IMG/VR virus record: IMGVR_UViG_3300031758_000356
Span: 1-31,289 of that record
DNA length: 31,289 nt
Reading direction: 5' to 3' (one strand)
Source of the DNA: a virus
This document shows, in pieces, positions 1-31,289 of this stretch. How positions within the stretch are numbered: position 1 is the first letter of the stretch; each line of letters begins with the position of its first letter. The notes beneath the pieces were generated by a model. It was not told the DNA's origin, did no database searches, and saw nothing but the letters and a program-made list of their open reading frames with translations. Made by a program: the position numbers and the translations under genes.

Positions 1-204
1 ACGGACTTCGCTGACGAAACGTGGTCCAGCGCCTCTTTCACGGCGCGCGGGGCGATGATCTACAACAGCACCCCGGCTCACACCTACACGAACCCCTCGG
101 TCGTTATCCTTGACTTCGGCTCGGATAAGACGGCTTCGGCTGGCGATTTCACCGTCGTGTTCCCAACGGCGGACGCGAGCAACGCAATCATTCGCATTGC
201 GTGA
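1..204 (+). CDS. Phage virion structural protein, C-terminal fragment
   Basis: The reading frame is open from base 1 and ends at TGA 202-204, giving the last 67 residues of a protein whose start lies outside the window. The visible part is rich in beta-prone and small residues (for example GAMIYN, VVILDFG, then DFTVVFPTADASNAIIRIA at the end). I recognise this ending as one common in phage virion or tail-associated proteins, without an assigned biochemical function. It sits directly upstream of the repeat protein and tail fibre on the same strand, with only 6 bases between genes, which supports membership of the tail/appendage operon. Nothing can be said about the N-terminus. Confidence 0.75.
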   Translation, partial: TDFADETWSSASFTARGAMIYNSTPAHTYTNPSVVILDFGSDKTASAGDFTVVFPTADASNAIIRIA

Positions 205-210
205 TGAGCC

Positions 211-882
211 GTGACCGATGCTGTCGTAGCCTTTGAAGGATGGTCGCGTTCTGCCGGATGGGGTGAACTCCCGTTCGGTGAGGGCGCGGTCGTCATCGGG
301 CTTGCGACGGGCGAGATCGGAAGTGTCACCGTAGCGGGAGGGGCTTCGGCTTCAGTTACGGGTGTCGAGGCGACGGCGGCTGTCGGTACGGTCGCCGTCG
401 TTCTTTTTGCAAACGTCTCGGTTACGGGAGTTGAGGGCACAGGCGCTGTTGGAAGCGTCAATGTAGACATCGGCGGAGACGTTTCGGTTCAGGGTGTCGC
501 TGGTACTGGCGAGGTCGGAACCGTTTCGGCCATTGTCAGCGTGACAGCAGCTGTCAGCGGCGTTGCTGGTACGGGTGAGGTCGGCACGGCGGACGCGACG
601 GGCACTGCGGTCGTGGGTGTGACAGGTGTCGCCGGTACTGGCGGGGTGGGCACCGCCACGACATACTTTGTGATCTACGTCCCGGTGACTGGCGTCTCCG
701 CAACGGCGTCTGTTGGGTCGGTCACTGTCTTTACAACAACGAACGTCTTTGTTGCAGGCGTTTCTGCAACAGGTTATGTTGGACAGGTCCTTGTCTGGGG
801 ACAGATTATCCCCAACCAGAACCCGAGTTGGAACGGAATATCGCCCGCCCAGTCGCCAAACTGGACCGAGATTGCCGCTTAG
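211..882 (+). CDS. Repeat-containing phage structural protein (VTGVxxTGxVGxV repeats)
   Basis: This 223-residue protein begins with GTG at 211, the first start codon in frame after the upstream stop, with no strong ribosome binding site visible. After a Trp/Gly-rich N-terminus (about residues 9-30) it is built of roughly seven imperfect repeats of 22-30 residues with the core VTGV-x-x-T-G-x-VG-x-V. A Trp/Pro/Asn-rich tail follows (residues 195-223, including NQNPSW and QSPNW). Such short beta-strand-turn repeats are typical of elongated virion fibres or surface decorations. No enzymatic motif is seen. The same repeat core recurs at the C-terminus of the protein at 8152-8445. Function as an appendage protein is inferred from composition and from the tail fibre 9 bases downstream. 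Confidence 0.7.
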   Translation: MTDAVVAFEGWSRSAGWGELPFGEGAVVIGLATGEIGSVTVAGGASASVTGVEATAAVGTVAVVLFANVSVTGVEGTGAVGSVNVDIGGDVSVQGVAGTGEVGTVSAIVSVTAAVSGVAGTGEVGTADATGTAVVGVTGVAGTGGVGTATTYFVIYVPVTGVSATASVGSVTVFTTTNVFVAGVSATGYVGQVLVWGQIIPNQNPSWNGISPAQSPNWTEIAA

Positions 883-891
883 GAGACTTGA

Positions 892-2739
892 ATGTCCACG
901 TACTCGACAAACCTCAAGATTGAACTGATCGGCACGGGTGAGCAGTCCGGCACGTGGGGCGCGACGACCAACACGAACCTCGGCTCCCTTATCGAAGAAG
1001 CTATCGCTGGCTACGTGACGCAGGCCGTGACGGACGGGTCGCCAACCGTTCTGACGATTCCAAACGGAGCCTCCTCTAATGGCCGCAACTACGTCATCGA
1101 GCTCACCGGAGCTCTGACAGCAGCCCGCACCGTGGAGGTTCCTGCGGTTGATAAGCCCTACATCTTCTTTAACAACACGACTGGCGGTTTCGCCGTCACG
1201 GTTAAAGTCTCTGGTCAGACGGGCGTGGCGATTGCCAACGGCAAGAAGGCCATCGTCTATGCCAACAGCACGGATGTCATCGAGGTCGCCAACGCTCCTG
1301 TCACGGAGGCGGGAACGCAGACCCTGACAAACAAGACGCTTACCAGTCCGGTTCTGGTTACTCCTGCACTTGGAACCCCTGCTTCCGGTGTGCTGACCAA
1401 TGTCACGGGCTTGCCTCTGACCACGGGTGTGACGGGAACGCTGCCGGTCGCTAATGGCGGCACTGGCGCAACAACGCTGACGGCGAACAACGTGGTTCTG
1501 GGGAACGGCACCAGCGCACCATTGTTTGTGGCCCCCGGCACTTCTGGTAATGTGTTGTCTTCTGATGGCACAACTTGGACCTCTTCCGCCCCGACTGCGG
1601 GCGGTCTATCTTACATTTTCACCACTACTCCGGTGACGGCTACAAATAACCAAGGCGTGCTGGCTGACACCTCGGCGGGGGCTTTCACAGTAACTTTGCC
1701 CTCTACACCTACTACCGGCGCTCAGGTAGTAGTGGCTGACGCTGGAGGTGCTTGGGGCACGAACAACCTTACCGTCGCGCGCAACGGCTCCACCATCAGC
1801 GGGCTCGCAGAAAACTTGGTGTGCGACATCTCCGGCGCGAGCGTGCAGTTCGTCTATGACGGCACGACTTGGGAGATCTATGCTCAGGTCGGCGGGAATG
1901 GTGGTACAGCCGTTACATTAGATGGCGTCCAAACCCTTACAAATAAGACGCTAACTAGCCCGGTACTAACCACCCCCGCGCTTGGAACGCCTGCTTCCGG
2001 CGTGCTGACCAACGTGACAGGCCTTCCGCTGACGACGGGTGTGACAGGTACGCTTCCTATTGCTAACGGCGGCACAGGAAGCACGGCAACTCCTACTGCT
2101 GGTGGGGTTGTTTATGGTACGGGTACTGTGCAGGCGATCACAACTGCGGGCACTTCCGGTCAGGTTCTGCAAAGTAACGGTGCTTCGGCCCCTAGTTGGG
2201 CAACTCCAAGCACTGGCGCTCTTACGCTGCTTTCCACCGTCACCGCCTCCAATTCGGCAACGGTTGATGTTGAAACGACGTTTAGCAGCACTTACGATGC
2301 GTATTTAATAGTAGGTAGTGGGATTACGATTCAAACCGCGAATAGCACCTTGCAGCTGCGAATGAAGCTGGGCGGCGCTTATAACACTGCTGGTCCATAC
2401 AGCTATCGGTCTAGTAGGCTGCCAAGTAATACGGCTACGTATTCAGCCAGTTCAACTGAATCAGCCACTTCTATCCTTGTTGGGAACGCAACTTCCTTTG
2501 GCACGGGCTCGGCAAACAGTCTTGATTTTGTACTTTATACGTTTAATCCTGCAAGCACGGCCTTTAACAAGCATGTGATTTGGCAGGGGATCTGTCAGGA
2601 AGGTGTAAACATGACTTCATTTAGTGGCGCAGGAAACTGTTCTGCGGCAGTAACCGCGCTGACTGGTCTTCGTTTCTTTGCCTCTTCGGGCAATCTTGTT
2701 GCGGGCTCCTTCCGCCTCTACGGCATCGCCAATTCATAA
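892..2739 (+). CDS. Long tail fibre protein
   Basis: This 615-residue protein starts at ATG 892, seven bases after an AGGAG-like ribosome binding site overlapping the previous stop codon. Residues 1-135 form an N-terminal domain (ending near VIEVANAP) found in phage tail fibres, with the typical opening [19 protein letters not shown]. Two copies of a fibre repeat follow, at about residues 143-193 and 347-397, each with [29 protein letters not shown] and ANGGTG. Between them lies a domain with VLSSDGTTW and a beta-rich segment. The C-terminal ~150 residues (from about 460) form a separate beta-rich region, probably the receptor-contacting tip. The repeat architecture is well known from trimeric fibres; the role in host recognition is inferred. 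Confidence 0.9.
1320..1470 (+). repeat. Tail-fibre repeat, copy 1
   Basis: This stretch encodes the first copy of the ~50-residue fibre repeat ([10 protein letters not shown] ... [15 protein letters not shown] ... ANGGTG). The protein sequence is nearly identical to the copy at 1929-2079, while the DNA differs at many third codon positions, so the duplication is old or is kept by selection on the protein. Confidence 0.85.
1929..2079 (+). repeat. Tail-fibre repeat, copy 2
   Basis: Second copy of the ~50-residue fibre repeat, about 610 bases downstream of the first. It preserves [29 protein letters not shown] and TGTLP with mainly synonymous DNA differences. A related but shorter unit occurs again in the small gene at 3007-3267. 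Confidence 0.85.
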
Positions 2740-2748
2740 GGACGCACC

Positions 2749-3003
2749 ATGCCAAACTATCACGCAACATCAGAAGGCAACGTCCCATTTACCGCAGAGG
2801 AAGAAGCCTTGTGGGCAGCGGAGCAGGCTGCTCATGCCGAGAAACAGGCCGCGCTTGCCAAGATCGCATACCAAGTTCAACGCGCCGCAGCCTACCCGCC
2901 CATTGGCGACCAGCTCGATGCCTTATGGAAGGGCGGCGATGCTGCTGCCGAAATGCTCGTGCAGGTTCAGTCCGTCAAGGCTGCATACCCAAAGCCGGAG
3001 TAA
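2749..3003 (+). CDS. Small phage tail-associated protein (XkdW-like)
   Basis: The product has 84 residues and starts at ATG 2749, nine bases after the tail fibre stop, with a purine-rich AAGGA just upstream. The first 50 residues are charged and helical (AEEEALWAAEQAAHAEKQAAL). The second half has the segment YPPIGDQLDALWKGGD, which I recognise from small XkdW-like proteins encoded beside phage tail fibres. Its exact function is unknown; a chaperone or fibre-accessory role is only inferred from position. No membrane segment or catalytic motif is visible. Confidence 0.75.
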   Translation: MPNYHATSEGNVPFTAEEEALWAAEQAAHAEKQAALAKIAYQVQRAAAYPPIGDQLDALWKGGDAAAEMLVQVQSVKAAYPKPE

Positions 3004-3006
3004 CCA

Positions 3007-3267
3007 ATGTCAACGCTTTCTGGACTCATCACCCCGACTAATGTGCTCACGGCGACTGGTACAGCAACAGTAACGAATAAGACCATTGGTTTCTCAACCA
3101 ATACGTTTAGCGGGTCGCTTGCCGCAGCAAACGGTGGCACCGGGCTTACCGCTTCCGGTACTCTTGGAAATGTGTTGACCAGCGACGGAACGACTTGGGT
3201 AAGCTCTGCACCGGCAGGCGGCGTAACAACCGCGAAAGCGTACTTTTTCTCCGGCTTCGGCGGATAG
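3007..3267 (+). CDS. Short tail-fibre-like protein
   Basis: This 86-residue protein starts at ATG 3007, three bases after the previous stop. It carries a condensed version of the long-fibre sequence: TNKTI, then AANGGTGLTASGTLGNV, then LTSDGTTWVSSAPAGG, closely matching segments of the 615-residue fibre ([24 protein letters not shown]). It lacks the N-terminal attachment domain and the C-terminal tip and ends in a Phe/Gly-rich sequence (YFFSGFGG). It may be a minor fibre subunit that co-assembles with the long fibre, or a fragment left by fibre gene rearrangement. It has a proper start and stop and sits in a tight operon, so I regard it as a real gene. Confidence 0.7.
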   Translation: MSTLSGLITPTNVLTATGTATVTNKTIGFSTNTFSGSLAAANGGTGLTASGTLGNVLTSDGTTWVSSAPAGGVTTAKAYFFSGFGG

Positions 3268-3277
3268 GAGCTAGAAA

Positions 3278-3592
3278 ATGGCGTCAGGAACTCTTGGACA
3301 ATCTGCGCCTAGCGCAGTCACAAACACTACGGTCTACACGGTTCCGTCTGGAAAGACGGCGACGTTCAACGTGAACATCTGCAACAGAAGTTATGTGACG
3401 GGTATGCTCGTCAGGATTGCTGTTTGCGCTTCCAGCACACCAGCAAACTCAGAGTACATTGAGTACGATGTTCCGATTGATCCGAACTCAGCGATTGAGC
3501 GCACTGGTATTGTCGCTTCAGCCGGAAAACTGGTTGTTGTATACGCCAGCACTGCTGATGCCAGCGTCAACGTTTATGGCTTTGAGGAGTAA
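3278..3592 (+). CDS. Small virion structural protein
   Basis: This 104-residue beta-rich protein starts at ATG 3278 after an AGGAG site (3267-3271). Recognisable segments are TVYTVPSGKTATFNVNICN near residues 18-36 and EYDVPIDPNSAIERTGIV near 66-83. This layout resembles small jelly-roll-like virion proteins encoded next to fibre genes in marine and freshwater phages; I cannot assign a named family. There is no signal peptide or catalytic motif. The next gene begins five bases downstream, so these genes are probably translated from one message. Confidence 0.65.
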   Translation: MASGTLGQSAPSAVTNTTVYTVPSGKTATFNVNICNRSYVTGMLVRIAVCASSTPANSEYIEYDVPIDPNSAIERTGIVASAGKLVVVYASTADASVNVYGFEE

Positions 3593-3597
3593 CTAAA

Positions 3598-4488
3598 ATG
3601 GGGCGCAATGTTCTTCAGAGCAGCAAAGTAAGCCCTTCCGGTCCAATCACTAAGCCATTCGGGCGCGGGAATGTGCAGTTTTTCTACTCCACGACAACGT
3701 GGACTATTCCGACTGGCGTGACGGCTGTTCGCGTTCGTGTGTGGGGTGGCGGGGCTAATTATTATTATTTAGCAGGCGCTGGTAAAAATCCTGCCGCAAC
3801 TAGAGCTGGGGCAGGCGGTGGTTTTGCTATGAAAGTAGTAACCGGGTTGACGCCCGGTGGAACGGTCACAGTCACTGTTCCTGCAATAGTATCGACAAAT
3901 GGCGCCGCTGGTGGGACTTGCAGCTTTGGCGCTCACGTTTCTGCTACAGGCGGCTCTGCATCATCTTCTAGTTCTACTGGTGGGGCGGGTTCTAGCGGAG
4001 ATGTGAATTATACCGGAGGCGCAACAAACTCGGATAACACAATAGCTGGTGCCGGCGGCGGCGGAGTTGCTAACCTTTTCGGAGACGGTGGGGACGGCAG
4101 CGTATCTGGCTCTGGCACTTCGAACCGTGCAACGAACAAGGCCAGCGGCGGCGGCGGACAGTATGGTGCTGCGGCTCCAAACTCGTCTGGCGGTTCTAGT
4201 TTTTTTGCAAGGGGAGGAGTGCAACCAAATACCGCTTATTGTGTATTACCGGAGTCCGGCAACCTAACAGGAAGTCTTGACCTTATTGGTGTTGGCGGCG
4301 GTGGCGCAGGAATGGTTACTGCTGGTGTTGGACCTCAAAAAGGGATTAATGGCGGCGGGGGCGGTGGGAGTACCGGCTCTGCCCCCGGCTCTGGTGGGTT
4401 CCCCGGCGGCGGCTGCGGAAGTGGCTCTTCTGTCACACCGACTAACGCTGCAATGGGCGCGGCTGGTCTTGTAATTGTGGAGTGGTGA
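3598..4488 (+). CDS. Glycine-rich tail fibre/adhesin-like protein
   Basis: This 296-residue protein starts at ATG 3598. It opens with about 35 residues of linker, then a beta-strand module (FFYSTTTWTIPTGVTAVRVRVWGGG, residues 23-48 region) typical of phage glycine-rich tip domains. The remainder is dominated by glycine runs (GGGG blocks near 135-165, 225-235 and 252-285) and ends in MGAAGLVIVEW, a closing strand that pairs with the opening strand in this family. Such poly-glycine domains act as receptor-binding tips in T-even-like adhesins and related fibre proteins; that role here is inferred. No transmembrane segment is present. Confidence 0.8.
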   Translation: MGRNVLQSSKVSPSGPITKPFGRGNVQFFYSTTTWTIPTGVTAVRVRVWGGGANYYYLAGAGKNPAATRAGAGGGFAMKVVTGLTPGGTVTVTVPAIVSTNGAAGGTCSFGAHVSATGGSASSSSSTGGAGSSGDVNYTGGATNSDNTIAGAGGGGVANLFGDGGDGSVSGSGTSNRATNKASGGGGQYGAAAPNSSGGSSFFARGGVQPNTAYCVLPESGNLTGSLDLIGVGGGGAGMVTAGVGPQKGINGGGGGGSTGSAPGSGGFPGGGCGSGSSVTPTNAAMGAAGLVIVEW

Positions 4489-4489
4489 G

Positions 4490-4717
4490 ATGAAGTACGC
4501 TCGTCTCTTTGAAAACACGGTTGGTGAAGTCTTTGTTCCCCTAAGTGGAGTGGACATCTCTGAGTGCTTTACCGCTGAAGTGTGTCAGATGTTTTCCGTC
4601 ATTCCTGACAATGTTGAGGTCGGCTGGATTAAGCTGCCCGATGGCAGCTTCGTTGCTCCTCCTGACCCCGCTCCAGAGACGGGGCCAATTCCTGTGACTG
4701 ATCTTGGTGCCCAATGA
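4490..4717 (+). CDS. Small hypothetical phage tail-region protein
   Basis: I chose ATG 4490, giving 75 residues (beginning MKYARLFENTVGEVF), because it lies one base after the fibre stop; the longer TTG start at 4475 would overlap the fibre for no evident reason. The end carries VGWIKLPDGSFVAPPDP, a motif I know from small proteins next to phage fibres, sometimes as a C-terminal part of fibre chaperones. No enzymatic features are seen. Its stop overlaps the next start (ATGA at 4714-4717), so it is translationally coupled to the cupin gene. Confidence 0.6.
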   Translation: MKYARLFENTVGEVFVPLSGVDISECFTAEVCQMFSVIPDNVEVGWIKLPDGSFVAPPDPAPETGPIPVTDLGAQ

Positions 4718-5085
4718 CGGACAAGCCAGAAATCCTGCTTAGTTGCGTTTCCTCTGTCTATGTTCGCCAGATGACCTTTCACAAGGCTGGCGACATAGAG
4801 CAGGGACACGCGCATAAGTTTGACCATCAAACTCTCGTCGCGAAGGGTTCTGTGAAGATAACGACGAATGGGAAGGAGAGTGTGTTTTCTGCTCCCCATA
4901 TCGTTTTTATCCGCAAAGAGCAGGTGCATGAGCTTGTGGCAATGGAGGACAACACTGTTTGCTACTGCATCCATGCACTTCGTGATGGCGATGATGTCTG
5001 CGACATCATTCCGCCAGACGCAATTCCGTTTGGTGCCGGTTCTGAGGAAGCCTTCAAGAAGGCAGATAGCCTGCTGTTCTCATAA
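4714..5085 (+). CDS. Cupin-fold protein
   Basis: This 123-residue protein starts at ATG 4714 in an ATGA overlap with the previous gene. Residues 26-45 match cupin motif 1: a glycine, H32-x-H34, H38 four residues on, and G45. H72 in the sequence KEQVHEL lies where the motif 2 histidine is expected. These residues would form the metal site of a small beta-barrel. Known cupins include dioxygenases, isomerases and non-enzymatic binding proteins, so the reaction cannot be named. It is followed by a TusA-like protein (stop and start share one base, TAATG) and a second non-haem iron family protein, suggesting a joint task. Confidence is high for the fold, low for the activity. Confidence 0.75.
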   Translation: MTDKPEILLSCVSSVYVRQMTFHKAGDIEQGHAHKFDHQTLVAKGSVKITTNGKESVFSAPHIVFIRKEQVHELVAMEDNTVCYCIHALRDGDDVCDIIPPDAIPFGAGSEEAFKKADSLLFS

Positions 5086-5306
5086 TGCTGGAGATCGACT
5101 GCATAGGGCTTTGCTGCCCAGAGCCGATAATGATCGCGCACAAAGCTGTGCGGTCATTTGACGTTGGTCAGCATATAAAGGTTCTAGCAACTGATCCTCT
5201 TGCATGTGAGGATTTTAAGAGTTTCTGCAAATCTATGGGGCATGAGTTTATAGGAGCCTCAAAGAATGGAGAGGTTTTTGAAATAATTATCAAGAAGGTT
5301 CGATAG
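5085..5306 (+). CDS. TusA/SirA-like sulfur-carrier protein
   Basis: This 73-residue protein starts at ATG 5085, whose A is the last base of the upstream TAA. It has the hallmark of the TusA/SirA/YedF family: a short strand, then C11-P12-E13-P14 (in GLCCPEPIM), the CPxP motif whose cysteine carries persulfide sulfur in TusA. The rest follows the family pattern: VGQHIKVLATDPLACEDF, then FCKSMGHEF and a final strand. Length matches the family (about 70-85). In bacteria these proteins relay sulfur to tRNA thiolation, molybdenum cofactor synthesis or dissimilatory sulfur oxidation. The phage partner is unknown. Its place between a cupin and an oxygenase inside a tail operon is unusual. A redox or regulatory role is an alternative. 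Confidence 0.85.
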   Translation: MLEIDCIGLCCPEPIMIAHKAVRSFDVGQHIKVLATDPLACEDFKSFCKSMGHEFIGASKNGEVFEIIIKKVR

Positions 5307-5903
5307 ATGGTTTTCATCATAAGAAACTTCTTATCGACTGATGATATGCGCGAATTAAACACCTTTGTGGACGAAGGTGTAAAACTTGGGTGGCTTGGCC
5401 CCGGTATAGATCGAGGCAGGTTTAATTATTCTGGACGATATACGTCTAGGCTTTATGGAGACAATTTTGAATATCCTGAAATCGTAGGTGATGTTTATAA
5501 GAGGATAACAGATGCTTTATCACTGCACGATCTGAAAAAGAGCGTGCTTGGAGGCGGCAAAAACGGTGTTGTCGTTAGTTGCACATTCCACGGCGGCGAT
5601 GTGTATGAACACAAAGACCCAAAAGAGGAAAACGGCTTAGAAGTTTTGAGGTGCAACATAATGACAAGAAGCCCGACAGATGGCGGTGTCTTGTTTGTTG
5701 ACGGAAAGCAGGTTGATCTAGGAGAAGGCGATCTTCACTGCTACCTAGCGTCGAATGTAAAGCATTATGTCACACCTGTATCTGGGCCGATCTCAAGGGT
5801 TCTTTGGATGTTTGGGTATCAGGTAAGTCAGCAAGACTGGGATAGAAAACTTGCTAATGTGTTGGTAAAGTTGAAACAGACTGATAAAGGGCAACCGCAA
5901 TGA
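5307..5903 (+). CDS. 2-oxoglutarate/Fe(II)-dependent oxygenase-like protein
   Basis: This 198-residue protein begins at ATG 5307 immediately after the TusA-like stop (TAGATG). It shows the 2OG-Fe(II) oxygenase facial triad: H102-x-D104 (in VYEHKDP) and H153 (in NVKHYVTPV), with R164 eleven residues later as the expected 2-oxoglutarate carboxylate binder (PISRVLWMFGY). GDLHCYLASNVKH before the distal histidine is typical of the PKHD/prolyl-hydroxylase-like branch found in many phages. The enzyme would hydroxylate an amino-acid side chain or small molecule; the substrate is unknown. Co-translation with cupin and TusA-like proteins suggests modification of a virion or host protein. All key residues are present, so it looks active. 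Confidence 0.8.
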   Translation: MVFIIRNFLSTDDMRELNTFVDEGVKLGWLGPGIDRGRFNYSGRYTSRLYGDNFEYPEIVGDVYKRITDALSLHDLKKSVLGGGKNGVVVSCTFHGGDVYEHKDPKEENGLEVLRCNIMTRSPTDGGVLFVDGKQVDLGEGDLHCYLASNVKHYVTPVSGPISRVLWMFGYQVSQQDWDRKLANVLVKLKQTDKGQPQ

Positions 5904-6037
5904 CGCCGCACATAGACGACACAGTAAAGCACGTTGCTGATGCCGCCTCGGTCGTCACAGTCATCGGAACGCTGGCGGTCGATGAAATACTGGATCGCGG
6001 AAGAGGTGCCGACGTGCACGCGCCCTACTTCCAGTGA
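5900..6037 (+). CDS. Small holin-like N-terminal fragment (possible remnant)
   Basis: A 45-residue frame starts at ATG 5900 in an ATGA overlap with the oxygenase stop. Its first 27 residues (including IDDTVKHVADAASVV and TVIGTL) resemble the start of small phage holin-like membrane proteins, but the expected hydrophobic continuation is missing. After residue 25 it turns into a charged sequence (VDEILDRGRG) and stops at 6035-6037. I read it as a truncated or rearranged relative of the holin-like gene at 6085, though it could be an intact small protein of unknown function. The start context (overlap with the upstream stop) argues that it is translated. Confidence 0.45.
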   Translation: MTPHIDDTVKHVADAASVVTVIGTLAVDEILDRGRGADVHAPYFQ

Positions 6038-6083
6038 TACTTGGGAAATGCCCTCGTGGCCTACTTCGTATAAGGTGCCGTGA
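5982..6083 (+). CDS. Possible tiny protein overlapping the holin-like fragment
   Basis: A 33-codon frame (MKYWIAEEVPTC..., ending in SYKVP) begins inside the 5900-6037 frame in a different reading phase and ends at TGA 6081-6083, one base before the next ATG at 6085. The close abutment to the next start and the unusual Trp/Pro/Thr composition hint that it is a real small gene or the displaced end of a rearranged one. The ribosome binding site is weak (GGCGG upstream). No family is recognised. Confidence 0.3.
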   Translation: MKYWIAEEVPTCTRPTSSDTWEMPSWPTSYKVP

Positions 6084-6084
6084 C

Positions 6085-6273
6085 ATGAACGACACGCGGA
6101 CAGTTGTGGACGGAGCCATCGCCGCTGGAGCCATCACGCTCCCTTGGTGGGTAGTTCACCTGTCCGGGTGGGTGTCGTTCTTCACCGTCCTTGGCGGTTT
6201 GATTCTGGTGTGCTTCCGAATTATGCTTGCCTATCGTGAGTTAAAGTCGAAAGACCAGAAACAAGATCAATGA
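6085..6273 (+). CDS. Holin-like small membrane protein
   Basis: ATG 6085 gives 62 residues; an upstream GTG at 6034 is possible but would overlap other frames. Residues 7-50 are almost wholly hydrophobic (GAIAAGAITLPWWVVHLSGW, then VSFFTVLGGLILVCFRIMLA) and could form one long or two short membrane segments separated by the HLSGW turn. The protein ends in a strongly charged tail (REL-KSKDQKQDQ). Small size, hydrophobic hairpin and charged C-terminus are typical of holins, which time lysis by permeabilising the inner membrane. No endolysin gene is visible next to it, so the assignment rests on topology alone; another small phage membrane protein is possible. Confidence 0.6.
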   Translation: MNDTRTVVDGAIAAGAITLPWWVVHLSGWVSFFTVLGGLILVCFRIMLAYRELKSKDQKQDQ

Positions 6274-6283
6274 GGAACGGTGG

Positions 6284-8152
6284 ATGTCGCTCCAGAGACT
6301 TCAGTTCCGCCCCGGTGTCATCCGGGATGTGACCGGGTACACGAACGAGGGCGGCTGGCGCGTCAGCAACCTCGTTCGTTTCCGCTTGGGGTTTCCGGAG
6401 TCCATCGGCGGTTGGGAGAAGTACGCTCCTCTCTACTCCTTCCTTGGAACCTGCCGATCCATGCTCAACTGGGTCGCGCTTGATGGCTCGAACTATCTCG
6501 CCTTCGGCACGAACCTGAAATACTACGTCGAGCTTGGCGGATATAACTACGACATCACGCCCATCCGCGCGACCGCGACTCTTAACAACCCGTTTGCGGC
6601 GACCAACGGCTTTCCAACGATCACCGTTACCGATGCCGCGCACGGCTGCGTGACAGGCGACTATGTGACGTTTAGCGGTGCGGTGTCGCTCGGCGGAAAC
6701 ATTACTGCGACGATCCTCAACAAAGAGTACTCTGTCACGGTTGTTGACGCGAACACCTATACGATTACGGCTTCTGTCAACGCCAACTCTTCTGATACCG
6801 GGAACGGCGGCGCATCAGTCACGGCAGCATATCAAATCAACATCGGTCTTGATAACGCTGTTTTAGGAAACGGCTGGGGCGCAGGCTATTGGGGACGTGA
6901 CACGTGGGGGTCTGGAACTACCCTTAACGTCACTCAGCAACTTCGTCTCTGGTCTCAGGACAACTACGGCGAAGACCTGATCTTCAACATTCGTGACGGA
7001 GACATCTATTACTGGGATGCTTCGACCGCGAACATCGTTCCACTGACCAGCGCCCAGCGCGGCGTGGCTCTTTCGTCCCTGTCCACGGACAGTGGAACAC
7101 CGACCATTGCCAGTCAGGTGTTGGTCTCGGATCGTGACAGGCACGTCATTGCGTTCGGGGCGAACTCCGGAGGGTCCACGGCCCAAGATCCTTTGTCCAT
7201 TCGGTTCTCCTCGCAGGAAGACCCGTTCACGTGGACGCCTGCTCCAACCAACACGGCTGGCGAGCTTCGTATTGGTTCGGGAACTCACATCGTTAAGGCT
7301 ATCGAGACTAAGCGTGAAATCATCGTGTTCACGGATGTCGCTGCGTACTCGATGCAGTTCATTGGTCCGCCGGATACGTTTGGTATTCAGCAGGTGGCGG
7401 CAGGCACGACGATCTGCGGATACAATAGCGCCGTCTCTGTTGATGACACGATCTTCTGGATGGGCATCAACACGTTCTACGTCTACTCCGGTCAGACGCA
7501 GGAGCTTGTTTGCCCGCTGTTGAACTACGTGTTCAACGACTTCAACAAGGACGAGGCGAACAAGGTGTTCGCCGCGTCTAACTCCGAGTTCAACGAAGTC
7601 ACGTGGTTCTATCCATCCGCCACATCCTCCGAGAACGATCTGTACGTGACGTACAATTACGTCGAGCGGGTCTGGACGTACGGATCTCTGGCTCGTACCG
7701 GCTGGATTGATCGCGGAACGCGAAACTACCCGACAGGGGCCGCGACAGACGGCTATCTCTACTATCACGAGAAGGGCACTGACGACGGCAGCACCGTGCC
7801 TCCGTCCCCGCTGAACGCCTATATCGAAAGCGCGCCTGTCGAGATCGGGGATGGGGATAAGTTCTCCTTCGTCCGCCGCGTGATCCCGGACGTGTCTTTC
7901 TATAACGCCACGAACAGCCCAACCGTGAACTTCACGTTGAAAACACAGAACTACCCCGGCTCGAACTACGAGAGCGGCTCTAACTCGTCTGTTGTCAGGA
8001 CGGCCACGGTCCCTGTGGATCAATACACGCAGGTGCTGGATGTCCGGCTGCGTGGGCGGTCTGTCATACTCAGGGTCGAGAGCAACAGGGTTGGGACTCG
8101 TTGGGGTCTGGGGTCGCCACGTCTTGAGACGCAAGTCGATGGGCGGCGCTGA
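6284..8152 (+). CDS. Virion protein, possibly head-tail stabilising (beta-propeller-like)
   Basis: This 622-residue protein starts at ATG 6284 behind GAGGAACGG. It opens with LQRLQFRPGVIRDVTGYTNEG then WRVSNLVRFRLGFPESIGGW, a start I know from abundant uncharacterised phage structural proteins. Residues 100-185 form an inserted module with AHGCVTGDYVTFSGA, a beta-sandwich seen in other virion proteins. Residues 190-480 contain repeated strand motifs (HVIAFGAN, REIIVFTDVAAYSMQFIG, DTIFWMG, NTFYVYSG), as in blade-like proteins resembling the P22 gp10 packaged-DNA stabilisation type. That comparison is tentative. It is coupled to the next gene by TGATG overlap. Structural role is likely, precise position in the particle unknown. 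Confidence 0.7.
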   Translation: MSLQRLQFRPGVIRDVTGYTNEGGWRVSNLVRFRLGFPESIGGWEKYAPLYSFLGTCRSMLNWVALDGSNYLAFGTNLKYYVELGGYNYDITPIRATATLNNPFAATNGFPTITVTDAAHGCVTGDYVTFSGAVSLGGNITATILNKEYSVTVVDANTYTITASVNANSSDTGNGGASVTAAYQINIGLDNAVLGNGWGAGYWGRDTWGSGTTLNVTQQLRLWSQDNYGEDLIFNIRDGDIYYWDASTANIVPLTSAQRGVALSSLSTDSGTPTIASQVLVSDRDRHVIAFGANSGGSTAQDPLSIRFSSQEDPFTWTPAPTNTAGELRIGSGTHIVKAIETKREIIVFTDVAAYSMQFIGPPDTFGIQQVAAGTTICGYNSAVSVDDTIFWMGINTFYVYSGQTQELVCPLLNYVFNDFNKDEANKVFAASNSEFNEVTWFYPSATSSENDLYVTYNYVERVWTYGSLARTGWIDRGTRNYPTGAATDGYLYYHEKGTDDGSTVPPSPLNAYIESAPVEIGDGDKFSFVRRVIPDVSFYNATNSPTVNFTLKTQNYPGSNYESGSNSSVVRTATVPVDQYTQVLDVRLRGRSVILRVESNRVGTRWGLGSPRLETQVDGRR

Positions 8153-8445
8153 TGGATGTCCGGCTGGTCTTCCCGACCTTTCCGAACCCTCCTTCGCAAT
8201 ACAACCAGCAGTATCTTGAGGCTCTGGTTCGTTCGTTGGATGCGCTTGTCCGGGTCATCCGGGCTCCGGGTGAGGGGCGTCAGACGACCATTGTCCTGAC
8301 GAACTTGCAGTCGAACGACTACGGCCTTGAGCCGGGAACGATCTTCGAGGTGAACGGGGCGCTGCGGGTTTCTGTTTTGTACAGCCCGTACGTCGCCGGT
8401 CTGTCCGCCACAGGGTCTGTCGGGTCTGTGACAGTTACGACCTGA
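8152..8445 (+). CDS. Small phage protein with C-terminal repeat unit
   Basis: This 97-residue protein starts at ATG 8152, whose A is the last base of the upstream TGA. Residues 1-45 look helical (YNQQYLEALVRSLDALVRVIR). Residues 65-80 form strands (VNGALRVSVLYSP), and the C-terminus reads VAGLSATGSVGSVTVTT. This last segment is the same repeat core as in the 223-residue protein at 211-882. I recognise the N-terminal part as a small conserved protein commonly following the 622-residue type in phages; its function is unknown. A 104-base spacer with a stem-loop follows. Confidence 0.7.
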   Translation: MDVRLVFPTFPNPPSQYNQQYLEALVRSLDALVRVIRAPGEGRQTTIVLTNLQSNDYGLEPGTIFEVNGALRVSVLYSPYVAGLSATGSVGSVTVTT

Positions 8446-8471
8446 CTTGTCTTTAAGGCTGTAAACGGGTA

Positions 8472-8514
8472 GGTTTTCAGACGCCAGTATCAGGCTCTGG
8501 CCCTGCTCAAAACC
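8472..8514 (+). other. Imperfect stem-loop in the 8446-8549 spacer
   Basis: The spacer of 104 bases holds no gene. GGTTTT (8472-8477) pairs with AAAACC (8509-8514), CAG (8478-8480) with CTG (8503-8505), and GCCAG (8483-8487) with CTGGC (8497-8501), leaving small internal loops. No T-run follows, so it is not a classical intrinsic terminator. It could be a processing site or partial terminator separating the tail block from the internal-protein block. The next ribosome binding site is a weak AGGGA near 8538. Confidence 0.5.
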
Positions 8515-8549
8515 TTAGTCGCTATATGCGCGCCTCATAGGGAACGATA

Positions 8550-10034
8550 ATGCAGGCCGATGCTCTCGTCCAAGATCGGGACTTTCAACGGACTTTGGGT
8601 GCGTCTCCTTTCTCTGAGGGAGATCTTCCTCGTCTCTCTTCCGAAGTTGGTAAGGCTTACACCCGTCTGGACGACGACCAGAAGGCGCAGCTTCAGGAAC
8701 TCTCTGACGATCTGATGGAGTTCTCCACTGAGGAGCTTCGCACGTTTAAGTATTTTCTCGTGTATCTGCGCCAGAACCGGGCGCGCTACAGCGAGATCGT
8801 TTCCAAGATGTATGCCGGTGGGCTGATCGAGCAGGGCTCTCTCCCGGAAGCTTACTCGCCTGCGTTCTTCTCTTTCCTGACCAGCTTGGTCGATGGCATC
8901 CTTGTCAAGAAGAAGGAGCAGGAGACGACCCGCGGGTTTGCGAAGGGCGGCATCGTCAGTCTGAAGGCGGCGGCGGAGAAGGTCCGCAAGGCTGGCCGTG
9001 ACGGCGACACCGTTTTGGCTCACATCACACCTGCGGAAGCCGCTCTTCTGAAGAGCCGTGGCGGCGCGGGCACGATCAACCCGAAGACGGGTCTGCCTGA
9101 ATACAAGAGCATCTTCTCGAAGATTGGCAGCTTCTTCAAGAAGGCTGCTCCGATCATTCTCCCCATTGCCCTGAACTTCCTTGTTCCGGGCCTCGGCGCT
9201 ATCGCATCGGGCGCGATTGGCGCTGGCGTTGGCTCGCTGATCGGCGGTGCAAAGCCGCGTGACGCCCTGAAGGCCGCTCTCCTTGGCGGTCTGACAGGCG
9301 GAATTGGCGCGGGCATTAGCGGCGCGCTATCTGGGACAGGTTTCATGGCGGGCGTCACTGGCGCGCTCCCCAGCGGGTTTGGCGGAACGACCGCCGCTGG
9401 TCCGGGTTTCTTCGAGAGCATCGGAGAAAAGCTCGGGTTTAGCTCTGTTTCTGGTGCGGCACCTCCCGTTCCACCTAGCTCGATCCCCGTCCCCGCCGAC
9501 GGCACAATGGCCGGTGAGGCTTTTGGGGGCGGTTCGTTTGGCTCCGCCGCTGCTCGCACGGCAGAAGGCGCGAAAGCCGCCAGTTCCGGGCTTGGCATTG
9601 GAAGTCTTGCTGGTAAGGCGACGGATCTCATTAAGGAATATCCGAAGACGGCTGTCGCGCTCGGCCTCGGCGCGGGTGCGTTGTTAGCAGGCGCTGGCGG
9701 TGGGGACAAAGCACCTCCCCCGCTTGCTCGTGGTCCGGGCTCGCGGGAACTCATGGAGCAGAACCCGAGCCGCTACGTGTTCGACATCGCCAACTTCCGC
9801 CCCCGTTACACCACGGGCGCGGGACTATTCACGGCGGCGACCGGCGGTCTTGCCGCCAAGGGCGGCAAGGTCTCTGGTCCGGGAACCGAAACCAGCGATT
9901 CCATTCCTGCGCGTCTCAGCGACGGCGAGTTCGTCTTCACGGCGAAAGCTGTCAGAGGCGCTGGCGGCGGTGACAGAATGAAGGGCGCTCGCAAGATGTA
10001 CGAGCTTATGCACAAGTTCGAGCGGATGGCGTAA
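8550..10034 (+). CDS. Large glycine-rich internal virion protein
   Basis: The 494-residue product starts at ATG 8550. Residues 1-130 are acidic and helical. From about 195 to 285 there is a long Gly/Ala/Leu-rich hydrophobic stretch (LPIALNFLVPGLGAIASGAI and LLGGLTGGIGAGISGAL) of the kind that could insert into membranes during DNA ejection. The C-terminus (from about 435) has KGGKVSGPGTETSDSIPARL then SDGEFVFTAKAVRGAGGGDR, a signature I know from many phage internal or structural proteins. No catalytic motif is visible. Position before three other large Ala/Gly-rich proteins fits an internal core or ejection protein. Whether it is packaged would need proteomics. Confidence 0.7.
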   Translation: MQADALVQDRDFQRTLGASPFSEGDLPRLSSEVGKAYTRLDDDQKAQLQELSDDLMEFSTEELRTFKYFLVYLRQNRARYSEIVSKMYAGGLIEQGSLPEAYSPAFFSFLTSLVDGILVKKKEQETTRGFAKGGIVSLKAAAEKVRKAGRDGDTVLAHITPAEAALLKSRGGAGTINPKTGLPEYKSIFSKIGSFFKKAAPIILPIALNFLVPGLGAIASGAIGAGVGSLIGGAKPRDALKAALLGGLTGGIGAGISGALSGTGFMAGVTGALPSGFGGTTAAGPGFFESIGEKLGFSSVSGAAPPVPPSSIPVPADGTMAGEAFGGGSFGSAAARTAEGAKAASSGLGIGSLAGKATDLIKEYPKTAVALGLGAGALLAGAGGGDKAPPPLARGPGSRELMEQNPSRYVFDIANFRPRYTTGAGLFTAATGGLAAKGGKVSGPGTETSDSIPARLSDGEFVFTAKAVRGAGGGDRMKGARKMYELMHKFERMA

Positions 10035-10036
10035 TC

Positions 10037-11089
10037 ATGGCTGAGGTAACACAACAGGAACAGATTGTTCGCGAAGCCCCAGAGATCGAAGCCTATAAGC
10101 TCGGTCTTTTGGATCTTGCGAAGCAGCGCGCCGAAATCCCCGTCAATCTTCCTGCGATTGAGATTGCCGGTCTCATGCCGGAGCAGCTTACTGCACGTGA
10201 GCTTGCTGCGGAGGGCATCGGCTCCTATCGCCCATACCTCGATGCGGCCCTAGAAGCGTATCAGGCGGCAGCGTCGGGTTACGGTGCGCTTCCTTCGTAT
10301 GGTCAAGAGGCGATTGGCGCTGTTCGTCAGGGCGCGAATGTCGCTACCGATCTCTCCCTTCGCGGCGCGCAGGCTTACGATCCGACTGCTGTCAGCCAGT
10401 TTATGAACCCCTATCAGAGCGCGGTGACGCAGGAAGCTCTGAAGGAGATGCAGCGTCAGGCTGACATCGCCCGTACGCAGCAGGCCGCTCGCGCTGTCAA
10501 AGCGGGTTCGTATGGCGGCAGCCGCTTCGGCGTCGAGTCTTCTGAGCTTGCGCGTAATCTGGCGGACATCCAGTCGAAGCGTATCTTCGAGGACTACTCT
10601 ACGAACTACAGTCAGGCGCAGGCTGCGGCCATGAACGCCTTCCAGAACCAACAGGCTCGTCTTCAGCAGGCGGGTCAAACGGCGCTTGGTGCTGGCACTG
10701 CGCTTGGTCAGGCGGCGGTGTCTGGCGGTCAGTTGCAGCAGGCGGGTGCGGCGGGCATTGGTGGCCTTGGTCAACAGACCTCGGCCCTTGGTCAGCAGCT
10801 GTCGGGTCTTGGTCAGGGCGACGTATCGTTCCTGTATAATCTTGGCGAAAAGACGCGCGGCTACGAACAGTCTGTTCTGGACGCTGCGCGACAGACGGCA
10901 ATCCAGCAGGAATACGAGCCGTTCCAACGTGTCTCGTTCCTCAGCGACATCTACAAGGGTGCGCCGTCTTCGCAGCAGACGATCAGCCAGACCACGGCCC
11001 CCTCACCTTCGCTTATCTCACAGGCGGCGGGTCTCGGCATCGCTGGTCTGAGCGCGTACAATCTGTTTGGTGGCGGCAAGTCGCCGTAA
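10037..11089 (+). CDS. Internal virion protein (Ala/Gln-rich)
   Basis: This 350-residue protein starts at ATG 10037, two bases after the previous stop. It is mostly helical and Ala/Gln-rich. A central segment is diagnostic of a conserved phage structural family: AVSQFMNPYQSAVTQEALKE, then QQAARAVKAGSYGGSRFGVE (about residues 116-175). A Gly/Gln-rich stretch (LGAGTALGQAAVSGGQLQQA and following) occupies about 215-265. The C-terminus ends in a small hydrophobic segment (AAGLGIAGLSAYNLFGGG). The family is known from virions but has no established activity. Role as a component of the internal core is inferred from its neighbours. Confidence 0.7.
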   Translation: MAEVTQQEQIVREAPEIEAYKLGLLDLAKQRAEIPVNLPAIEIAGLMPEQLTARELAAEGIGSYRPYLDAALEAYQAAASGYGALPSYGQEAIGAVRQGANVATDLSLRGAQAYDPTAVSQFMNPYQSAVTQEALKEMQRQADIARTQQAARAVKAGSYGGSRFGVESSELARNLADIQSKRIFEDYSTNYSQAQAAAMNAFQNQQARLQQAGQTALGAGTALGQAAVSGGQLQQAGAAGIGGLGQQTSALGQQLSGLGQGDVSFLYNLGEKTRGYEQSVLDAARQTAIQQEYEPFQRVSFLSDIYKGAPSSQQTISQTTAPSPSLISQAAGLGIAGLSAYNLFGGGKSP

Positions 11090-11111
11090 TTTCTGAAATA
11101 GGGCACCGGCA

Positions 11112-13580
11112 ATGGCTGACGATTATGCCTCGATAGTTGAACAGGCTTATATCAACGAGACGGGTCGGGCTTCCGATCCGGAGGGGGCGGCTTATTGGAC
11201 GGGTCTTCTTGAGTCCGGAGCGATCAGTCCCGGCGACCTCAGCTCCTTGTTCTCCGGGACGGCGGAAGGAACCACCTTTGACCAAGCAGCTGCTAGGGCA
11301 GCTGAAGGAGCCGCTATTGGACAAGCGGTCGAGCCGAGTAGCGCCGGAACTGGCCCTAATCTTTTTGATAAAATCCGAGAGTTCAATCAAATGAACCCTG
11401 CGGACGGCGGCATCGCCAGTCTTGGCAGCGGCACGACGGCGGGTCAGGTTGCTCCAACCACGGCCCCCGAACTTCGGTCCTTCTTGGAAGGCCAGTATCA
11501 GTCCGAGTTTGGCCGTCAGTTTGATGCTCCGGGCCTCGACTATTGGGCGGACCAGATCCAGAAGGGAAACATCACCAAGGAGCAAGTCGCGGAGATCTTC
11601 TCTAAGAGCCCGGAAGGTCTGAAGTACGACATTGCAAACCTTGCGGCGGGCAAGACGACGGATGTTGGCTTTCTCCCTTCCGACCTTTTGAAGAGGTACA
11701 GCGATCTCCAAGCCGCGTATCAGACAGCCGTCTATCGCCCCGGAGACGTTGAGGGTCTGAAGTATTGGCTGGCTAATCCAACCGATTACGCGAAGGCGCT
11801 TGGTGGTAGCGACGAGGCTTTCATTCAAGAGGCTTATCGAAACACTCTTAAATATGCCCCAGATCCGGAAGGTCTGAAGTACTGGGTGGGTCAGTTGGCC
11901 GCGGGCAAGGTCACGCGGGCCGGTCTTCCCACCGCTCTGATGAACGCGACCAAAAAAGCAGAAGAAGAAAAAAAGAAGATTGAACAGCAGAAGATTGTCG
12001 CAGATAAGCAAGCGGTTGCTGGTCAAAGGAGTCAGTACCTCTACGACTTTGGCAACTTCCCGATAGTCGCTGGCACGCGAACAACGGCGGATGGAAGAGT
12101 CGTTCCAACCGTTAACCTCAATCTCAAACAGCGACCGAAGGTTAGCCTTGGGATTAAGGCGTTTGCCCCACTTAGTTTGACGGGATATGAGTACGATCCG
12201 TCTTCTGTCAGCCTTTTCGGAGGCAATCGGCTTTTTGGTGGGACCGGAATGACGAGCGGGAAGTCTGTCAGTCTCTTTGGTAATCCGGGAATGGCTCAGG
12301 CGGCATCAACAGGTGCGGCGCAAGAGGAAGTCGTCGCGGCAGCCAACGGCGGCATGATCTCGTCTGATCCTGTCATGCGTCGAGCGATGTTCAAGGCCGG
12401 TGGACCTGTGTCCTCTGTCGGCACCGGCATCACGTCCACGGTTGCTTCTCCGGAGGAGAACGCCAAGGCTCTCCAGACGATGTTTGCGCCGGGGTTCCGC
12501 AGCGGCGGCGAAGTGCAATACTTCCAAGAGGGCGGCGAGGCCGTTGACGAAGAGCGCGTGGGCGAGCAGGCGGCTGAGATGTCCGCCCTTGAGCGGCTGC
12601 GGGCGCAGACCCGTAATCCCGAGCCGCGCTTCAAGCCAGTGATGGAAGTCTTCCGCGAGAACCGAACGCTGCCTATCGACCGTGAGCAGGCGTATACGGG
12701 CCGTAGTATGCGTGGCGAGAACGTGGACGTGGTTCAGTCTCCGTACGCCGGGGGCATGGAAGGCTTTATGCCTCCCCAGATGCAGGATGTTTCTGCGCCA
12801 CCTGCGCCTAGATATTCCGCGGAAGAAAGAGCGCGGCTTGCCCGTCAGGCTGCGGCGGATCAGATCGCTGAACGCGAGATGTACCGTCAGGCTGAGGAGG
12901 ACCAAAGGCTCTATCGCGGCGCGGCTGCTGCCGCTCCGGCTGAGACGGCCCCGTCCAGAGCCACTGCGGAAAGCGCAAGGGAGCCCGTCAAGGACCGTCT
13001 CACGCTTCGTCTTGAGGAACTAAAGGCTGAACGCGAGGCCAATAAGGAGAAGCGTCGGGAGAACCAGCTTCTCGCGCTGATGCAGGCTGGCTTTGCCGCC
13101 GCCTCGGGTCGCAGCTCAAATGCTCTTGCGAACATCGCTGCGGGCGGCATCTCTGGCGTTCAGACGCTGGCTGAACTTAACAAGGATGTTCGTGCCGAAG
13201 ACCGCGCGCTTCGCAGGGAAATCCTTGAGACCGAGCTTACGCAAGAGCGTATGCGTGAGGCGGCTGCCGAACGTCGAGCCGGTCGTGAGCAGACGGCTGC
13301 CGAGCGCCAGCGCACGCTGTTGCAGACGGTTAGCTCTAATGCCCGTCAGGAGATCTCCTCGATCAGCCAGCTTATTGGGACTGAGGAAGGCAAACTCCTC
13401 ACTCCCGGCATTACCGAGGAGCAGAAGGCTCCGATCAAGTCGGAAATCGCTCGACTTAAAAATCAGCGAGAAGCGGCGCTCGAACAGATGTATGGTGTGT
13501 ACGAGAGCTTGGGGATACGGAGACCTCGGACGGTTGAACAAGAGTCCCCAGACTTTAAGTTCTTGGGCCAGAGAAGATAA
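11112..13580 (+). CDS. Large internal virion protein with DUF4214-like repeats
   Basis: This 822-residue protein starts at ATG 11112. The N-terminal third carries about four DUF4214-like helical repeats near residues 6-48, 126-172, 198-222 and 237-285, with the signature G-R-x-x-D-x-x-G-x-x-Y-W (for example PEGAAYWTGLLESG, APGLDYWADQIQKG, PDPEGLKYWVGQLAAG). Residues 330-500 are Gly/Ser-rich with NGGMISSDPVMRR and FKAGGPV elements. From about 560 the protein is strongly charged and coiled-coil-like (Glu/Arg/Ala-rich). DUF4214 occurs in surface and phage proteins without a known enzymatic role. A slippery A-run lies at 11969-11975. Packaging in the virion is inferred from context. Confidence 0.7.
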   Translation: MADDYASIVEQAYINETGRASDPEGAAYWTGLLESGAISPGDLSSLFSGTAEGTTFDQAAARAAEGAAIGQAVEPSSAGTGPNLFDKIREFNQMNPADGGIASLGSGTTAGQVAPTTAPELRSFLEGQYQSEFGRQFDAPGLDYWADQIQKGNITKEQVAEIFSKSPEGLKYDIANLAAGKTTDVGFLPSDLLKRYSDLQAAYQTAVYRPGDVEGLKYWLANPTDYAKALGGSDEAFIQEAYRNTLKYAPDPEGLKYWVGQLAAGKVTRAGLPTALMNATKKAEEEKKKIEQQKIVADKQAVAGQRSQYLYDFGNFPIVAGTRTTADGRVVPTVNLNLKQRPKVSLGIKAFAPLSLTGYEYDPSSVSLFGGNRLFGGTGMTSGKSVSLFGNPGMAQAASTGAAQEEVVAAANGGMISSDPVMRRAMFKAGGPVSSVGTGITSTVASPEENAKALQTMFAPGFRSGGEVQYFQEGGEAVDEERVGEQAAEMSALERLRAQTRNPEPRFKPVMEVFRENRTLPIDREQAYTGRSMRGENVDVVQSPYAGGMEGFMPPQMQDVSAPPAPRYSAEERARLARQAAADQIAEREMYRQAEEDQRLYRGAAAAAPAETAPSRATAESAREPVKDRLTLRLEELKAEREANKEKRRENQLLALMQAGFAAASGRSSNALANIAAGGISGVQTLAELNKDVRAEDRALRREILETELTQERMREAAAERRAGREQTAAERQRTLLQTVSSNARQEISSISQLIGTEEGKLLTPGITEEQKAPIKSEIARLKNQREAALEQMYGVYESLGIRRPRTVEQESPDFKFLGQRR

Positions 13581-13597
13581 TATCAAGGATATGACAG

Positions 13598-16500
13598 ATG
13601 CCGGTCTACGAGGTTCAAGCGCCTGATGGCACGGTCTTGCAGATTGAAGGACCGGAGGGCGCTTCTCAGGAGTCCATCCTGTCATACGCTAAAAATGTAG
13701 CGTACCCGGCCTTCCTTGCCGAAAAGCAAAAGCCCGAGCCCCAGCAATCTGTTCTCCGGCAGGTTGCTGACGTCCCCCTAAAGATTGGTGCGGGCGCAGT
13801 CTCTGGCGTTCGCATGATTGCTGACGCCTTTGGTGCGGGCTCTGCTGTATCAGAAAACCTGAAGGGTGCTGAGGGCTACATCGAGAGCCTTCTCTCCGCA
13901 CAGTCCAAAAAAGATTCCGCCGAGATTGCTCGCATCATGGACGATGCGAAAGACAAGGGCGTCTACGATCAGGTCGTGGCAGCGGTCAACGCGCTGAAGG
14001 TGGCCCCGATTGATCTTGTCGCGCAGGGTCTCGGCACGATGGCCCCGACTATTATCGGTGGTCTTGCTCTTAGGGTTGGCGCGCCCGCAGTCGGCGTTTT
14101 GATGGGTGCTGGCACGATCAAGGGGGCCATCTATGACGAGACCAAGAAGGTCTTGATGGAGAAGGGGGTATCCCCCGGCCTCGCTGACGAAATCGCGCAG
14201 GAAGCGCAGTCGTACGATGGCAAGAACATCGACCAGATTCTTATTGGTGCAGGTCTTGGTGTTGCTGACGCCTTGACAGGAGCCAGCCGTATCCTGACAA
14301 ACGTCGCTAGGCAGGCCGCAGGAAAGGCCGTGGCCGAGGGCGTAGTAAAGGAGATCGGCAGAAACCTCCCGTCTCGACTTGTACGTGGTGCGGCGGGAGA
14401 AGCTCCGCTCGAAGCTCTGCAAGGCGGTCAAGAACAGCTGGCACAAAACCTCGCTATTCAGCGCGAGGGGTTTGAGCGTCCTACCTTCCAAGGTGTCGCC
14501 GGTCAGGCGGCGCTGGAAGGGTTGGTTGGCGGCATCACGGGCGGCGCAGCGCGCGGAGCCTTTGGCCGTCGCCCCGGAGAGCTTCCCCCTGTGCTTCCAC
14601 CCGTCAGGCCCGGAGAGGAGCCATCCCCCGCTCCGGCAGTTCCCCCTGCTACTCCGGGTCTGACACCCCCGTCGCCTCCCGGAACCCCTCCCGGCGCCGC
14701 GGCTGCGGCGGGGGCACTTCAGACTCCGGCGTCTATTCAGAATGTCCTGAGCGTCACGGGCGGCGCTGTGCCCGCAACGCTTCAAGGCTCCGTGCAGTTG
14801 GCCCAACAGCCGACGCTCCCGGCCCCCGGACCAACGACCATTCAAATCCCGACGCCTCCGCCGATCTCGGTGCCGGGGACGCTGGGCACTACGCTCGCCC
14901 CGACATCTGTCACGGGCGGGCTTGAGCCGACCATTCGTCCGCTGGAGCCTGTCACCACTCCGCCCGCTCTCCAGCTTCCGACCCTTCCGAGGGATCTCGC
15001 TGGCGCGAAGCCCCGCTTCAGTCGTATTCCGCTGTCATTTGCGAGCGACATCGACAAGGCGTTGTACATAACCGCGCAGCAAACAAAGTCTCCGCGAGAC
15101 GCTGACTACCGCAAGTGGCTCACGAGCCTCGGCTACAATCAGTCGGACATTACGCGCCTTGGCAATCAGGTCCGCAACCGTATCAAAAACTTAGTCGGAC
15201 AGGCTCCGGGTGCAGAGGTCGTTCCAATCCCGACCTTTGCGGCGCTTCCGGCTGCCGGTGCTGCCCGTACGCGTGCTGCTGCTCCCCTTCTTGCTGTTCC
15301 TCCGGCGGCTGCTCCGACGCCTGCTCCGGCTCCCACTCCCGCCGTCTCGCCTCTTGCTGCGGCACTTACTCCTGTCCCAGCGCCAGCGGTGGCTCCCCCT
15401 GCGCCCGCAGCCGCTCCCGCTCCGACACCTTCCCGTGCACTTGCTCTGGCGTTTCAGAGGACGCCGGAGCAGCATCGCTTCAAGTTTGTGAAGACGGGCG
15501 TGCAGTCCATCCCCGAGATCGAGACGGCCCCGCTAATTGTCGAGCTTTCGTCTGTCATCTCTTCCGAGGTGCCGGGTTACGACCCGGCATTGCAGCCGCG
15601 TGACAGAACGAGGACTGGATCGGATATTCAGATTGCCGACATCATCTCGAAGTTTGATCCCCAACTTCTGACCTTTGACCTTAGCACCAAGCGTGGTGCG
15701 CCCATCGTCAATGAGAACATGAATGTTGAGAGCGGCAACGGGCGCATCATGGCCCTGCGTCGCATCTACGAATCACAGCCTGCTCTGGCGGAAGCCTACA
15801 AGGCCGAACTTACCCGCCTTGGGTTTGACATTTCAGGCATGAGCAATCCCGTTCTCATTCAACGTCGCGGGACGCCCCTCACGCCGGAGGAGACGCAAGC
15901 GTACGTCGGAGCTGCGAACACGCCCGACGTTATGCAGATGAGCGCGGCTGAACTGGCGAAAGAGGACGCCAAGAAGATCACTGTCGAGATGCTCGACCGC
16001 ATCCCAGAGGGTCGTGACTACACCTCCCAACGGTTCGTTGTTGATTTTCTGCGGAAACTCCCGGCGAACGAGCTTAACACCATGCTTAATGCAAAGGGTG
16101 AGTTAAGCCCGGACGGCGAGCGCCGCATCCGAAACGCCGTATTTGCAAAGGCTTTTGGTGACTCGCAGGCTATTGCGCGCATTGCGGAGTCCACCGACGA
16201 CAACATCCGGTCGATCTCGAACGCCCTGATCGACAACCTCGTCAACTTCGCGAAGCTGCGTCTGTCCATCGAGAATGGTCGGACCGACCCCGGTTTCTCA
16301 ACCGACCCGCTCATCGACGCCATCAACCGCATCTCTCAGATGCGTAACACCGGCACGACGCTCGAAAACTATCTGTCGCAAGTGGATGCCTTTAATCCCA
16401 TTCCGCCGATGACAGAGAAGTTCATGCGCCTCTTCTACAGCGAGAGGGCGCGGGCGCTTGGTCGGGCGAAGATCTCTGACGGTCTTGGCTTCTATGCACG

Positions 16501-19500
16501 TGAAGCTTTGAAGGTCACTCCTCCGGATGAAGGTCTTGGTCTCGGTCTGGGCCTTCCCGAAATCACGCCGATGAGTCTGATCGACGCGGCGATCAAGCGC
16601 GCACAAGGCGTGGTCGAAGGTCAGGGGACCATGGTCCTTCAACCTCCGGCTCCGGCGCAAGCTCCGATCCCGACCCCGGCATCTCCGCCTGTCACGGTGG
16701 AACCTGTCACCACAAATGTGGTTACGCCCGCGGCAGCGCCTCTCGCCATCACTGTCACAAGCCGGAAGCGCATCAACCTCGGACCTGTTGAGGGGACGAT
16801 CACGCGCATCACATTCTCTGACGGCACGGCTGTCGATATTCAGCGCATGGATAGCGCAAGCACGATGGGTCTGCCGGGATGGCATGACATTAACAAGAGT
16901 GTGACAGGAAACTCCTACCTTGGTGACACCGAGAAGGACGCAATCGCACGTCTGCTCGAACAGAAGAACGCGCAGAAGTTTGTGCCGAAGGCTGCTCCTG
17001 TGGGCGTGCTTCCCACACCGGAGCCCACGGACCTTGGACCTTCGAACAAGCCGGTTATCGTCGGTGATGTGCCGCAGTCTGTGAAGGACAGCACAAGGAT
17101 TACATATCTCGGCGGGGCGAAAGAGTTCTTCGATAGAGAACTCCCCGGCATTGACGGGGTTATTCTGGAAACGGCTTACCGCCTGTATCCGGGGACGGAT
17201 ATTAGTTTTGGGTTAGAGGGCATAACTGGTTACGGAAACGCACGGGTATCTGGCGGCGAAGGCAGAAGAGTCGTCATACGTGTCAGCCCCTCAAACCTGA
17301 AGATGACCTTCGGCAAGGCTGGTGGAGACTACCGGACCAAAATACTGCACACTGTGTTCCACGAAATGTCTCATCCGATTGAGTATTTCTGGATCAACAA
17401 CGCTCCTCGTGACACGCAGATTGCAATTCTTGAGCAGTTCAAAAAAGAACGCAGTGGAACTGCGGCACAGAGGGCTGGTCTTATACGCTATGTCCTAGAG
17501 CAGCAGTCTGACCGTAGCGATCTCGACACGTTCAAGCAGAGGCTATTAAAGACTTTTGGTCTTACGGAGCAAGAGTTCAATAAGCTTCTTGGGACAAAGC
17601 GCGACGTTGGTGCTGGGTCCACGGACATTTATCGTGAGGGTCTTAGCACCAAGTACTACAGGAGCTACTCCGAGTGGGTGGCTGAGAAGGGCGCGCAATG
17701 GCTATCGAAGGAGCTTGAAGGCAGGCTCCCGAAGAATGTTTTCGAGAAGTTCCAAAAGGAAATCCTCGGCAAGCTTCGCACGATCTATGAGACGGTGGCT
17801 AGAGTTCTTGGTATCCCGACAAGCACGGGAGCTTTTGAGAAGCTTTTGTCCGATGTTTGGGGGACCAAGACAGTTACTCCGCGTGGGTTAGTTGATGGGG
17901 TCGTCTCTAAAAGGGAAAAGACAGACCGTATCTCCGATGCGGGGATGGTCGCTTACGAAGAAACAGTTGATGGGAACAACGGCCCGCTGAACAGGCTTCC
18001 GGGCGCTGACACCGCACGCCTGAACTCCGAGAGATTTACGAAGCTAACCAACAAGGTCCGCGAGTTCTTCGACCCCCGCTTCACCATTGACAGCTACCCG
18101 ATCCTGTCGGAGTTCCGAAACCTGCTGTTCGGCAAGATCGGGATGTCTACGCAGCGCGCCCGCGATCTTTCCAACACGATCTCGAACGGTACGCCGGAGG
18201 TCCAGACTCAGGTCTATAATTACCTGACGACGCGAGATGCTAACCCGAGCATGATTGCGGACGAGAAGATCCGCGCAGCTGCCGTTCAGGTGAAACAGGA
18301 GATCAACCGCACCGCACAGGAGATGGTTGATAAAGGTCTTCTGTCACAGGAAAGCATGGACAAGTACTACGACAGATACCTGCCTCGTATGTACCTGTAC
18401 TACGAAGCCACTGGTCGCGGCATCAAGAGCCCGAACATGGGCATCAGCGCGCGTGAGTATCTGAAGCTTCGTGATGAGCAGCTTTCTGAGGAAGAACGCA
18501 AGCTGCTTGGCGAAATCAAAAACCCTGCCTTCCTGTCCTACGTCGCCCTGTCTCGTCCCCAAAAGGACTTGGCGATGATGGAGTACTTCCAGCAGGTCAG
18601 GGATCAAACGGGCGTCAACTGGATTGCGCCAAACTCCCTCGTCGAGTTCAACGGCGAGATGGTGACGCCTTACTGGCTTATGTCAGAGGCGAACATCATG
18701 GATGAGATCGCCACGCTGACAGAGCAGACTGACCCGGAAGCCGCGAAGATGATGCGTGATCGCGCCGACGAGATGCGTCGTGTTGCGGCTCCGGCGATCT
18801 CCCGCGAGCAGGCCATCCAGATCCCGGAAACGTACCGGCGTCTTCCTGACAGCCCGCGTTATGGCGCGCTTCGTGGGGCCATCATTCAGAAAGGCATCTA
18901 CGACGACATCGTTGGGACAATGGTGGCTATTCCGATCAGCGATAAGCCGTTCGTCCAAGCCCTCCTTGGCGACGAGCAGAGTTTGGTCGTAAAAGCGAAC
19001 CAGATATGGAAGATGTCGAAGATCACGTTGAACGTGCCTTCGCAAATCCGTAACGCCATCTCCAACGCCATCGCCATGAACGTGTTTGGCGGTATCCCGC
19101 TGCACCGCATCGCCCCCCTTCTCGCCCGCGCGTCCAAGGAAGTCTCGCAAGACGGACAGTACTGGCAGGAGGCGCAGAAGTACGGCATCACTGGCGGCAC
19201 CATGTCGGCTGCGGAAATGATTAAGATCCGCACGGAACTGGAACAGTATCTCCGTAAGGGTGGTGGGGACGGTATCTTCGGAGCGTTCGCTGCTGCGCGT
19301 ATCGCGGCAGGCAAGGCAATCGGTGCAGCGTCTGACACGTATCAGGCCGTCGAAGTCCGCTTCAAGATGGCGATGTTTATCCACGGTCGTGAGAAGGGCC
19401 TGACCCCCTCGCAGGCCGTCGATGCGGCGAACGACGCGCTGTTTGACTACACGCTTGTGAACCCGAACATTCGCTGGCTGCGTAATTCACCTATTGGCCT

Positions 19501-20380
19501 GCCGTTTGTCACCTACTATTACAAGGCGCTGCCGAAGCTGATCGAGACGGCGTACAAGCATCCGATGCGATTTGCTCCGTACGTCGCCCTGATGTACGCC
19601 ATCCCGCAGATGACGATGCTTGCCCTCGACATTGACGATGATGACTACGAGTCGCTTCGCAAGTCCCTGCCGGAGTACATCCGTAACAAGGGCTCGCTGT
19701 TCATCCTTCCCTACAAGGATGAGAATGGTCGCTGGCAGTACATCGACACCAGCTACTTCTTCCCGTGGGCCGCGTTCACCGATCCGATTGTTCAGGCGAT
19801 CTATCGTCAGGACCCTGCGGGTGGGCTGAAGGAAGCCGCCAAGCTCATCACGCCCTCTGGTCCCGTTGTTACGGCGCTCGCGGGTATCACCACGGGCCGC
19901 GATCCTTTCACTGACAAGGAGATCGTCGATCCGAGGCAGACGCCCCAGAACAAGGCGCTCGCTCTCGTGTCGTACGTCTGGAACCAAGCCATGCCGTCGA
20001 TGCTGGCGATTGATATGGTCAACCCGCAGAACGCATCGGGCGCTATCCCGCGCCTGTATAACGACGCGTTTGGCTCGGGAACGGGTCTCGACAAACGCGG
20101 CCAGCCGAAGCCGGAGTTTCTTGCTGACGCGGCTCGCCTGTTCGGCGCAAACATCAGCCCGCTCGAACCCGCAACAGCGCGCGCCCTAAACATCAACCAT
20201 CAGCTTGCAAAGATCCGCGCGTCCGAGAGCCTCCGCTCGCAGGTCGCCAAGGACCAGAGCCTCACGCCCGCAGCGCGCCAGCGTGAGATCGCAAGCCTGA
20301 ACGAGAAAATCCGCGAGGACTACAAGAAGCTGCAAGAGTACGCGACCGAGACAAGCCGAGCTACAGCTTTGAAGAAGTAA
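13598..20380 (+). CDS. Giant polyvalent protein (ParB/DdrB-like and metallopeptidase-like domains)
   Basis: This 2260-residue protein starts at ATG 13598. Residues 1-45 form the small VYEVQAPDGTVLQIEGPEG module seen at the start of phage internal proteins. Residues 135-330 are helical and partly hydrophobic. Pro/Ala-rich linkers lie at about 325-470 and 550-620. Residues ~625-960 resemble the DdrB-like ParB domain of phage polyvalent proteins, including ESGNGR (G713-R716). Residues ~1180-1440 hold an HExxH motif (H1255-E1256, H1259 in HEMSHPIEYF) with candidate third ligand E1359 or E1363. The C-terminal ~780 residues resemble large polyvalent-protein-associated helical domains (LPD38-like). 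Such proteins are injected with phage DNA to act on host defences or proteins; that role is inferred. Confidence 0.75.
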   Translation: MPVYEVQAPDGTVLQIEGPEGASQESILSYAKNVAYPAFLAEKQKPEPQQSVLRQVADVPLKIGAGAVSGVRMIADAFGAGSAVSENLKGAEGYIESLLSAQSKKDSAEIARIMDDAKDKGVYDQVVAAVNALKVAPIDLVAQGLGTMAPTIIGGLALRVGAPAVGVLMGAGTIKGAIYDETKKVLMEKGVSPGLADEIAQEAQSYDGKNIDQILIGAGLGVADALTGASRILTNVARQAAGKAVAEGVVKEIGRNLPSRLVRGAAGEAPLEALQGGQEQLAQNLAIQREGFERPTFQGVAGQAALEGLVGGITGGAARGAFGRRPGELPPVLPPVRPGEEPSPAPAVPPATPGLTPPSPPGTPPGAAAAAGALQTPASIQNVLSVTGGAVPATLQGSVQLAQQPTLPAPGPTTIQIPTPPPISVPGTLGTTLAPTSVTGGLEPTIRPLEPVTTPPALQLPTLPRDLAGAKPRFSRIPLSFASDIDKALYITAQQTKSPRDADYRKWLTSLGYNQSDITRLGNQVRNRIKNLVGQAPGAEVVPIPTFAALPAAGAARTRAAAPLLAVPPAAAPTPAPAPTPAVSPLAAALTPVPAPAVAPPAPAAAPAPTPSRALALAFQRTPEQHRFKFVKTGVQSIPEIETAPLIVELSSVISSEVPGYDPALQPRDRTRTGSDIQIADIISKFDPQLLTFDLSTKRGAPIVNENMNVESGNGRIMALRRIYESQPALAEAYKAELTRLGFDISGMSNPVLIQRRGTPLTPEETQAYVGAANTPDVMQMSAAELAKEDAKKITVEMLDRIPEGRDYTSQRFVVDFLRKLPANELNTMLNAKGELSPDGERRIRNAVFAKAFGDSQAIARIAESTDDNIRSISNALIDNLVNFAKLRLSIENGRTDPGFSTDPLIDAINRISQMRNTGTTLENYLSQVDAFNPIPPMTEKFMRLFYSERARALGRAKISDGLGFYAREALKVTPPDEGLGLGLGLPEITPMSLIDAAIKRAQGVVEGQGTMVLQPPAPAQAPIPTPASPPVTVEPVTTNVVTPAAAPLAITVTSRKRINLGPVEGTITRITFSDGTAVDIQRMDSASTMGLPGWHDINKSVTGNSYLGDTEKDAIARLLEQKNAQKFVPKAAPVGVLPTPEPTDLGPSNKPVIVGDVPQSVKDSTRITYLGGAKEFFDRELPGIDGVILETAYRLYPGTDISFGLEGITGYGNARVSGGEGRRVVIRVSPSNLKMTFGKAGGDYRTKILHTVFHEMSHPIEYFWINNAPRDTQIAILEQFKKERSGTAAQRAGLIRYVLEQQSDRSDLDTFKQRLLKTFGLTEQEFNKLLGTKRDVGAGSTDIYREGLSTKYYRSYSEWVAEKGAQWLSKELEGRLPKNVFEKFQKEILGKLRTIYETVARVLGIPTSTGAFEKLLSDVWGTKTVTPRGLVDGVVSKREKTDRISDAGMVAYEETVDGNNGPLNRLPGADTARLNSERFTKLTNKVREFFDPRFTIDSYPILSEFRNLLFGKIGMSTQRARDLSNTISNGTPEVQTQVYNYLTTRDANPSMIADEKIRAAAVQVKQEINRTAQEMVDKGLLSQESMDKYYDRYLPRMYLYYEATGRGIKSPNMGISAREYLKLRDEQLSEEERKLLGEIKNPAFLSYVALSRPQKDLAMMEYFQQVRDQTGVNWIAPNSLVEFNGEMVTPYWLMSEANIMDEIATLTEQTDPEAAKMMRDRADEMRRVAAPAISREQAIQIPETYRRLPDSPRYGALRGAIIQKGIYDDIVGTMVAIPISDKPFVQALLGDEQSLVVKANQIWKMSKITLNVPSQIRNAISNAIAMNVFGGIPLHRIAPLLARASKEVSQDGQYWQEAQKYGITGGTMSAAEMIKIRTELEQYLRKGGGDGIFGAFAAARIAAGKAIGAASDTYQAVEVRFKMAMFIHGREKGLTPSQAVDAANDALFDYTLVNPNIRWLRNSPIGLPFVTYYYKALPKLIETAYKHPMRFAPYVALMYAIPQMTMLALDIDDDDYESLRKSLPEYIRNKGSLFILPYKDENGRWQYIDTSYFFPWAAFTDPIVQAIYRQDPAGGLKEAAKLITPSGPVVTALAGITTGRDPFTDKEIVDPRQTPQNKALALVSYVWNQAMPSMLAIDMVNPQNASGAIPRLYNDAFGSGTGLDKRGQPKPEFLADAARLFGANISPLEPATARALNINHQLAKIRASESLRSQVAKDQSLTPAARQREIASLNEKIREDYKKLQEYATETSRATALKK

Positions 20381-20429
20381 GGGTTGTCAGAAGTTCGGAA
20401 AGCAAGGCTTTCTGGGTTTCTGACAATCC
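20381..20429. terminator. Strong hairpin between convergent genes (likely bidirectional terminator)
   Basis: Immediately after the stop codon of the giant gene, a 12-base arm (20381-20392) pairs with 20418-20429 (TTCTGACAATCC) with one wobble, enclosing an inner stem GAAAGC/GCTTTC around an AAG loop (20398-20412). The position between convergent genes fits transcription termination. A partial repeat follows at 20453-20483. Confidence 0.7.
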
Positions 20430-20483
20430 GGGTGCAGTTTGTCGTCATCCTAAAAAGCAAGGCTTTCTGGAAATCTGACAATC
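20398..20483. repeat. Imperfect 31-base direct repeat at the convergent junction
   Basis: Positions 20398-20428 and 20453-20483 match at 27 of 31 bases. Both contain AGCAAGGCTTTCTGG followed by TCTGACAATC. The second copy reaches into the stop codon of the leftward helicase and on the minus strand forms AGAAAGC-CTT-GCTTTTT, a short hairpin with a T-run that can terminate leftward transcription. The duplication may have produced one terminator for each direction. Confidence 0.75.
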
Positions 20484-21936
20484 AGATCAGCCACTCTTTG
20501 TACCCCTCCGAAAGCACCTCGCTCGCGATGTTGATCTTGTCGCGCAGCGCCTTCAGAACCTTCTCCTCGACCGTGTTCTCCGTAACGAGGTCGATGTAGG
20601 TCACGTTGTTCTTCTGCCCGATCCGGTGAGCGCGGTCCTCGGACTGGATGCGGACCTCCAGATCGAAGCTGTTCGAGTAGTAGATGACCGTCGAGGCTTC
20701 TGTCAGGGTCAAGCCGTACCCGCCAGTCCGAGACTGTCCGACAAAGAACCGCAACGGATGATCCGGGTCTTGGAAGCTCAAGACGATGGTCTGTCGAACG
20801 TCGGGGTGGGTGCTGCCCGCATACACAGCCACGGACTCCTGACCGTACCGTTCAGCTATCGCTTTCTCGATGGCCTTCAAATCTTCGACGAAGACGCCCC
20901 AGATGATGACCTTTCCTGTCACCTCCTCCAAGACTTCCATGAGTTCTGACAGCTTGTTCGTTGACAGCCTCTCAATCTGTCCGTCGTCCGATCTGACAAA
21001 CCCGGAGCAAATCTGCTGAAGCCGAAGCATCTGTGTCAGAACATTCTGAGCTGTCACGAGACCCCCATCCTTTTCCAGAAGGGTGACAGCGTTATCCTTC
21101 ATCTGCTTGTACGCGACAGCCTGCTCGTCCGTAAGCTCGACATTACGACGGATGTAGAGCTTATCGGGAAGATCAAGGCAGTCCTTCTTCAGAATGCGGT
21201 ACGAAAAGGCGTCAAGCTTCGAGGAAAGCTCGTCGAGGTTCTGGTATCCGACGACCTGATTGAAGCTGTGCGATCCAAGGGTGCGGCGCACGATCCTCGC
21301 GTACCGGCCCTGAAAAGAGTAGAACGATCCGTGCCCCAACATGAATGGCCCGAGGAACGCGCACTGACTATATAGGTCCATAGGAGACTGGGTGATCGGA
21401 GAGCCGGTCATCACGCGACGGTACGCGGCCCTCGATCCAATGTTAATGATGTTCTTCGTTCGCTTCGCTTTCGGGTTCTTGATCGTGGTGCTTTCGTCCA
21501 CCGCCACCAGAGCCCGATGGCTTGAGACAAACTCCAAAGCGTAGTTGGTTCCTTTCACCGTGGACAGAGCCTCGATGTTCATCACCATTATTTTTAACCG
21601 CCAGTCATCTTTAAAAGCACTGTGTAAGTGATCGAGAACTTTTTTACTGTTTGAAGGAGACCACGCAAAAATGTCAGTCTCTTTAAGAACATTATCCGGA
21701 AGGTGCTTGAGAAGCTCCGTCTTCTCCCAGTTCTTGTAGACGCCCTTGGGCGCAACGATCATCGCAGCCGTGATCTTGCCCTCAAGAAACAGCGCGCCAA
21801 TCGTGTCGATCAGGATCTTCGACTTGCCTGTCCCCATTTCACAGAACAGAGCGTACTCACCGCGATCCCATGAACGATCTAAAGCCTCTTGCTGATGAGC
21901 GAACGGTTCCATTCTTGACTGATAGTTCATAACCAT
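20482..21936 (-). CDS. SNF2-family (SF2) DNA helicase/translocase
   Basis: I place the start at ATG 21936 (484 residues, MVMNYQSRM...) because GAGGAGGT lies four bases upstream; a start ten codons further up would include this site. Motifs are complete: Q-motif region FAHQQEAL, Walker A EMGTGKS (33-39), Ia-like IVAPKGVYKNW, DEST box (147-150), TGSPITQSP (motif III), and C-terminal SRTGGYGLTLTEAS and SEDRAHRIGQ (motifs V and VI). The RIGQ ending is characteristic of SNF2 enzymes. Phage members probably remodel protein-DNA complexes or replication and recombination intermediates. It is the only minus-strand gene between the virion and replication blocks, transcribed from its own promoter. Confidence 0.9.
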   Translation of the reverse strand: MVMNYQSRMEPFAHQQEALDRSWDRGEYALFCEMGTGKSKILIDTIGALFLEGKITAAMIVAPKGVYKNWEKTELLKHLPDNVLKETDIFAWSPSNSKKVLDHLHSAFKDDWRLKIMVMNIEALSTVKGTNYALEFVSSHRALVAVDESTTIKNPKAKRTKNIINIGSRAAYRRVMTGSPITQSPMDLYSQCAFLGPFMLGHGSFYSFQGRYARIVRRTLGSHSFNQVVGYQNLDELSSKLDAFSYRILKKDCLDLPDKLYIRRNVELTDEQAVAYKQMKDNAVTLLEKDGGLVTAQNVLTQMLRLQQICSGFVRSDDGQIERLSTNKLSELMEVLEEVTGKVIIWGVFVEDLKAIEKAIAERYGQESVAVYAGSTHPDVRQTIVLSFQDPDHPLRFFVGQSRTGGYGLTLTEASTVIYYSNSFDLEVRIQSEDRAHRIGQKNNVTYIDLVTENTVEEKVLKALRDKINIASEVLSEGYKEWLI

Positions 21937-21940
21937 GATG

Positions 21941-21948
21941 ACCTCCTC
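21941..21948 (-). promoter_or_regulatory. Ribosome binding site of the SNF2 helicase
   Basis: The minus strand reads GAGGAGGT here, a near-perfect Shine-Dalgarno sequence, followed by CATC and ATG at 21936. It fixes the start at 21936 and excludes the longer upstream start and the second ATG at 21930. Confidence 0.8.
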
Positions 21949-21956
21949 GTTGAGCA

Positions 21957-21985
21957 ATACTAACATCCCACAAACTAAATATCAA
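21957..21985 (-). promoter_or_regulatory. Sigma-70-type promoter for the SNF2 helicase
   Basis: On the minus strand TTGATA (21985-21980) and TAGTAT (21962-21957) are separated by 17 bases, matching the consensus at 5 of 6 and 4 of 6 positions. The predicted start near 21950 leaves a short leader with the ribosome binding site. Confidence 0.6.
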
Positions 21986-21990
21986 CACCA

Positions 21991-22019
21991 TTGACGTGGG
22001 CGTTCATAAGTGATAGGGT
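21991..22019 (+). promoter_or_regulatory. Sigma-70-type promoter for the replication operon
   Basis: TTGACG (21991-21996) and TAGGGT (22014-22019) are 17 bases apart. A TG dinucleotide one base before the -10 hexamer makes an extended -10 element. It lies back-to-back with the leftward helicase promoter. The first gene follows at 22044 after GGGAGA. Confidence 0.5.
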
Positions 22020-22043
22020 GATTCGTTAACGGGAGAACTCCGA

Positions 22044-22358
22044 ATGACAGTCTACGTAACCCAAGAACTGAAAGGTCGAGACTTATCCAGCGCACTCAGC
22101 TTTGGGGAACTACAGGTTGTAGTTCCTGCATCCATGGATGTCACTAATAGTAATATGAACGCCATTATCGACCTTGCTTGGACGGTATTGGACGAGTTCG
22201 ACTGCGAGAAAGATTACGTCCTTCTCTCTGGCGATCCGGTGATTATTGCGACGGTGTGCGCCATAGCGGCAGAAGCGATCTCATTTAACCAACACCTACG
22301 GGTTCTGCGCTGGGACAGGCTTGACGAAAAGTACATTCAATTCGACCTGAACTTGTAA
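22044..22358 (+). CDS. Conserved phage hypothetical protein (early operon)
   Basis: This 104-residue protein starts at ATG 22044, seven bases after GGGAGA (22031-22036). I recognise it as a small protein common at the start of phage replication operons: MTVYVTQELKGRDL, then FGELQVVVPA, then DYVLLSGDPVIIATVCAIAA, and VLRWDRLDEKYIQFDL at the end. No biochemical function is established to my knowledge. The predicted fold is alpha/beta and soluble. As first gene after the promoter it is probably made early. It is followed after 14 bases by the next gene. Confidence 0.7.
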   Translation: MTVYVTQELKGRDLSSALSFGELQVVVPASMDVTNSNMNAIIDLAWTVLDEFDCEKDYVLLSGDPVIIATVCAIAAEAISFNQHLRVLRWDRLDEKYIQFDLNL

Positions 22359-22372
22359 GAAAGGACTACAAG

Positions 22373-22933
22373 ATGGCGTTTAACTTTGAAGATCTAGAAG
22401 GCGTAGCTTCCGACCTACAGCAGATAGACGAGAGCGGTCTGTCGAAAGTTGCGTCCCTCGTGCGGAAACAGCTTGCACTCGAAGCACGAATCACGGACCT
22501 TGAAGCAGAACTCAAAGCTGCCAAAGCGCAGCTGGACTCAATATCGGGGGACTTGCTTCCTGCGGCTCTATCAGAACATGGGCTGTCACAGCTGAAGATG
22601 GCGGACGGGAGCGAGGTAAGCGTGTCTCGTTACTACGCTGCCTCTATCCCCAAAGACAGGGCAGAAGAAGCGTTTGCGTGGTTGCAAGAGAACGACTTTG
22701 CAGACATCGTGAAGAACCAGATCAGCACGTCGTTCGGTAGAAACGAGTCCAACCGCGCCAATGATCTGTTTCATAAGTTGGAACAAGAGGGGTATGCCCC
22801 CTCCCAAAAGCAGTGGGTGGAGCCAATGACGCTCAAGGCTTTTGTCAAAGAGCAGGTGGAAGCGGGAAGAGAAATACCGTCAGACCTGTTCGGCATCTTC
22901 ATTGGTGAAAAAGCGAAAATCCGGAGAAAGTAA
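22373..22933 (+). CDS. Conserved phage protein with N-terminal coiled coil
   Basis: This 186-residue protein starts at ATG 22373, with AAAGGA upstream. Residues 25-60 form a clear coiled coil (VRKQLALEARITDLEAELKA, then AKAQL). The following part has LKMADGSEVSVSRYYAASIP and FAWLQENDFADIVKNQI, and the C-terminus ends in IGEKAKIRRK. The protein type regularly precedes a phage ssDNA-binding protein, as here with zero bases between stop and next start. I do not know its function; a DNA-replication accessory role is inferred from context. Confidence 0.65.
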   Translation: MAFNFEDLEGVASDLQQIDESGLSKVASLVRKQLALEARITDLEAELKAAKAQLDSISGDLLPAALSEHGLSQLKMADGSEVSVSRYYAASIPKDRAEEAFAWLQENDFADIVKNQISTSFGRNESNRANDLFHKLEQEGYAPSQKQWVEPMTLKAFVKEQVEAGREIPSDLFGIFIGEKAKIRRK

Positions 22934-23758
22934 ATGGCTAACGCAGTTGCAAAGAAAGAAGCAGCTTCAAAGGAAGTGGCGGTGTACGACACCAGCGTGT
23001 TCGAGCAGTTCGCCAACGCAGGCATGGAGGATGTCCGCTCAGAGGATATGTCCGTACCATTCCTGCGTATCCTCGCGCAGCTGTCACCGCAGGTGAACAA
23101 GCGTGATGGTGCGTACGTCAACGGCGCAGAAGCGGGCATGATCTACAACACCGTGGCGAACGAAGTGTACAGCGGAGAAGATGGCGTGACCGTCATCCCC
23201 TGCTACTACAGCCGTCGCTACGTTGAGTGGAAGCCGCGCGAAAAAGGTGGCGGCTACGTCGCCAGCTACAACGCCGATGATCCTATCGTCTCGAAGTCCT
23301 ATCGTGACGACAAGGGCAACGACATCCTGCCGAACGGAAACCTGTTGACCAACACGGCGCAGTTCTTCGTTCTTATGATGCACCCCGACCTCGGCCCGCA
23401 GCGGTGCCTCATCACCATGAGCAGCACGCAGCTGAAGAAGGCCCGCAAGTGGCTGACGCAGATGCAGTCCTTGCAGGCCAAGGGCAAGAACGGAATGTTC
23501 ACGCTGCCCATGATGAGCCACAAGTATCGTCTTCGCACTGTCGAGGAGCGTAACGACAAGGGCTCGTGGTTCGGTTGGGACATCACGCGCGAAGGTCCGC
23601 TCGACATGGCTGACGAAGCAGACCTGTTCGAGATGGCGCTGAACTTCGCCAAGTCCATCAAGGCTGGCGAAGTGAAGGTGAAGGAAGAGATGGGCGAGGA
23701 GAGCTTTGGTAAGAGTTCCAATGCTCGTCCTGTGGACGACGACAACGTGCCTTTCTGA
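22934..23758 (+). CDS. Putative single-stranded DNA-binding protein
   Basis: This 274-residue protein starts at ATG 22934. The central part (about 35-240) is a conserved phage family with VPFLRILAQLSPQVNKRDG, IPCYYSRRYVEWKPREKGGG and a KYRLRTVEERNDKGSWFGW segment consistent with an OB-like, aromatic- and basic-rich nucleic-acid-binding surface. It ends in DDDNVPF, closely resembling the acidic SSB C-terminal tip (DDDIPF) that recruits replication proteins. It precedes primase, helicase and polymerase genes, which supports the assignment. The fold is not the bacterial SSB sequence type, so I call it putative. A likely terminator follows, suggesting that this protein is made in greater amounts than the downstream enzymes. 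Confidence 0.7.
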   Translation: MANAVAKKEAASKEVAVYDTSVFEQFANAGMEDVRSEDMSVPFLRILAQLSPQVNKRDGAYVNGAEAGMIYNTVANEVYSGEDGVTVIPCYYSRRYVEWKPREKGGGYVASYNADDPIVSKSYRDDKGNDILPNGNLLTNTAQFFVLMMHPDLGPQRCLITMSSTQLKKARKWLTQMQSLQAKGKNGMFTLPMMSHKYRLRTVEERNDKGSWFGWDITREGPLDMADEADLFEMALNFAKSIKAGEVKVKEEMGEESFGKSSNARPVDDDNVPF

Positions 23759-23779
23759 TAGGGCGTAAGGTCTATCCTC

Positions 23780-23810
23780 GGGGCGCTTGATCTAACGGGT
23801 CGAGCGCCCC
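23780..23810 (+). terminator. 13-base-pair hairpin after the ssDNA-binding protein gene
   Basis: GGGGCGCTTGATC (23780-23792) pairs with 23798-23810 with two wobbles around a five-base TAACG loop. Only a weak pyrimidine run (ATTCCCT) follows, so it may be a partial terminator or message stabiliser that raises the ratio of ssDNA-binding protein to the enzymes encoded beyond it. The whole spacer is 23759-23837. Confidence 0.7.
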
Positions 23811-23837
23811 ATTCCCTGTCACTTCGGAGTCTTAGAA

Positions 23838-25364
23838 ATGGACTTGGCACGGCGGTTTTTTGACCTCTTCAGAGGTAACGACCGAGCGCATGGAACTTTC
23901 AGCGTTCAAACCGACAGAGAGCGGGATGGGAAGAAACAAGGTGTAGCGCGCGTTCTCAAAGAAACAACGACCACTGACCATTGGGCCGCGCACATATCCG
24001 GCACGCAGGGTCTTGGCATCATCCCCATCAAGGACAACAACAGCTGTCACTGGGGCGCTATCGACATCGACGTTTACAACCTCGATCACAAGGTCCTGAT
24101 CTCGAAGATCAAGACGCTGAACATCCCCGGCATCGTCTGCCGCAGCAAGTCTGGCGGCGCGCACCTGTTTTTCTTTTTCAAGGAGGAGCTTCCGGCCTCG
24201 GTCCTCCAACCAAAGCTGCGCGACATCGCGTCAGTCCTCGGCTATGCGGGGTCGGAGATATTCCCAAAGCAGACGGAGATTCTTGTCGAGCGCGGGGACA
24301 CCGGCAACTTCCTGAACATGCCCTACTTCATGGGCGAGGACACGACGCGGTACGGGTTCAATCGTGATGGCGTGTCGCTTGGAATGTCAGAGTTCCTCGA
24401 CTACGCGGAGAGTATGCTCCTCGACCTTGATCCTTTCCTCGATGTCCAGACGAACACCGTCAAGGACGAGACAGTCCTTCCCAACGGACCCCCATGTCTC
24501 CAGCATCTTTGCTCAGAAGGGTTCGGAGAGGGGAGCAGGAACAACGCCCTGTTCAGCCTCGGCGTCTATGCGCGTCTGTCAGACAAGCAGAACTGGGAAA
24601 ACCTGATACAGAAATATAACATGGACTACATGAAGCCGCCGCTGCCAGCGAATGAGGTGGCGACGATCATCAAGCAGCTTCAAAAGAAAGAGTACTACTA
24701 CAAGTGCGAGGACCAACCCCTCGTCAACTTCTGCAACAAAAGCCTGTGCATGACGCGCAAGTACGGCGTCGGCCCCGGCGAGTTGAACAACGAGCTATCG
24801 AGCCTGACAAAGATCGACGGCGATCCGCCGATATGGTTGCTCAACGTCGATGGCAGTCGCGTCGAACTAAGCACAGAAGCCCTTGTCTCCCAGCTAGTTT
24901 TTCAACGCGAGTGCGTGGCGCAGGTGAACAAGTATCCTGTCGGCATGAGCGCAAAAGCGTGGCAGGCTCGGATGCAGGTGCTTCTCAACAATCTCACCAT
25001 CATCGAGGTCCCGCCGGACGCGACCCTCAAGGGAGCCTTCGAAGACCTGCTGTTCTCGTTCTGCTGCGACCGAGCCAAGGGCACCGAACGCGAGGACATT
25101 CTGCAAGGCATCGCCGTCTGGATGAAAGGTCGCGTCTACTTCCAGATCAAGGACGTGATGAAGCATCTGCTGGTGAACGACTTCAAGACCTACACGTCGA
25201 ACCGGATCGCGCTGCGTGTGAAGGAGTTGGGTGCGGAGAAGATGTTCTGGCAGGTCAAGGGGAAGGGTGTCCACGTCTGGGGCTTTCCAGAGGAGTTCTT
25301 CGGCAGCGCGAGTTCTGTCAACCTCGACCTGCCCGAACGCAAGCGCCGGGACGACATCCTATGA
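23838..25364 (+). CDS. Archaeo-eukaryotic-type primase (PrimPol, TOTE-like)
   Basis: This 508-residue protein starts at ATG 23838. It has the archaeo-eukaryotic primase core: D76-x-D78 in WGAIDIDVY (metal-binding motif I) and S105-G-G-A-H109 in SKSGGAHLFFFF (nucleotide-binding sxH motif). The spacing resembles the TOTE/PrimPol group. A C-terminal part shows a PriCT-like helical segment (PLPANEVATIIKQLQKKEYY) and cysteines C290, C299 and C304 that may bind zinc, followed by about 190 further residues. It would lay down RNA or DNA primers on the phage template. It overlaps the helicase by four bases (ATGA). No DnaG-type or T7-type primase is visible, so this is presumably the replisome primase. 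Confidence 0.85.
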   Translation: MDLARRFFDLFRGNDRAHGTFSVQTDRERDGKKQGVARVLKETTTTDHWAAHISGTQGLGIIPIKDNNSCHWGAIDIDVYNLDHKVLISKIKTLNIPGIVCRSKSGGAHLFFFFKEELPASVLQPKLRDIASVLGYAGSEIFPKQTEILVERGDTGNFLNMPYFMGEDTTRYGFNRDGVSLGMSEFLDYAESMLLDLDPFLDVQTNTVKDETVLPNGPPCLQHLCSEGFGEGSRNNALFSLGVYARLSDKQNWENLIQKYNMDYMKPPLPANEVATIIKQLQKKEYYYKCEDQPLVNFCNKSLCMTRKYGVGPGELNNELSSLTKIDGDPPIWLLNVDGSRVELSTEALVSQLVFQRECVAQVNKYPVGMSAKAWQARMQVLLNNLTIIEVPPDATLKGAFEDLLFSFCCDRAKGTEREDILQGIAVWMKGRVYFQIKDVMKHLLVNDFKTYTSNRIALRVKELGAEKMFWQVKGKGVHVWGFPEEFFGSASSVNLDLPERKRRDDIL

Positions 25365-26878
25365 ACATCATCCTTGGACCTCCCGGAACAGGGAAGACGA
25401 CCCGTCTTCTGACGCTCGTCGAGAGCTACATGGAAGCGGGTGTCCCGCCCGACCGGATCGGATACCTGTCGTTCACAAGACGTGCCGCGCACGAGGCGAT
25501 CTCCCGCGCCTGCGCCCGCTTCAAGATGACAGAGAAGGACTTCCCGTACTTCCGGACGCTGCACAGTCTGGCCTACCACCAGCTTGGTATTGGCAAGAAC
25601 AGCATCATGACCGGCAAGCACTACCGGGAAGTTGGTGACTGGCTGAAGATCGGCGGCTTCTCCGATGGGACCACGCTTCCCGAAGGGCCGTTCGCGGACT
25701 TCGGCTTTGGCGACAAGTTCCTGGAGATCATCAACATCGCCCGCATCTGCAAGACGCCGCTGCGCGAGGTCTACAACGGATCGTCTGTCCCGCTGCGGAC
25801 GGACTGGAGCCGCGTGGACTACGTGGATCGGGGGCTGCGCGTCTACAAGAAAGACAATCACGTCTACGACTACACCGACATGCTCGAAATGTTCATCGAG
25901 CGCGAGGTCGCCCCCAGCCTTGAGGTCGTGCTGATCGACGAGGTGCAGGACCTGTCACCGCTCCAGTGGCAGATGGTTCACGCCATCATCGCCAAAGCTA
26001 AAGAAGTCTACATCGCAGGTGATGACGACCAAGCGATCTATCGCTGGGCGGGCGCTGACGTGGATTACTTCGTCCGGCTTGAGGGTAAGGTGGAGGTGCT
26101 GGGCCAGAGCTACCGCATCCCTGCCGCACATCACGACATCAGCCAGAAGGTCATCAACCGGATCTACAACCGCCGCCAAAAGGACTTCCTGCCACGGGAA
26201 GACAAAGGCGAGGTGCAGTGGTACAGGCACAGCGAAGAAGTGGACCTGTCAGCCGGTGACTGGCTGCTGCTGTCGCGCACAAGAAAAGGCGCTAACAATC
26301 TGGAGCAGGAGGTTCGGCAGCGCGGGTTCCTTTACTCGTACAACGCCAGCACCAGCATCGAGTCCGAGATCGTTGACGCGGTGAGGAACTGGACCGACCT
26401 GCGCGAAGGCAAGCGCCTACGCGCGTCTGACATCAAGAAGATTTACAAGTACATGGCGCTGGGGACAGAGGTCGCCTACGGCCATAAGACGATGCCGGGG
26501 GTGGACGATACGCTGTTCTTGGGTATCGACGATCTGATCTCGGACCACGGCCTTTTGCATACGCGCCCGTGGGAAGAAAGCATGGCGAAGATCCCCGAGG
26601 TGGATCGCCGCTACCTTCAAATCTGCATCCGCAACAACGAGTCCTTCAAGGACAAGCCCCGCATCACGATCTCCACAATACACGGGGCGAAAGGAGGAGA
26701 GGCGACCAGCGTCCTGTTGCTGACAGATGGCGTCCGCCGAAACAACAGCCTATGGAAACGCAATGCCTACGACGAAGACGACGAGGCCAGAGTCTTCTAC
26801 GTGGGTCTGACGCGGGCGAAGAAGAGCCTGCATCTCATTCATCCAATGGTGTCGAGGGGCTATGACATCCCACACTAG
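25361..26878 (+). CDS. UvrD/PcrA-like SF1 DNA helicase
   Basis: The start is ATG 25361 in the ATGA overlap with the primase; 505 residues result. Motifs are complete for superfamily 1A: Walker A GPPGTGKTT (6-14), IGYLSFTRRAAHEA (Ia), LIDEVQDLSP with D193-E194 (II), GDDDQAIYRWAGAD (III), GQSYRIP (IV), TISTIHGAKGGEA (V) and VFYVGLTRAKKSLHL (VI, R485). It lacks the long 2B insertions of bacterial UvrD, consistent with a compact phage form. It would unwind DNA with 3'-5' polarity, by analogy. Placement between primase and polymerase suggests a role as the main replication helicase, because no DnaB-like gene is seen. Confidence 0.92.
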   Translation: MNIILGPPGTGKTTRLLTLVESYMEAGVPPDRIGYLSFTRRAAHEAISRACARFKMTEKDFPYFRTLHSLAYHQLGIGKNSIMTGKHYREVGDWLKIGGFSDGTTLPEGPFADFGFGDKFLEIINIARICKTPLREVYNGSSVPLRTDWSRVDYVDRGLRVYKKDNHVYDYTDMLEMFIEREVAPSLEVVLIDEVQDLSPLQWQMVHAIIAKAKEVYIAGDDDQAIYRWAGADVDYFVRLEGKVEVLGQSYRIPAAHHDISQKVINRIYNRRQKDFLPREDKGEVQWYRHSEEVDLSAGDWLLLSRTRKGANNLEQEVRQRGFLYSYNASTSIESEIVDAVRNWTDLREGKRLRASDIKKIYKYMALGTEVAYGHKTMPGVDDTLFLGIDDLISDHGLLHTRPWEESMAKIPEVDRRYLQICIRNNESFKDKPRITISTIHGAKGGEATSVLLLTDGVRRNNSLWKRNAYDEDDEARVFYVGLTRAKKSLHLIHPMVSRGYDIPH

Positions 26879-27086
26879 CCCCGCGATCCTCCGCGCAGTC
26901 TGCCACTGCGCCTTGGAATCCCACCTCCTCACACGTCGAGGACTGAAAAAGAAGTGGCCTATGTGCTACTGCGGCAAGCCCATGAGGATAGAAAATGTCA
27001 CAGATACCGCTCTTCCAAACAGTCTCCGAGTGGGTGATGCCGGACGGCTTCCCGAACCTGTCAGAAGCACGGGAGATAGCGATTGA
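26862..27086 (+). CDS. Possible small zinc-ribbon protein between helicase and polymerase
   Basis: A 74-residue frame starts at ATG 26862, four bases after GAGG, overlapping the helicase end by 17 bases. It shows two Cys-x-Cys pairs (C14/C16 in VCHCALE and C35/C37 in WPMCYCGKPM) separated by a basic stretch (TRRGLKKK), as in small zinc ribbons. The last ~30 codons overlap the polymerase start in another frame (26995-27086), which is unusual. The WPMCYCGKPM segment fills the otherwise empty 116 bases between helicase and polymerase, which supports a real gene. The function is unknown. Confidence 0.5.
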   Translation: MTSHTSPAILRAVCHCALESHLLTRRGLKKKWPMCYCGKPMRIENVTDTALPNSLRVGDAGRLPEPVRSTGDSD

Positions 27087-28878
27087 CCTTGAAACCTACG
27101 ACCCGCAACTGAAAGAGCGTGGGAGTGGGTGGCCCACCAAGAACGGGCACATCATCGGCATCGCTGTCGCCACGGACTTCGGAGCTTGGTACTTCCCGAT
27201 CCGTCACCAAAGCGGCGGGAACATGGACCCCGACGTGGTGATCCGCTGGTTGAAGCGCATCTGCTCCGACCCGTCAAAGGACTACATCTTCCATAACGCA
27301 AGCTACGACGTGGGCTGGCTGCTGACAGAAGGCGTCGAGATCAAGGGCCGCGTCGTTGACACGATGGTCGCCGCTCCGCTGATTGACGAGAACCGCTTCA
27401 GCTATGCGCTGACAAACCTCGGACGCGATTACCTTTACGAGAAGAAGGACGAGCGCCTGCTGCGCGAAGCCGCCGCCGAGTGGAGCGTCGATGCGAAAGC
27501 GGAGATGTACAAGCTCCCGCCCCAATACGTCGGTCCGTATGCAGAGCAGGATGCTGCCCTGACCCTGCGCCTGTGGCGCCACTTCCAAGGGCTCATCATC
27601 AAGGAGGATGTCTCAAGCATCTTCGACCTTGAACTGCGTGTCCTGCGGACCACCGTGAAGATGCGCCAGCGTGGCGTGCGCGTGGACGTGGAAGGCGCGG
27701 AGGCTGTGCGCCGGGATCTTGAAGGGCGCGAGAAGGCGATCCTTCACGCGATCAAGAAGGAGCATGGGCTCGACGTTGACATCTGGGCGGCGGTGAGCGT
27801 GGCGAAGGTCTTCGACAGCGCGGGCCTGACATACCCGAGAACGGAGGCGACCAACGCGCCGAGCTTCACGAAGGAGTTCCTGTCCTCGAACAAGCATCCG
27901 CTCCCGAAGCAGATCGTACTGGCGCGCGAGTACAACAAAGCCCGCACCACGTTCATCGACGCGATCACGAAGTACGAACACAACGGTCGCATCCACGCCG
28001 ACATCCACCAGCTGCGGTCTGACAGCGGCGGCACAATCACGGGCCGCTTCAGCTACTCGAACCCCAACCTCCAGCAGCTGCCCGCCCGGAACGAGGAGAT
28101 CGGGCCGATGATCCGGGGGCTGTTCCTGCCAGAAGAAGGACAGCAGTGGGGGAGCTTCGACTACTCCTCCCAAGAACCCCGGATCGTGGTCCACTACGCA
28201 TCGCTCTTGGGATTGCTCGGGGCCGACGACTTCGTGGAGAAGTATCAGGCTGACAAGTACTCCGACTTCCACCAGATCGCCGCCGACATCGTGGGCGTCC
28301 CGCGCAAGCAAGCAAAGACCATCAACCTTGGACTCTTCTACGGGATGGGCGTGACCAAACTCGCCGCGCAGCTGGGCTTGGACATGGCAGATGCGAAGGA
28401 CTTGTTCGCCAAGTATCACCAGCAGGTCCCGTTCGTGAAGGACATCAGCGAGTACGTCTCCAACCGAGCAGGGACCAAGGGCTTCGTCCGCACGCTGCTG
28501 GGGCGTAAGTGCCGCTACGATAAGTGGGAGCCCTCTCTGTTCGGGGTCCACAAACCAATGCCCTACGACGAAGCCTTCGCGACCTACGGCAAGGGCATCC
28601 GCCGCGCCTTCACCTACAAGGCCCTGAACGGCCTGATCCAAGGATCAGCCGCCGACCAAACCAAAATGGCGATGGTGACGCTCGATGACGAAGGGATGCT
28701 GCCGCTTGTCCAGATCCACGACGAACTGGCGATGACGGTCCCCGACAGGAAGACCGCCGAGCGCATCGCGGAGATCATGGAAACCTGCGTCGGACTGCAA
28801 GTCCCGTCAGTGGTTGACGCAGAGTTTGGAAAATCATGGGGTTACGCTACAAAGAAGATTGACGATGCTTGGTCCTGA
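26995..28878 (+). CDS. polA: Family A DNA polymerase with 3'-5' exonuclease domain
   Basis: This 627-residue protein starts at ATG 26995 after AGGATAG. The N-terminal proofreading exonuclease has Exo I D31-x-E33 (AIDLETYD), Exo II with D105 (FHNASYDVGW) and Exo III with Y182 and D186 (YAEQDAAL). The polymerase part has motif A with D389 (SFDYSSQEPR), motif B (RKQAKTINLGLFYG) and motif C H575-D576-E577 (IHDELAM). The 5'-3' exonuclease domain is absent, as usual for phage enzymes. The residue aligned with E. coli Pol I Phe762 is Leu445. It copies the phage genome with the upstream primase and helicase. Confidence 0.95.
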   Translation: MSQIPLFQTVSEWVMPDGFPNLSEAREIAIDLETYDPQLKERGSGWPTKNGHIIGIAVATDFGAWYFPIRHQSGGNMDPDVVIRWLKRICSDPSKDYIFHNASYDVGWLLTEGVEIKGRVVDTMVAAPLIDENRFSYALTNLGRDYLYEKKDERLLREAAAEWSVDAKAEMYKLPPQYVGPYAEQDAALTLRLWRHFQGLIIKEDVSSIFDLELRVLRTTVKMRQRGVRVDVEGAEAVRRDLEGREKAILHAIKKEHGLDVDIWAAVSVAKVFDSAGLTYPRTEATNAPSFTKEFLSSNKHPLPKQIVLAREYNKARTTFIDAITKYEHNGRIHADIHQLRSDSGGTITGRFSYSNPNLQQLPARNEEIGPMIRGLFLPEEGQQWGSFDYSSQEPRIVVHYASLLGLLGADDFVEKYQADKYSDFHQIAADIVGVPRKQAKTINLGLFYGMGVTKLAAQLGLDMADAKDLFAKYHQQVPFVKDISEYVSNRAGTKGFVRTLLGRKCRYDKWEPSLFGVHKPMPYDEAFATYGKGIRRAFTYKALNGLIQGSAADQTKMAMVTLDDEGMLPLVQIHDELAMTVPDRKTAERIAEIMETCVGLQVPSVVDAEFGKSWGYATKKIDDAWS

Positions 28879-29005
28879 TTCGCTGCTCCACCGCCGACTC
28901 GTTAACCTGCTGCGCGAGAGCGGGCTTGGTCTGTCAGAAGCTGAACAGCTGGCAGGTAGGGTCCTCGCCCTCGTCATGTCGTTTGTCAACAGAAGGTTAA
29001 TCTGA
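28865..29005 (+). CDS. Small hypothetical protein after the polymerase
   Basis: A 46-residue frame starts at ATG 28865, 14 bases before the polymerase gene ends, and stops at 29003-29005. It is helical and Leu/Arg-rich (LLHRRLVNLLRESGLGLSEA, then EQLAGRVLALVMSFVNRR). I recognise no family. The overlap with the polymerase suggests translational coupling. A promoter for the next gene lies within its last codons. Confidence 0.55.
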   Translation: MLGPDSLLHRRLVNLLRESGLGLSEAEQLAGRVLALVMSFVNRRLI

Positions 29006-29011
29006 TATAAA
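28983..29011 (+). promoter_or_regulatory. Strong sigma-70-type promoter for the winged-helix gene
   Basis: TTGTCA (28983-28988) and TATAAA (29006-29011) each match consensus at 5 of 6 positions with a 17-base spacer and a TG one base before the -10 hexamer. The expected transcription start, about seven bases after the -10 hexamer, falls at 29018, exactly on the ATG of the downstream gene. Confidence 0.75.
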
Positions 29012-29017
29012 GTTCTC

Positions 29018-29386
29018 ATGTCGATCTTGGTTGAAGTCCGTCAGGAAAGAGACAAGCTCAAGCAAAAGCTTGAGGGGATAACGCAGAAGCGGGACATCGA
29101 GAGTCTCCCGTATTCGATGGCGTTTCTCCTGCCGCGTCAGCTTGCCCACATTCTGCGGGCTCTTCACCTTGAGGCGGATGCTGTCAACCGGGATGAGATC
29201 CTGTCCATTATCACGATGACAGGGCGTAGCGCGGAGATCCAATCCTCGCGGGTGGTGGACGTAGCAATATGCCGACTCAACAAGAGGCTCAAGGAACACG
29301 GCTTGCGTGTCAGGAACCTTCGCGGAGTCGGCTTCTATTTTAACGCACAGGATAAAGCCACGATCAAGAAGATCATGGCTCGTTAA
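29018..29386 (+). CDS. Winged-helix DNA-binding protein (OmpR/PhoB-like fold)
   Basis: This 122-residue protein starts at ATG 29018. An in-frame TGA five codons upstream means it cannot begin earlier. Residues 4-20 form a charged helix. Residues 35-108 resemble the OmpR/PhoB-type C-terminal winged helix: a first helix pair (RQLAHILRALHL), the recognition-helix region SSRVVDVAICRLNKRLKEHG, and the wing VRNLRGVGFYF, very close to the VRGVGYRF ending of response regulators. There is no receiver domain. It is probably a phage transcription regulator; its targets could be the nearby promoters. No Shine-Dalgarno sequence is visible and the message may be leaderless. Its end overlaps the convergent gene by four bases. 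Confidence 0.75.
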   Translation: MSILVEVRQERDKLKQKLEGITQKRDIESLPYSMAFLLPRQLAHILRALHLEADAVNRDEILSIITMTGRSAEIQSSRVVDVAICRLNKRLKEHGLRVRNLRGVGFYFNAQDKATIKKIMAR

Positions 29387-29673
29387 TGATACAGCGACAG
29401 AAGCCAGTCCCGCGCTTCCTTTTTTGAGAAGCACAGGCGCACGTCGCCGTGCACCGTGACAGCGCGATAGGCCTTGCCCTCGCGCTTATCCAACTCAGTG
29501 ACGTTTATCCAGCCCACGACCTTCTCGAAGTAGGTGAGCGTGAACGTCCCGTCCCCTTCCTGCGTCAGCTGGATCGGGTTGCTCCCCGGCACTCTGGCCG
29601 GGGCCTCCTTCTTTTCTGGCGCTGTCATCACGACCCCGCACATATCAGCGATGTCTTTCGGGAGAGCGTCCAT
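29383..29673 (-). CDS. Hypothetical phage early protein
   Basis: This 96-residue protein starts at ATG 29673, eight bases after GGGGAGG on the minus strand. The first 35 residues are Pro/Ala/Lys-rich and probably flexible. The remainder forms strands with QEGDGTFTLTYFEKVVGWIN, AVTVHGDVRLCFSKKEARDW and a helical end. I do not recognise a family. It is the last gene of a leftward operon and its stop overlaps that of the convergent winged-helix gene. Confidence 0.65.
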   Translation of the reverse strand: MDALPKDIADMCGVVMTAPEKKEAPARVPGSNPIQLTQEGDGTFTLTYFEKVVGWINVTELDKREGKAYRAVTVHGDVRLCFSKKEARDWLLSLYH

Positions 29674-29675
29674 CC

Positions 29676-30041
29676 TTACGCCTCCCCGTAAGGGAGGCCG
29701 TGAGAGAACGCGATGGCCTGCGCGATGTTCAAGAACTTGATGCCGGGAATGTCCGTCACCTCGTCCGGAAGACCAAGCGTGTGGCCCTCGTCGTCAACGT
29801 CGCCCAGAACAAGCCCGTTGCCAGCCAGCGGCTGCGGCCAGCCGGGGAGCAGGAAGAAATGCTCCGGCGCGTTCAGCAGACCCTCATCGTCAACGAAGAT
29901 GCTGACCTTGTGCCCACCAACCTCGGCATACACAACGTCGAACAGCTCGCAGCCGATCAGGTCGTAAATGGTTTTGTAGTCGCCGCTGTACTCGACAGGG
30001 GTAACGGTCTTGTCGGTGGCGTTGATAAGAAGAGCTTTCAT
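29676..30041 (-). CDS. DUF3846-like phage protein
   Basis: This 121-residue protein starts at ATG 30041, with AAAGG ten bases upstream and a promoter at 30078-30106. The sequence follows the DUF3846 pattern: MKALLINATDKTVTPVEYSG, then YDLIGCELFDVV, FVDDEGLLN, and WPQPLAGNGLVLGDVDDEG. This family is widespread in phages and plasmids and has no established function. It would be the first gene of the leftward pair 30041-29383. The protein is soluble and alpha/beta. Confidence is good for family, nil for activity. Confidence 0.75.
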   Translation of the reverse strand: MKALLINATDKTVTPVEYSGDYKTIYDLIGCELFDVVYAEVGGHKVSIFVDDEGLLNAPEHFFLLPGWPQPLAGNGLVLGDVDDEGHTLGLPDEVTDIPGIKFLNIAQAIAFSHGLPYGEA

Positions 30042-30077
30042 CGTCGCAAACCTTTCTACGTTGTTGCGATGGAAGGG

Positions 30078-30106
30078 AGATTAACTGACCTGTTAAAGCT
30101 AGTCAA
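30078..30106 (-). promoter_or_regulatory. Possible sigma-70 promoter for the DUF3846-like gene
   Basis: On the minus strand TTGACT (30106-30101) and TAATCT (30083-30078) are separated by 17 bases, matching at 5 of 6 and 3 of 6 positions. It lies in the 83-base spacer 30042-30124, which holds no gene. A T-rich stretch on the plus strand (30114-30127) adds AT-rich DNA just upstream. Confidence 0.5.
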
Positions 30107-30124
30107 CCCCCCTTCTTTATTTTT

Positions 30125-30391
30125 TTATTTCATCGTGTTTCGGGACGAGCCGCCTTTGCGCCCCGCCTCCATCGCAAGTTCCTTGTTTGTCGAGAACGCA
30201 CGCTTCTCAGCGGGAACATTGCTCCCGCCATTCGTGCCAGCCTGACGCGCCTTCTCTCGATCACGGGAGAACGTGCGCTTCTCAGCTGGCACCGCCTTAC
30301 CGCCCATGCTCGCAATCTCCTTGCGGCGCTCTGGGCTGATGACGGCAAAGCCCCGCAGGATCTTCGGCTTCGGTGTTGCTTCTTCATCCAT
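30125..30391 (-). CDS. KGG-repeat small basic protein
   Basis: I chose ATG 30391 (88 residues, MDEEATPKPK...) because AAAGGAG lies eight bases upstream; a start at 30424 is less likely. After a GFAVISPERRKEIASMGG segment come two 25-residue repeats with VPAEKRxFS (V34 and V59) and Gly-Gly boundaries (G30-G31, G55-G56, G80-G81). This is the KGG/stress-induced-protein repeat (con-10/GsiB-like), usually predicted disordered. Known members in bacteria are induced by stress or starvation. In phages the role is unknown. The protein is very basic, hence might bind nucleic acid (inference). Confidence 0.75.
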   Translation of the reverse strand: MDEEATPKPKILRGFAVISPERRKEIASMGGKAVPAEKRTFSRDREKARQAGTNGGSNVPAEKRAFSTNKELAMEAGRKGGSSRNTMK

Positions 30392-30399
30392 GGTCCACG

Positions 30400-30406
30400 C
30401 TCCTTT
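30400..30406 (-). promoter_or_regulatory. Ribosome binding site of the KGG-repeat gene
   Basis: AAAGGAG on the minus strand lies eight bases from ATG 30391 and decides the start. It sits just inside the end region of the upstream DUF6378-like gene, which stops at 30405. Confidence 0.7.
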
Positions 30407-30779
30407 AACCTTCGTCATCCACACGCGGCGGGTCAGTAATAGGCAGGCGAGGGATGGGCGCGAGCTTCGCGGCCATCTGACGGATGCCCTCCTCGGTGTC
30501 TTCCATCGCAGTGTCCATCTCGCCAGAGGCGAACTGCCCCGACAGCGCGAGATAGTCGATGCTGCTCATCAGACCCTGAAGATTGCGGCGGTTCTTCTTC
30601 ATGCGCGCCATCTCGTAGCAGTGCATGAACATCGCGCCTTCGTACAAGGACATCTCAACGCCCGTGATATTCTCAAAGATTTTGCACGCCCGATCCATTA
30701 CGTCTTCCTCCTGACCATGCAGGTCGGCGCGTGAACGAAGAAGCGTGGCAGACTGTGACAGAATATCTCTATGGTTCAT
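30405..30779 (-). CDS. DUF6378-like phage protein (possible MazG-like fold)
   Basis: This 124-residue helical protein starts at ATG 30779, which overlaps the end of the preceding gene by 11 bases. The sequence RADLHGQEEDVMDRACKIFE then NITGVEMSLYEGAMFMHCYE and MARMKKNRRNL matches the DUF6378 pattern in phages (a four-helix unit with E/D positions, related in style to MazG-like nucleotide hydrolases). The acidic C-terminus (MDTAMEDTEEG) is probably flexible. An activity on nucleotides is plausible because the dATP/dGTP diphosphohydrolase-like gene lies two genes upstream, but it is not shown by the sequence. Confidence 0.65.
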   Translation of the reverse strand: MNHRDILSQSATLLRSRADLHGQEEDVMDRACKIFENITGVEMSLYEGAMFMHCYEMARMKKNRRNLQGLMSSIDYLALSGQFASGEMDTAMEDTEEGIRQMAAKLAPIPRLPITDPPRVDDEG

Positions 30780-30918
30780 TTTCTTTCTCCTGTTTAGAGT
30801 CGATCAAATGTCCGCAAGTCGTACACCTCCAAGTCCATTCGTTGACGTTGAAGACGATTGCGTGACCCCTTCTCTGGTGCGCGAAGTAGCACCAGAAACC
30901 CTTGATAAATCGCATCAT
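30769..30918 (-). CDS. Mini zinc-ribbon-like protein
   Basis: I chose ATG 30918 (49 residues), which overlaps the stop of the upstream gene in an ATGA arrangement; longer starts would overlap that gene heavily. The sequence contains GHAIVFNVNEWTWRCTTCGH, with a Cys-x-x-Cys knuckle (C33 and C36 by my count) and a His, an aromatic-rich core and a charged Lys/Glu tail. Only one full metal-binding pair is clear, with C10 and His residues as further candidates. Function unknown. It is translationally coupled on both sides. Confidence 0.6.
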   Translation of the reverse strand: MMRFIKGFWCYFAHQRRGHAIVFNVNEWTWRCTTCGHLIDSKQEKENEP

Positions 30919-31289
30919 GTTTGCGTGACCTCGCTCATCTGCCGACAGAGTTCGGCGGTGATGCCTGAAGATCCCGGCCTGTCGTCGTTGATCTGTGACA
31001 GGGACTCCGCGTCTAGCAAGATCGAGCAGCACGCCATGACATGCGCGAGATGATGCGCTCCGCTCTCCCTGTCGTACGTCTCACCGTCAGCCCATGACAG
31101 GAGATGCCGCATCATTGCGTCGTAATAAATCGACGACGTGACGGTGTGCTCCCGCCAGTTCATACGACCGTATTTGTTCGCGCCGTTCATCATCGCGTGC
31201 GACAGGTGCATGAGGGCGACAGGCGGGACGCACGTGAACGAAGGCTTCGTCACGCCAAACGCGGTCTTCGGGTTGTCATCAGGAAGCAT
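30915..31289 (-). CDS. dATP/dGTP diphosphohydrolase-like protein (MazZ/DUF5664 type), 5' end at window edge
   Basis: The 124 visible residues begin with ATG at 31289, the last base of the window. The opening DDNPKTAFGVTKPSFTCVPP and the next helix look like the natural N-terminus of this family, so the gene may be complete or miss only a few residues. Diagnostic segments are MNGANKYGRMNWRE (34-47), YYDAMMRHLLSWADGE (55-70) and SGAHHLAHVMACCSILLDAE (76-95). These all-alpha enzymes cleave purine dNTPs to monophosphate and diphosphate, as in phages that replace adenine by 2-aminoadenine. Here no purZ or other Z-base gene is visible, so a general nucleotide-pool function is more cautious. Confidence 0.8.
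   Translation of the reverse strand: MLPDDNPKTAFGVTKPSFTCVPPVALMHLSHAMMNGANKYGRMNWREHTVTSSIYYDAMMRHLLSWADGETYDRESGAHHLAHVMACCSILLDAESLSQINDDRPGSSGITAELCRQMSEVTQT

Follow-up and report, generated by a model that had tools for sequence, protein, structure and literature searches.

According to the literature, phages of natural waters very often carry 2OG-Fe(II) oxygenases, usually encoded close to the tail genes, and the function of these enzymes has not been studied. The window described here, the whole stretch of 31,289 nucleotides that was analyzed (IMG/VR record IMGVR_UViG_3300031758_000356, positions 1 to 31,289), poses the question in a compact form: a cupin gene (CUP), a gene for a TusA-like sulfur carrier (TUS) and a gene for an oxygenase-fold protein (OXY) follow one another beside a tail fibre gene. 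Do the three belong together, and on what would their products act?

Locus and phage background

The three genes are intact and lie back to back at positions 4714 to 5903 (Table 1), as a preliminary description of this DNA had stated, and the junctions that it gave were confirmed from the open reading frames (ORFs) and the sequence: ATGA at 4714 between the end of the preceding ORF and the start of CUP, TAATG at 5083 to 5087 between CUP and TUS, and TAGATG at 5304 to 5309 between TUS and OXY. The short ORF that overlaps the OXY stop codon is possibly the end of this coupled operon. No promoter or terminator consensus exceeding chance was found within CUP-TUS-OXY.

Table 1 Features of the cassette and its flanks (positions in the window)
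Feature	Position	Strand	Basis
Glycine-rich tail fibre protein, candidate substrate, 5' of the cassette	3598..4488	+	PHROG tail fiber assembly, 6.1e-9
Small protein (80 aa), candidate substrate, directly 5' of CUP	4475..4717	+	ORF
CUP, phage cupin (123 aa), 4-His metal site H32/H34/H38/H72	4714..5085	+	
TUS, TusA-like sulfur carrier (73 aa), C11-P-E-P14	5085..5306	+	PF01206, 1.8e-21
OXY, 2OG-Fe(II) oxygenase-fold protein (198 aa), H102-x-D104...H153...R164	5307..5903	+	Family without a Pfam model
ORF (45 aa), ATGA overlap with the OXY stop at 5900-5903	5900..6037	+	Read from sequence
Small membrane-type ORF	6085..6273	+	ORF list: 6034-6273 from GTG; in-frame ATG at 6085
Virion (tail stabilization) protein, closes the cassette slot	6284..8152	+	phrog_3287, 8.7e-70

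The placement of the trio in a tail fibre region also held. The cassette lies 3' of the fibre gene and its small downstream or assembly gene and 5' of lysis or stabilization genes. The fibre protein stayed under the Pfam cut-off for Gly_rich_2 (0.025), and a counterpart occupies the equivalent position in two other contigs (L015 and L012). The small protein that directly precedes CUP, with zero family matches in Pfam, PHROG, and NCBIfam, is 82% identical in L012 and 56% identical in L015; in L033, the upstream gene encodes a Tfa-type tail fiber assembly protein (phrog_4912, 8.6e-19). Downstream, the protein that closes the slot shares 42% identity with the stabilization protein of phage DSL-LC04, and the intervening genes, previously called holin-like, found no family support in Pfam, PHROG, or NCBIfam.

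The small protein ends in the C-terminal tail ETGPIPVTDLGAQ, and similar IPVxD-like tails precede CUP in many other contigs, including some without OXY. Since the tail is found where OXY is missing (L014 and L016), it does not track OXY, and ETGPIPVTDLGAQ/IPVxD was rejected as an OXY-specific substrate.

TUS and OXY are AT-rich relative to the window (GC content, 43.7% each; CUP, 50%; window, 57.2%), which fits recent acquisition. In a near-identical phage contig (L004, the contig of L031, L105, L109, and L154), a 73-bp deletion at about window positions 5247 to 5320 cuts TUS off at residue 54 and takes out the annotated OXY start; TUS and OXY may therefore be dispensable, unless the deletion is an assembly fault.

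A 58.7-kb viral contig contains most or all of the window (100% identity over the compared overlap). In its replication genes the window resembles pelagiphage HTVC023P and lake phage DSL-LC04, at 53 to 55% for the DNA polymerase (HTVC023P, 54%), and phrog_3287 and a DNA ejection protein are encoded among its structural genes. Hints of the host are indirect, namely the HTVC023P-like polymerase, the presence of CUP in Burkholderiales prophage-like loci, and the GC content of 57%.

Gene products

CUP scored below the cut-off of Pfam Cupin_2 (E value, 0.002; 18.2 bits versus 27.2 bits). Its AlphaFold model (pLDDT, 90) matches the small cupins KdgF and TM1459 in fold (TM score, about 0.6), although identity to them is 16 to 26% and CUP, unlike them, is nearly exclusive to phages. 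The features that define the cupin superfamily, a small beta-barrel (here in a predicted model), two cupin motifs and His ligands, were all found. H32, H34, H38, and H72 are invariant in 22/22 aligned sequences (motif GHxHxFDH...G), and their spacing is identical to that of H52, H54, H58, and H92 in TM1459, the four Mn ligands of that protein (PMC5031596). Searches of 50,697 annotated phage records with CUP (blastn and tblastn) returned nothing significant, only weak cupins (E values, 0.1 to 3). The GTDB collection gave three matches: two Burkholderiales prophage-like loci beside fibre genes, both without OXY and TUS, and one weak, doubtful match.

TUS belongs to the TusA family by profile (76.2 bits against the PF01206 cut-off of 28.6) and matches the E. 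coli TusA structures 1dcj and 3lvj (1.2e-12). C11, P12, P14, D37, and D43, that is, the CPxP cysteine with its neighbors and the nearby aspartates, are invariant in 5/5 aligned sequences. With E. coli TusA, TUS shares a 35% identity class, the CPxP motif, and equivalents of C19, D45, and D51; it differs in its cupin-linked context. Of four IscS-docking residues of E. coli TusA (M24, R27, R31, and F58; PMC2854127), TUS keeps M24 and R31, but R27 and F58, both needed for binding of IscS, are replaced by His and Ser. TUS also falls under the cut-off of the NCBIfam TusA equivalog for tRNA thiolation (NF001423; 68 versus 78 bits). The presumed housekeeping TusA of Acinetobacter likewise has His at both positions 27 and 58, so cupin-linked TusA may still dock to a host desulfurase; the replacements speak neither for nor against use of host IscS or the suggested upkeep of the host sulfur relay.

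The window copy of OXY has zero matches in Pfam, PHROG, or NCBIfam, and Pfam likewise returned no match for four OXY relatives from viral contigs. Its AlphaFold model (pLDDT, 85) has a double-stranded beta-helix fold that Foldseek assigns to PHD2/P4H with a probability of 1.00. PHD2 and P. putida PPHD are the best solved folds (Foldseek E value, about 1e-7; TM score, 0.60 to 0.65) and have the same HxD...H...R arrangement, but identity is 13 to 20% and a sequence-level match is absent even by profile. H102, D104, H153, and R164, the Fe(II) triad and the basic 2OG residue, are invariant in 17/17 divergent members. From the fold and these residues only, we infer that OXY may be catalytic and may use 2OG. 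All of the active-site residues cited for the three proteins in the preliminary description are thus present and conserved among relatives.

In the 50,697 phage records, OXY (blastn and tblastn) found only phage S-SCSM1 and one weak match. S-SCSM1 ORF241 is a distant relative (28% identity; OXY profile, 1.9e-28; no Pfam match) and one of four tandem 2OG genes adjoining tail fibre genes. Gp65, gp66, and gp71 of HTVC023P are 2OG-Fe(II) oxygenases in the tail fibre region and so share the slot and the superfamily of OXY, but the tail-region oxygenases of HTVC023P and DSL-LC04 do not match the OXY profile. Unlike OXY, the fibre-region oxygenases of these cyanophages and pelagiphages have no adjoining cupin or TusA.

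Selection on CUP and OXY looks purifying, judged from sequence comparisons of CUP with the L012 copy (dN, 0; dS, 0.25; 102 codons) and of OXY with the L033 copy (dN, 0.22; dS, 2.0, near saturation).

Distribution and linkage in viral contigs

Viral contigs were scanned with all three proteins (alignment or protein scans), which yielded, among others, 74 OXY and 20 CUP loci; L111 was added. The 73 non-redundant loci comprised CUP-OXY (39), OXY-CUP (8), CUP (10), OXY (5), CUP-TUS-OXY (4), and CUP-CUP-OXY (3), with one locus each of CUP-CUP, CUP-OXY-CUP, CUP-OXY-TUS, and CUP-TUS. CUP stood within about 1 kb of OXY, in either order, in 42/46 distinct flanked OXY loci, and the two were spaced by 30 bp or less in 45/55 pairs. 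Conversely, OXY was present at only 4/13 flanked CUP-query loci, so CUP and OXY are not obligate partners.

The distances of CUP and OXY correlate (Mantel r, 0.40; permutation maximum, 0.18), but their phylogenies are often discordant and many pairs are mosaic. Between L038 and L043, for example, CUP is 37% and OXY 76% identical, and between the window and L033, CUP is 31% and OXY 70% identical. The best argument that the two genes are linked in function is that they recombine separately and yet stay adjacent; divergent CUP and OXY copies have repeatedly been paired anew, which argues against simple hitch-hiking.

The three-gene order, for which the preliminary description had suggested a search of viral genomes, recurs as CUP-TUS-OXY in L015/L032, L033, and L034 and as CUP-OXY-TUS in L086, which, with the window, gives five lineages with the trio; the genes do co-occur, and neither C11 of TUS nor the OXY triad is lost, so the refuting condition named in that description did not apply. 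The further proposal of a single sulfur-transfer system of three genes was not supported: CUP-OXY or OXY-CUP without TUS makes up 47/73 loci (39 + 8), CUP-TUS without OXY occurs in two lineages, and an obligate CUP-TUS-OXY trio is rejected by this neighbor survey. CUP and OXY are a recurrent pair, and TUS is optional yet specific. CUP is the anchor of the cassette, OXY its usual neighbor, and one distinctive type of TusA its occasional third gene.

The background of viral TusA was obtained from two DNA pattern scans across all viral contigs, the second of which required His at the residue equivalent to R27 of E. coli TusA. With the first pattern, 41/46 stretches encode TusA by profile; six of the 41 are CUP-linked contigs (three of the six being the window's own phage), and both CUP and OXY are missing from the remaining stretches, about 35. 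The second pattern gave 14 stretches, and every one that encodes TusA also has CUP. These represent the lineages of the window, L034, L086, L033, L111, and L183, to which L015 was added via another pattern. In all 7/7 lineages found with this His27 type, TusA thus lies beside CUP, five of them with OXY and two (L111 and L183) with a GT2-TPR glycosyltransferase after CUP-TUS in place of OXY. Among aligned sequences, His27 occurs in 6/6 cupin-linked TusA copies, which have Ser or Thr at the F58 position, and in 0/20 sampled unlinked viral TusA sequences, which are of a Lys27 type. Given both scans, with the His27 type always accompanied by CUP, TusA is unlikely to be a chance passenger. Repeated independent recruitment was also considered: the tree needs three label changes, but the AU test (p value, 0.30) does not reject one common origin of the cupin-linked copies, and repeated recruitment is not claimed.

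Phage-borne sulfur carriers like TUS are known from the TusA, TusE, and DsrC auxiliary genes in phages of sulfur oxidizers, and TusA is among the common proteins of contigs of such phages (PMC8190135). The viral TusA found here without CUP is, unlike TUS, of the Lys27 type. The TusA matches in INPHARED lie in large or unannotated assembly contigs and look like bacterial DNA inside phage records.

Further genes recur at the cassette. The GT2-TPR glycosyltransferase (phrog_13126, 3e-98) weakly matches the flagellin glycosyltransferase GmaR. A role as an S-type glycosyltransferase was discarded for it, as a PDB search returned TPR repeats and weak GmaR and no thiol glycosyltransferase. A sulfotransferase (PF03567, 3e-10) or GT2-TPR follows OXY in L007, L008, and L065 and follows CUP or CUP-TUS in L016, L024, L111, and L183. 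A second, classical 2OG-Fe(II) oxygenase lies between or beside CUP and OXY in L058, L059, L061, L066 (PF13640, 3e-15), L088, and L093.

No published description of the CUP-OXY pair or of the CUP-TUS-OXY trio was found in the open-licence literature. As a combination the genes appear undescribed, and so do OXY as a family and the TusA type linked to the cupin; the superfamilies themselves are already known in phages.

Proposed function

We tentatively prefer the reading, at somewhat less than an even chance, that CUP, TUS, and OXY together make up a modification cassette that is modular, late and linked to the tail fibre, is carried by uncultured phages of mainly aquatic type, and probably acts on a fibre protein. 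The cassette genes and the fibre would be made from one late transcript. With Fe(II), O2, and 2-oxoglutarate, OXY would hydroxylate a side chain in the fibre or in a fibre-associated protein, and the new hydroxyl could accept a sugar or a sulfate in phages with a glycosyltransferase or sulfotransferase. CUP, via its metal site, may act on or stabilize the substrate of OXY. TusA might bring persulfide sulfur from a cysteine desulfurase, either to a step of this modification or to the thiolation of host tRNA; the step that it serves is the weakest part of the model.

This cassette model draws on the CUP-OXY linkage (42/46), the re-pairing, the His27 specificity of TusA and the fibre-side position. 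It also draws on the likeness of the OXY fold to two protein hydroxylases, PHD2 and P. putida P4H, on the other 2OG-Fe(II) oxygenases in the tail fibre regions of the related phages HTVC023P and DSL-LC04, and on the alternative partners (GT2-TPR, sulfotransferase and second 2OG oxygenase). Against it count the low GC content of TUS and OXY, the CUP loci without OXY, and the L004 deletion; moreover, the tail fibre position is a common landing site also for morons unrelated to the fibre. It is a long shot that TusA-bearing cassettes modify the receptor-binding apparatus by a persulfide-dependent pathway, in which TusA would deliver sulfane sulfur to a fibre-associated protein, at a cysteine or a small thiol, and CUP and OXY would oxidize or hydroxylate this group to give a sulfur- and oxygen-modified adhesin.

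The target could instead lie in the host. The OXY fold also matches the EF-Tu prolyl hydroxylase structures 4iw3 and 4j25, P. putida P4H hydroxylates EF-Tu (PMC7864055), and efficient lambda infection needs host tusA, tusE, and mnmA (PMC2900299). With the C19, D45, and D51 equivalents kept in TUS, these points would fit a tuning of host translation, in which OXY would hydroxylate a translation protein and TusA would support 2-thiouridine at U34 of tRNA Lys, Glu, and Gln via host TusBCDE and MnmA, for faster late virion protein synthesis, with CUP as an accessory metal protein. We regard this as unlikely: most CUP-OXY loci lack TusA, CUP-TUS also occurs without OXY, the IscS-docking R27 and F58 of E. 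coli are not kept in TUS, and the constant site beside fibre genes is left unexplained.

Small molecules are the substrates of many 2OG oxygenases, and the closest solved folds of CUP are KdgF, which belongs to uronate metabolism, and TM1459. Phage 2OG oxygenases are, moreover, usually treated as metabolic genes (PMC3037559, PMC9602691). CUP and OXY might thus convert a host or cell-surface metabolite (a sugar, sulfur compound or amino acid), with TusA sulfur in some phages, and the glycosyltransferase and sulfotransferase neighbors would suit such a role. The neighbor survey, however, found no recurring further pathway enzyme beside CUP-OXY, and bacterial genomes are almost devoid of CUP (three GTDB matches), which leaves this auxiliary metabolism with the same low probability as translation tuning.

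CUP might also be a virion component itself, a metal-stabilized fibre tip or adaptor that OXY modifies or matures, with TUS an unrelated passenger. It is always in the fibre region and weakly matches phrog_12032, "short tail fiber protein" (4.1e-7 for the window copy; 9e-9 for L111), and metal-binding HxH motifs occur in phage tips. We think this improbable, as the complete, canonical 4-His cupin site is like that of the Mn enzyme TM1459, a CUP-fibre fusion was not seen, tandem CUP-CUP-OXY copies exist, and CUP lies near the TusA gene in 7/7 His27-type lineages, which speaks against TUS as a pure passenger. Three functionally unlinked morons in one tolerant insertion spot would account for TUS and OXY having a lower GC content than the phage, for the loci that have each gene without the other two, and for the unrelated 2OG oxygenases in tail fibre regions of related phages, but are very improbable given the 42/46 linkage, the divergent CUP and OXY alleles re-paired within 30 bp in both orders, and the difference at position 27 between CUP-linked TusA and all sampled unlinked viral TusA.

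CUP and a new oxygenase family, re-assembled repeatedly beside fibre genes, offer a tractable handle of two to three small proteins, of which natural variants with and without each partner exist. The adjacent fibre and the small protein preceding CUP are the obvious candidate sites for modified residues. A fibre target would make the cassette a means of decorating phage adhesins enzymatically, and a host target would make it a phage route for altering translation or metabolism.

Minor observations

A small zinc-ribbon ORF (CPxC...CxxC) lies directly 3' of CUP or TUS in L069, L075, L076, and L086, and the fibre-lysis region of DSL-LC04 also has a zinc-ribbon gene. Elsewhere in the window, positions 13598 to 20380 form one ORF of 2260 aa. 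Many long antisense ORFs run over the GC-rich coding regions (minus strand, window positions 84 to 470 and others) and are probably due to chance.

Follow-up and report, generated by a model that had tools for sequence, protein, structure and literature searches.

A giant phage polyvalent protein carries an exchangeable zincin-like domain between predicted N4 vRNAP-like and LPD38-type ends

Polyvalent proteins are already known as a class (Iyer et al., 2017), and several described systems resemble in part the giant protein analyzed here. DdrB of phage P1 (995 aa) is a virion protein recovered with 59.5% coverage (PMC9024508) and contains a homologous ParB region (model match 26-434, E=1e-63) and an HExxH motif (HELGH at position 872). 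In contrast to the present protein, it has no detectable N-terminal module or LPD38-type C-terminus. Membership of its HExxH region in the zincin clade described below was considered and was not detectable by hhalign (P=25%). The virion RNA polymerase (vRNAP, gp50) of phage N4 has a related N-terminal module and a zincin located after the cargo (hhalign P=80% to the zincin of the present protein); it is encoded by the last gene of the structural cluster, and the polypeptide is injected before the DNA. According to work cited as unpublished (PMC4496689), genome injection requires the N-terminal domain of N4 vRNAP, and encapsidation requires its C-terminal domain. The present protein differs from N4 vRNAP by having no detected RNA polymerase domain and by a C-terminal module that does not align with that of N4; homology between the two C-terminal regions was considered and received no support from hhalign (P about 2%).

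The DarB-like LPD38 proteins (JC1 gp69 and the Bcep22 group) are also giant virion-associated polyvalent proteins, with LPD38 at the extreme C-terminus (PMC9144972), whereas their cargo consists of lytic transglycosylase, methylase/helicase and LPD3 domains and the C-terminus of the present protein has diverged beyond the reach of the Pfam LPD38 model. Proteins WPJ21802 and WPJ21803 of Pseudoalteromonas phage vB_PunP_Y3 share with the present protein the N-module, the ParB region, and the C-terminal module, but they have a far larger cargo (3421 and 1027 aa, ART domain included) and a different HExxH domain. The Y3 record (L009, OR779980.1) additionally contains an exact direct duplication of ~1 kb (19175-20175 and 20175-21176) between the two giant ORFs, the end of WPJ21802 being identical to the start of WPJ21803 over 319 aa; this duplication may be genuine or may stem from the assembly. 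Finally, gp123 of Cellulophaga phage phi18:3 carries the C-terminal module and an MS/MS virion annotation, but contains no HExxH motif and no ParB match.

The gene under study is located in a viral fragment of 31 kb (IMG/VR record IMGVR_UViG_3300031758_000356, 31,289 nucleotides), the whole of which was analyzed and is referred to as the window. The giant gene and its upstream neighbors are as follows.

6284-8152, + strand: virion structural gene, upstream of the giant gene
8550-10034, + strand: gene with a tape-measure-like stretch, upstream of the giant gene
10037-11089, + strand: DNA-ejection-protein-like gene, upstream neighbor (phrog_4287, E=3.4e-8)
11112-13580, + strand: DUF4214 gene with three repeats, 822 aa, upstream neighbor (PF13946, E=2e-26)
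13598-20380, + strand: giant gene, a single open frame of 2260 aa without internal stop, terminal gene of the ejection/structural cluster

Thus, the order of the structural, tape-measure-like, ejection, and DUF4214 genes places the giant gene at the final position of an ejection cluster, as is the case for the vRNAP gene in N4. The DUF4214-repeat gene separates the giant gene from the DNA-ejection gene. On the 3' side, a convergent SNF2 helicase gene is followed, on the + strand, by genes encoding an AEP primase, a helicase, and DNA polymerase A. Positions 23838-26878 contain this primase, which is related to TOTE conflict systems (PF22548), and then the helicase, whose longest ORF has an overlapping start; the true start of the helicase probably lies further downstream. 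No promoter, terminator, tRNA, or Rfam feature was prominent in the window.

An identical giant gene was found in a second IMG/VR contig of 58.7 kb (L001). The protein encoded by the orthologue L003 is about 86% identical to the window protein, and the C-terminal parts of further relatives are 76% and 74% identical. Comparison of the window with L003 gave dN values of about 0.06-0.11 and dS values of about 0.7-1.2, corresponding to dN/dS ratios of about 0.07-0.16 for the main folded domains. Purifying selection in this pair indicates that the giant ORF is a coding gene. A scan of genome contigs added just two distant relatives, related in the C-terminal part only; E-values of iterated HMM searches were inflated through self-inclusion and are given no independent significance. 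Scans of the whole protein against Pfam, NCBIfam, and PADLOC revealed no family other than ParB. A candidate membrane helix at residues 151-170 was discarded, its mean hydropathy (1.7) being too weak for a claim. The protein was divided into the following segments.

13598-13732, + strand: residues 1-45, 'MPxYEVxAPxGxxxxIExPEG' segment, exchanged among orthologues
14138-14617, + strand: residues 181-340, Gly/Ala-rich N4-vRNAP-like module (phrog_2206, HMM, and hhalign)
14618-15007, + strand: residues 341-470, Pro/Ala-rich linker (composition; fast divergence, dN up to 0.77)
15008-15277, + strand: residues 471-560, small conserved domain ('Linker' HMM, E of 6e-9 or better in L038-L045)
15521-15868, + strand: residues 642-757, DdrB-like ParB domain with ESGNGR (PF18763, E=3.1e-24)
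15869-16687, + strand: residues 758-1030, extension conserved with ParB (phrog_5143 match 640-952)
16745-16957, + strand: residues 1050-1120, small conserved domain before the zincin (about 60-70% identity in L012, L036, and L079)
17048-17935, + strand: residues 1151-1446, predicted zincin (metallopeptidase-like) domain (AlphaFold core, VIA-align)
17360-17374, + strand: HEMSH, H1255-H1259, predicted zinc ligands and catalytic E1256
17666-17701, + strand: YSEWVAEKGAQW motif with E1359, predicted third zinc ligand (invariant EWxA; model helix 228-244)
18083-20377, + strand: residues 1496-2260, putative divergent LPD38-type C-terminal module (profile-profile comparison, BFVD Foldseek, phi18:3 gp123)

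A preliminary description of the locus had proposed a phage polyvalent protein, and this proposal was borne out, since at least two disparate domains (ParB, zincin-type, and C-terminal module) are present in a protein encoded beside virion genes. The ParB/DdrB-like domain that it had located by the ESGNGR motif falls inside a PF18763 (DdrB-ParB) match spanning residues 642-757, with a score of 85.9 bits for a cut-off of 27.6, which assigns the domain to this family; it is the sole Pfam domain in the protein. The following extension is common to P1 DdrB and phage Y3, and the PHROG families matching residues 640-952 carry no functional annotation (unknown function). The ParB domain is predicted to act as a DNase/NTPase or to bind DNA. 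It behaves as optional cargo, as it is missing from L038-L045. The Pro/Ala linkers were likewise recovered, with residues 331-640 composed of 20% Pro and 17% Ala.

The first 45 residues are only 36% identical between the window protein and L003, versus 85% in the next module. Sixteen collected giant or terminal structural proteins start similarly, and the segment could be a packaging or docking tag. The 'MPxYEVxAPxGxxxxIExPEG' start also recurs on unrelated terminal structural proteins, namely L007 (455 aa), L008 (588 aa), and L039-L045. Downstream, model positions 155-416 of phrog_2206 (virion RNA polymerase) match residues ~95-321 of the window protein, and the same model matches the N-termini of five other relatives, with E-values of up to 1e-18. 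In profile-profile comparisons, the N-module matched the N-terminal region of N4 vRNAP (alignment columns ~270-430) with P=77% and E=2e-5 for the combined profile. The link reached P=95-96% with sister profiles, via relatives (reversed controls below 3%), and P=28% when the closest family was used alone. Residues ~180-340 therefore appear to be a divergent form of the N4 vRNAP N-terminal module, the direct link being moderate and the link through intermediates strong. A T7-type RNA polymerase domain was not detected: no Pfam RNA polymerase model matches the giant protein, and the phrog_2206 match is confined to the model positions given above. The preliminary description had left residues 135-330 unassigned and suggested that they might harbor additional effector domains; this region overlaps the N4-vRNAP-like module.

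An AlphaFold model of the last 765 residues (pLDDT 63) is predominantly helical. The segment (residues 1496-2260) was also found close to the C-terminal end of 17 other giant proteins, which differ in their N-terminal parts, and subsequently of four more. A second group of C-termini, found downstream of the zincin in 29 other proteins of this zincin family, matched the window group in hhalign (P=97.5%, E=9e-12; reversed control 0.1%). The Pfam model of LPD38 (PF18857) gave no match in the giant protein up to an E-value of 10, nor in the records of the window and 15 relatives. It did match in 6 of 299 other genomes, and the corresponding LPD38 proteins were used for a profile test. These proteins matched the second group with E=1e-70 over 707 columns, and their C-termini matched the group of the window with P=95% and E=3e-8 over 324 columns (reversed control 0.1%). 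A Foldseek search of BFVD with the C-terminal model retrieved 59 predicted viral proteins at E<=1e-3, with TM values below 0.5, including many entries named 'large polyvalent protein' or LPD38 and others bearing ART, zeta toxin, RelA/SpoT, methylase, and lytic transglycosylase names. On the basis of the profile and Foldseek matches, the most suitable interpretation of the C-terminal segment is a divergent module of the LPD38 superfamily, lying below the Pfam cut-off. VIA-align of the same model against the PDB gave mainly short helical matches at residues 694-765 and was set aside. In Pelagibacter phage HTVC010P, the C-terminal module occurs alone, as a 504-aa protein encoded among structural genes (L113, 4809-6323). 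The ~780 residues that the preliminary description had called LPD-type helical sequence are thus helical and apparently of LPD38 type, but they are better read as a conserved virion or delivery module than as a reservoir of effectors.

Relatives sharing this module have been detected in virions. The phi18:3 gp123 protein is annotated 'based on experimental MS/MS proteomics analysis'; it matched the C-terminal models with E=0.017 for the window family alone, 4e-6 without the Y3 group, and 4e-91 with the Y3 group. The DarB-like gp69 of Burkholderia phage JC1 (4515 aa) was represented by 51 unique peptides in CsCl-purified virions (PMC9144972), and LPD38 occupies residues 4195-4401 of its 4515 residues. 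By homology to these relatives and to P1 DdrB in the ParB region, and given the position of its gene, the window protein is probably packaged in virions.

A pattern search for the HEMSH region identified 50 loci, of which 40 were aligned (residue numbers are equal to 1129 plus the position in the first sequence of the alignment). Residues H1255, E1256, H1259, Y1353, E1359, W1360, and A1362 were invariant in all 40 relatives. The preliminary description had reported a zinc-protease motif with several downstream Glu candidates; the H-E-H residues are conserved as expected, its numbering of E1256 was correct, and E1359, within EWxA, is the only invariant residue among the candidates. The core of the domain was modeled by AlphaFold with pLDDT values above 90; one helix carries HExxH and a subsequent one (model helix 228-244) carries E1359. 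The top rows of VIA-align were zincins or zincin-like proteins (YbeY, anthrax lethal factor, DPP III, ERAP1, LTA4H, PPEP-3/2, SPRTN, and BepA), with middling Z scores of 5-8, values under 8 possibly reflecting a common arrangement according to the note of the tool. Foldseek matches of the zincin model were weak (best E=0.11). Location of HEMSH in a non-protease fold devoid of a third ligand, which the preliminary description had raised against its own proposal, is not what the model indicates: AlphaFold predicts a zincin-type core, and the invariant E1359 is a candidate third ligand. Together, these results support, without proving, a zincin-type core with a plausible third ligand, and the domain is predicted to bind metal and to cleave proteins.

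No Pfam model matches the zincin of the window, IrrE/M78 scoring weakly for 14 relatives, and PDB sequence searches revealed no relative of the zincin or of the C-terminus. Iyer et al. distinguish 12 MPTase clades among polyvalent proteins. By the Pfam comparison, the EWxA zincins form a putatively unrecognized clade.

The zincin sequences split into two clades (100/100 support for the split) and the LPD38-type C-termini into two groups, and all four combinations exist. Zincins of clade A are associated with the window C-terminus in the window family and with the other C-terminus in L038-L045. Those of clade B are associated with the window C-terminus in L079 and with the other C-terminus in most loci. 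In L079, identity to the window protein is 0.10-0.35 over residues 1121-1440, versus about 0.6 and 0.72 in the flanks, and the zincin lies on the opposite side of the 100/100 split. The replaced stretch extends from about residue 1121 to about residue 1470. In this orthologue, the zincin alone has been replaced by one from another clade. L079 and L080 are identical DNA and do not provide independent support for the swap. This natural replacement of the protease alone indicates that the zincin is a separable module. The small domain at residues 1050-1120 stays beside the swapped zincin; it was also aligned in Microcystis phage Mae-Yong1326-1. Across 32 complete ORFs, the distance from HExxH was 1108 +/- 124 residues to the C-terminus and 1050 +/- 275 residues to the N-terminus.

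Our preferred reading, to which we give somewhat better than even odds, is that of a packaged and ejected polyvalent protein of a podovirus-like phage, in which the zincin separates the ParB cargo from the delivery module. The giant protein would be made late and packed in the phage head, the LPD38-type C-terminal and N4-vRNAP-like N-terminal modules serving incorporation and ejection, and would enter the cell with the phage DNA. The cargo located between the end modules would consist of the DdrB-like ParB domain and the zincin. The latter would most likely act on its own chain, or on other copies of the protein, by cutting in the vicinity of the flexible linkers; this cleavage would detach the ParB cargo from the delivery module at the C-terminus, either prior to entry or following it. 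Self-processing by polyvalent zincins has already been proposed by Iyer et al., and N4 vRNAP retains a metallopeptidase region yet is packaged unprocessed (PMC5512222). Thus, self-cleavage before packaging is not general.

The position of the zincin and the swap data are consistent with self-processing, and also with a host-directed protease under diversifying selection. Direct host targeting is the main rival, although we consider it unlikely to be the correct explanation. According to this alternative, the zincin and the ParB domain are the true effectors after ejection, the protease cleaving a host protein involved in defence or regulation and the ParB domain acting on host or rival DNA, and no self-processing occurs. 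Such a role has been proposed by Iyer et al. for some polyvalent zincins (PMC5512222), and the fold relatives of the domain include protease domains of secreted toxins. The zincin also diverges faster than the C-terminal module (59% versus 78% identity in L011, and 48% versus 75% in L012), and replacement from a distant clade, as in L079, is what an arms race predicts. However, the near-fixed distance between HExxH and the C-terminus, and the constant place of the zincin before the C-terminal module in the 32 ORFs, suit processing better. No known defence-system family was matched, a result that says little on counter-defence. A role against host defences, which the preliminary description had attributed to polyvalent proteins of this type, is a candidate function of the window protein.

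A purely structural or ejection protein, in which the ParB and zincin-like domains aid assembly or passage through the envelope and any enzymatic activity is secondary, is improbable. The entry for P1 DdrB reads 'Aids DarB addition to capsid' (PMC9024508), and the free-standing module of HTVC010P points in the same direction. In contrast, invariance of both His ligands, of the catalytic Glu, and of the third Glu in 40 divergent copies is unexpected for an inactive scaffold, and the C-terminal module is paired elsewhere with unrelated cargo bearing the enzyme names retrieved by Foldseek (methylase, ART, RelA/SpoT, and lytic transglycosylase). An early intracellular protein that is never packaged is highly implausible, as the gene ends a structural cluster and relatives sharing its modules were detected in virions.

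What is added to the polyvalent proteins already described is a zincin clade that is swapped as a module, together with an assignment for each end of the protein. More tentatively, the LPD38-type C-termini might be a general chassis for packaging and ejection, the EWxA zincin acting as a cargo-release module exchanged independently of both cargo and chassis. If so, the window protein would represent one configuration of an injected delivery system with interchangeable parts, namely a chassis, a cutter, and a payload.

Giant injected phage proteins are widespread, and their 'LPD' ends are mostly unexplained. Profile and structure comparisons now connect the C-terminal end of the window protein with LPD38 and with virion-detected proteins, and its N-terminal end with the injected polymerase of N4. 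With these assignments and a swap restricted to the protease, the proposal of self-processing by polyvalent zincins becomes directly testable. The same observations suggest a modular route for packing proteins into phage heads.
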